Made by a program: the position numbers and the translations under genes. From contig PMZT01000292.1 in the NCBI GenBank assembly GCA_003170085.1, positions 1 to 40,738 on the forward strand: DNA of 40,738 nt, in the 5' to 3' direction. The notes under the pieces were generated by a model. That model ran no database searches. It worked only from the letters and a program-made list of their open reading frames with translations, and was not told the DNA's origin. Below are positions 1 through 40,738 of the stretch, piece by piece. This DNA comes from Planctomycetia bacterium (GTDB lineage Bacteria; Planctomycetota; Phycisphaerae; FEN-1346). Each line of letters starts with the position of its first letter. The stretch's first letter is position 1.

Positions 1-18
1 CCCCCGGCATGCCGGGGG
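1..18. repeat. Perfect 18-bp palindrome
   Basis: CCCCCGGCATGCCGGGGG is its own reverse complement. It lies at the 3' end of the DUF2934 frame and could be the stem of that gene's terminator, but any T-tract would lie outside the window. Confidence 0.5.
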
Positions 19-465
19 CTTACACATTTCCTTGCGAAGCTGGGCCTCGGCCTCGGCCCAGTTCTCCTTGTCGCGGCCCGGCTTGGAGCCGCCGGCCTGC
101 CAGATCGCTTTGGCGCGCGCCGAAATCTGCTCGTGGGTCGGCTCGGCCTGCTTCGGCTTGCCGCCGCCTGCCGCGGCGGGGGCGAAGGCGGGCTTCGAGG
201 GCCGGAGCGACGCCATGGCCGCCGGGGCCGGAACCGGTTTGGCCGTTTGCGGCCCGGCTCCAAGACCCGCCGGGGCGGGCGCGGCAGCCGGCTTGGAGAC
301 CGGCTTGTCCGCTGAAGCCTTGGCGAAGGCCGACGCCTGCTCCGGCCGCTTCGTGTCCTCCACGCGTCGAAGATCCGCCGTGGCGGGCAGGAAAACGTTC
401 GGCTTGTCCGCCGAAGCCTTGCCGAAGGCGGGCTTACTGTTCCCTCTGGTGTTTTTCTTCTCCAT
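1..465 (-). CDS. DUF2934-domain protein, cut by the window edge
   Basis: Reading the minus strand from the ATG at 465 gives 155 uninterrupted codons to base 1, so the 3' end lies outside the window. A GGGAG ribosome-binding site lies just upstream. Residues 1-110 are Ala/Pro/Lys-rich and low complexity. Residues about 111-145 (from HEQISARAKAIW through GRDKENWAEAEAQL) match the short DUF2934 domain, whose function is unknown. The N-terminal part contains two copies of a palindromic repeat (read as AFGKASADKP and AFAKASADKP, residues 13-22 and 46-55) and one of a second repeat (PATADLRR, residues 27-34), so much of this tail appears to be repeat insertions. DUF2934 genes usually end soon after this motif. 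What the protein binds or does is not known. Confidence 0.75.
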   Translation of the reverse strand, partial: MEKKNTRGNSKPAFGKASADKPNVFLPATADLRRVEDTKRPEQASAFAKASADKPVSKPAAAPAPAGLGAGPQTAKPVPAPAAMASLRPSKPAFAPAAAGGGKPKQAEPTHEQISARAKAIWQAGGSKPGRDKENWAEAEAQLRKEMCKPPACRG

Positions 466-854
466 GTCAGACTCCCTTCACTCTTGCGCCATCGATACCG
501 GGTACGGCGACTAGTCCGCCTTTGCCAAGGCTATGGCGGGCGCGTCCGCCGAAGCCTTGGCAAAGGCGGGAGCGTAAGTGCCCCCGTATGCCCTTCGATC
601 TGGCTGTGTCCTTGGACCCGCCTGCGAGCCGTAGCCCTACGGCCCGCCGCGGCGGGTTCTCAGGTTCAGGTTGGTCGCCCCACCCCGGCGGGTCTTCGCC
701 GCGGCGACCCCTTCCGATACTTTATACTGTAACGCAACCAGCGCGTCCCATGCCAGTGGGTTTCCAAATTCTTTCTGCCCGCCGCTCGGACCGCCCTCGA
801 TGCTTCTACGGGTGGCACCCGCCGCGTCGAAGACCCGCCGTAGAGGGGCGGGGC
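305..854. repeat. Cluster of short palindromic repeats, within the DUF2934 gene and the following gap
   Basis: Family 1, about 30 bp, core GTCCGCCGAAGCCTTGG followed by CGAAGGCGG: copies at 305-334, 404-433, 514-540 (inverted) and 544-570. The last two face each other, giving a 17-bp perfect inverted repeat (516-532 with 553-569) around a 20-base loop. Family 2, core GCGTCGAAGAYCCGCCGT: copies at 364-387 and 824-847; the latter lies in a further imperfect inverted repeat (about 804-846). Another family 1 copy is in the macroglobulin gene at 29754-29783. Apart from these repeats and the GC-rich repeat-like block 600-720, the 466-929 gap shows no gene. Confidence 0.7.
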
Positions 855-929
855 CGTCACATGAGGCGCCGCATGTATTGCGCACCGGGGTTGACGCCGA
901 TCGACTTTCAGACGGGCTGCGCAAGACGG

Positions 930-1988
930 TTACGGACGGGCAAGGTCAGGTTGCGCGGGGCTTTGGCCATAGGTTCCCGCCAGAAGCGCGGCGACGAACC
1001 GGGTGGCGGGAATCCGCTCCAGAATGATCTTGATGACGGCCGTGATAGGCGTGGCAAGGAACGCCCCCACCAGGCCCCAGATCATGCCGAAGAAGATGAG
1101 AGCCAGAAGGATCGCCACCGGGTGCAGGCCGAACGAGCGGCCCAGGACCTTCGGCTGGATGAAGTTGCCGATGACGGCCTGGAGCACCCCGGGAATCGCC
1201 ACGGCCAGCACCTGCGACGTGACGCCAAGGTCGGGGCTCAGAAGAACCACCGGCACAGGCAGCAACGTGGCCACAATGGCCCCGACCGTCGGAATAAAGT
1301 TCAGCAGGAACGCCAGGAACCCGAACACAAGGGCGAACCGCACGCCCAGGATGGCCAGCGTGCCGCCGACGAGTATTCCCGTCACGGCCGAGAGCAGCAC
1401 CATCTGGATCGTGTATCGCTTGACATGGCCGGCGATCTCGTCAAGGAGGCCGCTGCGCCCGGCGGCGACCTTGTGGCCCATCAGCAGAAGGACCACGAAG
1501 ATCAGCACCAGCGCACCCTGGGAAACGAGACTCGTGACCTCCGCCAGAACCATCGAAATGACGGAGGTCACGGTCTCCTGCGGAATCGTGAACATCTTGC
1601 CCGTCGTGGGATCGCGAGTGATCCCCAGGCTCTCCAGCGGCAGATACTGAGCGGCCCGGTCGGCGATGACGTCGACCTGCTTGCCGTAGGTCTTGAGCTC
1701 ACCGGGCATCTCGGAGACCGAGATGGCCACCAGGAAGCCCACGAGAGCCAGAACCACGAGACCCAGCACCACCGTGCTCAGCACGGCCACGACCGGCGGC
1801 AGACGAAGGCGCCGCACCTGTGCATCAACGATCGCCGCCAGGCAGTAGCTGAAAAACAACGCCAGCACGAACGGCACGAGCACCGGGCGCAGCAGGTACA
1901 GGGCGATGCCCGCGGCCACGAACGCAAGAATGAGCAGGCACGCCGTCTGAACGCGCGAGTCGGAGCGATTCTCACGGGCGTCAGACAT
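930..1988 (-). CDS. AI-2E family transporter (PerM-like permease)
   Basis: A 352-residue membrane protein of the AI-2E/PerM family (PF01594). Members are inner-membrane permeases; some export the autoinducer AI-2, others are Na+/H+ antiporters or uncharacterised, so the substrate cannot be named. The sequence shows the family layout: two N-terminal hydrophobic helices after a short basic start, a more polar central segment (about residues 95-150), then five or so hydrophobic segments with the conserved FLNFIPTVGAIVAT and GNFIQPKVLG motifs. The ATG at 1988 has an upstream GGGA; an in-frame TTG at 2006 would add six residues. It follows the ArsR gene by 63 bp on the same strand and is probably co-transcribed with it, suggesting that the regulator controls this exporter. 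Confidence 0.88.
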   Translation of the reverse strand: MSDARENRSDSRVQTACLLILAFVAAGIALYLLRPVLVPFVLALFFSYCLAAIVDAQVRRLRLPPVVAVLSTVVLGLVVLALVGFLVAISVSEMPGELKTYGKQVDVIADRAAQYLPLESLGITRDPTTGKMFTIPQETVTSVISMVLAEVTSLVSQGALVLIFVVLLLMGHKVAAGRSGLLDEIAGHVKRYTIQMVLLSAVTGILVGGTLAILGVRFALVFGFLAFLLNFIPTVGAIVATLLPVPVVLLSPDLGVTSQVLAVAIPGVLQAVIGNFIQPKVLGRSFGLHPVAILLALIFFGMIWGLVGAFLATPITAVIKIILERIPATRFVAALLAGTYGQSPAQPDLARP

Positions 1989-2051
1989 GCGCGAGTCCCT
2001 GACCAAGGACTGCTCTCGCCATGCGATAGGACCGGCTAGCGCGGTTGATCG

Positions 2052-2336
2052 CTACTTCCGCGGCGCCAGCTTCGCAAGCCCGGCGGCCAGTGCCTTCATG
2101 GCGGCAGCATCCGCCACGTAGACCACCGACTTGCCGGAACGGGTGCCGATCACCAGGCGGCCCATGCGCAGCAGGCCCAGGTGATGGCTGACCGTGGGCT
2201 GCTTCAGGCCCATGGAGTTGCACAGCGCCGTGACGTTCTTCGGGCCGCCCGCCAGGATCTTCAGGATCCCCAGGCGGGTCGGGTCCGCAAGAAGGCCGAA
2301 GCCGGTAGCCAGTTCGTTCAATTCCGATCGTGCCAT
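2052..2336 (-). CDS. ArsR-family winged-helix regulator (copy 1)
   Basis: A 94-residue ArsR-type DNA-binding protein. The core is LADPTRLGILKIL, then a helix-turn-helix whose recognition helix reads QPTVSHHLGLLR, then a beta-wing (RLVIGTRSGKSVVYV). The metal-sensing ELCVCDL box of ArsR/SmtB is absent, so it is unlikely to sense arsenic or cadmium through that site. The start ATG has an AAAAGGA ribosome-binding site. It is a close paralogue of the gene at 21206-21490; the two share most residues and about 110 bp of upstream DNA. It precedes the AI-2E permease and probably autoregulates that transcript. Confidence 0.9.
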   Translation of the reverse strand: MARSELNELATGFGLLADPTRLGILKILAGGPKNVTALCNSMGLKQPTVSHHLGLLRMGRLVIGTRSGKSVVYVADAAAMKALAAGLAKLAPRK

Positions 2337-2445
2337 TTGCTATTCCTTTTCTGTTTCCCCCTCTTGCTAGCGTTATACATCTTCATGGTGCAAATGCAAG
2401 CAAAATGTTGCTATGGCCGCGAGTTTCGCCGCCTGTCGGACCGCC
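2334..2445 (-). repeat. Duplicated ArsR upstream region, copy 1
   Basis: Roughly 110 bp from the start codon upstream aligns with 21100-21208 (opposite strand in the window, same orientation relative to each ArsR gene). Shared blocks include the ribosome-binding region GGGGAAACAGAAAAGGA, the promoter, and CTATGGCCGCG upstream of it. Conservation beyond the promoter is more than needed for one operator. Confidence 0.6.
2372..2399 (-). promoter_or_regulatory. Promoter and likely operator of ArsR copy 1
   Basis: On the minus strand: -35 TTGCAT (2399-2394), 16-bp spacer, -10 TATAAC (2377-2372), about 36 bases before the start codon. The spacer and hexamers are nearly the same as at the second ArsR gene, including GATGTATAA, which suggests a shared operator overlapping the promoter. 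Confidence 0.65.
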
Positions 2446-2565
2446 CGGCCCTTCTTCCGCTCATGCCGGGCGGTGAGGCGTTCCGGGTGTGTGCCGAAAG
2501 GCGAGGCGCCAACGTCTTTTGTTTGAGTCGTTGCCGACGGTTTAATATACGTTCGCGTCGGCCGC

Positions 2566-2595
2566 AGTATACATCGTCGGACGTGACGTTGCCAA
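2566..2595 (-). promoter_or_regulatory. Possible second upstream promoter for the ArsR copy 1 transcript
   Basis: Minus strand TTGGCA (2595-2590), 18-bp spacer, TATACT (2571-2566), overlapping GATGTATAC, which resembles the GATGTATAA of the ArsR promoters. It would give a leader of over 200 bases before the ArsR start, or a separate small RNA. The rest of 2400-2700 holds no gene I can support. Confidence 0.35.
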
Positions 2596-2706
2596 GAGCA
2601 TGTGTCGGAAGACAGTACGGCACTGGCCTCAAACCCTGACGCGGACGCCCCCGAAAGCGACCCAGACGAGTTTCGTTTTGAGGGCAGTGGACCCGTCAAC
2701 AATCGA

Positions 2707-2743
2707 GAAAAAATCGCAAGTGCCGCAATCACAGGCACTTGCG
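2707..2743 (-). terminator. Intrinsic terminator of tRNA-Ser
   Basis: Perfect 10-bp stem CGCAAGTGCC / GGCACTTGCG (2743-2734 and 2724-2715) with a 9-base loop, followed on the minus strand by ATTTTTT. It lies about 14 bases beyond the tRNA CCA end. Confidence 0.85.
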
Positions 2744-2756
2744 GAAAACCAAAAAA

Positions 2757-2848
2757 TGGCGGAGAGGGGGAGATTCGAACTCCCGGTGACCATTAAAGGC
2801 CACGCCGGTTTTCGAAACCGGTCCGTTCAACCGCTCTGGCACCTCTCC
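2757..2848 (-). tRNA. tRNA-Ser (anticodon CGA)
   Basis: A 92-base tRNA including encoded CCA. Acceptor stem GGAGAGG / CCTCTCC, discriminator G. Anticodon stem CCGGT / ACCGG encloses loop TTCGAAA, anticodon CGA, reading UCG codons. A long variable arm and T-loop GTTCGAATC are present, as expected for a type II serine tRNA, and the sequence closely parallels bacterial tRNA-Ser(CGA). A TATAAC at 2870-2865 on the minus strand is a plausible -10. Confidence 0.96.
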
Positions 2849-2872
2849 GCACTACACGCAACACGTTATATT

Positions 2873-3278
2873 ACAAGCACTTATGGCAAGATTCGCTTCT
2901 TCGGCGCCTGGGAGGAGCCTGAGGCGGCGCTCGAGAACTACCTCCGCGTGGCAGCAGCCCTTCATGCCGGCCGAGAACCACGCCCGTCTACCATATCGGC
3001 GGAAGGGCTTACAGTCAAGGAGATCTGCAACCACTACCTGACCTATCAGCACCGGAGGTCACAGGCGGGTGGAGACCCGCGCCGAACGCGCTTGCCGCGT
3101 CGGCCTGGAGCGTTTTGCCCGATTCGTCGGTCCCGGCCGGCTCGTCAGCGATGTCACTCCAGATGATTTCCTCGGGTATCGCCAGAAACTCCTGCGTGGC
3201 GGGCTGACCGGCCACAAGGGGCTCGGCGTCCATGCCCTCACGCGGTCCATCACGGTGAAGCGTGACGGCATGAGATGA
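2873..3278 (+). pseudogene. Relic of a tyrosine-recombinase (phage-type) integrase
   Basis: Two frames together carry the N-terminal and core-binding part of a planctomycete-type integrase. Frame 1 (about 2880-3065) encodes GKIRFFGAWEEPEAALENYL and LTVKEICNHYLTYQ, matching the family's arm domain (a G-K-[LI]-H-[YF]-F-G-x-W motif, then a TVxxxCNxxL helix). A one-base frameshift near 3065 leads to frame 2 (3069-3278), with LERFARFVGPGRLVSDVTPD, typical of the core-binding domain. The catalytic R-H-R-Y domain is missing. It starts about 37 bp from the 5' end of tRNA-Ser. A similar relic lies beside the other tRNA at 35949. Confidence 0.7.
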
Positions 3279-3341
3279 CTGCCCCCGCACGCTGTCGGTT
3301 TCGCACGAAGGTGGAACACTCCCCTCTGGCCCGACATTCGG

Positions 3342-4415
3342 TCATGCCGGGTTCGCCGAGCCCGCCGTGTCCGCGATCTCCAACTCGCCTCCTGCCAGGG
3401 CCGCGTCGTGGCTTGTTCCGCACGGGCGGCAGACCAGATGCGCGCCGTCGAGGCTCAGCCACAGCCTTGAGCCGCACGCGGGACAAGCCGGCACACGAAC
3501 CTTGTGGGTGCCCTGGGGCGTCTGGCAACGGACCCTTCTCGCGGGGAACATCCGCCGCCGCCAGCCCATCACCACACGGACCGTCCACCACGTCACCAGT
3601 GCCCAGAACACCGTTGGGACGACCAGCCACACTTGAGGCTCAACATCGGTCCGCAGTTTGCTGAAACTCGAAGTCATGTAGTCCAAGATGGCCCAAGTGC
3701 TCGGCGCAATGCAGGCCAGAGCGGCGTACGACCCACTGTGCTGAAGAACATACGCCCATCGGAGGCCACGCCGAATCCCCCAGCCCGCCAGTCCGGCCAG
3801 GGCAAGCCACGCCAAGAACAGCAGCACCAGGCTGGTCAAGAGCATCAGGACTCGCAAATCCAGGCAACTTTGCGCGACCATCACGATACCGTACCCCAGT
3901 GCCACCAGGGCAAGTACACCGCTCCATAGGCAGATTGCCCATCGGGTGATCCGCAGCAGGGGATCGCCGATCAAAGGGATGGGGTGCTCGCGTCTCCATC
4001 GTCGCCACGCGATCCATCGTTGACGCGATTCAATGAAATCGCACGCGAGGATACCAAGGACGGCGCCTATAACAATCGAGCCGCCGATCTCCGCCGTTGC
4101 CGTCAGGTCCGGCGTAAGGCAACCGAGGAACACCGCCGTCCATCCCCAGCAGACGGCAACCCAGATGATCTTCAGCAGCGCAAGCACGAGCCGTCCAATC
4201 GCCGTTGCCGGCCGGCGATTGAGGAAGGTCAGGGCGATAACAACCACCGCAAACAGGGGGATACTCAGGAGTAACGGGGCGTTCGATACGGCCTCAAGCC
4301 CTGTGTACGTGTGGGAGGCACTGCAACCGTGCATGGTCACGAACGGCAGCGGCAGCACTCCCAGAACCACCACCGCCAGAATGCGCCGGGACCATTTCAA
4401 GATACGGTCGAGCAT
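3342..4415 (-). CDS. Multi-pass membrane protein with C-terminal zinc ribbon
   Basis: A 357-residue protein of unknown function. The ATG at 4415 is preceded by GGGGAGG, which fixes the start, although the frame stays open to 4697. The N-terminus has a signal-anchor-like helix (about residues 12-30). Five or six further hydrophobic segments follow, with a basic cytoplasmic-looking loop rich in Arg/Trp around residue 145. Residues 311-332 form a CPAC...CRPC zinc ribbon on a soluble tail. It stands alone, transcribed away from the large secreted protein at 5098. I do not recognise a specific family. Confidence 0.75.
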   Translation of the reverse strand: MLDRILKWSRRILAVVVLGVLPLPFVTMHGCSASHTYTGLEAVSNAPLLLSIPLFAVVVIALTFLNRRPATAIGRLVLALLKIIWVAVCWGWTAVFLGCLTPDLTATAEIGGSIVIGAVLGILACDFIESRQRWIAWRRWRREHPIPLIGDPLLRITRWAICLWSGVLALVALGYGIVMVAQSCLDLRVLMLLTSLVLLFLAWLALAGLAGWGIRRGLRWAYVLQHSGSYAALACIAPSTWAILDYMTSSFSKLRTDVEPQVWLVVPTVFWALVTWWTVRVVMGWRRRMFPARRVRCQTPQGTHKVRVPACPACGSRLWLSLDGAHLVCRPCGTSHDAALAGGELEIADTAGSANPA

Positions 4416-5097
4416 TGTGACCTCCCCCCACAGCCCTGCCCCGCGGCGCGACCTTGGGCGGAATTCCCCTGAGGCCATACCCGACGGCCGTTTACACCCG
4501 ATGGAACCCACTGGACCCGTTGCGGCTGAGGTCTCAGGTGCTTGCCGCAATGGATAGGCCCCCGACGGCGTCCCTTCAGCCGCCTGAAACTCAGCCCCAG
4601 GGGTCACCCGGAAGTGTACCCGACGCATTCGGCCTTTGCCAATACATTCCGATTTCAGCCTTGCGTGCCCATCCGCACGAGTTGTATCCGACATCAACCA
4701 GATGACTAGATGCCTTTCTGCTGACGATCACCGCCGGCAGTTCTTGGGATCCTACCTCGCACCGAAGTTTCGACTAGCCAACTCTCAATGCTCTAGACAC
4801 ACCGCGGACCGCAGGCACGACCTTGTCGCTCAACAGGCAGGCCCCTTACCCCGAGCCTGCCTCAGTCGCAGGCTGGCCACCCATACCCATTGCCAGATCC
4901 TTCTCATGCTCGTGCCGTTCTCCGGGAGGAACAGGCTTGTCAGGGCCTGGAGATGCGGTATGCTCATCACAAGAGGCCCACGGTAGTCGTAGGCCAAAGG
5001 TCGAATGGAAAATCCCGGTATAATGCCATTTGCCACCTGAAGGCCCCTTTGTTGACGCGGGCCGATTGGAAAGAGACAGGCTCGAAAGGAAACGCCT
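4416..5097. other. Divergent intergenic region, no gene seen
   Basis: This 680-bp gap separates two divergently transcribed genes. I see no convincing gene or repeat. The only signal is a consensus -10 at 5019-5024 on the plus strand. Confidence 0.5.
5019..5024 (+). promoter_or_regulatory. Possible -10 element for the 1813-residue protein
   Basis: A perfect TATAAT about 74 bases before the ATG at 5098. No good -35 hexamer lies at the usual distance, so either an activator is needed or the match is chance. Confidence 0.35.
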
Positions 5098-8000
5098 ATG
5101 CCACCCCGCCCGACGGCCGGCCTCCTGTTGTGGACACTGGCCCTCACGGTTTCAGCGGCCTGCGCCGAAGCACAGGAACAGCCGCGCAATCCGTTCGCGA
5201 TGGCCCGCAAATTGGAAAGCCAAGGACGCGCAGCGGAGGCGTTCAAGGCTTTTCTGGCTGTCCCCGGCGGCGAATTTGCGGCGGTTAAACTGGCCCGCCA
5301 CAAGGCCAGGGAATTTCTGACCCTACTTGATGGGATGCCCCAGACTCCCGCGCAGCCGCGCACCCTCCTCGTTCGTGGCGACCTCCTGCTGGCCCTCGGA
5401 GACAAGGCCGGTGCTCTCACATGTTACCGCCAGGTCCTCGGAATGATCGCGAAGGATGGAAGCCAGGAGTGGACCCAAGGTTTCATGCCGCGGGATTATT
5501 ACCCCGTGGAACCTCCCGGCGGTTCGGCCGAGGAGTATCGTCCGGGATCGGCGCTGCCTTTCACGCTGGGCTGCGGCAGCCACCGCGACAACTGGCTCAT
5601 CCGCCGGCTTCTGGCCCTGGAGGCCTACGACGATGCCGGCGGCGAATTCGAGCGGATTTGGGCCATCCACCGCGTGAGGGCCGGCAAGGGGCAGTTCGAC
5701 GCCCTCGGCCTGGAATTCGCCATCGACTACGCTTTCTTCCTCAAAAAGCGCAACCCACCCGACAACGCCCTGGCCGTGCTTCAGGAACCACTGCTACACA
5801 TAGACATGGATCGCAACCCGGGCCTTGGGAAATCCGCTGAAGTCTGGATCGGCTTCGGTTCCGGCCCTCTCGGGCTCTCGCGGAAGGAGTTCATCCGCCT
5901 GGCATTCGGGCAATTCAAGGAGTCGGGTAAAGAGGACGCCCTCGTGACGGCTTTGACCCGGCAGATCGAAGGCGGCCGGAATGCCGCGCGGCGGGTGTTG
6001 GCCCGCATCCGCCTGCACCAGGGCAAGGTGGACGAAGCGGTCGCCCTGGAACTGGATTACATTCAATCCGCCGGCTTCGAACCGCTGACCCAGGCCGTTC
6101 GCCGGGGCTCGGTTTACGAGGATCTCCGGAGGCTGCCCGAGGCGGCCGCGGAGTACGAGAAGGCGCTGGCCCTGCCCTATGCGCCGCTCGCGCTTCCTGC
6201 TCCGGACGAGGAAGTAGTTGACGCCGAGAGGCATGCCGCGACCTCCAGAGTGCTCCCCGCGCCCGGCTCGCGCGAGGCACGCATCGCCTTTCAGACCGAG
6301 CTTCTGGGCCGACTGCGCCGCCTTTACGCCGCGATGGGGATGGCCGACAAGATGCTGGACCTGTCGCTCCGGGAACTCGATGTCGATGAGGCGCTCCTCG
6401 GAGATCCGGATCTGTTTGACCAGACGGCGGCATCCTTCAAGGCGGCGGGCCACACCGACCCGTTCCAGGAGTGGGCCCGCCGGCGCCTGGGCCAGGTCGA
6501 GAGCCTCCAGGCCAAAGCGAATCTCTGTTGGGCGCTGAAAGATACGGCCGGGGCGGTCAGGGCCGTGGCCGCGTGGGCCAAGACGCTGGGCGACAACGAC
6601 CGTTACCTGCTCGAGCCCTGGGAGCAGCGGTTCGCCACGCTCGACATCGCCTCGCAGCGGATGTTCCTGGAGGAACTGGCGAAGGCGCGGCCCACGGATG
6701 GGCAGGTGACCATAAGACTGCTGGAGCTGATGGGACCGGCCGATCCCAAGGTCCTGATCCCGATGGTGGAGAGCGTCCTGGAGAGCAGGGCCTTCGAGAT
6801 CAACTGGGAGGCGGTCATGCACGGCGGCCGCCGGCGCGCGTACTCCCCGGGCCCCGCGCACTACGAGAGCAGTTTCGGCTTCGCGTACCGTCTGATGCGG
6901 CTCTACGAGAAGACGGGCCAGACCGACAAGGTCCTGGCGCTGGGGCTCCGCGTGGCACAGGGGAAGAAGCCCTTCTCCTATCCGGATTTCGAGCAATTCT
7001 CAGGGCGGGAATCCAACGGCGTTCCCGATCTGGGCGAGGCCTGCCTGGCGGTGGCGATTGCCCATGCGACGGATGCGAAGTCGCAAGAGGCCCTGGCCGA
7101 GGCCCTCGCCCCGTCGCCGTGGGAAGTGGCGAAGGCCCAGGTGGCCCGCATCCGGGCCGGCGGTCTGCAGCCGGCGGCGGATGCCAAGCCGTTCGGCTGG
7201 TCCGGCACGCCCGAGGGCGTCACCCTCATCGCTTCCAATGAGTGTGTGCTAAGCCTCTGCCGTGACGACAAGCACCTCTACGTGGGGCAGCCGTGGGGCG
7301 TGGCCATCTACGATTTCGACGGTAAGCCCGTGACGCGCGTGCCCCTGCAAACGGCCGCCCTGCACATGGTCGCCGTCAACGGGGCGCTGTGGGTCGGCAC
7401 GCCCATCGGCCTCTACCGGATCGACCCGGCCACGTGGGACGTTTCCTGCCTGTCGTGCGATCAGGACGTACCGGCGGCGGAGCGCCAAGGGGGGACCCGC
7501 ATCATCGGCCTGGCGGCGCAGGGCGATCTCCTGTGGATCGCCACAGGGCGCAACATTCGCACCTACAACACCAAGACCAACGCGATGAAGGCCTATTCGG
7601 CCGAAGACATGGGCCTCAAGGAATACGTCGACGTGGGGACGTTTTTCTTCGACGGCCGATTCGTCTGGATCACGGGTGTCCGCTACGACCCTGAGGCGGA
7701 CCGGTGGCAAGCCCCCGCGGCGCCCGACGAAGGGCATCCCGTTCACGTGATCGGCCTGGTCGGCGACACGCTGTGGGGTGATGTGTGGGTGAATGGCGCC
7801 CTCGGCGCGCGCCCGTGCATCATCGACCGCCGGACGCTGAAAGTCACGCCGGTCCTGATTGAAGAACGCAAGCCCGAATCGGTACAAGATATAAACGGGC
7901 CGTTCTTTTATGTCGGCCAGTACAATAATCGGCCCGTCTTTCGGGCCTCGCAGAGCCCGCTGCTGGTGTATGACGCCCCGTCCGGGAAGCTGAAGCCCAC

Positions 8001-10539
8001 CAAGGATTGGGAAGAGGCGAGCGCCCTTCTCAAGAACCTCCAGACCGACATACCGGACGGACTGCGGTGGGGCATGGTCGTCTCGCTGCCGGGCGGCGTG
8101 CTGGAGGCCGGCGACGATTCGACACACTCGCACACGGTGGCCGGCCAGCCGTTCGGAGCGCGCCGGTGGTCGCTCTTGAAACTGCCGGATGGGACTCGCG
8201 CGTTCGGCGGCGCGCACTCGCGGTCTCCGCGATACCAGTATCCATCGGAAGATTCGCCGTTCGCGGGAATGGTCTACGAAACGCCGGACGGGTCAGGCGG
8301 GCTGCACTTCCTGTCGCCCCAGGGCGAGAGCCGCTGCGTCTCCAGCCGGCTCCGGACCGATGCCATCCTCGGCGACACGGTCTTTGCCGCCGTCCCCGAC
8401 GAAGCCGGCAAGCGCATCTGGCTATGCACGAGCTTCGGGGTGAGCCTCCTGGACGAGCAGTGCCGCGTGGTCGCGAACTTCACGCACCGCGACGGGTTGC
8501 TCGGTAACCGCGTCTCGGCGGCGGTTGCCATGGGGGGGCGGATGTTCTTTGCCGGCCGGTGGGATGACGAGCGCGGCGGCCTGATGGTCTTCGATCCGGC
8601 CACGTCGGTCTTCACGACCCTCTTCGATCGCGACGGAATGGCCACCAACAGCCTGGAGTCGCTGGCGGCCAAGGGCGATAGCATCGAGCTGACTTACGGC
8701 GTGCAGTACCTCCGCTACGGCCCTGGCGGCGGCCACTACCGGCTCTACGCTCCCACGACCTACACGCCGTCCACCGGGAACTTTTCCCCACCCGGCCAAC
8801 CGCGAATCTTCGACCCTGAGGCAGGACTCCCACCGACCAAAAAACCTATCGGTGAGATGCCGTACCTTGGCGGCTACGTCATCGACAGGAAGGTGATCGG
8901 GAACAGAACGTTCCTTTGCGGCACGCGCGGGCTGGTGATCCTCGACGGCCCGACGGCGCCGGAGATGAAGATCGGCCGGATAGACCCCATCCTGACCCTC
9001 AGCCCTGCCGCCGCCCAGCGGGAGGAGGCCAAGCGGTTCCGCATTCCCGAGAATATCTCACCCGCCCAGTTGAAGGAACTGCTCGCGAATCCGAACCCGT
9101 ACATCGGGGCCAACGCCTTGGCGGCATGCTACACCCCCATGCGGAGTGAGGAGTCCAAGGACTACACCTCCCTCATCGCCGGCTGCGTCGGCCATCCGGT
9201 GCTCTGCGTGCGGTCCACGGCGGTCTGCCTGCTCGCGGAAACCAAGGATCCCGCGGCCATCAAGCCATTGAAGGTTGCCTTGTCCGACAGCGAGCCATTA
9301 ATCCGAGCCATGGCGGCGTTGGCACTGGCCAAGCGCGGCGAAGAGCCGGACCTGGGCTGCTTTGAGGAGATTTTTCACCGGGGAAACGCCGGTTTCGGCA
9401 ATCCGCCGTTCGGCGCCGATTCTTCCCTGGGTGTCGCCGAAGATTACCAGGCGGTCTACGAGGCGCTCGCTCCACGCGCCACGCCGCAGGTCTTCCGGCT
9501 GTTGCTGGAGTATCCGCCCGACCTCAGAAGTTATGACAATAAGACAACCGTCTTTCCGCCATTGGGTGAATCGCTCCGGCGTCATCCCGAGGCGGCGGGG
9601 ATTCTGCTTGGCGCGGCATCCGATGACGTGATGAAGGCGGACTTTGTCCGCGACGTCTTCCGTTTCGCCGGCAAACCCATGTTGCCCATCCTGCACCAGG
9701 CGCTGTCCTCCGACGACCGCGTGGTCCGCTTCAATGCCGCGCGCGGTTGCGGGGCCATCGGCGATCCGTCGTCCATTCCCTTCCTCCTCAAGGCCCTGGA
9801 CATGGAAAGTGGGCTGGCCCGCGCGGGTATCGTCCGGGCGCTGGGGGAACTGAAGGCCAAGGAGGCCCTGCCGGTCCTGGCCCAACTCTATGTCGATGCC
9901 CGCAATGACGAGTCGCGCCGCGCCGGGGCCGGTTATCGAATATCGCAGGCGGCCACTGTCATCCGCAACCAGTACACTGCCCTCAGCAGCCTGGACGCCG
10001 TGGCGGGCGATTGGGACGAACTCAAGGCTTCCCTGAAACCGCGGCCCTCGAATCCGGCGGAGAAGGAACCGCTCCTGAAACCCCAGGACATCCTCGATGC
10101 GGTGGGCGAGATCGGGCCGGCGGCCTCACAGGATTTCTATCGCACCCTGGCGGGCGATAGGAGTGCGGAGGTGCGCGGCGAGGCCGCGAGGAACCTGGCG
10201 GCCGGTAGTCCGCGGGACCTCGACAAGAACCTCCCCCTCCTCAAATGCCTCTTGACGGATGCCGATACTTCCGCCAGCATCCCGGCGGCCGTCAGTCTGC
10301 TGATACTCGACCAGGAGGTGGCGCAGCAACCGATCCTCGCCTGGCTCGAATCGGCGGACCCCTGGCCGAAGAACCGGCTGATCCGTGAATTGGGCCGGGT
10401 CGCCAACCGAGGGCAGTTGACCTTCGCCCACAAAGCCATCGCCGCCTATGCGGAGGATCCGACTTGCGATAAGTATCTCCGCAAGACAGCGCGGAGCCTC
10501 CTGGATTCCAACCCGGCGACGCCCAAGAAAACGCCGTGA
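5098..10539 (+). CDS. Giant secreted protein: TPR, beta-propeller and HEAT repeats
   Basis: 1813 residues. A signal peptide (about 1-26, AxA-type cleavage near AEA-QE) sends it across the inner membrane. Residues about 30-500 are helical with TPR-like repeats (for example LLVRGDLLLALGDKAGALTC). About 710-1300 is beta-rich with repeated propeller-blade motifs (LYVGQPWGVAIYDFDGK, LWIATGRNIRTYN, RIWLCTSFGVSLLDE, TFLCGTRGLVILDG), like the sensor propellers of hybrid two-component proteins but with no kinase attached. About 1320-1800 holds HEAT/PBS-lyase-like repeats (VLCVRSTAVCLLAETKDPAA, VVRFNAARGCGAIGDPSSIP). All three parts are binding scaffolds; no catalytic motif was seen. Start supported by AAAGGA. 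It appears monocistronic. Role unknown. Confidence 0.85.
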   Translation: MPPRPTAGLLLWTLALTVSAACAEAQEQPRNPFAMARKLESQGRAAEAFKAFLAVPGGEFAAVKLARHKAREFLTLLDGMPQTPAQPRTLLVRGDLLLALGDKAGALTCYRQVLGMIAKDGSQEWTQGFMPRDYYPVEPPGGSAEEYRPGSALPFTLGCGSHRDNWLIRRLLALEAYDDAGGEFERIWAIHRVRAGKGQFDALGLEFAIDYAFFLKKRNPPDNALAVLQEPLLHIDMDRNPGLGKSAEVWIGFGSGPLGLSRKEFIRLAFGQFKESGKEDALVTALTRQIEGGRNAARRVLARIRLHQGKVDEAVALELDYIQSAGFEPLTQAVRRGSVYEDLRRLPEAAAEYEKALALPYAPLALPAPDEEVVDAERHAATSRVLPAPGSREARIAFQTELLGRLRRLYAAMGMADKMLDLSLRELDVDEALLGDPDLFDQTAASFKAAGHTDPFQEWARRRLGQVESLQAKANLCWALKDTAGAVRAVAAWAKTLGDNDRYLLEPWEQRFATLDIASQRMFLEELAKARPTDGQVTIRLLELMGPADPKVLIPMVESVLESRAFEINWEAVMHGGRRRAYSPGPAHYESSFGFAYRLMRLYEKTGQTDKVLALGLRVAQGKKPFSYPDFEQFSGRESNGVPDLGEACLAVAIAHATDAKSQEALAEALAPSPWEVAKAQVARIRAGGLQPAADAKPFGWSGTPEGVTLIASNECVLSLCRDDKHLYVGQPWGVAIYDFDGKPVTRVPLQTAALHMVAVNGALWVGTPIGLYRIDPATWDVSCLSCDQDVPAAERQGGTRIIGLAAQGDLLWIATGRNIRTYNTKTNAMKAYSAEDMGLKEYVDVGTFFFDGRFVWITGVRYDPEADRWQAPAAPDEGHPVHVIGLVGDTLWGDVWVNGALGARPCIIDRRTLKVTPVLIEERKPESVQDINGPFFYVGQYNNRPVFRASQSPLLVYDAPSGKLKPTKDWEEASALLKNLQTDIPDGLRWGMVVSLPGGVLEAGDDSTHSHTVAGQPFGARRWSLLKLPDGTRAFGGAHSRSPRYQYPSEDSPFAGMVYETPDGSGGLHFLSPQGESRCVSSRLRTDAILGDTVFAAVPDEAGKRIWLCTSFGVSLLDEQCRVVANFTHRDGLLGNRVSAAVAMGGRMFFAGRWDDERGGLMVFDPATSVFTTLFDRDGMATNSLESLAAKGDSIELTYGVQYLRYGPGGGHYRLYAPTTYTPSTGNFSPPGQPRIFDPEAGLPPTKKPIGEMPYLGGYVIDRKVIGNRTFLCGTRGLVILDGPTAPEMKIGRIDPILTLSPAAAQREEAKRFRIPENISPAQLKELLANPNPYIGANALAACYTPMRSEESKDYTSLIAGCVGHPVLCVRSTAVCLLAETKDPAAIKPLKVALSDSEPLIRAMAALALAKRGEEPDLGCFEEIFHRGNAGFGNPPFGADSSLGVAEDYQAVYEALAPRATPQVFRLLLEYPPDLRSYDNKTTVFPPLGESLRRHPEAAGILLGAASDDVMKADFVRDVFRFAGKPMLPILHQALSSDDRVVRFNAARGCGAIGDPSSIPFLLKALDMESGLARAGIVRALGELKAKEALPVLAQLYVDARNDESRRAGAGYRISQAATVIRNQYTALSSLDAVAGDWDELKASLKPRPSNPAEKEPLLKPQDILDAVGEIGPAASQDFYRTLAGDRSAEVRGEAARNLAAGSPRDLDKNLPLLKCLLTDADTSASIPAAVSLLILDQEVAQQPILAWLESADPWPKNRLIRELGRVANRGQLTFAHKAIAAYAEDPTCDKYLRKTARSLLDSNPATPKKTP

Positions 10540-11109
10540 TCGCCCCAGACGGTGTGGTACGGAATGCCGGATGCCATCGCTCTTCTCCTTCTGGCGGGGG
10601 AAAGAAATCCGCCGGTGGATCCGGTGCGGTATCCCCTGCTCATCACGTAAACCGTCGGAAGCCGCGGTTCTTGATATCGCCCATGCCGTCCTCGAACGGC
10701 CAAAGGTTTCGCTGAGCGGCAGCCCTCGTATCGCAACAACGTAAATTCGCCATAAGGTCAGATTCGCCGGACAAACGGAGATGCCAACTTCATGTACCTT
10801 GGGGAGCGCATGAGAGCGCCGTAGGATGCCCTCCATGGCGCGGCGACGTGGCCTCTGGCGCAGGGGGAACCCTACTCGCCTTCAAGGGAACGCTCAAGTC
10901 CATTCCAAGGGACATCCGCCCCCTGCGAAACGTCTTCGGCGAGATCTGCGAATCCCTGAAGTACAAGCCGACCCGACGTGCCGACGGCAAGCAGGCCCTG
11001 CGCGCCAAACACGGGGGAAGAGGATGAAGAAGTCTCACTCCAACTGGACCCGAACCGTGGGCAAGGACAGCCCGCGTTTGTCCGTCGGCGTAGCGACCCT
11101 CCGTAGTCG
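10540..11109. other. Intergenic region, mostly featureless
   Basis: About 570 bp between the giant secreted protein and the ligase promoter. Apart from the possible coding fragment at about 10833-11027 I see no supportable gene, RNA or repeat. Confidence 0.5.
10833..11027 (+). pseudogene. Possible coding fragment, unrecognised
   Basis: A plus-strand frame ending with TGA at 11025-11027 reads GGTLLAFKGTLKSIPRDIRP then RNVFGEICESLKYKPTRR in normal-looking codons, but has no credible start or ribosome-binding site. It may be the 3' end of a decayed gene. I cannot name a family. Confidence 0.25.
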
Positions 11110-11138
11110 TTGACGGCAGCACGGACGGCCAGTATACT
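11110..11138 (+). promoter_or_regulatory. Promoter of the benzoate-CoA-ligase-like gene
   Basis: -35 TTGACG (11110-11115), 17-bp spacer, -10 TATACT (11133-11138): a near-consensus sigma-70 promoter about 60 bases before the ATG at 11200. Confidence 0.75.
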
Positions 11139-11199
11139 TAGCCGCAACTGACTGGCGCAGCAAGAAGCGGGCTTGGTTCCGCCACGGAAGGTGGGTTGC

Positions 11200-12780
11200 A
11201 TGCCGGTCCCGGAGATTCCCGAGCGACTCAACGCGGCGACGGTGCTTGTCGATGCCCATATTGCCGCGGGCCGAGGCGCCAAGCCTGCCATCCTGTGCGA
11301 AGAGAGAGTTGTCACGTATGGCGCGCTTTGCGAAGGCGTCAACCGGCTGGGCAACGTTCTGAAGGAACTGGGCGTGCGGATGGAGGAGCGTGTCGCCATC
11401 CTCATGCCTGACAGTCCGGAGTTCGCGTTCGCCTTCTTCGGGGCCATGAAGACGGGCGCGGTGGCCATCCCGATGAACACGCTCCTGGTGCCGCGCGATT
11501 ACGAGTATCTTCTGAACGACAGCCGCGCACCGGTCCTGGTGGTGCACGCGTCGCTCCTGGACCGCATCGCGGGCATTCGCGACGGGCTGCGGTACCTGAA
11601 GCACGTGTTGGTCTCTGGCGAGGCGGCGGCAGGGCATCCGGACCTGGAAAGCGCCATGCACCGGGCTTCGCCCGCGTTGGCGGCCGCCGACACGAGCAAG
11701 GATGACGCCGCCTTCTGGCTCTACAGTTCGGGGACCACGGGCTTCCCCAAGGGCACGATCCATCTTCACCACGACATGATCGTGTCGGCGGACCTGTACG
11801 CCAGGCAGACGATCGGCCTCGAGGAATCGGACGTCAGTTTCTCGGTGGCCAAGTTGTTCTTCGCCTACGGCCTGGGGAACGGGCTGTTCTTTCCGCTCCA
11901 CGTCGGGGGGACGACGGTGCTTCTTCCCGGCCGGCCCACGCCCGAAAAGGTGTTCGAGACGCTGGACACGTACCGGCCGACCGTCTTCTACAGCGTCCCG
12001 ACAAGCCTGGCCCAACTGCTGCACACGGCCGAGAAGGAGGGCCGGACCGCCTTGGGGCGCGTCAGGATGTGCGTGTCGGCCGGCGAACCCCTGCCGAAAC
12101 CCATCTTCGAAAAATGGCGCGACCGCTTCGGCGTGGAAATCCTGGACGGCATCGGCTCAACCGAAATCCTACATATCTTCATTTCGAATCGCCCCGGCCG
12201 CGCCAAGGCGGGAAGCACCGGCCAGATCGTCCCCGGCTACGAGGCCAAGATCGTGGACGAGCACGGGCAGCGAGTCCCCGACGGCGAGGTCGGCAACCTC
12301 CTCATCAAGGGCGACAGCATTGCCGCCGGCTACTGGAACAAGCACGAGCACACCCAGCGGACGTTCCTGGGCGAATGGATCAACACGCACGACAAGTTCC
12401 GGCTGGACGCGGACGGCTACTTCTGGTACGCCGGGCGCAGCGACGACATGATGAAGGTGAGCGGCATGGTCGTCTGGCCGAGCGACGTGGAGGCCGTTTT
12501 GCAGGCGCATCCGGCCGTCCTTGAGAGCGGCGTGGCGGCCGCCACCGACGAGGATGGCCTCGTCAAACCGTACGCCTACGTCGTGCTGAAGGACGGGCGC
12601 CAGGCTTCGCCGGAACTTGCAGAGGCGTTGCAGGAGTTCGTGAAGAAGAACGCCGCCCCGTACAAGTATCCCCGGTGGGTGGAATTCGTCGATGCGCTGC
12701 CCAAGACCGCAACGGGCAAGATCAAGCGATACCTGCTGCGCCAGAGGGCGGCGGCCAGGACCGCGTCACAGCCGCACTAA
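11200..12780 (+). CDS. Benzoate-CoA ligase family acyl-CoA synthetase
   Basis: A 526-residue ANL-superfamily enzyme that should convert a carboxylate to its CoA thioester via an acyl-AMP. Motifs: AMP-binding loop YSSGTTGFPKGT (residues 175-186), IGSTE adenine-binding motif, YWNKHEHT and the hinge region YAGRSDDMMKVSG, and the C-terminal catalytic lysine K507 in TGKIKR. Length and overall pattern (FAYGLGNGLFFPL, SVPTSLAQLL) fit the benzoate-CoA ligase subfamily (which includes anthranilate-, cyclohexene- and hydroxybenzoate-activating enzymes) more than acetyl-CoA synthetase, so an aromatic or cyclic acid substrate is likely but unproven. ATG 11200 has a GGAAGG site; a TTG at 11173 is less likely. 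Its 3' end overlaps the convergent KAS III gene by 15 bp. Confidence 0.9.
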   Translation: MPVPEIPERLNAATVLVDAHIAAGRGAKPAILCEERVVTYGALCEGVNRLGNVLKELGVRMEERVAILMPDSPEFAFAFFGAMKTGAVAIPMNTLLVPRDYEYLLNDSRAPVLVVHASLLDRIAGIRDGLRYLKHVLVSGEAAAGHPDLESAMHRASPALAAADTSKDDAAFWLYSSGTTGFPKGTIHLHHDMIVSADLYARQTIGLEESDVSFSVAKLFFAYGLGNGLFFPLHVGGTTVLLPGRPTPEKVFETLDTYRPTVFYSVPTSLAQLLHTAEKEGRTALGRVRMCVSAGEPLPKPIFEKWRDRFGVEILDGIGSTEILHIFISNRPGRAKAGSTGQIVPGYEAKIVDEHGQRVPDGEVGNLLIKGDSIAAGYWNKHEHTQRTFLGEWINTHDKFRLDADGYFWYAGRSDDMMKVSGMVVWPSDVEAVLQAHPAVLESGVAAATDEDGLVKPYAYVVLKDGRQASPELAEALQEFVKKNAAPYKYPRWVEFVDALPKTATGKIKRYLLRQRAAARTASQPH

Positions 12781-13767
12781 CGCCGAGGCCCACACAAAAC
12801 CCGACCCGAAGGCGACCAGCAGGACAAGGCTTCCGTCGCGCGCCATGCCCGACTTCCGCGCCTGGTCCAGCGCGATGGGAAGGCACGCCGACGCCATGTT
12901 GCCGTACTCCTGAACGTTCACGAAGACCTTCTCCATCGGAGCGGCGACGCGGGCGACAACGGCTTCCAGCATCCGCAGGTTGGCCTGGTGTGGAATCAGC
13001 ACGTCGATGGCGTCCATCGTCAGGCCGTTGACCTTCAGGGACTCCACGACGGCCTCCGACATTCGCGCGACGCCGTTGTCGAACACCGCCCTGCCGTCCA
13101 TCCTGAAGTGCACGCGGCCGGCGTCGATGTCTTCCTTGGTGATGTGCTCGGTGCGGCCCAGCGCGCTGCCAGGCGCCGCGGTGTAAAGGGCCTTGGCGCC
13201 TGCGCCGTCGGCGTGAAGGATGGTCGAGAGGATGCCCTTGCGGCCGTCAGCCGACGGCCCCACGACGACCGCCCCTGCCCCGTCGCCCAGAAGAATGGCG
13301 ATGTTACGCCCGTCGAGAGACCCGTCAATCCTCTTCGAGAGGACCTCGGAACACGCGACCAGCACGTGGCGGTACGTGCCCGCCCTGACGAAGTGGTCGG
13401 CGATAGCCAGCCCGTATATGAGCCCGGCGCACTGCTGGCGGATATCCATGACGGCAATGCCCGGCAACCCCAACTTGGCCTGGAGGAAGAACGCGCACCC
13501 GGGGTCGGCGTGGTCCGGGGTGATGGTATTCATGATGAGAAGGTCGACCTGGTCCATGCGGAGTCCGGCGTCCTGGACTGCCGCGCGGCAGGCCGGCACG
13601 GCCAGGTCCGATGCGCTCACGCCCGGTTCGGCGTACCTGCGGCAGCGCACACCCGTACGTTCAACGATGAACTCGTTGGTCGTCTCCATCCTCTTCATGA
13701 TGTCTAAGTTGGTTACTACCTTCGGGGGCAGGTAATGGCCGGTCCCGAGAATGCGCGACAGGATCAT
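12766..13767 (-). CDS. 3-oxoacyl-ACP synthase III (KAS III/FabH-like)
   Basis: A 333-residue thiolase-fold condensing enzyme. The catalytic triad is complete: C113 (QQCAGLIYGL), H260 (IPHQANLRML) and N290 (EYGNMASACL). R37 in the ERTGVR motif and the GDGAGAVVV loop also fit FabH. FabH proper condenses acetyl-CoA with malonyl-ACP, but many paralogues such as PqsD use aryl-CoA or other starters. Embedded here as the last gene of a CoA-ester operon, with no fatty-acid genes beside it, a specialised pathway role is more likely than housekeeping. Start ATG 13767 follows GAGAGGTGGGG and shares ATGA with the stop of the MBL gene, indicating translational coupling. Confidence 0.92.
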   Translation of the reverse strand: MILSRILGTGHYLPPKVVTNLDIMKRMETTNEFIVERTGVRCRRYAEPGVSASDLAVPACRAAVQDAGLRMDQVDLLIMNTITPDHADPGCAFFLQAKLGLPGIAVMDIRQQCAGLIYGLAIADHFVRAGTYRHVLVACSEVLSKRIDGSLDGRNIAILLGDGAGAVVVGPSADGRKGILSTILHADGAGAKALYTAAPGSALGRTEHITKEDIDAGRVHFRMDGRAVFDNGVARMSEAVVESLKVNGLTMDAIDVLIPHQANLRMLEAVVARVAAPMEKVFVNVQEYGNMASACLPIALDQARKSGMARDGSLVLLVAFGSGFVWASALVRL

Positions 13768-14723
13768 GCCCCACCTCTCTGGACGTTCCCGTGCTCGTCC
13801 GGCTCCAGGCCGGCGTACCGGAAAGACTGCTTTACGAGAAGTCCGCAGTTTTTCTGGAAGAAATCGAGCGGCAGCAACTGCGTCCTCGCATAGACCTCCG
13901 AGCCGAGTTGCCCCGCGATCTCGCGGGCCGAGCGGCCGGCCCCCGCTTCGCTGACGATGCGTTCGTGATACTGCTGAGTTGCGGCCAGTGCCCCGTCGAA
14001 ATAGGCGCGAACGGCCGGGGCGCCCGCGATGGCCGCATTGTGGCTCAGGCACAGGACCCCGGCACCGAGCGCCGCCAGGCGCCGTATCGAATTCATGTAG
14101 GCCTCGTACCCCGTGAAATAGTTCGGCCACCAGAAATCAGGGTCGGGCAGGTAGTACCCCGTGGCATCGGATATCACCAGGACGCCGGCGCCCGGCTCGT
14201 GAAAACTAAGGCTGCACTCGCTGTGCCCCGGCGTTTCAAGGACGCGGAACAGAGCGCCCTCATCGACCGAGACCGTGTCGCCTTCCCTGAGGAGGCGGTC
14301 CACGGCAATCCGGTCCTGGGCCAGAGGCGCGGGGCGGTGCGCCTCGGTGATCCGCCCCGCCCGCGCGAGAGATTCTGTCAGCGTATCGTCCACCTGGCGG
14401 AAGAACGCGATCGCCTTGGCCGCCGCGAGCGTCCTGGCCGCGGCCTCCGAGGCCAGGACCTTGACTCCCGGGAACGCCTCGCGCAGTATCGGCACGGCCA
14501 TCACGTGGTCCGGATGGGCATGCGTGATGACGACCTGCTTGACGAAGCCGCGGCCGATGCCCATCGCGCGCAACTGCTCCAGGACGAGCGGCCCCATGGC
14601 GCCGACGCCGCCCTCGAATATCGTGCCTTCGCGCTCGCCCTTGAAGAGGAACAGAGGATACTCGTTGGTCCCGAGCATCCAGAGTCGCGGCGTGATCGCC
14701 GCCGGGGGGTCCTTGATCAGCAT
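13764..14723 (-). CDS. MBL-fold metallo-hydrolase
   Basis: 319 residues. The metallo-beta-lactamase signature THAHPDH (HxHxDH) is near residue 80, with a further His (ETPGHSECS) and Asp (ISDATGY) in the expected positions and a late SHN metal ligand, so a di-metal hydrolase site is likely. MBL proteins include glyoxalase II and aryl-CoA thioesterases (PqsE, 2-aminobenzoylacetyl-CoA thioesterase). In this operon thioester hydrolysis of a CoA intermediate is the most economical guess. The C-terminal 70 residues are helical, as in several MBL thioesterases. The start has AGGAAGGGAAG upstream. It overlaps the upstream activator gene by 7 bp and the downstream KAS III gene by 4 bp. Confidence 0.85.
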   Translation of the reverse strand: MLIKDPPAAITPRLWMLGTNEYPLFLFKGEREGTIFEGGVGAMGPLVLEQLRAMGIGRGFVKQVVITHAHPDHVMAVPILREAFPGVKVLASEAAARTLAAAKAIAFFRQVDDTLTESLARAGRITEAHRPAPLAQDRIAVDRLLREGDTVSVDEGALFRVLETPGHSECSLSFHEPGAGVLVISDATGYYLPDPDFWWPNYFTGYEAYMNSIRRLAALGAGVLCLSHNAAIAGAPAVRAYFDGALAATQQYHERIVSEAGAGRSAREIAGQLGSEVYARTQLLPLDFFQKNCGLLVKQSFRYAGLEPDEHGNVQRGGA

Positions 14724-15508
14724 AGCTGCTTCCCTTCCTGTGCCCTTTCCCTGGCAGCAAGCGCCGCCCCGAAAGCGCCCACGTGCTGTGGCTCGGGGGG
14801 CACCAGCGCCTGGCGGCCGAAGGCCTCTGCCACCAACGTGACCAGCAGCGGGTTGTGCGCCACGACGCCGCCCGTCATCACCAGGGCGCCGTCCACGGTG
14901 TCCATCTCCAGGATGCGTTTGACGACGGAACGAAACGCGCCCTTGACGATGTCCTCGACCTTCTCGCCTGCCCGGATCCTCGCCAGTATCTCGGTCGCCG
15001 TAAACACGGTGCAGAAACTGCCGAGCGTGACCTCTTTCGTCGAGCGTTCGGCCAGGCCGTTGAGCGCCGACACCGGCAGGTCCAGCCGCAGGGCTATCTC
15101 CTCCAGGAACGAACCCGTCCCGGCCGCGCACTTGCGGTTCATCTTGAACCCCGTGCGGCGGCCGTCGTCGTCGAGGTGGATGACCTTCGAGTCCTGCGCC
15201 CCGATGTCGATGACCGTCATTTTCCCGCGGAAGTGGAACCATGCGCCCTGGCCGTGGCAGGCGATCTCGGTCCTCCTGGCGTCGGCCCACGGCACGTTGT
15301 CGCGTCCGTAGCCCGTTGAGACGGAGGCCGCAAGTTGCCCCCGCTCCAGGCCGGCCGCCGACAGGGCCTCCGCGAGGCACCGCTCGGCGACGTCGGCGTA
15401 GTCCACGCCGGAACGGCGCAGGGACTTGGCCACTATCCGCCCGCTTTCGTCAATGATGACGAGTTTGGCGGCCGAGGCCCCGATGTCAACTCCACAGAAA
15501 TACGGCAT
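14717..15508 (-). CDS. 2-hydroxyacyl-CoA dehydratase activator (BadF/BadG/HgdC-type ATPase)
   Basis: 263 residues, ASKHA-fold ATPase. It has the phosphate-1 motif GVDIGASAAKLVI, phosphate-2 motif VIDIGAQDSKVI, and the two cysteines that bridge a [4Fe-4S] cluster between monomers (C127 in CAAGTGSFLE, C166 in GSFCTVF). Family members (HgdC, BcrA/D, BadF/G) hydrolyse ATP to push a low-potential electron into the dehydratase or benzoyl-CoA reductase. The upstream gene is exactly such a partner. Two starts are possible: ATG 15508, or GTG 15544, which forms a GTGA overlap with the preceding stop and adds 12 residues; spacing favours coupled initiation in either case. Confidence 0.93.
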   Translation of the reverse strand: MPYFCGVDIGASAAKLVIIDESGRIVAKSLRRSGVDYADVAERCLAEALSAAGLERGQLAASVSTGYGRDNVPWADARRTEIACHGQGAWFHFRGKMTVIDIGAQDSKVIHLDDDGRRTGFKMNRKCAAGTGSFLEEIALRLDLPVSALNGLAERSTKEVTLGSFCTVFTATEILARIRAGEKVEDIVKGAFRSVVKRILEMDTVDGALVMTGGVVAHNPLLVTLVAEAFGRQALVPPEPQHVGAFGAALAARERAQEGKQLC

Positions 15509-15540
15509 AACGCGGCTCCGCTGCGCGGCCCGGACGGCCG

Positions 15541-16770
15541 TCACCCCTGCGCCAACTGCTCCACAAACGCCTCGACGTTGGTGCGCGCCTGCTCCTCCGA
15601 ATACAGCCGCAGGTCATTCAGGTCGCCGTTGACCACGAGGTACGGCTTCCCGGTTTTCTGCTGGAGGCGTTGCGGCATCTGGTAGCGGTTGTTTGAGTTG
15701 TTGGGGCAGGTTTTCGCGTCGTGGTACAGCACGCCGTCGACCTTGAATCGCGCCATCATGCGTTCCAGGTACTTCTCCTTGTAATCTTCGCTGCGGCAGA
15801 TGAAGAGGTTCGAGTACGCCCGGGCCATGCTCCTGAACGGGTCGGAGGGGTCGAGGTCCTCGAAGACCCAACTATTGCAGTACGTCGAGGCCACCACACA
15901 GGCCCGCAGGGCCGCGAACTGGGTGGCAAGGTCCCGCAACTTGCCCCAGATGGGCATCCCCTCCCAATAGATGCGGAACCGCTCGCCCTCGACCGCCGGC
16001 ACCTTGCCGGCCACGCGCGACTGGAGTTCGGCCAGCAGCACCTCATAGTAGGCGATGGCGTCCGGGTGGCCGCGCAGGACGACGGCCGGCCCCATCTGGA
16101 TCGTATCGTCGAAGAACGTGATGGGCGCCGGCACGTTGGCCGCCGTGTCGAGCACCGCCTTCCACAGCACGGTGCATCGCCTGGCGAGGTCGAGGGTCTC
16201 CTTGAGGCGAGCGGGGTCCAGTTTCGTGCCGGCGACCTCCTGGAGCGGCTTGACCAGCGCTTCGGTCTGCCGCGCCACGGCCTCGATGATGGAATCGTCC
16301 AGTTCGCCGATAGCGCGCGGCGTATGGATACCGAGGCACGGAACGCCCCACTCGCGTGCGTAGAACTGGAACCAGTCCTTGACGTCGCGGCACTGGTTCG
16401 TGTTGTAGACCAGACAATCGGCCCTGGGAGGGCCGGGCATCTTCATCTTCTGGAAGGGACTCTCGCCTTTCAGGTACGACCCGATGTCGCTCGTCAGGTA
16501 AGAGCAGACATCGGGCGAGAACCCCCGCGCGTTGGCCAGCGGGATGAGGTCCGTGGCCATGCGCGTGGCGCCCAGCATGGCGCCATGGTTCTCCGGGAAG
16601 TACACGTTGAACCCCATCGCGCGGAGCAACTCGGCCGGGCCCACGCTGGTGCACCAGGCCGTTTTCCTTCGCTCCTCGCGCCCCCGCATGAGTTCCATGT
16701 AGTACTTTCCCATGACCTCCTTCATCTTGGCGGTGGCCGCAAGGTCCTTTCGCTCCGTGGGTGACGGCAT
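15541..16770 (-). CDS. 2-hydroxyacyl-CoA dehydratase / benzoyl-CoA reductase-type subunit (HgdB/BcrB family)
   Basis: 409 residues of the HGD-D family (PF06050), which bind a [4Fe-4S] or double-cubane cluster and carry out ATP-dependent radical reactions on acyl-CoA esters. Likely cluster ligands are C40 (TAWCTS), C127 (NTNQCRD) and C355 (AKTCPNN), at the family's three conserved positions; further cysteines are C89, C119, C145, C291, C298 and C325. Usual enzymes pair two homologous subunits; only one is encoded here, so a homodimer, a missing partner elsewhere, or a double-cubane-type protein are the options. ATG 16770 is preceded by GGAAGGAG and shares one base with the previous stop (TAATG). 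The activator follows directly. Confidence 0.9.
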   Translation of the reverse strand: MPSPTERKDLAATAKMKEVMGKYYMELMRGREERRKTAWCTSVGPAELLRAMGFNVYFPENHGAMLGATRMATDLIPLANARGFSPDVCSYLTSDIGSYLKGESPFQKMKMPGPPRADCLVYNTNQCRDVKDWFQFYAREWGVPCLGIHTPRAIGELDDSIIEAVARQTEALVKPLQEVAGTKLDPARLKETLDLARRCTVLWKAVLDTAANVPAPITFFDDTIQMGPAVVLRGHPDAIAYYEVLLAELQSRVAGKVPAVEGERFRIYWEGMPIWGKLRDLATQFAALRACVVASTYCNSWVFEDLDPSDPFRSMARAYSNLFICRSEDYKEKYLERMMARFKVDGVLYHDAKTCPNNSNNRYQMPQRLQQKTGKPYLVVNGDLNDLRLYSEEQARTNVEAFVEQLAQG

Positions 16771-18857
16771 TATCGCACTCCTTCCATTTCTCTCAGGTGC
16801 CGGCAGGGCGAGAACCGCGCCCCGTGTTCCTCCGCCAGCCGGTCAAGGTCCGCCCGGACGTTGCCCAGGCCGAGGTCGCGTGCATATCTTAGCACGCCGC
16901 CGCGAAAATCGGGAAACCCCGTTCCCAGCACCAGGGCAACGTCAAGGTCCGATTCCCGCTGCGCAACGCCCTCTTCCATCACGTAGAATGCCTCGTTGAC
17001 CATCCGCAGGACAAGACGCCGCGTGATCTCATCCTTGCCCACGGGGCGCGGCGCGCGGCCTGCGGCCTGCTGTACTTCCGCGATGACCTGTGCGGTTTCG
17101 GCGCTCGGGTACGGCGTGCGATCACCCTTCTCGTATCTGTACACCCCCGCTCCGCTTTTCTGGCCAAGACACCCGCGCTCCACCAGGCGTACGGCGACTT
17201 GCGACAACAGCCCATGGGCGGGAAAGGCGCGGCTCAGCACACGGTCCGTGAGCACCAGCACGTCCAGCCCCGCCATGTCAACCAGCGTCAGGGGCCCCAT
17301 CGGGAACCCAAACTCGACCATGGCGCCGTCGATGGCCGGCGCATCCGCCCCCTCCTCCAGCAGCCAGAAGGCCTCCTTCAGGTACGGAATGAAGAGGCGA
17401 TTGACCAGGAAACCTTCGCGGTTCCTGACGAGCACCGGCGTCTTGCGGATGGACTTGACGAACCCGAGCGCCGCCGCCACAACGCTGTCTGCCGTCGCGT
17501 CTCTCCTGATGACCTCCACGAGCGGCATGTGGTGCGCGGGGTTGAAAAAGTGCATGCCGACCAGCCGCTCGGGACGCCGCAGCCCAGCGGCCAGCACGTC
17601 CAGCGAGATCGTGGACGTGTTCGTGGCGATAATCGTGCCGTCGCCGCAGGCGGCCTCGATCCGCCCGATGACAGCGCGCTTCACGGCCGTCTCCTCGAAC
17701 ACCGCCTCAACGACAAGCGGGGCGTCGGCCACCTGCTCCCAGTCCGCCGTCGTGGAAAGCAGGCCGAGTATGCCTTCCGCCGCCTCCGGCTTGAGGTCGC
17801 CCTGCTCGACTCGGCCGCGGATGCTGCTTCGTATCCGGTCCGCCCCTTTCCGAAGAGCCGCATCGTCCTGGTCGAGAACCGCCACCCGTATGCCGCAGGT
17901 GATGAAGGCCTGCGCTATGCCCGTGCCCATCGAGCCCATGCCGATCACGGCGGCCCGCGTTATGTCGGCAGCGGGGCCTGCCGGCAGCGCCGGAATCTTA
18001 CCCGCCTGGCGCGCCGCAAAGAAGAGGTATATCTTGTTGCGCGCCGCCGGCGTGCCCATGCACTCGGCGAAGCCTTCCTGCTCCTTGCGCAGGCCTGCCC
18101 GGAAAGACTCCTTCAGGCCGGTCCGGACCGCCTCAAGGATTATCCGGGGCGCGATGATCTCCGGACGCACGCCGGCCAGTCGCTCTGGGGCGCTCCGGAA
18201 GGCGGCTTCGTCGGCGGCCCCGTTCAGCCGGTCGGTGCGGCCGCTCGTCCGGCGCGGCGCGGCAGCGGACTGGAGCAGGGCACGGGCGCTCTCGACAAGG
18301 TCGTCGCCCGCGCAGACCGCATCCATGAGGCCGGTCACGCAGGCGCGGCGGGCATCAACGGCATCGCCCGTCAGGAGCATCCCCAGCGCCTCTTCCGCGC
18401 CGACCAGCCTGGGCAGCCGCTGCGTGCCGCCCCCCCCGGGATTGATACCAAGCGTAACCTCCGGCATGCTGAACCGGGCCGCCTTGTCACAGACGCGGTA
18501 GTGACAGGCCATGGCCAGTTCCAGCGCGCTGCCCATGACGCGCCCCGCCACGGCCGCCGCCACCGGCTTGGCGGAATCCTCCACCGCCTGGAACGCTTCC
18601 TGGAACACGCGCGACGCCCGGACCGCCTCTTCGGCGTTCGACAGGTCCCGGAACAGGGCCAAGTCGGCGCCCGCGCTGAAATGGTCAGGCCGGCCGGTCA
18701 GGATGATCCCCCGGACGCGGGGCTCCGCGCAGGCCCGGCGAACGGCGGCCACCAATTCATCCAGAAGCGCGAAGGTGATCGTATTGACCGGCGGCGCATT
18801 AAGCCGGAGCACGCACACGCCGCCTGATACGGTAGACTCAATCATCCGCCCCGCCAT
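16770..18857 (-). CDS. Bifunctional enoyl-CoA hydratase / 3-hydroxyacyl-CoA dehydrogenase
   Basis: 695 residues with the FadB/FadJ layout. Residues 1-190 are a crotonase domain with the two catalytic glutamates E113 (SALELAMACHYRV) and E133 (MPEVTLGINPGGGGTQRLP); the usual GGG before E113 is GSA. Residues 300-480 are the NAD-binding Rossmann domain (GMGSMG 306-311) with catalytic H436 (HFFNP) and E448. Residues 480-690 form the tandem 3HCDH C-terminal domains. It hydrates an enoyl-CoA and oxidises the 3-hydroxyacyl-CoA with NAD+. In this operon it could act on a dienoyl-CoA made by the dehydratase/reductase, analogous to Dch in benzoyl-CoA degradation, or in ordinary beta-oxidation. The start is 8 bp after the ADH stop. 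Confidence 0.93.
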   Translation of the reverse strand: MAGRMIESTVSGGVCVLRLNAPPVNTITFALLDELVAAVRRACAEPRVRGIILTGRPDHFSAGADLALFRDLSNAEEAVRASRVFQEAFQAVEDSAKPVAAAVAGRVMGSALELAMACHYRVCDKAARFSMPEVTLGINPGGGGTQRLPRLVGAEEALGMLLTGDAVDARRACVTGLMDAVCAGDDLVESARALLQSAAAPRRTSGRTDRLNGAADEAAFRSAPERLAGVRPEIIAPRIILEAVRTGLKESFRAGLRKEQEGFAECMGTPAARNKIYLFFAARQAGKIPALPAGPAADITRAAVIGMGSMGTGIAQAFITCGIRVAVLDQDDAALRKGADRIRSSIRGRVEQGDLKPEAAEGILGLLSTTADWEQVADAPLVVEAVFEETAVKRAVIGRIEAACGDGTIIATNTSTISLDVLAAGLRRPERLVGMHFFNPAHHMPLVEVIRRDATADSVVAAALGFVKSIRKTPVLVRNREGFLVNRLFIPYLKEAFWLLEEGADAPAIDGAMVEFGFPMGPLTLVDMAGLDVLVLTDRVLSRAFPAHGLLSQVAVRLVERGCLGQKSGAGVYRYEKGDRTPYPSAETAQVIAEVQQAAGRAPRPVGKDEITRRLVLRMVNEAFYVMEEGVAQRESDLDVALVLGTGFPDFRGGVLRYARDLGLGNVRADLDRLAEEHGARFSPCRHLREMEGVR

Positions 18858-18864
18858 TTCCCGA

Positions 18865-19824
18865 TCACAACTCCAGTGTGAGTTTCAGTGAGCCCTCGGC
18901 GCACGTGGCGTACATCTCGAAGGCCTCCGGGGCTTTCTCCCAGGGCATGCGCGGCGTGACCATGTCGCCCACGTCCACGCGCCCGTCGACCACCCTGTCA
19001 ACCGCGATCTGGAAGAACTCCGAGCACTCCGGCCCCACCGACGTGATAATAGTGATCTCGTTGCGGAACGTGTCATACCACGGGAACGGCTGGTCGTTGT
19101 AGTCCGGCATGCCGAAGACGAAGAGCCGGCCGGCCCGCCTGGGTAGATGCGCCGCCGTGGCCATGGAGTCGGGCTTGCCGGCGGCATCGACGCAGAAGTC
19201 GACCTTTTCGCCACCGGTCAGTTCCTTCACCCTTTCGACGACGTCCTCTTTCGACGCATCAATGACGTCGCTGGCGCCGAATCGCCTGGACCACTTCAGG
19301 CGCCACGCCAACTTGTCGATCGCGATGACCTGCCGCGCGCCCATCAGGCCGAGCACGTGGGTCCAAATCAGCCCCATAGGGCCCTGGCCGACGACCGCGC
19401 AGCGCTGGTTGATGACGTTGCCCGTTTGCGAAAGGGCACGCAGGACGGTCGAGAGCGGCTGGGCCACGATGAGCGCGGCCACGTCCGGCGCATCCGGCGG
19501 CAGCGCGGCAACGCCCGGGGGCTTGGCCCGGATGAACTCGGCAAAGCCGTAGTACCCTTCGGGTTGGGCCAGGACCAGCGTGCCGGGTTTCCACGCATCG
19601 CATCGAGATTCGACGATAGTGCCGATATTCTCGTGTCCCGCCCATCCCACGGGGTTGGGGAAATCGATCTTGCCCCACACGCCCTCGCCCGTGTACTGGC
19701 CCATGTTGCTTCCGCACAGGGCCACGTAACGGCACTGCACCAGGACCTCCCCGGGCAGCGGCTCGGGCTTCGGAGCGTCAAGGAAGGCGATTTTCCTGGG
19801 TTCCACGATATGGATGGCTCTCAC
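18865..19824 (-). CDS. Zinc-type alcohol dehydrogenase (MDR family)
   Basis: 319 residues. GroES-like N-terminal domain with catalytic zinc ligands C37 (ALCGSN) and H64-E65 (GHE), then an NAD(P)-binding Rossmann fold (VVGQGPMGLIW). The lobe carrying four structural-zinc cysteines is absent. It belongs with medium-chain dehydrogenases such as threonine, sorbitol and 6-hydroxycyclohex-1-ene-1-carbonyl-CoA dehydrogenase. First gene of the minus-strand operon, so it may oxidise a hydroxyl on the pathway's CoA ester, as Had does in benzoyl-CoA degradation; this is inference. Start GTG 19824 is chosen from an upstream AGGAGG; the frame stays open to 19965 without a credible site. A weak TTGTGA/TACCAT promoter may lie near 19970-20000. 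Confidence 0.85.
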   Translation of the reverse strand: MRAIHIVEPRKIAFLDAPKPEPLPGEVLVQCRYVALCGSNMGQYTGEGVWGKIDFPNPVGWAGHENIGTIVESRCDAWKPGTLVLAQPEGYYGFAEFIRAKPPGVAALPPDAPDVAALIVAQPLSTVLRALSQTGNVINQRCAVVGQGPMGLIWTHVLGLMGARQVIAIDKLAWRLKWSRRFGASDVIDASKEDVVERVKELTGGEKVDFCVDAAGKPDSMATAAHLPRRAGRLFVFGMPDYNDQPFPWYDTFRNEITIITSVGPECSEFFQIAVDRVVDGRVDVGDMVTPRMPWEKAPEAFEMYATCAEGSLKLTLEL

Positions 19825-20015
19825 CGGTTTGGCTCCTCCTGGAGAAACGTGTGGACCGCCCGGCCCGCACGGTGGCACGCGTTGCCGCGGCGATGTCCCC
19901 CTACGGCACTGGTCCACCGTTTTTCGTGCCCTTCGCCTAACGGCATAACCTGTTTCTTTGGCCACACTTATGGTAGCCTCCGAGGCGTCTAATCACAACT
20001 TCTTTCGGAGGCGGA

Positions 20016-20170
20016 TTGCCTGAAAACCACGGTTGTCCGAACCTGTTTCTCCCCGATCACTGGAGCCGCCACGTCAAGTCCGCCCTGCTCCACGTCATCT
20101 CCCCGGCGAGGCTGGCCTGTGTCCACACGTGGGGATGGGCCGCCGGAAGCCTTGACCCGCGCATCGGCCA
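20016..20170 (+). pseudogene. N-terminal fragment of an IS transposase
   Basis: The frame encodes LFLPDHWSRHVKSALLHVIS followed by AR and a Trp-Ala segment, recalled from the start of a planctomycete DDE integrase/transposase family (FLPxHW..HVKSALLHVISLA). Only about 50 residues remain before the sequence degenerates; no terminal repeats were found. Confidence 0.5.
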
Positions 20171-20185
20171 GGAAAGAGATCAAGG

Positions 20186-21022
20186 TCACGTGTCGGCGCT
20201 CTCATCGCCTCGCTCCGATTCGCCTTCGCCAATCTGCGGTGCGCCCTCGCCACAAGCAGAGGCCGCACTGAGCATTCCAAACGGCACGTAAAACTTCTGA
20301 TACTTCTTCCCGTCCGAGTAAGGCAGGCCCTTGGCATCCTCGACCAGCACCGTCGCCCGGCTATGGGCCCGGTTGACCCGGCCCACCAGCCGCCGACCCT
20401 CGAAGTCAAAGCATACCAGGCTCCCCACGCGGATGCCGTGCTGCGCGGCGGCGTGTTCCATCGGCGTCACGAGGGCATGCTTCGTCCCGGCATGGCCGAA
20501 GATGCCGGCCGCCAGTTCCTTGAACCGCCGACCCCCGCAGCCGGACTTGCCGTAGGTGACCAGCTCGGCCAGATGGATGATCTCGTGCTCCAGGATGCGC
20601 TGCAGGGCCTCCAGCCGATTCGTGCAGGTCAGGCCGCAGACGACAACGGGCCGCTGCACATCCTTGAACGTCATGAAGAGCATCCGGCTGGCCACCGCAA
20701 TCTCGTAGTGGGCCTGCACCTGGCCGCCGGGTATCCGCCGCCGGTAGAGGGTAGTCTTGCCGCCCGCCCGGGTCATGGTCGAGGACAGGCGGAAGACCAG
20801 CGGCCGGCCGATCCTCGCATTTGCCGCTTGGGCCAGGAGTCCGCTGAAGAAGGCCCGGTCATAAAGATCGAAAAGCCGGGCCAGGTCCTCGGTGCCGAGG
20901 CACTCGAAGTTCGGCTGCTTGAGGTTGCCGGACTCCCGCAGAATGGCCTGACGGATGGCCGCGGTCTGAGCGGCGATGTACTCGGGCGTGTTGTGCAGTG
21001 ACGAAATATCCACGCAGCGCAT
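20186..21022 (-). CDS. SprT-like zinc metalloprotease-type protein
   Basis: 278 residues from ATG 21022; the ribosome-binding site is poor and GTG 21013 is an alternative. The SprT-like domain covers residues about 45-190: a DLYDRAFF start, beta-strands, then HEIIH (146-150) with E147 as catalytic base and a third His ligand at H177 or H182 (FGHAGTKH). The C-terminal 90 residues are a small beta domain (RVGSLVCFDFEGRRLVGRVN) and a charged tail. SprT/Spartan relatives cleave DNA-protein crosslinks in eukaryotes; bacterial roles are unclear. It is divergent from ArsR copy 2, whose promoter region it shares. Confidence 0.8.
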   Translation of the reverse strand: MRCVDISSLHNTPEYIAAQTAAIRQAILRESGNLKQPNFECLGTEDLARLFDLYDRAFFSGLLAQAANARIGRPLVFRLSSTMTRAGGKTTLYRRRIPGGQVQAHYEIAVASRMLFMTFKDVQRPVVVCGLTCTNRLEALQRILEHEIIHLAELVTYGKSGCGGRRFKELAAGIFGHAGTKHALVTPMEHAAAQHGIRVGSLVCFDFEGRRLVGRVNRAHSRATVLVEDAKGLPYSDGKKYQKFYVPFGMLSAASACGEGAPQIGEGESERGDESADT

Positions 21023-21099
21023 TGTAGCCCGCGAACCCGTCGCCCGCAACCTCGTCGCTGCCATGAACCCCATCGACCAGGTCCCGAAGGGCGACGAGG

Positions 21100-21208
21100 C
21101 GGTCTGACGTGCGGCGAACCCCGCGGCCATAGTAGCATTTCGCTTGCATCATCTTCATGCCGATGTATAATCTCTGCGGAGGGGAAACAGAAAAGGAGCA
21201 CACGAATG
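21100..21208 (+). repeat. Duplicated ArsR upstream region, copy 2
   Basis: Aligns with 2334-2445 (see there) across the promoter and about 40 bp further upstream, with the block CGCGGCCATAG in common. Confidence 0.6.
21144..21171 (+). promoter_or_regulatory. Promoter and likely operator of ArsR copy 2
   Basis: -35 TTGCAT (21144-21149), 16-bp spacer, perfect -10 TATAAT (21166-21171). An inverted repeat TGCATC ... GATGTA overlaps both elements, as expected of an ArsR operator. The start codon is 34 bases beyond the -10. Confidence 0.75.
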
Positions 21209-21490
21209 GCACGATCACCGTTAAGCGAACTGGCCGCCGGCTTCAGCTTTCTTGGAGACCCGACACGCCTGGGGATCCTGAAGCTCCTGGCGGCGGGCCC
21301 GAAAAACGTCACGGCACTATGCGACGCCCTGGGCCTGAAGCAACCCACGCTCAGCCATCACCTGGGCCTGCTGCGGATGGGCCGCCTGGTGATCGGCACC
21401 CGTACCGGCAAGTCGGTGGTCTACGCGACGGATGCCGCCGCCATGAAGGCGCTGGCTGCCGGGCTCGCAAAGCTGACGCCCCGAAAGTGA
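21206..21490 (+). CDS. ArsR-family winged-helix regulator (copy 2)
   Basis: 94 residues, the same length as copy 1 at 2052-2336 and very similar throughout (LGDPTRLGILKLL, recognition helix QPTLSHHLGLLR, wing RLVIGTRTGKSVVY). No metal-binding cysteine box. The ribosome-binding site AAAAGGAG and promoter are also conserved. No target gene follows on the same strand, so it may act on copy 1's operon, on itself, or on the divergent SprT-like gene. Confidence 0.9.
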   Translation: MARSPLSELAAGFSFLGDPTRLGILKLLAAGPKNVTALCDALGLKQPTLSHHLGLLRMGRLVIGTRTGKSVVYATDAAAMKALAAGLAKLTPRK

Positions 21491-21727
21491 CCGTCGAGGC
21501 GGATGAGCCAGTCGAACGGGCGGGATGGGCGGAAGACTTCGGTTCTGCGCCCGTGATCGCTTGCCTGAGGTCTGTCAGTTGGGTTTCGCCGGCACTGCCG
21601 GCCGGCTGGCGAACTCACCGCCCCCTGCTCCACCCTGCTGGCGCTGACGGTCGCGCTGCGGAAGTCTGTGATATCATCAGGCGTGCATGATTCAATGGTC
21701 GTGCGCCTGGGGTAGCCGAATCCTGTT

Positions 21728-21756
21728 AGAGCGGGGGTTTTTTGAACCCCTGCTCT
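21728..21756. other. Strong stem-loop
   Basis: AGAGCGGGGGTT pairs with AACCCCTGCTCT (12 bp, one G-T pair) around loop TTTTG. No T-run follows on the plus strand, so it is not a standard terminator. The rest of 21491-21816 shows no gene. Confidence 0.5.
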
Positions 21757-21816
21757 TGCCGTCGGAGCAGTTGTCGCGACAACCGGACCGGCGGTTGGGG
21801 CGGGTTCCAGCGGTTC

Positions 21817-22370
21817 TAGCCCAAGTTACGCAGTTCGCGGCCGAGAATGGCCTTGGCGGCCGCGTCAAGGGCGATCAGGGCGAAAAGTCTTCACTACATT
21901 TGGCGACCTCATCAACACGTCTTAGGCGTTGCGGAAGCGTGAGGCCCAGGCGCGACAAGAGAACTTTCTGGCCCTCGTCCGGGGCCGTCACGCAACGCAG
22001 GCGAACGGTTCTGCCCGGCCGCCCGTCGGCCGCGCGAGCGTCGCCCAGCCGTTCTCCTGGCGGGCCGTCAGTTCCCCCAGATACGCCACGACCCGCTGAC
22101 GCGAGCCGCGGGCGGTCCGCACCGACTCGACCAACGCCCAGTAGGTGTGACGCTTGCGCCCCTTACGCCGCTCGCATCGTCGCAGAAACATGCCTCTCTC
22201 CCGTCAGTTCGCCGACTGACGGGTATCACACCCATCACACGCCCGGCCCGCAAGGGGTAAGGTCTTCACTACACGCGATTCTCAGACCGGACCCCGCCCC
22301 ACGACCCCGCCAAGCGGCTTCCCGGCATCCCAAAGCCGCCAGATTTTTTTTGACTGCGTAACTTGGGCTA
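21817..22370. mobile_element. Internally deleted insertion sequence with 18-bp terminal inverted repeats
   Basis: Perfect inverted repeats TAGCCCAAGTTACGCAGT at 21817-21834 and 22353-22370 bound 554 bp. Inside are only the two ends of a transposase resembling the IS1634 group. A direct repeat GTCTTCACTACA at 21887-21898 and 22262-22273 brackets most of the coding remnant. No clear target duplication at the outer edges. It ends 15 bp beyond the stop of the TPP enzyme gene. Family assignment is from memory of the protein pattern. Confidence 0.65.
21875..22191 (-). pseudogene. Transposase remnant (IS1634-like), N- and C-termini joined
   Basis: ATG at 22191 begins MFLRRCERRKGRKRHTYWAL then VESVRTARGSRQRVVAYLGE, the typical N-terminus of this transposase group. 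After about 60 codons the frame changes, and a C-terminal-like stretch follows (EGQKVLLSRLGLTLPQRLRR), ending at TGA 21875-21877. The whole DDE catalytic core is gone, so this copy cannot transpose by itself. Confidence 0.6.
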
Positions 22371-22385
22371 AGGGGCGCTGTAGTA

Positions 22386-24065
22386 TTACGCACGGCGCCG
22401 CCGCGGTCTCCGCCGGCTGCCCTTGAGGAGGCCCGCGCTCTTCGCCAGGCGCGATGCCAGACGGTCCAGGGCGTCGGACCGGTCCAAGGGGTCCAGGTGA
22501 ACGTTGATGAGCGAGAAGCCGGCGGCGTTGCCGCGAGCCTGGGCGAGGGCCGCCTCGAGGTCGCCCTCGGTCCGGACCTCGCAGCCCCACCCGGCGCGGA
22601 GGAGTTCGGGCCACTTATGATATGCCCAGTCGTGGATATCGTTATACGGTCCATCCTTCAGGAACCGCTCCGTGGTGTAGCCCTTGTTGTTCAGCACGAA
22701 GATGATCGGGTTGAGGCCGTACTTCACGACCGTCGAGAGCTCCTGCCCGGTCATCTGGAACGCCCCGTCGCCGACGAACACGACCGGCCTGAGGCGCGGC
22801 CGCCCGATCTGCGCCCCCACGGCCGCCGGAACGCCGAAGCCCATCGACGTGTAATACGCCGGGCTGATGAACTCCGTGCGCCGGTGGATAACGAGGTCGG
22901 CGGCGCCGAAGAGGCTGTCGCCGACGTCCGAGATCACCGCGAATTCGTCCTCCAGAAAATCGTTCATGCGGGCGAAGAAGCGCCGGACGGTCATCTTGCG
23001 GCCCGGCTGCGCATGGAACGGCTTGGGCGGGGCCGGCGGCACGGGCGGCGCCCGGCGACAGCGGTCGATCGGGGCCGCGATCAGGCCGCGCAGGAAATCG
23101 CGCAGCGTGATCTCCTCGAACTGGTGATGGCGGATGGCGATCCGCTCGGAGTTCGCGTTGATCGTCCGCGACACGTCGAGGTTGGCCGTGAAGATGCCAA
23201 GGTCGATGTCGGTCATGAACTCGCCCAGGATCAGCAGGCAGTCGGCCTGCTCCACGGCCTTGCGGACCTCGTCGCGGCCCATCGCGCCCTCGTACACGCC
23301 CAGGTACTGCGGGTGACGCTCGGAGATCACCGACTTCCCGAGCAGCGTGGCCGCCACGGGGTAGCCGCTCCGTTCCACCAGGCGCAGCAGCATGTCCTGG
23401 AGGCCGAAGCGGTGGACCTCCACGCCGGCCAGGATGACCGGCCGCCGGGCGGCGCACAGCATGGCAGCGGCTTCGCCCACCGCCTCGCGGAGCGTCGCGG
23501 GGTCGCTGGGGACCGGCGCCGACGGCAGCGGCGCGGGGCGGGCACACGGCCGGTCGACCATGTCGCGCGGCAGCTCGAGGTACACCGGCCGCTTGGTCCG
23601 CAGGCAGGCGGCAATCGTTTCGTCGATCTGGCCGGGGGCGCGGGCGGGGTCCTCCAGCGCCGCCGACGCCACCGTGACCTGCTCGAAGATCAGCCGCTGC
23701 GTGTTGAAGTCCTTCACCCGGTGATGCAGCAGCGGCGAGCGGATCCGTTCGCGCATCCCCGGCGCCCCGCTGATGACGATCAGGGGCGATTTCTCGGCGT
23801 ATGCCCCGGCGACCGCATTGAGGGCGCTCAGCCCGCCCACGCAGTACGTCACGCACAGGGCGCCCAGGCCGTTGACGCGGGCGTAGGCGTCGGCGGCAAA
23901 GCCCGCCCCGGCCTCGGTGCAGGTGCCGATGACGCGCAGCGGGCTGCGGCTGAGCATGTCGTAGAAGTTCAAGACGTAGTCGCCGGGGATGCCGAAGACG
24001 TGCTTCAGCCCGCGTTCGCGGAGGCGATGAATCAGGTACTTGCCCACCGTCATCGATTCTGCCAT
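22386..24065 (-). CDS. Thiamine-diphosphate 2-oxoacid decarboxylase (pyruvate/indolepyruvate decarboxylase type)
   Basis: 559 residues, three-domain TPP enzyme. N-terminal PYR domain with FGIPGDYVLNFYDML and the TPP-activating glutamate E51 (CTEAGAGFAADAYAR), and a paired H114-H115 as in pyruvate and indolepyruvate decarboxylases. The central domain lacks an obvious FAD site. The PP domain (residues about 360-540) has the cofactor motif GDGAFQMTGQELS through NN at 432-460 and NKGYTTE. The reaction would be non-oxidative decarboxylation of a 2-oxoacid to an aldehyde; the substrate is not readable. The C-terminus is Arg-rich. ATG 24065 is preceded by AAGGAG. It is monocistronic and divergent from the macroglobulin gene. 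Possible -10 TATAAT at 24125-24120 with a palindromic TTTCCGGAAA next to it. Confidence 0.9.
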   Translation of the reverse strand: MAESMTVGKYLIHRLRERGLKHVFGIPGDYVLNFYDMLSRSPLRVIGTCTEAGAGFAADAYARVNGLGALCVTYCVGGLSALNAVAGAYAEKSPLIVISGAPGMRERIRSPLLHHRVKDFNTQRLIFEQVTVASAALEDPARAPGQIDETIAACLRTKRPVYLELPRDMVDRPCARPAPLPSAPVPSDPATLREAVGEAAAMLCAARRPVILAGVEVHRFGLQDMLLRLVERSGYPVAATLLGKSVISERHPQYLGVYEGAMGRDEVRKAVEQADCLLILGEFMTDIDLGIFTANLDVSRTINANSERIAIRHHQFEEITLRDFLRGLIAAPIDRCRRAPPVPPAPPKPFHAQPGRKMTVRRFFARMNDFLEDEFAVISDVGDSLFGAADLVIHRRTEFISPAYYTSMGFGVPAAVGAQIGRPRLRPVVFVGDGAFQMTGQELSTVVKYGLNPIIFVLNNKGYTTERFLKDGPYNDIHDWAYHKWPELLRAGWGCEVRTEGDLEAALAQARGNAAGFSLINVHLDPLDRSDALDRLASRLAKSAGLLKGSRRRPRRRRA

Positions 24066-24119
24066 GGACCGGAATCTCCTTGGGTACGGCCGCCGCACGT
24101 TGTCCGCGCCACGCTTTCC

Positions 24120-24139
24120 ATTATAGTGTTTCCGGAAAA
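24120..24139 (-). promoter_or_regulatory. Possible -10 and adjacent palindrome for the TPP enzyme gene
   Basis: Minus-strand TATAAT at 24125-24120, and the 10-bp palindrome TTTCCGGAAA at 24130-24139, placed where a repressor or activator could bind. The -35 is poor. Confidence 0.35.
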
Positions 24140-24299
24140 GGGTTGCACTGGCGCGGTCGGCAGCATATCGTAGGAATTTGCCCGAGCTGTACATCCTGCA
24201 ATTGCGAGCCGTGCAACCAAACGCACGTTGGATCATGGTCATGTCTTTCTGTCGCGCCCCAGATCATTTCCCGCCGTGCCAAACCTCTAGGAGCTTGCG

Positions 24300-27200
24300 A
24301 TGTTGGGGATCAACCGAAGGTTCTGGATTCTTGCCGCCGTTCTTGTCGCCGTCAATGCCGCGGGCGTCGTCTGGATCCATTACGATCTGAAGCGCGCCTC
24401 GGAGCACATGGTCCGACTGCTGGCGGCAACACTCGAGCCCAACACGGCCGCCGCCGACCGGCTGTCGTTCGTCTTCGACCGCAGCCTCGTGCCCGAGACC
24501 GCCGTCGGCCAGACCGAGCCGGTCGAACTCTTCAGGCTCCAGCCGGCGTGGCCCGGCAAGTGGGTCTGGACCGCCCGCGAGCGCATCGAGTACCAGGTGG
24601 AGAAGCCCCTGCCCCCGGGCCGCGTGTTTCACGCCATCTGCGGCCCGGCGTTCGCCGCCCGGACCGGCCGCAGCCTGGACGGCGACCAGGAGATCGTCTT
24701 CAAGACCGCGGCGCTCGCGCTGGAAGGCTGCGACGTGATCGCCACCGACGACTCCAACGTCACGCTCGACCTGACCTTCAACCAGCCGGTCGACCCAGGC
24801 GACCTCCTGCGCCACCTGAGCTTCTTTGACGACAAGAGTTCCGCGCCGCTCCACAACCCACAGTGCCTGACGCAGACGGCCGACAAGAAGCTGGCCGTGC
24901 GGTCGCCGTGGCCGCCGTCGGGCGAACTCCGCATGGTCCTCCAGGAACAACTGGCCGGCTACAAGGCCGAGGTGCCGCTGGAGGAGAAGGTGGTCAAGAC
25001 GTTCAGCGTCACGCCGGCGTTCACGCTGCTCTCGGCCGGCCGCGATCACTACCTGGCCGTGGAGGACAATGTTACGGTGCGCCTGCACTTCAGCCGCACG
25101 CTGAACACGGAGCAGAAACTCCCGCCGCTGACCATTACACCGGCGCTGCCCACGGTGGCGGGAGTCGAGAAAGTGCAGGTCCACCGCCGCGATAACGACC
25201 TGGAGGTCACCGGCCCGTTCAAGTCAGGCGTAACCTACACGTTCAAGGTGCCCGGCACGCTGCTGGACACCGGCGGCAAGACGCTCGGCGAGGAGAAGTC
25301 GATCACCCTTGAGATCGGGAAGCGCCAGCCCACCATTTCGATCACGCACTCGCGCGGCGTCCTCTCACCGCGCGGCAACCTGCTGGTCGATGCCAAGGTC
25401 GTGAACGTGTCGGCCCTCAAGATCACGGCGTCGCGCGTGCACGAGAATAACCTGGTGGCCCACTTGCACGGCACCGGGACCGAGGGCACCTCGCGCTCGC
25501 TCGGCGAAAAGACCGTCAAGCTCGACTTCCCGCCCGACGTTCCGCAGAAGGTCGCCCTTGACCTCCGGGAGGTCGTGGGGAATCGCTACGGAATCTACTC
25601 GGTCAACGTGACCGCGACCGACTGCCGGTGGACCTCCGACGAGGCCATCGTCACCTGCACTGACCTGGCGATCACCGCCAAGCGCAGCCGCAGCGGCCTG
25701 CTCGTGTGGGTAACCAGCCTGGAAACGGGCAAGCCCGTCGGCGGCGCCCTGGTCAAGGCCGTCAGCCTGAACAACCAGGTTCTGGCCTCGGGCAAGACCG
25801 ACGAGCACGGCATCGCCGCCCTCGCCGTCGCAGCCAACCATCCCGACGGGGCGCCGTGGGCCGTCATCGTCGAGAAGGACGGCGACATCAGTTACCTCGA
25901 ACTGAACGACAACCAGTGGATGCTCGACGACGTCGACCAGTCCGGCCGCCCGTACGCCGAGACCTACGAGGTCATGCTCTACCCGGAGCGCGGCGTCTAC
26001 CGGCCGGGCGACACGGTGTTCCTCACGGGCATCCTCCGCGACGGCGCGGGGCACGTCCCGCCGCCGCTGCCGTTGACCGTCAAGGTGGTGCGCCCCGACG
26101 GCCGCGAGGTGGCGGACCTCGCCGCCCGGACCGAGGCCGACCGCCAGGGCGTTTTCCAGGTGCAGTTCACGCCGCGCGAAGATGCGCAGACCGGGCAGTA
26201 CGCATTCCGCGTAACCCTGCCCGGCGACAAGAAGGAACTCGGCTCGTGCCACGCGCTCATCGAGGCGTTCGTCCCCGTGCGGATGGAGGTCAAAGCCAAG
26301 CTCTCCGCGGCGCGGTTCGGCCCCGCCGACACGCCCGAGATCGAGGTCTCTGGCCGGTACCTGTGGGACCAGCCGGCCGCCAAGGTGCCGCTGACGGTTG
26401 ACGGCTCTCTGACCACGGCCACGTTCGCCTCGAAGCAGCACCCCGGCTTCCGTTTCGGCACATCGGCCACAACCAAGGTACTCCCGCTCCCGAAGCTTGC
26501 CGGCGAGTTGGATGAGCATGGCAAGAGCAGCATGAAGGTCGAACTGCCCAAGTCGTCGCTCAAGGGCTACTATCGCGTCGCGCTGGTGGCCACGGTGACC
26601 GAGCCGGGCGGCCGGTCGGTCAGCGACTACGCCACGGCGGTCCTCGACAAGCTTGACCGGCACATCGGCATGCGCCTGGCGGCCGGGCAGGTGGTAGGCA
26701 TCGGCACGCCCGTCGCGGTGGCGTGGGTCCGCGTGACCGGCGTCGATGCGCCGGCGGCGCCGGGCGAGATGGATATGCAACTGGCCCGCGTGGAGTACGA
26801 CACGGTCCTCAAGAAGGTCGGCGACCGTCACGTCTGGCAGTCCGTCGAACGCACCGACCCGATCGAGACCCGCGAGGTCAAGCCGGGCGAAGCCGCGGGC
26901 AACCTGCAGGTCACCTGCATGGCGGCGGGGATGTACCGCGTGACCCTGACCGACCGCCAGACCGGCAGCGCATCGCAACTGGACTTTTACGCCTCGGAGA
27001 GCGGCGCGGGGCCGCTGAGCCTCGAAATGAACCGCCCCGAGCGGCTCCAAATCATCCTCGACAAGGAGAAGTACCTGCCCGGCGACACCGTGAGGGTGCT
27101 CGTGCGGAGCCCGCTGGCGGGAACGCTCCTCCTGACGCTCGAGACCGACAAGGTCGTCGCGCCGTACGTAGTGGAAGTAGCCGCCAACAGCGCCGAGCTC

Positions 27201-29804
27201 CAGGTGCCCCTGCCGCAGGACCTCCGCGGCGGCGCGTTCATCACCGCCACCGTCGTCCGAGCCGTTGACCCCAAGCAAACGAGCTGGCTGCCGCATCGCG
27301 CGATGGGCATGGCGCGGGTCGTGGTCGATCACACCGCGCAGCAGATTCCGCTCGCGCTGACCGCGCCGCCGAAGGCCCGGCCCGGCGAGGCCGTGTCGAT
27401 CACCGTCGAGACCGGCGCCCCGAGCGACCCCGATCATCCGGCGCTGGTGCACCTGTGGGCGGTTGATGAGGGGATCCTGCTGGCCGCCGCCTACCAGACG
27501 CCCAACGCCGAGGCGTTCTTCCTGCGGCCGCGCAGGCCGGGCGTCGAGACCGCCGACCTCTTCTTCTGCCTGTTGCCCGACTACACGCGGCCGGCCGGCA
27601 TGACCCGCATCGGCGCCGACCGCGACGAGTTCAACGTCGATAAGCTCCGCCGCAGCCCCGTGGCCACCCGCCGGCGCGAACCGGCGGTGATCTGGCGGAC
27701 GGCGGCGCTCGCCGACCGCGCGGGCCGACTGACCGTCGAAATGAAGATGCCGGACCTGACCGGCCAGATGCGCCTGATGGCCGTGGCCGTCGATCACGAT
27801 CGCTACGGCCGCGCCGAGAAACCCGTCACGCTTACGCAGCCGCTGATCGCCGAGGCCACGTGGCCGCGGTTCGCGGCGCCCGGCGACACGTTCGAGGTGC
27901 CGCTCAAGCTCTTCAACTCCACCGACCGGCCGATCGCTGTGCGCGCCGCCGTCAAGATCACCGGGCCGGTGCAGGTGGCGCCCGATGCGGCGCTCGACCG
28001 CCTGGAGGTCAAACCGGGCGAGCCGGTCACGCGATTCCTCAAGGTCACGGCGAAGGAACTGGGGCCGGTCGAGACGACCATTGAGGTGGCCCCGGCCGAT
28101 GCGCCAGACCCGGCGCTCTCGGCCCACACGACCGCGAGCTTCGCCGTCCGCCCCGCCACGGCACTTCACGGCGAGGTCAAGCTGACGGCGCTCGCCGCCG
28201 GCGAGAAGTTCACCTTCGCCCCGTCCGGCGACTTCGTCAAGGGCACGGTCCGCGCCACGGTTGACGTGAGCGCGCGGCCGGGCGTCCACCTGGGGCCGGC
28301 CCTCGAGCGGCTCATTCACTACCCGTACGGCTGCGTCGAGCAGACGAGCAGCCAGCTCCTGGCGCTCGTGTACGCGCCGGGCGTTCTTGGCCCCGACCGC
28401 GCCGACGCCATCTCGCAGATGGTGCAGGCCGGCATCGCGCGGCTGTGGTCGATGCAAACCCGCTCGGGCGGCCTGAGCTACTGGCCCGGCGACACCCACC
28501 CCTGCCTCTGGGGCACCGCTTACGCCTCCACCTGCCTGCTCGAGGCCCGCATGGCCGGCCACACGGTCGAGCCGCGATTCACCCGCGAGCTTGTCAAGTA
28601 CATGACGGCGCAACTCAACAGCCAGGGCGACAACACGACCGGTGACGGCGAGGCCGACGAGAACACCAAGGCCCTGATCACGCGCGTGCTGGCCGTCTTC
28701 GGCGATCCGCCGCACGGCTGGATGGCCCGCCTGGCGGAGCACGAGGACAAGCTCGACGTGGCCGGCCGCGCGCACCTTGCCGCCGCCTTCTTCGCCGCCG
28801 GGCGCAAAGACCGCGCCCTGGCGCTCCTGCCGCGCACCGTGCCGACCAAGGACGCCGGAATCACGACCGAGGGGCGGCTGATCTCGCCCGTGCGGCAGGA
28901 CGCGGTGCTCCTGTCGGTCCTCCTCGAGATCGATCCAAAGAATCCGCTCGTCGGGCCGCTGGCCGCCCGGCTTGAGAAGGCCCGCATCAACGGTTGCTGG
29001 GGTACCACGCTGGATAACGCCGGCGCCATTGCGGCGCTCTCGCGGTATCAGGCGGCCGCCGGCGCCGAGAAGCCGGAGTTCTCGGGCACGATCCGGCTGG
29101 GCCAGGAGACGCCCGTTGCCTTCGACCACACGAAACCCGTTTCCCACAAGTTCGCGAGCGTCGCCGGGCCGATCGAGATCGTCTCCAGCGGCACCGGCAC
29201 GATTTACATCTCCGTCAGCGCCGAGGGCCTGGCCACGAAGGAGGCGCTGAAGCCGTACAGCCACGACCTCAAGGTCGAGCGCCGCTGGTTCGGCACCGAC
29301 GGCAAGCGCGTCGATCCGCTGAAGCTGCGCGTGGGCGACCTCGTGCGCGTGGTCATCACCGTGTCGTCGCCGCGCGAAGTGAAGAACATCGCCATCGTCG
29401 ACGCCCTGCCCGGCGGCATGGAGGTCGAGAACCCGCGGCTGGCCACCTCGGCCAAGGGGCTGCCCGACGCCGCGCCCGACGATTCCGATCGGTCGAAGGA
29501 CAGCGACGCCGCTGCCCCGGCCGACGCCGACGCAACTGACTCTAACGCGCCGCAACCGCCCCATGCCAAGCTGGATCGGCCCGATCACGTGGAGTTTCTG
29601 GATGACCGCGTCGTCCTCTTCTGCGGCGTGGGGCCCAAGGCGCAGGTCTTCAGTTACGCCCTGCGCGTGATTGCCGCCGGCGAGTTCGACGTGCCGCCGA
29701 TCCAAGCGTCGTGCATGTACGATCCGTCCGCCGCCTGCCTGGGCGAAACGGGCCTGTCCGCCGAAGCCGCCGCGAAGGCGGGCCGCGTCAGGATACAGAA
29801 GTGA
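24300..29804 (+). CDS. Bacterial alpha-2-macroglobulin (YfhM-like), thioester type
   Basis: 1834 residues. An N-terminal membrane helix (8-26) with no lipobox suggests anchoring by a signal anchor instead of the lipid used by E. coli YfhM. A series of macroglobulin domains follows (for example VYRPGDTVFLTGILRDGAG near residue 565 and LPGDTVRVLVRSPL near 925), then the alpha-helical thioester domain with the reactive motif PYGCVEQTSSQ (C1345, Q1348). It should trap proteases attacking the cell and act beside PBP1C, encoded immediately downstream with a 4-bp overlap, the classic arrangement for guarding and repairing the wall. Start supported by TAGGAG. The C-terminus carries a repeat-derived insert (LSAEAAAKAG). 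Confidence 0.93.
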   Translation: MLGINRRFWILAAVLVAVNAAGVVWIHYDLKRASEHMVRLLAATLEPNTAAADRLSFVFDRSLVPETAVGQTEPVELFRLQPAWPGKWVWTARERIEYQVEKPLPPGRVFHAICGPAFAARTGRSLDGDQEIVFKTAALALEGCDVIATDDSNVTLDLTFNQPVDPGDLLRHLSFFDDKSSAPLHNPQCLTQTADKKLAVRSPWPPSGELRMVLQEQLAGYKAEVPLEEKVVKTFSVTPAFTLLSAGRDHYLAVEDNVTVRLHFSRTLNTEQKLPPLTITPALPTVAGVEKVQVHRRDNDLEVTGPFKSGVTYTFKVPGTLLDTGGKTLGEEKSITLEIGKRQPTISITHSRGVLSPRGNLLVDAKVVNVSALKITASRVHENNLVAHLHGTGTEGTSRSLGEKTVKLDFPPDVPQKVALDLREVVGNRYGIYSVNVTATDCRWTSDEAIVTCTDLAITAKRSRSGLLVWVTSLETGKPVGGALVKAVSLNNQVLASGKTDEHGIAALAVAANHPDGAPWAVIVEKDGDISYLELNDNQWMLDDVDQSGRPYAETYEVMLYPERGVYRPGDTVFLTGILRDGAGHVPPPLPLTVKVVRPDGREVADLAARTEADRQGVFQVQFTPREDAQTGQYAFRVTLPGDKKELGSCHALIEAFVPVRMEVKAKLSAARFGPADTPEIEVSGRYLWDQPAAKVPLTVDGSLTTATFASKQHPGFRFGTSATTKVLPLPKLAGELDEHGKSSMKVELPKSSLKGYYRVALVATVTEPGGRSVSDYATAVLDKLDRHIGMRLAAGQVVGIGTPVAVAWVRVTGVDAPAAPGEMDMQLARVEYDTVLKKVGDRHVWQSVERTDPIETREVKPGEAAGNLQVTCMAAGMYRVTLTDRQTGSASQLDFYASESGAGPLSLEMNRPERLQIILDKEKYLPGDTVRVLVRSPLAGTLLLTLETDKVVAPYVVEVAANSAELQVPLPQDLRGGAFITATVVRAVDPKQTSWLPHRAMGMARVVVDHTAQQIPLALTAPPKARPGEAVSITVETGAPSDPDHPALVHLWAVDEGILLAAAYQTPNAEAFFLRPRRPGVETADLFFCLLPDYTRPAGMTRIGADRDEFNVDKLRRSPVATRRREPAVIWRTAALADRAGRLTVEMKMPDLTGQMRLMAVAVDHDRYGRAEKPVTLTQPLIAEATWPRFAAPGDTFEVPLKLFNSTDRPIAVRAAVKITGPVQVAPDAALDRLEVKPGEPVTRFLKVTAKELGPVETTIEVAPADAPDPALSAHTTASFAVRPATALHGEVKLTALAAGEKFTFAPSGDFVKGTVRATVDVSARPGVHLGPALERLIHYPYGCVEQTSSQLLALVYAPGVLGPDRADAISQMVQAGIARLWSMQTRSGGLSYWPGDTHPCLWGTAYASTCLLEARMAGHTVEPRFTRELVKYMTAQLNSQGDNTTGDGEADENTKALITRVLAVFGDPPHGWMARLAEHEDKLDVAGRAHLAAAFFAAGRKDRALALLPRTVPTKDAGITTEGRLISPVRQDAVLLSVLLEIDPKNPLVGPLAARLEKARINGCWGTTLDNAGAIAALSRYQAAAGAEKPEFSGTIRLGQETPVAFDHTKPVSHKFASVAGPIEIVSSGTGTIYISVSAEGLATKEALKPYSHDLKVERRWFGTDGKRVDPLKLRVGDLVRVVITVSSPREVKNIAIVDALPGGMEVENPRLATSAKGLPDAAPDDSDRSKDSDAAAPADADATDSNAPQPPHAKLDRPDHVEFLDDRVVLFCGVGPKAQVFSYALRVIAAGEFDVPPIQASCMYDPSAACLGETGLSAEAAAKAGRVRIQK
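29754..29783. repeat. Palindromic repeat inserted in the macroglobulin reading frame
   Basis: A copy of the family 1 repeat found at 305-570. Here it is read as LSAEAAAKAG; in the DUF2934 gene the opposite strand gives AFAKASADK. It lies 7 codons before the end of the protein, where extra residues should be tolerated. Confidence 0.65.
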
Positions 29805-31888
29805 TTCACTCGGAAACACCAAAGACACCGCGCCGGCGGGCACGCCCTCTCAGGCGGCTCTTGAGGGGCGTGCTCGCCGCGGCCGCGGCCATGACCCTGG
29901 CCTGGCTGATCGCCTCGTGGCTGCTGCCGTTTCCCGAGGAGCGCCTGGACCGCTGGGGCGCCAGCCCGTGCGTCCTCGACGTGCGCGGCCGGCCGATGCT
30001 CAGCCTGGTCGCGAGCGACGACCAGTGGCGCCTGCCCGTGCCCCTACGGGAGATATCGCCGTGGCTCGCCAAGGCCACCGTGGCCACCGAGGACCGCCGC
30101 TTCTACTCGCATCCCGGCGTCGACCCCGTGGCGATCGTGCGGGCAGCCGCGAGCAACCTCCTGGCCCGCCGCATCGTCTCGGGCGCGAGCACGCTTGATA
30201 TGCAGGTCTGTCGCATGATGGACGACCGGCCGCGCACCCTCTGGTCCAAGCTGGTCGAGTCGTTCCGCGCCGTGCAACTCGAACGCCTGAAGAGCAAGGA
30301 CGATATCCTGGCGCTCTACCTCAACACCGCGCCGTACGGCAGCAACCTGCGCGGCGTGGAGGCGGCGTCGCTGGCCTATTTCGGCAAACACGCCAGGGAC
30401 CTCTCCTTGGCCGAGGCGGCGCTCGTGGCCGGCCTGCCCCAGTCGCCCAGCCGTCTGCGGGCCGACAGGAACCTGGCCGGCGCCCTCGTCCGCCAGAAGG
30501 TCGTCCTGGCCCGCATGGCCGCCGCCGGCCTCATCACCGCCGACGAGCAGCGCCACGCCGGGGCCGACCCGATCCTCCTCTCGCCGGCATCGCGCACGCC
30601 GCCGGCCCCGCACGCCGCGTGGCTGGCGCTCCAGCAGCGGCCCCACGGCGGCCGAACGACCATCGACCTCGACATCCAAGCCGAGGTCCAGCGCCTGGCC
30701 GACGAGCACCGCCCGCGGCTGCCCGACGGAAGCGAGCAGGCCGTCGTCGTGATCGACATCGCCGATTCGGCCATCGTGGCGCTCGTCGGCTCGGCCGATG
30801 CGCGCGACCCCGTGGAGGGACAGGTCAACGGCGTGACGGCGCTGCGCAGCCCGGGGTCGGCCCTCAAGCCGTTCATTTACGCGGCGGCGTTCGAGGCCGG
30901 GCGGCTGAACGCCGAATCGACGGTCTACGACGTGCCGATCCAGCGCGCGGGCTGGAAGCCATCGAATTTTGATCATACGTTTACAGGCGAGGTCCCGGCC
31001 GCCGAGGCCCTGCGCCGGTCGCTCAACGTGCCGGCGATCCTCGTGGCCGAGGGCGTGGGCCTGGCCCGTTGCTGCGGCGTGCTGGAAGCGGCCGGCGTCC
31101 GCCTGCCGCCCGGCACCGAGGCCCGCGGCGGCCTGGCGCTGGCCGTCGGCGGCATCGACGTGACGCTTCTCGACCTGACCAACGCCTACGCCACCCTCGG
31201 GCGCGGGGGCATCCGCAGCACGCCGCGCCTGTTCGTCGATGAGCGGCCCGACGCCGCCCGCGCGCTCGACCCCGCCGCATGCCAGACCGTCAATGAGATC
31301 CTCTCCGTCCGCCACCGCCGGCCCGGCGGCCTGGAGGATTCCTCGCCGGCCGACGGCCCGTGGTTCATGTGGAAGACCGGCACGAGCGCCGGCCGCCGCG
31401 ACGCCTGGGCCGTGGGCCACAACACGCGCTATGCGATCGGCGTGTGGATCGGCCGGTTCCGCGGCACGGGTAGGATCGATTTCGTGGGCGCCTCGGCTGC
31501 GCAGCCGCTCGTGGCCGACCTGTTCCGCCTGCCGCGCCTGCGGGCCGCTGCGCCGCCACCGTCGCCGGCGCCGCTGGTGGTGCGCCGTCCGCTGCCGCCG
31601 CCCGCGGAGGCCGGCGGAGACCTGAGAATCCTCGCGCCGAGCGACGGCGAGACGTTCGTCGCCTTGGGCGGCAAGGCCGTCATCCGCCCGCTCGCCAACC
31701 TGCCGGGCGACCTGCAATGGTTCCTCAGCGGCCGCCTGCTCGATGCCCGCGACGCCGCGCGGCTGGAACTCCCGCCGGGCCGATACGAACTCCGCTGCGT
31801 GCAGCCCACTGGCCGGTCATCGTACGCGGTGCGCGTGACCGTCTGCCCGGCGATAGCCGCAAGGACCGAAGATACGCTCGTTCGGTGA
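29801..31888 (+). CDS. pbpC: Penicillin-binding protein 1C
   Basis: 695 residues from GTG 29801, which overlaps the macroglobulin stop (GTGA). Membrane anchor at about 21-42. Glycosyltransferase domain (about 65-230) with catalytic E97 in ATEDRRFYSHPG and GASTLDMQ. Transpeptidase domain (about 300-570) with SALK (S353, K356), SLN (407-409) and KTGT (525-528). A C-terminal BiPBP_C domain (about 610-690: LRILAPSDGETF ... GRYELRCV). It polymerises and can crosslink peptidoglycan, presumably for repair together with the macroglobulin. Its last 140 bases are duplicated downstream at 32813. Confidence 0.95.
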   Translation: MIHSETPKTPRRRARPLRRLLRGVLAAAAAMTLAWLIASWLLPFPEERLDRWGASPCVLDVRGRPMLSLVASDDQWRLPVPLREISPWLAKATVATEDRRFYSHPGVDPVAIVRAAASNLLARRIVSGASTLDMQVCRMMDDRPRTLWSKLVESFRAVQLERLKSKDDILALYLNTAPYGSNLRGVEAASLAYFGKHARDLSLAEAALVAGLPQSPSRLRADRNLAGALVRQKVVLARMAAAGLITADEQRHAGADPILLSPASRTPPAPHAAWLALQQRPHGGRTTIDLDIQAEVQRLADEHRPRLPDGSEQAVVVIDIADSAIVALVGSADARDPVEGQVNGVTALRSPGSALKPFIYAAAFEAGRLNAESTVYDVPIQRAGWKPSNFDHTFTGEVPAAEALRRSLNVPAILVAEGVGLARCCGVLEAAGVRLPPGTEARGGLALAVGGIDVTLLDLTNAYATLGRGGIRSTPRLFVDERPDAARALDPAACQTVNEILSVRHRRPGGLEDSSPADGPWFMWKTGTSAGRRDAWAVGHNTRYAIGVWIGRFRGTGRIDFVGASAAQPLVADLFRLPRLRAAAPPPSPAPLVVRRPLPPPAEAGGDLRILAPSDGETFVALGGKAVIRPLANLPGDLQWFLSGRLLDARDAARLELPPGRYELRCVQPTGRSSYAVRVTVCPAIAARTEDTLVR

Positions 31889-31898
31889 GGCCGTGACG
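31745..31898 (+). repeat. Direct repeat, copy 1: 3' end of pbpC
   Basis: 154 bp matching 32813-32966 without gaps, about 17 mismatches by eye (near 89% identity). It covers the end of the BiPBP_C domain, the stop codon and about 10 bases after it. Confidence 0.85.
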
Positions 31899-31985
31899 AT
31901 GGCGGCCGGGCCAGGCTCTCTGTAGAGTAACAGTACGTGATGGTTCGCTTCTTCGTGAGTGTGTGCGCAAAAGCCCGAGTTGGAC

Positions 31986-32014
31986 TGGACATGACGTGAT
32001 CCACGCTCTATACT
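31986..32014 (+). promoter_or_regulatory. Promoter of the HigBA-like pair
   Basis: -35 TGGACA (31986-31991), 17-bp spacer, -10 TATACT (32009-32014), 18 bases before the toxin ATG. Confidence 0.7.
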
Positions 32015-32031
32015 ACGAGGTAGGATAGACC

Positions 32032-32394
32032 ATGATCTTCGTCGAAAGCCGCAGGGTCACGGCCCGGCTGAAGGAATTCCTGGGCGCTGATGCGTACCGC
32101 GAGTTCCAGAACGCCCTGATGGCAAGCCCCACGAAGGGGCGCGTGATACCGAGTTGCGGCGGACTGCGGAAGATCCGCGTGGAGGACCAGCGGCGCGGCA
32201 AAGGGAAGCGGGGCGGCGCTCGGGTGGTTTACCTGCATATCCCGGAAGCCTTCCGCATAGACCTCCTGGCCATCTACGGCAAGGACGAACAGGATGATTT
32301 GTCGGCCGAACAGCGAAAGGTTCTCGCGTCGATGGCCCGGCAGGCCAAAGCCGAGGCATTGACGGCAGCCCGGAAAGGCGGCATGAAACCATGA
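32032..32394 (+). CDS. RelE/HigB-type toxin
   Basis: 120 residues of the RelE-like toxin family (probably the HigB2/PF06296 branch): FVESRRVTARLKEFL, GCGGLRKIRVEDQRRGKGKR and GGARVVYLH, then DLLAIYGKDEQDDLS, the typical last strand and acidic tail. Such toxins cut mRNA on the ribosome. The following antitoxin gene overlaps by ATGA. As in hig operons, the toxin comes first. Confidence 0.88.
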   Translation: MIFVESRRVTARLKEFLGADAYREFQNALMASPTKGRVIPSCGGLRKIRVEDQRRGKGKRGGARVVYLHIPEAFRIDLLAIYGKDEQDDLSAEQRKVLASMARQAKAEALTAARKGGMKP

Positions 32395-32783
32395 GCAATC
32401 ATCGAGAACAGAGGGGCGTGTTCGATCAGATTAAGGCCGGCCTCGAGGACAGCATGGCCTACTCGCGGGGCGAGCTGTCGCTTGTTACGATGGAGCCACC
32501 GCCCCCTCCGCCCCGGCTGACCCCAAGGCAGGTCGCGGCCCTGCGTAAGCGGTTGCGGATGTCGCAGGCCTACTTTGCCGCCGTGCTCAACGTCTCGGCC
32601 AAGGCCGTGCAGAGTTGGGAACAGGGGATTCGCCAGCCCAGCGACGCCGCCCTGCGAATCCTCCAGGTGATAGACCGGCGGCCGGACATTGTGCGGGAGG
32701 TTGCCGGCGCCAGACCCACTGGCGTGGCCCGCAAACCAAGCGCGCATCGGATCGCCGCTGGAGCCCAGAGGGTCAGGGTCTGA
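32391..32783 (+). CDS. HigA-type antitoxin, XRE helix-turn-helix
   Basis: 130 residues. HTH of the XRE family at about 43-90 (LTPRQVAALRKRLRMSQAYF, then LNVSAKAVQSWEQGIRQPSD). It should bind and neutralise the toxin and repress the shared promoter at 31986. The N-terminal 40 residues (DQIKAGLEDSMAYSRGELSL) are typical of antitoxins paired with HigB2-type toxins. Start ATG overlaps the toxin stop. Confidence 0.9.
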   Translation: MSNHREQRGVFDQIKAGLEDSMAYSRGELSLVTMEPPPPPPRLTPRQVAALRKRLRMSQAYFAAVLNVSAKAVQSWEQGIRQPSDAALRILQVIDRRPDIVREVAGARPTGVARKPSAHRIAAGAQRVRV

Positions 32784-32812
32784 AATCGCCGCGCGTTGAC
32801 CCTCCCTCCGCC

Positions 32813-32966
32813 GCCCGCGACGCCGCGCGGCTGGAACTGCCGCCGGGCCGATACGAACTCCGCTGCGTGGACCCCGGCGGCCGGTCCTCGTACGCAGTGC
32901 GCGTGACCGTCTGCCCTGCGCTAACCGCCAGGACCGCGGGCACGCTCATTCGGTGAGGCCGTGACG
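32813..32966 (+). repeat. Direct repeat, copy 2: orphan pbpC tail
   Basis: See 31745. The frame is still open and encodes LELPPGRYELRCVDPGGRSS up to a stop at the same place as in pbpC, but there is no domain or start upstream. It begins 29 bp after the antitoxin stop, so the toxin-antitoxin pair lies exactly between the two copies. Confidence 0.85.
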
Positions 32967-33022
32967 GCGACAGCGGAACCCTTCCACCCCTGTAGCCCTC
33001 TTCCCTCTCGCGGCTGGGCCGA

Positions 33023-33196
33023 CTATCGGCGGGATGGTTGGGCGGGCGCCCGGTACTCCACGGTGACGACCCGCGCCTGGGACTCGATGTGCCGCGGTTC
33101 GTCGAGCATCATCTCAAGGGCCTTCTTACGCCTGACGGTGCCGGAACCGGAGCCGATGATCGGGAAGACGCCGCGCGGCGTCGACCGAGCGGATGC
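33023..33196 (-). pseudogene. C-terminal fragment, possibly of a macrodomain protein
   Basis: The minus-strand frame ending at TAG 33025-33023 reads GVFPIIGSGSGTVRRKKALE then MMLDEPRHIESQARVVTVEYR. This resembles the last strand-loop-helix of macrodomains (FPxIGxGxGG...ALxxML...VxxVxxR), which bind ADP-ribose. No start or N-terminal part is visible, so it is debris. Family call tentative. Confidence 0.35.
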
Positions 33197-33212
33197 CGGA
33201 CGCTTTTTGCAT

Positions 33213-33241
33213 TTGCTTTCGTTCCCCGGAGCACGTATACT
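33213..33241 (+). promoter_or_regulatory. Promoter of the DUF6364/PIN pair
   Basis: -35 TTGCTT (33213-33218), 17-bp spacer, -10 TATACT (33236-33241), 34 bases before the ATG. Confidence 0.65.
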
Positions 33242-33274
33242 TCCGGCGTTAGATACGTATTGGAGGGCGTGCCC

Positions 33275-33532
33275 ATGAAGAAGCTGACACTCAGCGCAGA
33301 GGAAGGCGTTATTCGTGAGGCCAAGCGGGTGGCCCGGCGGAACCGGACCAGTGTGTCGGCCATGTTCGGACGGTTTGTCCGAAGCCTCGCCGGGCCGGGC
33401 AAGGCGGTCGATGATATTCCCCCCGACTCCATCGCCGCCCGCGTGACAGGCATCCTCTCGCTGCCCAAGGGCAAGACCCCGCGCGACGTTCTCTCGGAGG
33501 CGCTGATGGAGAAGTACGGGGTGAAGAAATGA
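33275..33532 (+). CDS. DUF6364-type antitoxin
   Basis: 85 residues. Begins KKLTLSAEEGVIREAKRVA, a ribbon-helix-helix-like start with a strand then a helix (NRTSVSAMFGRFV), typical of the DUF6364 family of antitoxins found before PIN toxins. It should repress the operon and inhibit the toxin. TGGAGGG ribosome-binding site. It overlaps the PIN gene by ATGA. Confidence 0.8.
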   Translation: MKKLTLSAEEGVIREAKRVARRNRTSVSAMFGRFVRSLAGPGKAVDDIPPDSIAARVTGILSLPKGKTPRDVLSEALMEKYGVKK

Positions 33533-33945
33533 ACGTCTTCATCGACACCAACGTCCTGATGGACGTCCTGCTTGAGCGCCGCCCTTTCGTCGCGGAATCG
33601 CGCAAGGTCTGGTTTCTGGCTGAGCGTGGCAAGGTCGCGGGCCTGGTATCGGCCCTGAGTTTTCCAAACATCTACTACGTCGTCCGCAAGATGCTGGGGG
33701 GCGACAAGGCTGCGTCCATGATGACCTTGCTCCGGGACACATTCACCGCGGTGCCCCTCGACGAACAGATCCTGAACCAGGCGATTGACGCCAAGTTTTC
33801 AGACTTCGAGGATGCTATCCAGTACTACAGCGCCCTCCGGGCCGACGCCGAGTGCCTGCTGACGCGAAATGTGGATCATTTTCCGGACTCCGGCCTTCGC
33901 GTGATTTCGCCCGAGGAGTTTCTGGCTGCGCACTCATTCGAGTGA
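33529..33945 (+). CDS. PIN-domain toxin (VapC-like RNase)
   Basis: 138 residues with the PIN fold. Acidic metal-binding residues: D6 (FIDTNVLMDVL), a central Glu/Asp region, DFEDAIQYY near residue 90, and a late Asp in NVDHFPDSG. It should be a Mg-dependent ribonuclease, cutting tRNA or rRNA as VapC toxins do. Coupled to the DUF6364 antitoxin. Confidence 0.9.
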   Translation: MNVFIDTNVLMDVLLERRPFVAESRKVWFLAERGKVAGLVSALSFPNIYYVVRKMLGGDKAASMMTLLRDTFTAVPLDEQILNQAIDAKFSDFEDAIQYYSALRADAECLLTRNVDHFPDSGLRVISPEEFLAAHSFE

Positions 33946-34000
33946 TTTCCGCGAGCCGCAGGACGGCCGATCCTCACGATAGCCTTGCCGCCCTCCCGGG

Positions 34001-35599
34001 CTACGGCACCACCTCGACGGTCTTCTCTGCCCGTGCCCCGCGGCCCGCCTTGTCCCACACGACCAGGGTAACGCGGTACTTGCCCGGCCGTTCGTAGGTG
34101 TGTTTGGGTTCGGCCGCCACCTCGGCGATGCCATGCCCGAAATCCCATAACCGTTCCTCTATAGGTGTGGTGGCGGTCGAACTACACCGGAACACGGCCG
34201 GTTCGCCGGCACGGACCACCGCGGGTACGCTGAAGTCCGCCTTGGGCGGCGCGCTGGAGAACGGCTTGGCCGCGGGCAGCGCGTTGTCGCCGTTCGCCTC
34301 CACGCGGCACTCGACGAACTCCAGGGCCGTGTACTGCCCCGGCGTGGTCACGGCGCGGCCGCGATTGCCCGTGATGGCGCAGCGGAGGAAACTGATGGCA
34401 TCCACATCCTTACCGCCCATTTGCACGCCGAATCCGCCGTTAGAGCGGAAGGTGCACTCCTCGAACACCAGGTCGCGGCAAGCCCCGTTGAATCGGAAGC
34501 CGTGGCCGGAATCCTTGGGGTAGTTGGACCGGGCATCGCCGGCGGCGGTGTTCTCGAACACGCAGCGGTAAAAGTAGTGGCGTGCGATGCCGCCGGTTTC
34601 GCCCTGAAGCTGGGCGCCCCACTGGATGCAGTCGCTCACGGTGTTGCAGGCCCAGTAAACGTTGTTCTTGACCGGCTTGTTGGAGACCGAGAGGCCGATT
34701 TTCGCTCCGCGTTTGACGATGTTGTCGGTGACCACCACGTCGCGCGCGATGATCTCGATGCCGTAGCCCTTCAGCGCTCCGTCGTCGGTGCCAACGATGT
34801 TGCGGCGGACCGCGGACTGGTTGCCCCCGTCAACGCTGATCCAGTGATCGACCACGTTATCCTCGATCACCGAGCGCGGGCATCCGCCCCATATCTCGAT
34901 GCCAAGCCCCTCGCCCCCGGAACCGGAGACCTGGTTGTTGCGGATGATGAGCTCGGCCGAGTGGTCGCCGAAGATGCCGCCCCGGCCGGTGCCGGAGACG
35001 ACGTTTCGCTCGATGATGTTGCGCACACAGCCCCAGTTCACGCGGATTCCGCCGCCGAACGTGGCACCCAGGCCGATCTTCTCGAAGCGGCAGTCGCTGA
35101 TCGTGCTGTCGGTCACGCCGCGCTCCATCGTCGGGTTATGCCCGGAGAACAGGATCCCATGAGGGCCGAAGGCGTCGCTCTTCGCGAGGTTGCAGATCGT
35201 CAGATGGTGGAGCGACAGGCGGCGCGAGTCGCCGGCGGCCACACCCTCGCGGACGAGCGGGTTGTCCTGGCCGTCGAGGGTCAGGTTCGCCACTTCAACA
35301 TCCTTGCAACCGACGATGCTCACCAGGGGCAGCGGCTTGGTCCCCCGGTACACAATGCGGGTCTTGTCCTGGCCGGCGCCGATCAGCTTCACGCCCGACT
35401 TGAGCCGAATCGAGCCGGTGACCTCGACGACCCCGGCCGGGAGTCGGACGGTGTCGCCCTCCACCGCCTGCTGGATGGCGCCGGCGATGCCGTCGGAATC
35501 CAGGCCCTTCGGCTCCAGGGTTGCGGCCGCCCAGCCTGCCTGCGGGAACAGGCCGGCCGCCAGGATTGCCGCCACGATGACTATCGCACACTGCTTCAT
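34001..35599 (-). CDS. Secreted right-handed beta-helix protein with PKD domain
   Basis: 532 residues. Signal peptide about 1-24 (VIVAAILAAGLFPQAGWA). Residues 30-440 consist of parallel beta-helix rungs with repeated IIERNVV, IIRNNQVSGS, VIEDNVV and VVTDNIV motifs, as in pectate-lyase-like (Beta_helix/NosD) proteins. A short hydrophobic ladder precedes a C-terminal PKD domain (about 450-531: FSVPAVVRAGEPAVF ... WDFGHG ... PGKYRVTLVV). Such proteins bind or cleave polysaccharides. Catalytic residues cannot be assigned. The ATG at 35599 has GAGGG upstream; the frame extends up into the tRNA, but that part is not credible. Confidence 0.87.
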   Translation of the reverse strand: MKQCAIVIVAAILAAGLFPQAGWAAATLEPKGLDSDGIAGAIQQAVEGDTVRLPAGVVEVTGSIRLKSGVKLIGAGQDKTRIVYRGTKPLPLVSIVGCKDVEVANLTLDGQDNPLVREGVAAGDSRRLSLHHLTICNLAKSDAFGPHGILFSGHNPTMERGVTDSTISDCRFEKIGLGATFGGGIRVNWGCVRNIIERNVVSGTGRGGIFGDHSAELIIRNNQVSGSGGEGLGIEIWGGCPRSVIEDNVVDHWISVDGGNQSAVRRNIVGTDDGALKGYGIEIIARDVVVTDNIVKRGAKIGLSVSNKPVKNNVYWACNTVSDCIQWGAQLQGETGGIARHYFYRCVFENTAAGDARSNYPKDSGHGFRFNGACRDLVFEECTFRSNGGFGVQMGGKDVDAISFLRCAITGNRGRAVTTPGQYTALEFVECRVEANGDNALPAAKPFSSAPPKADFSVPAVVRAGEPAVFRCSSTATTPIEERLWDFGHGIAEVAAEPKHTYERPGKYRVTLVVWDKAGRGARAEKTVEVVP

Positions 35600-35736
35600 A
35601 GGTTGTGACCCTCGGATACCCTCTGCTTTCACCTTTGCAGAAAAGGTCATAAAGAAGATCACAAAACGCAGGCTATCAAGGTCCACCCATGTGAGTCGGT
35701 GGCGTCGTAAGTCTTGAAAACGGCGCGAGTTACGCT

Positions 35737-35811
35737 TGGTGGGCCCTGCTGGGTTCGAACCAGCGACCAAGGGATTATGAGTCCCCTGCTCTACCGCTGA
35801 GCTAAGGGCCC
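35737..35811 (-). tRNA. tRNA-Ile2 (anticodon CAT, lysidine type)
   Basis: 75 bases including encoded CCA. Acceptor GGGCCCT / AGGGCCC, discriminator A, anticodon loop CTCATAA, T-loop GTTCGAACC. The body (CTTAGCTCAG, CTTGGTCGCTGG, CCAGCAGGGCC) resembles tRNA-Ile2 of other bacteria, in which TilS converts C34 to lysidine so that AUA is read as Ile. An elongator tRNA-Met is the alternative. Confidence 0.9.
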
Positions 35812-35948
35812 TGACTTCAGCAAATGAAACCCCTTACGGACGACCGCAAGTCGCCAATGGCAGTGACGATAACCGCGACGCAAGCCCTCGGAACCTTATC
35901 GTTCTTCCCCTTACCCCTCACCACAACGGCCAATAGGGCAAGAAGGCC

Positions 35949-36137
35949 TGCGGCAAGATCCACTTCTTCGGCGTCTGGGAAGACCCCGACACCGCCCTCA
36001 AGAACTACCGCCACGTGGCCGCCGATCTCCATTCTGGAAGACGACCGTCCCCACAGAATCTACACCCCGGAGGCTTCACGGTCAAGGAGGCGTGCAACCC
36101 CTGCCCGCTTGATCCGCGGCGAGAGTCTCGGCAACTG
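35949..36137 (+). pseudogene. Second relic of a tyrosine-recombinase integrase
   Basis: Reads GKIHFFGVWEDPDTALKNYR and GGFTVKEACN, then degenerates. It aligns with the first relic at 2873 (GKIRFFGAWEEPEAALENYL, LTVKEICN). Both are the N-terminal arm domain only. It lies about 140 bp from the 5' end of tRNA-Ile. The remaining bases of the 35812-36237 gap hold nothing else I can support. Confidence 0.65.
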
Positions 36138-36237
36138 ACTCGTGCTGACACGCCCGGCACGGCCCCAATCAGATTTCAGGGACGGCCGGCGTTCTCGGGA
36201 GACACAGAACCTGACGAGAGGCGGTTTGTCCGGACAG

Positions 36238-39200
36238 TCAACCCCGGCGCGCCGGGGCGGGATGGCCGGAATCCCTGTCTGTTTCCGGGGAGCCCTCTGC
36301 CGGCACCTCGTGCTCGCAGATCACGCGGAAGCCCACGTCGTACACGCCCTGCTCCGGTACGTAGGCCTGTCGGAACGCGGACCGGCAACGGTCGGGCCGG
36401 TCGTACCAGGAGCCGCCCCGCACGATTCTTTTCCCCTCGGCCATGGGCTGGTTGCGGTCGTCGTCCCCGCGGTAGGGATACGGCCTGTACGCCGAAAGGG
36501 TCCACTCCGCCACGTTGCCGTGCATGTCGTGCAGCCCCCAAGGATTGGCCTCGTAGGTGCCCGCGGGGGCCGAGACCCGGCTATGGTCGTTGAACCGCGT
36601 GTCCGCGGGGCGCCACGGCGGGATCACTTCCGGCCGGCCCGACCAGCCGAACGGGTCGATGGCCTGATGGGTGGCGTCCGAAACGTTGGCAAAGCGGGAG
36701 AAGTCGGTGTCCAGCGTCCCGTACCAGAGGGGCGTGGCCGTGCCGGCCCGGCAGGCGTACTCCCACTGGGCCTCCGTGGGGAGCGTGAACCTCATGCCCG
36801 TTTTCTTCGAGAGCCAACCACAGAACGCCATCGCCCGTTCCCAGGAGACGCGGACCACCGGCTGCTTCGGCCGGGAGAGCGTCCAGCCGCGCTCGCCGGG
36901 GCTGAAGTGAATGTAGTCGCCGTATTCCAGCCGGCTATCGTGGGAGGGATCGAACAGGGCAAACTGCTCGTTGGTGACCTCGCTCAGGCCCATCCAGAAC
37001 GCCGTGGGGATCCTTACGTGGCAGGGAGGCGACTCGTCTGGACAGCCGTCGGCCTGCCCCATGATGAACTCGCCAGCCGGGATGCGCACCAGTTCCAGTG
37101 GAACCCCCTCGGCCAGGGGAAGTGCGAGCGTCACGGGCCCGCCGCCCGCCGCCTGGCGCCGCCGCGCCTCGGCCGCGTCGAACGGCCAGCCGGCGCAGTC
37201 CGGCGCGGAGGTCCCCGTCCGCGTCGGCGGCTGCTCGGGTATCACGGGCACGATCGGCGGCCGCTGCATAACGGCGACGGCCTCCGGATCGTCCTCCATG
37301 CCCGTGTAGCGCTTCCGCATCTCGCGTCGCCGCTCCCATTGGTGCGTTACCCGGGCGGGTCCGACGATGGCGGTCCAGGTTCCGTGAGCCGGGGCATTCA
37401 GGTCGATCCATGTGACAAGCCGGTCCCAGGCTTCCGCGTCGAGCCGCACGTCATGATGCCCCTTCTGGAGCATCTGCACCAGGCGGGTCGTGTCGGCGTG
37501 GAACTCCCACGGCGGCAGCAGGTGCATGTCGCTCTCCCGCGTCGGGGTCCGGACCCATTTCCGAAGTTCGTAGTAGGACGGCGTGAAACGAGACGCGAGG
37601 TTGTAGGAGTTCGTGTTGGCCATGGTGGGCACCGGATCGCGATCGGTCAGGTCGGGAATCGACCGCCCATCGGGCCGAGGTTTGCCGTTGTGGCAGCCGA
37701 CGCAATACCGGTCCAGCACCGGCTGGACCTCGCGGCGGAAGTCAAAGCCTCGCGCCGGGCCGTACCACGGCCGGATCTCCGCCACAGGCGAACCGGCCGC
37801 AAGTACGTGCTGCGCCGGCGGCACAGAGTTCAGCGGCTCGTGGCAGCCGACACAGGAGAGCACCTCCCCCGGCATCGCAGTGAACCAACTCCGCATCAGT
37901 TGCACGGCTTTCCCTTCGCCGTCCAGCGGCTGCAGGGCAATCGGCGTGCAGGCGGGAACGCGAAAGTGGGCCGACCCGTCCTCGTGGACGGGGACCGTGC
38001 CAAGGATCTGCTTGATGTCCCATGGCCCGTCCAGTCCCATGGCGTCCGGCTCGCCGCCCATCCCCTGGTAGGCGAAGTGGTAGCTGATGAGCCGCAGGGC
38101 CTTGACGGTGCCGCGCTTCACGCCCTTCAGTCCCGGGCCGGCGTAGACGTCGACGAGAAGCACCTCGGCATCGCGGCGGGCGGGGTCAATCCGGTTGGGC
38201 AACACGGGGGGCCGCGGAACCTTCCGCAGCGGGATAGGCTCGAGCATCGCGTAGCCCGGCTCTTCGCAGATGGGCACGAGGTTGTCGAAGACATCCACCA
38301 GGTACACCCCCCAGGGCGCGCCCTCCGCCGGCTTACAGGAGACGAGGAAGTACTTCTCGCTCAGCGGATAGGGATGGAGGAACTTGGGCCAGGTCTGCGC
38401 AATGGGCAGATCGAGCAGCACCGGCTCCACCTTGCGGCCGTAGCCGGGGATTCGCTGCACGGCCCCGTCGGCCTCGAAGCGGCCCTTGGCCGGATCGAAG
38501 ATCACGAGGTCGCCCATGCGGGGCAGGTCGTGGTGCCCACCGACAATCGCTGCGACCTTCGTCGGGTGGCCTGGGATCGGCCGGGCATAGAACATCGAGG
38601 CCGGCCAGTAAGAGTTGCTGCCGTAGTACTCCATCTGCCCGGTGCCATCGGGGTTCATCTGGAACAGGATCCGCGAGAAGGCGTGCGGCAGGTCGGCATA
38701 CTCCCAGCGGAGATAGAGCACCCGGCCGTCGGGCAGCACGGTCGGACACCAGTCGTGATCCTGCTCGACGGTGAGTTGTCGGATGCGGCCGTCGGTCTCC
38801 AGGAGATACAGGTTCGCCACATGGGCCGAGCCCCGGACGCACGGAACGCCGGTGAAGGTCGCCGTCGAAGTGAAGATGATCCGGCCGTCGGGCAGGTAGC
38901 AGGCGTCGTAGTTGTCCACGTCCGGCTCATTGATGAGCGGCAGCACGCGCACGTGTGAGCCGTCGGAGCGGACCTCGAACACCCGCCAGCGCCCGCCCGC
39001 TACCGGCATCGAGAAGAGGAGCCGGTCGCCGTCGAAGTGGAGATCCACATCGCCAACGAACTGCCCGCCCTCGGGCCGGAAGAGGGTAGTCCGCTTGCCT
39101 TCGGGGCGGACCGGCGACAGGATGGCGATCTCATTGTCGTAGCCCGTGGGTTCCAGGCTGGAGTTACTCTGGTAGTTCATGGGGAGGCCCAGCTTGTCAG

Positions 39201-40275
39201 CCCGCCGCCTCACCAGGAGCAGGCGATCGAAGTCCAACAGCGGGTTGGCCAGCAGCGCCTCGGAGCGGAACTGGCGGAACTCGGCGACGGCTTTACCCAG
39301 GGCGGCTTCCGGGTGGCCCAAGGCCACCAGCGCATCGTGCGATTTTTTCAGGGCCTCAAGCCGACGGCGATACTCCAGGCCGCGCGGATACCGGTCTCCG
39401 AATGTGGCCGTCAGGTCGTCGATAGCCATCGCCAGTGCCCGCCACTCGTCGGCCGGCACGGCGTCGCGATTCTCGGGGGTTTGCGCAACGTGCCACGGTT
39501 CGCCACTGGCCAGGTACTTCAGGAGGTTGACGGTGAGATGCTCGAAGTTGGCGCGGAGCGTGCCCGGAGCAATGTGGTAATGAGGCGACAGCCGCCAAGC
39601 CAGGGCGACCGCCCTTCCCTTGCCCAGCGCGTATTCCATCAGCGGGTTCTCCGGCCCGCCCGGCGTCTGCGCCAGGAGGATGCCCCGCGAGGGACTCACC
39701 GGCGGCGGGTGGAACTGCGCGAACGCGGGGTAGACGGCGTTGCTCATCCAAAGGACATCCCGTTCGAGGTCCACGTCGCGGAAGGCCGGGTGTTTGAGTT
39801 GCACCAGCACCAGCCCGGCCTGGCCACGGTCGTTGCCGAAGTTTAGCGGCTTGACCTGCACGGCACCGGGTTCCAGCAACGCGATCAGCCCCGCCGCAGT
39901 GCCCGATAAGAGCAGTCCGTGCCCCTCGGCCACGAACTGGCGCATCGCGGACAGCGTCTGGCCCTCGGCGATCGGCCCCGTCGCCATCGCGGCATCGCCC
40001 TGATGGCACCAGATCGCCGCGAACTGATCGAGTGCTACAGGCCGCCCGCCCCGGTCAACGAATGTCCCGCCACCCGCCGGCCAGAGGACCCGTGCGCCGA
40101 CGAGCCGCCGGGCCAACTCGCACGCCGTGTCCGCCTCGGGCGTCAGTTTCTCCCCCGGGCTTTGTGCGACGAGGAAACCCATCTCCGAAGAGCCTGCCAG
40201 AGCGAGGGGCGGAATTGTGCCCGTGGCCAGGGCGGTCAGGACAGAGAAGAGGGTCAGCATCACCGTGCGATTCAT
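36238..40275 (-). CDS. HzsA-like propeller and di-haem protein fused to an FGE-like domain
   Basis: 1345 residues. Signal peptide about 1-27. Residues 30-265 look like a ThuA/glutamine-amidotransferase-type fold (SGTAAGLIALLEPGAV). About 385-740 is a WD40/PD40 beta-propeller (RLLFSMPVAGGRWRVFEV, ACYLPDGRIIFTSTATF, TVLPDGRVLYLRWEYADLPH), as in the middle domain of hydrazine synthase alpha. Two c-type haem sites follow: CVGCH at 808-812 and 858-862. Residues about 1095-1325 are a SUMF1/EgtB/FGE-like domain (RIPAGEFIMG, EVTNEQF, LPTEAQWEYACRAGT, GNVAEWT, RGGSW). Formylglycine-generating enzymes need two Cys after GGS; here the first is Asp and only C of DRCRSAFR remains, so that activity is unlikely. 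Periplasmic; probably a redox or binding protein. Not itself evidence of anammox. Confidence 0.88.
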   Translation of the reverse strand: MNRTVMLTLFSVLTALATGTIPPLALAGSSEMGFLVAQSPGEKLTPEADTACELARRLVGARVLWPAGGGTFVDRGGRPVALDQFAAIWCHQGDAAMATGPIAEGQTLSAMRQFVAEGHGLLLSGTAAGLIALLEPGAVQVKPLNFGNDRGQAGLVLVQLKHPAFRDVDLERDVLWMSNAVYPAFAQFHPPPVSPSRGILLAQTPGGPENPLMEYALGKGRAVALAWRLSPHYHIAPGTLRANFEHLTVNLLKYLASGEPWHVAQTPENRDAVPADEWRALAMAIDDLTATFGDRYPRGLEYRRRLEALKKSHDALVALGHPEAALGKAVAEFRQFRSEALLANPLLDFDRLLLVRRRADKLGLPMNYQSNSSLEPTGYDNEIAILSPVRPEGKRTTLFRPEGGQFVGDVDLHFDGDRLLFSMPVAGGRWRVFEVRSDGSHVRVLPLINEPDVDNYDACYLPDGRIIFTSTATFTGVPCVRGSAHVANLYLLETDGRIRQLTVEQDHDWCPTVLPDGRVLYLRWEYADLPHAFSRILFQMNPDGTGQMEYYGSNSYWPASMFYARPIPGHPTKVAAIVGGHHDLPRMGDLVIFDPAKGRFEADGAVQRIPGYGRKVEPVLLDLPIAQTWPKFLHPYPLSEKYFLVSCKPAEGAPWGVYLVDVFDNLVPICEEPGYAMLEPIPLRKVPRPPVLPNRIDPARRDAEVLLVDVYAGPGLKGVKRGTVKALRLISYHFAYQGMGGEPDAMGLDGPWDIKQILGTVPVHEDGSAHFRVPACTPIALQPLDGEGKAVQLMRSWFTAMPGEVLSCVGCHEPLNSVPPAQHVLAAGSPVAEIRPWYGPARGFDFRREVQPVLDRYCVGCHNGKPRPDGRSIPDLTDRDPVPTMANTNSYNLASRFTPSYYELRKWVRTPTRESDMHLLPPWEFHADTTRLVQMLQKGHHDVRLDAEAWDRLVTWIDLNAPAHGTWTAIVGPARVTHQWERRREMRKRYTGMEDDPEAVAVMQRPPIVPVIPEQPPTRTGTSAPDCAGWPFDAAEARRRQAAGGGPVTLALPLAEGVPLELVRIPAGEFIMGQADGCPDESPPCHVRIPTAFWMGLSEVTNEQFALFDPSHDSRLEYGDYIHFSPGERGWTLSRPKQPVVRVSWERAMAFCGWLSKKTGMRFTLPTEAQWEYACRAGTATPLWYGTLDTDFSRFANVSDATHQAIDPFGWSGRPEVIPPWRPADTRFNDHSRVSAPAGTYEANPWGLHDMHGNVAEWTLSAYRPYPYRGDDDRNQPMAEGKRIVRGGSWYDRPDRCRSAFRQAYVPEQGVYDVGFRVICEHEVPAEGSPETDRDSGHPAPARRG

Positions 40276-40382
40276 CCACCCAGACTCCGTGGGGGCACGG
40301 ACGTATCCCCTGCGAACACCTTACTTGCGAGGCATCCCAGGGTCAACAGCGCACCCATCCGCCCTTACCTGGAAGCGACATC

Positions 40383-40487
40383 ATGAAGCCCCAAAAACCG
40401 ACCGACCTCGCCGCCTCCGTCCGCCAGCGGCTCCTGGACCTCAGTCGCCGGACGAAGACGGATCCACTCCATAAGCTGAAGGATTAG
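40383..40487 (+). pseudogene. N-terminal remnant of an AbiEii-type nucleotidyltransferase toxin
   Basis: A 34-codon frame, MKPQKPTDLAASVRQRLLDL then SRR, matching the conserved start of AbiEii/AbiGii-family toxins (NLAASVRxRLLNLxR), which add nucleotides to tRNA in phage-defence systems. The sequence leaves the family after residue 23 and stops at TAG 40485-40487. No antitoxin was seen. Confidence 0.5.
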
Positions 40488-40519
40488 CGTAGGACACGCG
40501 CTATCGTGACCAGAAAAAA

Positions 40520-40549
40520 CCCGCGACTATCCTGAGCGATAGTCGCGGG
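40520..40549. terminator. Strong bidirectional terminator
   Basis: Perfect 12-bp stem CCCGCGACTATC / GATAGTCGCGGG with a 6-base loop. An A-run lies on the left (T-run for the minus strand) and CTTCTTTCT on the right. It would stop the minus-strand gene ending at 40579 and plus-strand transcription from the left. Confidence 0.9.
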
Positions 40550-40578
40550 CTTCTTTCTGTCATCGGCCAACCGGCGTG

Positions 40579-40738
40579 CTACACCATCGTGTCGGTGTCG
40601 GCCCCGTGAATCAGGTAAAGCATCGTGCCAGCGGTGTGGATGAAGTCGTGACCCGACCCGGCGTCGATGGAGCAGATGCCGGACGCATCGGCGGTCAGCG
40701 TGTCAACGCCGGTCTCGCCGAACATGGAAACGCGACCG
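40579..40738 (-). CDS. C-terminus of a protein cut by the window edge
   Basis: The last 52 codons before TAG 40581-40579: SMFGETGVDTLTADASGICS, DAGSGHDFIHTAGTML and GADTDTMV. The Asp/Gly/Thr-rich pattern resembles repetitive secreted or RTX-like beta-roll proteins, but the piece is too short to name. The strong hairpin at 40520 follows. Confidence 0.55.
   Translation of the reverse strand, partial: GRVSMFGETGVDTLTADASGICSIDAGSGHDFIHTAGTMLYLIHGADTDTMV

Follow-up and report, generated by a model that had tools for sequence, protein, structure and literature searches.

A conserved seven-gene cassette of known CoA-ester enzyme families in an apparently undescribed combination in uncultured anoxic-water bacteria

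A benzoate-type CoA ligase, a PqsD-PqsE-type pair, and a single subunit related to aryl-CoA reductases and acyl-CoA dehydratases are brought together, with an activator and two further enzymes, in a compact seven-gene cassette (Table 1). The cassette consists of known families and is real, conserved, and probably mobile, in an apparently undescribed combination: no description of it was found in the mainly open-access literature searched. The gene families, the catalytic residues, the gene order, and the absence of Oah and a close acyl-CoA dehydrogenase are read directly from the sequences. From these we infer the substrate, direction, step order, cluster type, and product. Our tentative preference, to which we give a little less than an even chance, is that the cassette would encode a self-contained anaerobic CoA-ester pathway that acts biosynthetically on benzoate or a close analogue.

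A compact locus of seven genes

The window, which is the whole stretch of 40,738 nucleotides analyzed, is contig 296 of a 4.47-Mb metagenome-assembled genome (MAG; 313 contigs). The initial annotation had described a compact cluster of a ligase and six minus-strand genes, and seven intact ORFs, one on the plus strand and six on the minus strand, are indeed found at 11200-19824, with the family-level calls borne out by Pfam and NCBIfam. LIG starts with ATG, and a TTG at 11173 is a possible alternative. MDR and ECH/HAD are separated by 7 bp, ECH/HAD and HGD join at TAATG, ACT and MBL overlap by 7 bp, MBL and KAS join at ATGA, and the convergent KAS and LIG genes overlap by 15 bp. The TAATG, 7-bp, and ATGA junctions had been noted before; a GTGA junction proposed along with them is doubtful. 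Since homologous activators start at the same ATG, ACT most likely starts at 15508, which leaves a 32-bp gap behind HGD. Compared with the nearest relative of the window, all seven genes have diverged chiefly at third codon positions.

Table 1. Genes of the cassette, with positions in the window
Gene	Assignment	Length (aa)	Position	Strand	Basis
LIG	AMP-forming benzoate-CoA ligase family	526	11200..12780	+	TIGR02262
KAS	KAS III of PqsD type	333	12766..13767	-	Best PDB match PqsD
MBL	Metallo-hydrolase of PqsE type	319	13764..14723	-	Best PDB match PqsE
ACT	Acyl-CoA dehydratase/aryl-CoA reductase activator ATPase	263	14717..15508	-	TIGR00241
HGD	Single HGD-D subunit	409	15541..16770	-	PF06050, 226 bits
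ECH/HAD	FadB/FadJ-type fused hydratase/dehydrogenase		16770..18857	-	Pfam, NCBIfam
MDR	Medium-chain dehydrogenase/reductase	319	18865..19824	-	ADH_zinc_N, 87 bits

Conservation and probable transfer of the cassette

Searching with the seven proteins by tblastn, we found a conserved order of MDR, ECH/HAD, HGD, ACT, MBL, and KAS with LIG convergent. Besides the window genome, 12 MAGs carry the cassette, whole or in part. L026, L028, and L031 each have the complete ordered set on one contig; in G004, G057, and G062 the set is divided among contigs; and L024, L027, L029, and L105-L107 carry partial, truncated, or modified versions. In L024, a kinase/WD-repeat gene, a transposase-like gene, and a toxin-antitoxin-like pair are inserted among the cassette genes, with the order kept. 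In the window, as in most other cassettes, LIG and the operon converge; in L027, LIG lies upstream and there is no close MDR, and L107 has no adjacent LIG. L029 has no KAS and an alpha/beta hydrolase in its position, an observation that speaks against biosynthesis. As MAGs are incomplete, gene absences count only when pooled over genomes.

No recurring flanking gene was seen beside the cassettes compared. A phenylpyruvate-decarboxylase-like (TPP) gene at 22386-24242 of the window was considered as a cassette member and rejected, as it was not seen beside other cassettes. There is no ACP, methyltransferase, exporter, or regulator within the conserved gene set, which also weighs against biosynthesis.

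The check proposed in the initial annotation, a gene-neighborhood search, thus finds the ordered set in other genomes, and the main objection foreseen there, that the order might be conserved nowhere else, falls. For the reading of the genes as unrelated chance neighbors we see nothing of weight; retention of the order across 13 genomes and at least two phyla, despite insertions, refutes it by synteny and leaves it a negligible probability.

The carriers are uncultured bacteria from anoxic waters and span at least two phyla. Of 60 relatives, 3 have an HGD homologue at 70-85% identity, and homologues in this range also lie on six GTDB contigs, by their record titles from MAGs of Verrucomicrobia, Kiritimatiellia, Planctomycetes, and Phycisphaerae. 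Among 392 genomes of the phylum, matches to the MBL profile are confined to cassette genomes. As an internal clock we used the housekeeping FabH of each genome, which belongs to the same protein family as KAS. Between the window genome and close carriers the two diverge alike (FabH 83% and KAS 87% identity to G004; 81% and 82% to L031). Between distant genomes, KAS (71-75%) and HGD (71-78%) are far more alike than FabH (45-52%), with, for example, 75% for KAS against 49% for FabH, so the cassette probably moves horizontally as a unit. Unit transfer fits these identities better than uniformly slow evolution. HGD and ACT distances are correlated (r = 0.89), the remaining gene pairs more weakly. 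A KAS scan of viral contigs gave no match.

KAS and MBL as a PqsD-PqsE-type pair

A KAS profile built from nine sequences scored 330 bits against PqsD; the second-best structure, an ordinary FabH, reached 289 bits. The motif EVLSKRxD..GRNxxILLGDGAGA and the stretch TAAPGSA are common to KAS and PqsD, and the stretch is absent from the FabH compared. In the tree, the cassette KASs group with PqsD, HmqD, and a Photobacterium homologue apart from eleven FabHs, with support of 92/100 (not starred), and the alternative grouping of cassette KAS and FabH against the rest is likewise not rejected (p-AU 0.44). A separate FabH-like gene, 37-43% identical to the KAS query, is present in all 10 cassette genomes searched. 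The MBL profile scored 92 bits against PqsE and 55 bits against the next best PDB entry. Cys113, His260, and Asn290 of KAS are invariant in the cassettes, and the metal ligands of MBL (HxHxDH, His167, Asp186, and His228) are complete and invariant.

Identity to the pqs/hmq counterparts is 43-46% for KAS and about 30% for MBL. Among 72,556 plasmid records, tblastn gave six MBL matches, three of which are also the three best KAS records; in each of these the two homologues adjoin, in pqsABCDE, an hmq-like cluster, and a Photobacterium cluster. PqsB and PqsC were not seen in the cassette loci examined. An assignment of KAS as BioZ was rejected because the PqsD score is far higher. We assign KAS and MBL as a PqsD-PqsE-type pair; the condensing enzyme and "thioesterase-like" protein of the initial annotation are present, with this identity missed there. 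In Pseudomonas, this pair starts quinolone-signal synthesis: PqsD joins anthraniloyl-CoA to malonyl-CoA or malonyl-ACP, and PqsE hydrolyzes the product, 2-aminobenzoylacetyl-CoA. In FabH-like enzymes, His and Asn act in decarboxylating the malonyl donor (PMC4807248).

LIG, ECH/HAD, and MDR

LIG scores 627 bits against the benzoate-CoA ligase family TIGR02262 (cut-off, 375 bits), its best PDB match is the benzoate-CoA ligase 2v7b, and it is 46.7% identical to a ligase beside boxABC and 35% identical to PqsA/HmqA. It is by sequence a ligase of the benzoate type, not the anthranilate type, in agreement with the original call. In ECH/HAD, the hydratase residues E113 and E133 and the dehydrogenase residues H436 and E448 are invariant. 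MDR has no structural-zinc loop; it retains C37 and H64/E65, and Q122 replaces the usual third zinc ligand. The benzoyl-CoA-pathway label given to the cluster in the initial annotation is half right. It stands for the ligase and for an enzyme of the wider BCR/HAD family; MDR is not Had (20 bits against TIGR03201; cut-off, 339 bits), ECH/HAD is FadB-like by NCBIfam and not Dch, and HGD is not a curated Bcr subunit, as detailed below. BclA-type ligases and FadB-type ECH/HAD proteins are usually catabolic, and their presence here speaks against biosynthesis.

HGD and its predicted cluster

ACT scores 211 bits against TIGR00241 (cut-off, 125 bits), with HadI (4eht), MbdQ, and HgdC as solved relatives. 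The nearest structures to HGD are 3o3m, 9g87, and 8s02; it scores 175 bits against the alpha subunit HadB, 84 bits against MbdO, and 70 bits against BzdO. Its place in the wider BCR/HAD family holds (Table 1), whereas its place as a curated Bcr or Bzd subunit does not, since it falls below the family cut-offs of BcrB (140 versus 487 bits) and BzdO (69 versus 449 bits), as it does below those of HadB (209 versus 750 bits) and double_cubane NF040772 (64 versus 350 bits). By sequence, HGD is of the catalytic (HadB/BcrB/BzdO) type. An HGD scan of the 392 genomes gave strong matches in 17, followed, contig fragments aside, by a gap from 503 to 206 bits; the cassette HGDs form one clade (99/97) inside this strong-match group. 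Every cassette has one HGD-D protein and one activator. No dedicated second HGD-D (beta) subunit is found in the cassette, and the best BcrC-like match in cassette genomes has 75 bits (cut-off, 421 bits), so HGD is most simply expected to be a homodimer, supplied with electrons by the ATPase ACT.

In BzdN, Cys36, Cys73, Cys100, Cys263, Cys293, and Cys327 bind an [8Fe-9S] double cubane, while the catalytic BzdO binds one [4Fe-4S]-OH2 cluster via Cys95, Cys128, and Cys380, with Glu65 beside it (Fuchs et al., PMC11971306). Fuchs et al. 2025 (PMC11971306) describe BzdNO as the first double-cubane enzyme to be given a defined role in catabolism, and they state that no biological function is known for homodimeric double-cubane proteins. 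The putative ligands of HGD are C40, C89, C127, C298, C325, and C355, a set overlooked in the initial annotation. All six are invariant in complete cassette sequences. In two alignments the last five align exactly with the cysteines of a BzdN-like protein equivalent to BzdN 73, 100, 263, 293, and 327, and C40 is one residue off register from the first BzdN ligand; BzdO-like proteins have no cysteine at the positions of C40, C298, and C325. Glu60 of HGD corresponds to BzdO Glu65, as in the catalytic type. Ligand set, catalytic-type sequence, and Glu60 together make HGD look like a catalytic-lineage subunit with a full putative double-cubane ligand set.

Whichever pathway holds, the chance that HGD binds the predicted double cubane is about even. 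The alternative, whose probability we place just short of that, is that HGD works as an ordinary aryl-CoA reductase or dehydratase with one [4Fe-4S] cluster at C89, C127, and C355. The overall catalytic type with Glu60 and the offset of C40 from the BzdN ligand are consistent with a single cluster. So are the relatives of HGD: C325 is unique to the cassette clade and is replaced by V, A, or N outside it, L114 also has A at the C298 position, and these relatives presumably still work. The invariance of all six cysteines within the clade and the exact alignment of five of them argue for the double cubane. A CoA substrate would have little room beside a double cubane if bound as in BzdO, a point that weighs against the biosynthetic reading. 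The AlphaFold model of HGD, made from a six-row alignment (pLDDT 59.7), is too poor for cluster geometry.

HGD relatives and the direction of the pathway

The HGD group is linked by its gene contexts to anaerobic aromatic metabolism. L119, whose HGD is 47% identical, has a benzoyl-CoA-type cluster with adjoining genes for ACT and for proteins resembling Oah, Dch, Had (250 bits), and BcrC (272 bits); in L116, HGD and ACT lie about 9 kb from a full-length Oah (583 bits). The proximity of HGD relatives to benzoyl-CoA degradation genes in these two loci speaks against biosynthesis. HGD and ACT of L114 are near a 4-hydroxybenzoyl-CoA-reductase-like gene and a carboxyltransferase. G125 and G160 (L173/L174) have a canonical BzdNO-type reductase near Oah and HGD elsewhere; HGD there is additional, and the idea that a non-cassette HGD is the benzoyl-CoA reductase of its genome was withdrawn except for L119.

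The absence of Oah (TIGR03200), noted for the cluster in the initial annotation, extends genome-wide: it is found in none of the 13 cassette genomes versus 11 of the 12 genomes with a non-cassette HGD, two of the 11 falling below the cut-off (one split between frames, one a weaker match). An acyl-CoA dehydrogenase close to the L114 enzyme (E <= 1e-80) is found in 0/13 versus 9/12, and a GcdA-like decarboxylase in 0/13 versus 5/12. Cassette genomes thus have neither the usual means of ring opening nor close relatives of the dehydrogenases expected for glutaryl-CoA.

These two absences and the PqsD/PqsE pair favor chain extension and product release, in line with the different, possibly biosynthetic end product first proposed for the cluster. 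In the biosynthetic reading, LIG would form an aroyl-CoA from an aromatic acid, and its acyl group on Cys113 of KAS would be condensed with malonyl-CoA or malonyl-ACP to an aroylacetyl-type beta-keto thioester. The FadB-like HAD and ECH activities would reduce and dehydrate this ester, and MDR may carry out a further hydride step. HGD, fed by ACT with low-potential electrons at the predicted double cubane, would reduce the ring or a conjugated enoyl-CoA, and the PqsE-type MBL would hydrolyze the thioester and release the acid.

A variant degradation pathway, by which the seven genes would convert benzoate to glutaryl-CoA and acetyl-CoA and MBL and KAS would stand in for Oah and thiolase, is a live rival that we consider rather unlikely. 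LIG would make benzoyl-CoA, HGD/ACT would reduce the ring, and hydration by ECH and oxidation by MDR would give 6-oxocyclohex-1-ene-1-carbonyl-CoA; ring opening by MBL and/or a retro-Claisen reaction by KAS would follow, then HAD with KAS as thiolase. What keeps it live is that the seven genes offer an enzyme for every step and that Oah is complementary to MBL plus KAS, as expected for non-orthologous replacement; the BclA-type LIG, the catabolic-type ECH/HAD, and the HGD contexts of L119 and L116 agree with it. Against it, KAS keeps the decarboxylating Cys-His-Asn triad and its PqsD affinity, and we know of no PqsE-type enzyme that opens a carbon ring. The close acyl-CoA dehydrogenase and GcdA are also absent from the 13 cassette genomes, although G354, which has an Oah-like gene, is likewise without both.

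HGD/ACT could instead dehydrate an aryllactyl-CoA to cinnamoyl-CoA, which ECH/HAD would convert to aroylacetyl-CoA, with KAS, MBL, and LIG handling aroylacetyl and aroyl esters in either direction. Aroylacetyl-CoA is the natural ester of the PqsD/PqsE type, and HGD is closer to HadB alpha than to MbdO and BzdO. Known dehydratases are heterodimeric, however, whereas the cassette has no beta subunit, and the six-Cys pattern of HGD is unlike HadB; the phenylpyruvate-decarboxylase-like gene of the window would suit this side-chain route but is not next to other cassettes. We regard the route as very unlikely.

Returning to the biosynthetic reading, its most specific form is itself unlikely. Here the benzoate ligase and PqsD/PqsE pair would make an aroyl- or aryl-enoyl-CoA for ATP-driven reduction by a homodimeric double-cubane enzyme of the benzoyl-CoA reductase/dehydratase family. 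If true, this form would tie a double-cubane protein with one kind of subunit to a definite pathway, and a Birch-type reduction by an enzyme would serve to make, not degrade, a molecule. It would extend PqsD/PqsE-type chemistry beyond makers of quinolone signals to anaerobic bacteria of the PVC group and account for genes that annotation otherwise assigns to benzoate degradation. A single-subunit protein with the six-Cys pattern is fixed in a conserved operon of CoA-ester enzymes with guessable substrates, which makes the function of such clusters testable.

Comparison with known systems

With pqsABCDE and hmqABCDEFG of Pseudomonas and Burkholderia, the cassette shares an aromatic-acid CoA ligase and an adjoining PqsD-type KAS III and PqsE-type hydrolase; it differs in having no PqsB/PqsC and a ligase of the benzoate type and in adding HGD-D with its activator, ECH/HAD, and MDR. 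With the anaerobic benzoyl-CoA pathway it shares a BclA-type ligase and functional classes like Bcr, Dch, and Had, but it has no Oah, its MDR is not Had, its hydratase is of the FadB type, and KAS and MBL are added. Class I benzoyl-CoA reductases (Bcr, Bzd, and Mbd) have in common with it the HGD-D fold, the ATPase activator, three cluster cysteines, and Glu65 (E60 in HGD). They have two HGD-D subunits and two activators instead of one each, and the cassette HGD has extra putative distal-cubane cysteines and scores far under their family cut-offs.

The closest solved relatives of HGD and ACT are HadB and HadI (4eht) of (R)-2-hydroxyisocaproyl-CoA dehydratase (HadBC plus HadI); unlike HadBC, the cassette has no beta subunit, and HadB has no cysteine at C40, C298, and C325. 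Double-cubane cluster proteins (DCCPs) with their reductase share the single HGD-D subunit and the single activator; their six-Cys ligand pattern is predicted for HGD, with C40 one residue off register. HGD is far from them in sequence by its NF040772 score, and while DCCPs have no known pathway, the cassette HGD lies in a CoA-ester operon.

Cassette variants and flanking genes

In other metagenome-assembled genomes, the seven-gene cassette was found in modified forms. At L024, it is interrupted without any change in gene order, and the insertions are a kinase/WD-repeat gene, a transposase-like gene, and a HigBA-like toxin-antitoxin pair. In a Phycisphaerae genome (L029), an opposite-strand alpha/beta hydrolase gene stands between the genes for the PqsE-type hydrolase (MBL) and the benzoate-CoA ligase (LIG). 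The PqsD-type condensing enzyme (KAS) is absent from this locus, and a search elsewhere in that genome for a cassette-type KAS returned none. In a Planctomycetes cassette (L028), LIG is directly followed at its 3' side by genes for a methyltransferase and a berberine-bridge-type FAD oxidase; these are possible tailoring genes, and the pair is not conserved at other cassettes. In the window itself, a thiamine pyrophosphate (TPP) enzyme gene lies 2.5 kb past the cassette, and none was seen adjoining other cassettes.

Features flanking the cassette and at related loci
Locus	Positions	Strand	Feature	Remark
Window	5098-10539	+	1813-aa protein, TPR + HEAT repeats	Directly 5' of LIG
Window	22386-24242	-	TPP enzyme resembling indolepyruvate/phenylpyruvate decarboxylases	TIGR03394 score 400 (cut-off 554)
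Window	36238-40275	-	1345-aa protein	PF18582 hydrazine synthase alpha middle domain, 110 bits; PF03781 formylglycine-generating-enzyme domain
L024	5562-8630		Interruption
L024	10971-12112		Interruption
L028	15961-18581		Methyltransferase + FAD oxidase
L029	2979-3746		Alpha/beta hydrolase
L033 (G000:C190)	4505-19998		HGD-D + activators
L035	9037-14510		HGD-D + activators
L173	4775-13315		Benzoyl-CoA reductase	G125/G160 reductase locus
L174	168-6279		Benzoyl-CoA reductase	G125/G160 reductase locus

HGD-D proteins outside the cassette

In the window's own genome (G000), L033 and L035 encode additional HGD-D proteins, which are accompanied by activators and lie in gene contexts other than the cassette. 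Some of these proteins have most or all of the cysteine pattern predicted to bind a double-cubane [8Fe-9S] cluster, and some of the sets adjoin methyltransferase- and corrinoid-like genes. They look like uncharacterized double-cubane systems.

Among the noncassette HGD relatives, an ADP-forming acyl-CoA synthetase-like gene adjoins HGD and its activator in four genomes (L108, L111, L114, and L120), which is a second conserved arrangement. Two genomes with a noncassette HGD relative, G125 and G160, have besides it a BzdN/BzdO-type benzoyl-CoA reductase, encoded with Oah and Dch-like genes.

What the first reader, a model, noticed from the sequence alone, without database searches (positions are those of the whole stretch)
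11200..14723. PqsA/PqsD/PqsE-like trio of enzyme classes
Ligase of the benzoate/anthranilate family, KAS III with intact C113-H260-N290 and an MBL-fold protein are the same three folds that make the 2-aminobenzoylacetyl intermediate of alkylquinolones in Pseudomonas. This raises the possibility that an aryl-CoA is extended and then released here, i.e. a signal or natural product. Fold similarity alone does not show it.
Basis: inference. Interest (0 to 1): 0.5.

Follow-up and report, generated by a model that had tools for sequence, protein, structure and literature searches.

The report
Likely aryl-acid chain-extension gene cluster
A seven-gene cluster pairs relatives of the Pseudomonas quinolone-signal enzymes PqsD and PqsE with a benzoate-type activating enzyme and a radical dehydratase, and probably lengthens an aromatic acid by two carbons to make a still unknown product.

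Summary
The KAS III is not housekeeping FabH: its best sequence matches are PqsD, and ten PqsD pocket positions are kept in at least 35 of 39 relatives but in at most 2 of 35 FabH-type rows. The genome has its own FabH beside PlsX and FabD genes. The MBL protein is a full-length PqsE relative; seven metal ligands are kept in 30 of 30 rows. The ligase is of the benzoate-CoA ligase family.

The trio is one end of a larger unit. The same strand carries an activase, a 2-hydroxyacyl-CoA-dehydratase alpha-type protein without a beta partner, a FadB-like protein and a zinc dehydrogenase. 38 named loci (Planctomycetota, Verrucomicrobiota, Chitinispirillaceae) share this KAS III. Where tested, ligase (15 of 15) and dehydratase (7 of 7) lie elsewhere in the genome if not beside it. 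Three related genomes show no thiolase above cut-off, and FadB is their only 3-hydroxyacyl-CoA dehydrogenase, which favours synthesis.

Best reading: aryl acid to aryl-CoA, malonyl extension to aroylacetyl-CoA, then reduction, dehydration and radical 2-hydroxyacyl chemistry; probably not alkylquinolones. Substrate, direction and product are inferred.

The parts
11200..12780 (+). benzoate-CoA ligase family enzyme (BCL), PqsA-like role
   Evidence: TIGR02262 627 bits; best solved structures 2v7b benzoate-CoA ligase 479.5 and 4wv3 anthranilate-CoA ligase 469.7 bits; profile 4wv3 570.2, 2v7b 564.2
12766..13767 (-). PqsD-type ketoacyl synthase III (KAS III)
   Evidence: PqsD best match: 264.8 vs 237.8 bits for the best FabH, profile 342.7 vs 304.7; pocket residues; model
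13764..14723 (-). PqsE-like metallo-beta-lactamase-fold thioesterase candidate (MBL)
   Evidence: PqsE 67.6 vs next family 36.4 bits, profile 106.3 vs 55.7; fold TMq 0.80-0.84 vs 0.66 for the next; metal ligands 7 of 7 in 30 of 30
14717..15508 (-). ATP-dependent activase of the HgdC/BcrAD family (ACT); ORF could start at 15544
   Evidence: PF01869 170 bits, TIGR00241 211 bits over its cut-off; C127 and C166 in 20 of 20
15541..16770 (-). 2-hydroxyacyl-CoA dehydratase alpha-type protein (HGD-D), no beta subunit nearby
   Evidence: PF06050 226 bits; profile HadB 215.8, MbdO 142.8, BzdO 111.4, HadC 20.9; no second copy in the loci
16770..18857 (-). FadB-like fusion: enoyl-CoA hydratase + 3-hydroxyacyl-CoA dehydrogenase
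   Evidence: PF00378, PF02737, PF00725; the only 3HCDH gene found in its genome
18865..19824 (-). zinc-type MDR dehydrogenase (ADH), GTG start at 19824 likely (ORF to 19965)
   Evidence: PF00107, PF08240; 77% orthologue in L046 starting at residue 41 of the ORF; start computed; found in 8 of 19 assessable loci

Best explanation
The cluster encodes a CoA-thioester pathway that lengthens an aromatic carboxylic acid by two carbons. BCL makes aryl-CoA. The PqsD-type KAS III loads the aryl group on C113 and condenses it with malonyl-CoA (or malonyl-ACP) to aroylacetyl-CoA. The PqsE-type MBL protein hydrolyses a thioester of the pathway, most likely that aroylacetyl-CoA or the end product. The FadB-like protein reduces and dehydrates aroylacetyl-CoA to an aryl-acryloyl (cinnamoyl-type) CoA, and HGD-D with its activase acts on this by radical chemistry, most likely interconverting it with the 2-hydroxy (aryl-lactyl) CoA. 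Shown: which families the proteins belong to, intact catalytic and metal-binding residues, pocket residues of PqsD type, conserved order and co-occurrence. Inferred: aromatic substrate, direction, order of steps and product.
For: KAS III closest to PqsD by sequence with a control showing that the genome's other KAS III prefers FabH (294.9 bits; PqsD 201.7). Ten positions of PqsD named in PMC3734052 (F32, H85, D87, R145, N154, L159, T195, F218, A289, S317) are kept in 35-39 of 39 relatives and 0-2 of 35 FabH-type rows. MBL is closest to PqsE by sequence, profile and whole-length fold; another MBL protein (L158) prefers a different structure (128.2 vs 32.6 bits). MBL beside KAS III on the same strand in 34 of 36 assessable loci. 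BCL elsewhere in 15 of 15 and HGD-D in 7 of 7 genomes tested where not adjacent. No thiolase above cut-off in 3 of 3 genomes, FadB the only 3HCDH gene in each, no ring-hydrolase of the BamA/Oah family.
Against: No substrate or product is known. Structure alone does not decide: VIA Z 45.3 for PqsD and 44.3 for FabH are near-tied. The tree that adds other KAS III puts PqsD beside this group with only 78/68 support, PqsD is a long branch, and holding PqsD with the FabH rows is not rejected (p-AU 0.063). Eleven of 38 pocket or loop positions compared differ from PqsD. In two Chitinispirillaceae loci (L102, L103) KAS III has no PqsE-like MBL nearby and sits behind an ADP-forming acyl-CoA synthetase. 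FadB enzymes work in either direction. HGD-D lacks the beta subunit of known dehydratases.
Confidence: 0.5

Rival explanations
1. The unit runs the other way: side-chain degradation of aryl-lactates or cinnamates. HGD-D makes the enoyl-CoA from 2-hydroxyacyl-CoA, FadB hydrates and oxidises it, KAS III (in place of a thiolase) or the MBL protein splits aroylacetyl-CoA, leaving aryl-CoA or aryl acid.
For: All steps from aryl-lactyl-CoA to aroylacetyl-CoA are encoded. Known 2-hydroxyacyl-CoA dehydratases serve amino acid fermentation (recalled). A sodium:solute symporter precedes BCL in L158 and an MFS transporter lies beside BCL in L071, as for uptake.
Against: No thiolase above cut-off in three genomes (one sub-threshold match in G004, genomes 88-92% complete), and KAS III keeps a Cys-His-Asn decarboxylating-condensation triad. 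No known KAS III acts as a catabolic thiolase (recalled).
Confidence: 0.2
2. A strict PqsADE-like branch: the MBL protein releases aroylacetate, which is (or decarboxylates to) a small released molecule; FadB and HGD-D form a separate module that only shares the neighbourhood.
For: MBL-KAS III is the tightest pair (34 of 36), and the FadB-HGD-D-activase module is physically separate in five of the genomes looked at (L157, L159, L160, L162, L163).
Against: Where looked for, HGD-D is still in the same genome (7 of 7) and the seven genes form one tight array in the window.
Confidence: 0.13
3. Ring reduction: HGD-D with activase is a benzoyl-CoA-reductase-like enzyme acting on the aryl-CoA made by BCL.
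For: HGD-D also matches BcrB (140 bits) and the reductase subunits MbdO and BzdO; BCL makes the right substrate.
Against: HadB dehydratase scores higher in both searches; no BamA/Oah family member; the partner reductase subunit is absent from the loci.
Confidence: 0.07
4. The acid is not aromatic (alicyclic or branched), and PqsD-like residues reflect ancestry only.
For: Substrate was not tested; eleven of 38 compared positions differ from PqsD.
Against: Ligase motifs match benzoate-CoA ligases and the pocket matches PqsD.
Confidence: 0.08
5. Ordinary FabH plus unrelated neighbours.
For: KAS III is above the curated cut-off of the general fabH model (317.8 vs 292.1).
Against: Second, housekeeping-type KAS III in the genome, PqsD best match, pocket, conserved cluster.
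Confidence: 0.02

Closest known systems
PqsA-PqsD-PqsE part of the alkylquinolone pathway (Pseudomonas aeruginosa)
   Same: Aryl-CoA ligase, PqsD-type KAS III, PqsE-type MBL; PqsD pocket residues and PqsE metal ligands. PqsD and PqsE reactions taken from passages of PMC4807248.
   Different: No PqsBC-like pair found; benzoate-type ligase motifs; PqsE E182 replaced by Y/F, and R243/R246 are not kept while R247 is; coupled to FadB, HGD-D, activase and ADH.
2-hydroxyacyl-CoA dehydratases (HadBC + HadI, FldBC, HgdAB + HgdC)
   Same: HadB-like HGD-D with invariant cysteines; activase with both expected cysteines.
   Different: Only an alpha-type gene; no beta subunit in 27 loci examined; below the HadB equivalog cut-off (209 vs 750 bits).
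Benzoate-CoA ligases (2v7b, BadA) and anthranilate-CoA ligase AuaEII (4wv3)
   Same: TIGR02262 family; 65-75% of residues not measured, but top scores of 564-570 bits.
   Different: Substrate unknown; in a cluster without ring-degradation genes of the Oah family in the genome.
Bacterial FabH
   Same: Fold, catalytic triad, general family score.
   Different: Pocket and substrate loop; second copy in genome.

Membership tests
PqsD-type KAS III | Cys-His-Asn triad | tested here: met
   C113, H260, N290 in 39 of 39
PqsD-type KAS III | closer to PqsD than to FabH in sequence | tested here: met
   264.8 vs 237.8 bits; profile 342.7 vs 304.7; control FabH of the same genome 201.7 vs 294.9
PqsD-type KAS III | PqsD pocket and substrate-loop residues | tested here: met
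   27 of 38 positions have the PqsD residue as commonest in this family, 19 of 38 in the FabH-type rows; ten positions discriminate
PqsD-type KAS III | one clade with PqsD | tested here: inconclusive
   78/68 support; PqsD with FabH rows not rejected, p-AU 0.063; long branch
PqsD-type KAS III | condenses aryl-CoA with malonyl-CoA | not testable with these tools
   needs enzyme assay
PqsE-type thioesterase | HxHxDH motif and the other metal ligands | tested here: met
   H69, H71, D73, H74, H159, D178, H221 of PqsE in 30 of 30 (the last three ligands recalled)
PqsE-type thioesterase | full-length PqsE fold, beyond the MBL core | tested here: met
   17 PqsE chains first, TMq 0.80-0.84, next 0.66; 306-317 alignment columns apart from shorter ones of 303
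PqsE-type thioesterase | catalytic-pocket residue E182 | tested here: not met
   Y in 21, F in 9 of 30; role of E182 from passages of PMC8754118
Alkylquinolone biosynthesis | PqsBC-like condensing pair | tested here: not met
   two PF08541 genes in the genome, this one and the FabH; genome 88.9% complete
Alkylquinolone biosynthesis | anthranilate as substrate | tested here: inconclusive
   profile slightly prefers AuaEII (570.2 vs 564.2) but two motifs are benzoate type
Benzoate-CoA ligase family TIGR02262 | score over curated cut-off | tested here: met
   627.1 vs 375.25 bits
2-hydroxyacyl-CoA dehydratase | alpha-type subunit with iron-sulfur cysteines | tested here: met
   HadB 215.8 bits; C89, C127, C355 in 24 of 24 (ligand role recalled and from the alignment to 3o3m)
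2-hydroxyacyl-CoA dehydratase | beta subunit encoded with it | tested here: not met
   one HGD-D protein per locus in 27 of 27 loci; seven other HGD-D genes of the genome all match the double-cubane family best
2-hydroxyacyl-CoA dehydratase | ATP-dependent activase | tested here: met
   TIGR00241 211.3 vs 125.4; C127 and C166 in 20 of 20
Class I benzoyl-CoA reductase pathway | ring hydrolase Oah/BamA in the genome | tested here: not met
   no TIGR03200 match at E 1e-20 in three genomes
Housekeeping FabH | sole KAS III, groups with FabH | tested here: not met

The most novel reading that the evidence does not exclude
Bacteria of three phyla carry a synthetic route from aromatic acids to C3-extended aryl acids (aryl-lactate or arylpyruvate level) that runs amino-acid fermentation chemistry backwards: PqsD-type malonyl extension replaces the thiolase, FadB runs reductively, and a one-gene alpha-type 2-hydroxyacyl-CoA dehydratase with activase works without a beta subunit. 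Linked genes for arylpyruvate or 2-hydroxyacid chemistry (IorAB in L102; GlcDEF-like in L089, L094, L098) fit this, though each was seen in few loci.
Probability: 0.2. Interest if true: 0.8.

Novelty: new variant of a known kind. Interest (0 to 1): 0.6.

Why it matters
PqsE orthologues are described as restricted to Pseudomonas and Burkholderia (abstract of PMC12077149). Here a distant PqsE relative sits beside a PqsD-type enzyme in uncultivated Planctomycetota and Verrucomicrobiota, in a setting that also holds radical dehydratase chemistry. If the reading is right, PqsD/PqsE chemistry is older and broader than quinolone signalling, and the window names seven testable enzymes for an undescribed aromatic pathway. 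The one-gene dehydratase would also test whether the alpha subunit of that family can work alone.

Tried and rejected
Housekeeping FabH: rejected. Phenylalanine supply because pheA is missing: rejected, prephenate dehydratase is present in 3 of 3 genomes. Beta subunit in trans: the seven other HGD-D proteins of G000 all match the double-cubane reductase family best in NCBIfam; G005 has one other HGD-D gene, not examined. S42 and E60 of HGD-D align with HadB S37 and E55 (recalled as substrate contacts) but BzdO also has a serine there in the alignment, so they do not separate dehydratase from reductase. The phenylpyruvate-decarboxylase-like gene at 22386-24242 as part of the unit: no match in the other loci. 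The MBL protein next to BCL in L158 as the missing PqsE relative: rejected. Structure search as a judge between PqsD and FabH: Foldseek ranks five PqsD chains first, but VIA Z is near-tied, and the model is weak at 196-208. Literature: no paper holds '2-hydroxyacyl-CoA dehydratase' with 'PqsD', nor PqsE, PqsD and 'planctomycet' together; searches listed nothing in title or abstract that describes this cluster. One search for HadBC contact residues gave only unrelated papers. Subscription papers are not held, so absence from print is not shown.

Rows dropped: 5 of 34 MBL hits (three with a stop in the aligned stretch, one with a stop and short, one short), 3 of 26 HGD-D, 4 of 22 FadB, 3 of 15 BCL and 1 of 28 activase hits left out of the near-full sets; the activase alignment A7 then used 19 of the 27 near-full rows plus the window. 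Ligase adjacency was missing in 23 of 38 loci and 15 of these genomes were searched; HGD-D was missing in 12 of 38 and 7 searched. In G435 the ligase match is in two pieces on two contigs; in G438 the HGD-D match holds one stop. One search lists the best 80 of 137 relatives found through six peptide patterns, so 38 is a count within that search; L068 and L072 are the same contigs as L045 and L046.
Full report
What is there. The window is contig C296 of a 4.47-Mb, 88.9% complete assembly. The ligase (11200-12780, +) faces a tight minus-strand array: ADH (18865-19824), FadB-like (16770-18857), HGD-D (15541-16770), activase (14717-15508 or 15544), MBL (13764-14723), KAS III (12766-13767). Neighbouring genes overlap or lie within 7 nt, apart from 32 nt before the activase if its ATG start is used.

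KAS III is PqsD-type. In PDB sequences its best match is PqsD, 264.8 bits against 237.8 for the best FabH; with a 39-row profile 342.7 against 304.7. As control, the genome's other KAS III (L011) prefers FabH, 294.9 bits, with PqsD 25th in the list at 201.7; its neighbours are PlsX and FabD. PMC3734052 (passages read) lists PqsD residues that contact anthraniloyl-CoA, line a secondary channel, or form the substrate loop. Of 38 such positions including the triad, this family has the PqsD residue as its commonest at 27 and the 35 FabH-type rows at 19; ten positions separate the two (F32, H85, D87, R145, N154, L159, T195, F218, A289, S317; 35-39 of 39 against 0-2 of 35). Three positions go the other way: R223, I263 and S89 are commonest in the FabH-type rows but not here. 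The FabH-type rows are the best KAS III of 27 relatives' loci, three more of this family and five; they were not each proven to be FabH. Trees: with FabH rows only, PqsD falls with this family (100/100), but on a long branch; with nine further KAS III the join has 78/68 and the alternative of PqsD with the FabH rows is not rejected, p-AU 0.063. The model (pLDDT 86) gives PqsD the first five Foldseek places, but VIA Z is 45.3 against 44.3, near-tied. So residues and scores carry the claim, not fold or tree.

MBL is PqsE-like. Single-sequence 67.6 bits against 36.4 for the next family, profile 106.3 against 55.7. Foldseek with a pLDDT 93 model puts 17 PqsE chains first (E 1e-21 to 1e-18, TMq 0.80-0.84), then 2zo4 at 1.7e-15 and 0.66. 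Seven metal ligands are kept in 30 of 30 rows, but E182, a catalytic-pocket residue (PMC8754118, passages), is Y or F in 30 of 30; of the RhlR-interface arginines only R247 is kept. A different MBL gene from L158 prefers 2zo4, 128.2 against at most 32.6 for PqsE, which shows that not every MBL here resembles PqsE. [quoted passage not shown] the present proteins are relatives at 24-26% identity, not claimed orthologues.

Ligase. Family score 627 bits. Single-sequence search favours benzoate-CoA ligase 2v7b (479.5) over AuaEII (469.7); the profile slightly favours AuaEII (570.2 against 564.2). The stretch KLFFAYGLGNGL is identical in 2v7b and in 11 of 13 orthologues, while AuaEII has KLFFTFGTGGNL; DGIGSTEILHIF is like the benzoate ligases. 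That these stretches line the aryl pocket is recalled. A benzoate-type acid is more likely than anthranilate, but not shown.

The larger unit. One search gave 38 loci at 67-87% identity, then a drop to 36% and less. Counting loci that have enough flank or show the gene: MBL 34 of 36, activase 28 of 33, HGD-D 26 of 30, FadB 22 of 25, ligase 15 of 28, ADH 8 of 19. Where the ligase was not beside KAS III, 15 of 23 such genomes were searched and 15 of 15 hold it elsewhere at 64-71% (next match 32%); for HGD-D, 7 of 12 were searched and 7 of 7 hold it at 68-78%. Five of these show FadB-HGD-D-activase as a separate block, two of them with the ligase in front and one with ADH. In Chitinispirillaceae (L102, L103) KAS III follows an ADP-forming acyl-CoA synthetase; IorAB lies upstream in L102, with an IorB fragment at the edge of L103; no PqsE-like MBL was found in the stretches held. 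Three verrucomicrobial loci (L089, L094, L098) carry GlcD/E/F-like genes. Within the window's own family the KAS III orthologue was found in 3 of 6 genomes, and HGD-D at E 1e-60 in 18 of 392 genomes of the phylum, so the unit is patchy.

HGD-D. It is nearest HadB, the alpha subunit of 2-hydroxyisocaproyl-CoA dehydratase (215.8 bits), ahead of benzoyl-CoA-reductase subunits MbdO and BzdO (142.8, 111.4) and far from HadC (20.9). No second HGD-D protein was found in 27 of 27 loci. Seven cysteines are invariant in 24 of 24 and the activase keeps C127 and C166 in 20 of 20, the ligand pair recalled for HgdC. An alpha-type gene alone is unusual; whether it works as a homodimer is open.

Direction. 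Thiolase (PF02803) is not found above cut-off in three related genomes; G004 has one sub-threshold match (22.1 bits). The 3HCDH domain occurs in one gene per genome: the cluster's FadB in G000 and G005, and a gene on a separate contig (C383) in G004 that I take to be the same one. One acyl-CoA dehydrogenase gene is present in each. No Oah/BamA family member. Genomes are 88-92% complete, so absence is not proof. This favours a synthetic role in which KAS III feeds FadB; the reverse, with KAS III standing in for a thiolase, is the main rival. Transporters beside the ligase in L071 and L158 show that the acid may come from outside, which fits both.

Verdict. Pqs-like core: well supported in sequence. 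Whole pathway as stated: about even odds. Product and biological purpose: unknown.

Noticed in passing
L012:4505-19998 (G000 contig C190): Corrinoid methyl-transfer region (B12-binding protein, MtaA/CmuA-like, AcsV-like activator, URO-D family) together with three HGD-D proteins of the double-cubane type and an activase.
   Followed up: partly
L013:7037-11728 (G000 contig C101): Three HGD-D family genes close together, all matching the double-cubane reductase family best, with a methyltransferase gene among them.
   Followed up: partly
window 22386-24242 (-): Indolepyruvate/phenylpyruvate decarboxylase-like TPP enzyme (TIGR03394, 400 bits, below its cut-off of 554.5), not found near the other clusters.
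   Followed up: partly
L102:3-4289 and L103:7887-9968: In Chitinispirillaceae an ADP-forming acyl-CoA synthetase directly precedes KAS III; L102 also has IorAB-like genes upstream.
   Followed up: partly
L098:11006-14677, L094:2789-5866, L089:2-2974: GlcD/GlcE/GlcF-like genes next to the unit in three verrucomicrobial loci.
   Followed up: partly
L075:11145-11555: A 4HBT-type thioesterase gene downstream of KAS III; similar ORFs lie in L099, L100 and L105.
   Followed up: no
window 5098-10539, 24300-29804, 36238-40275: Very long ORFs of 1813, 1834 and 1345 aa of unassigned function; not compared with protein families here.
   Followed up: no
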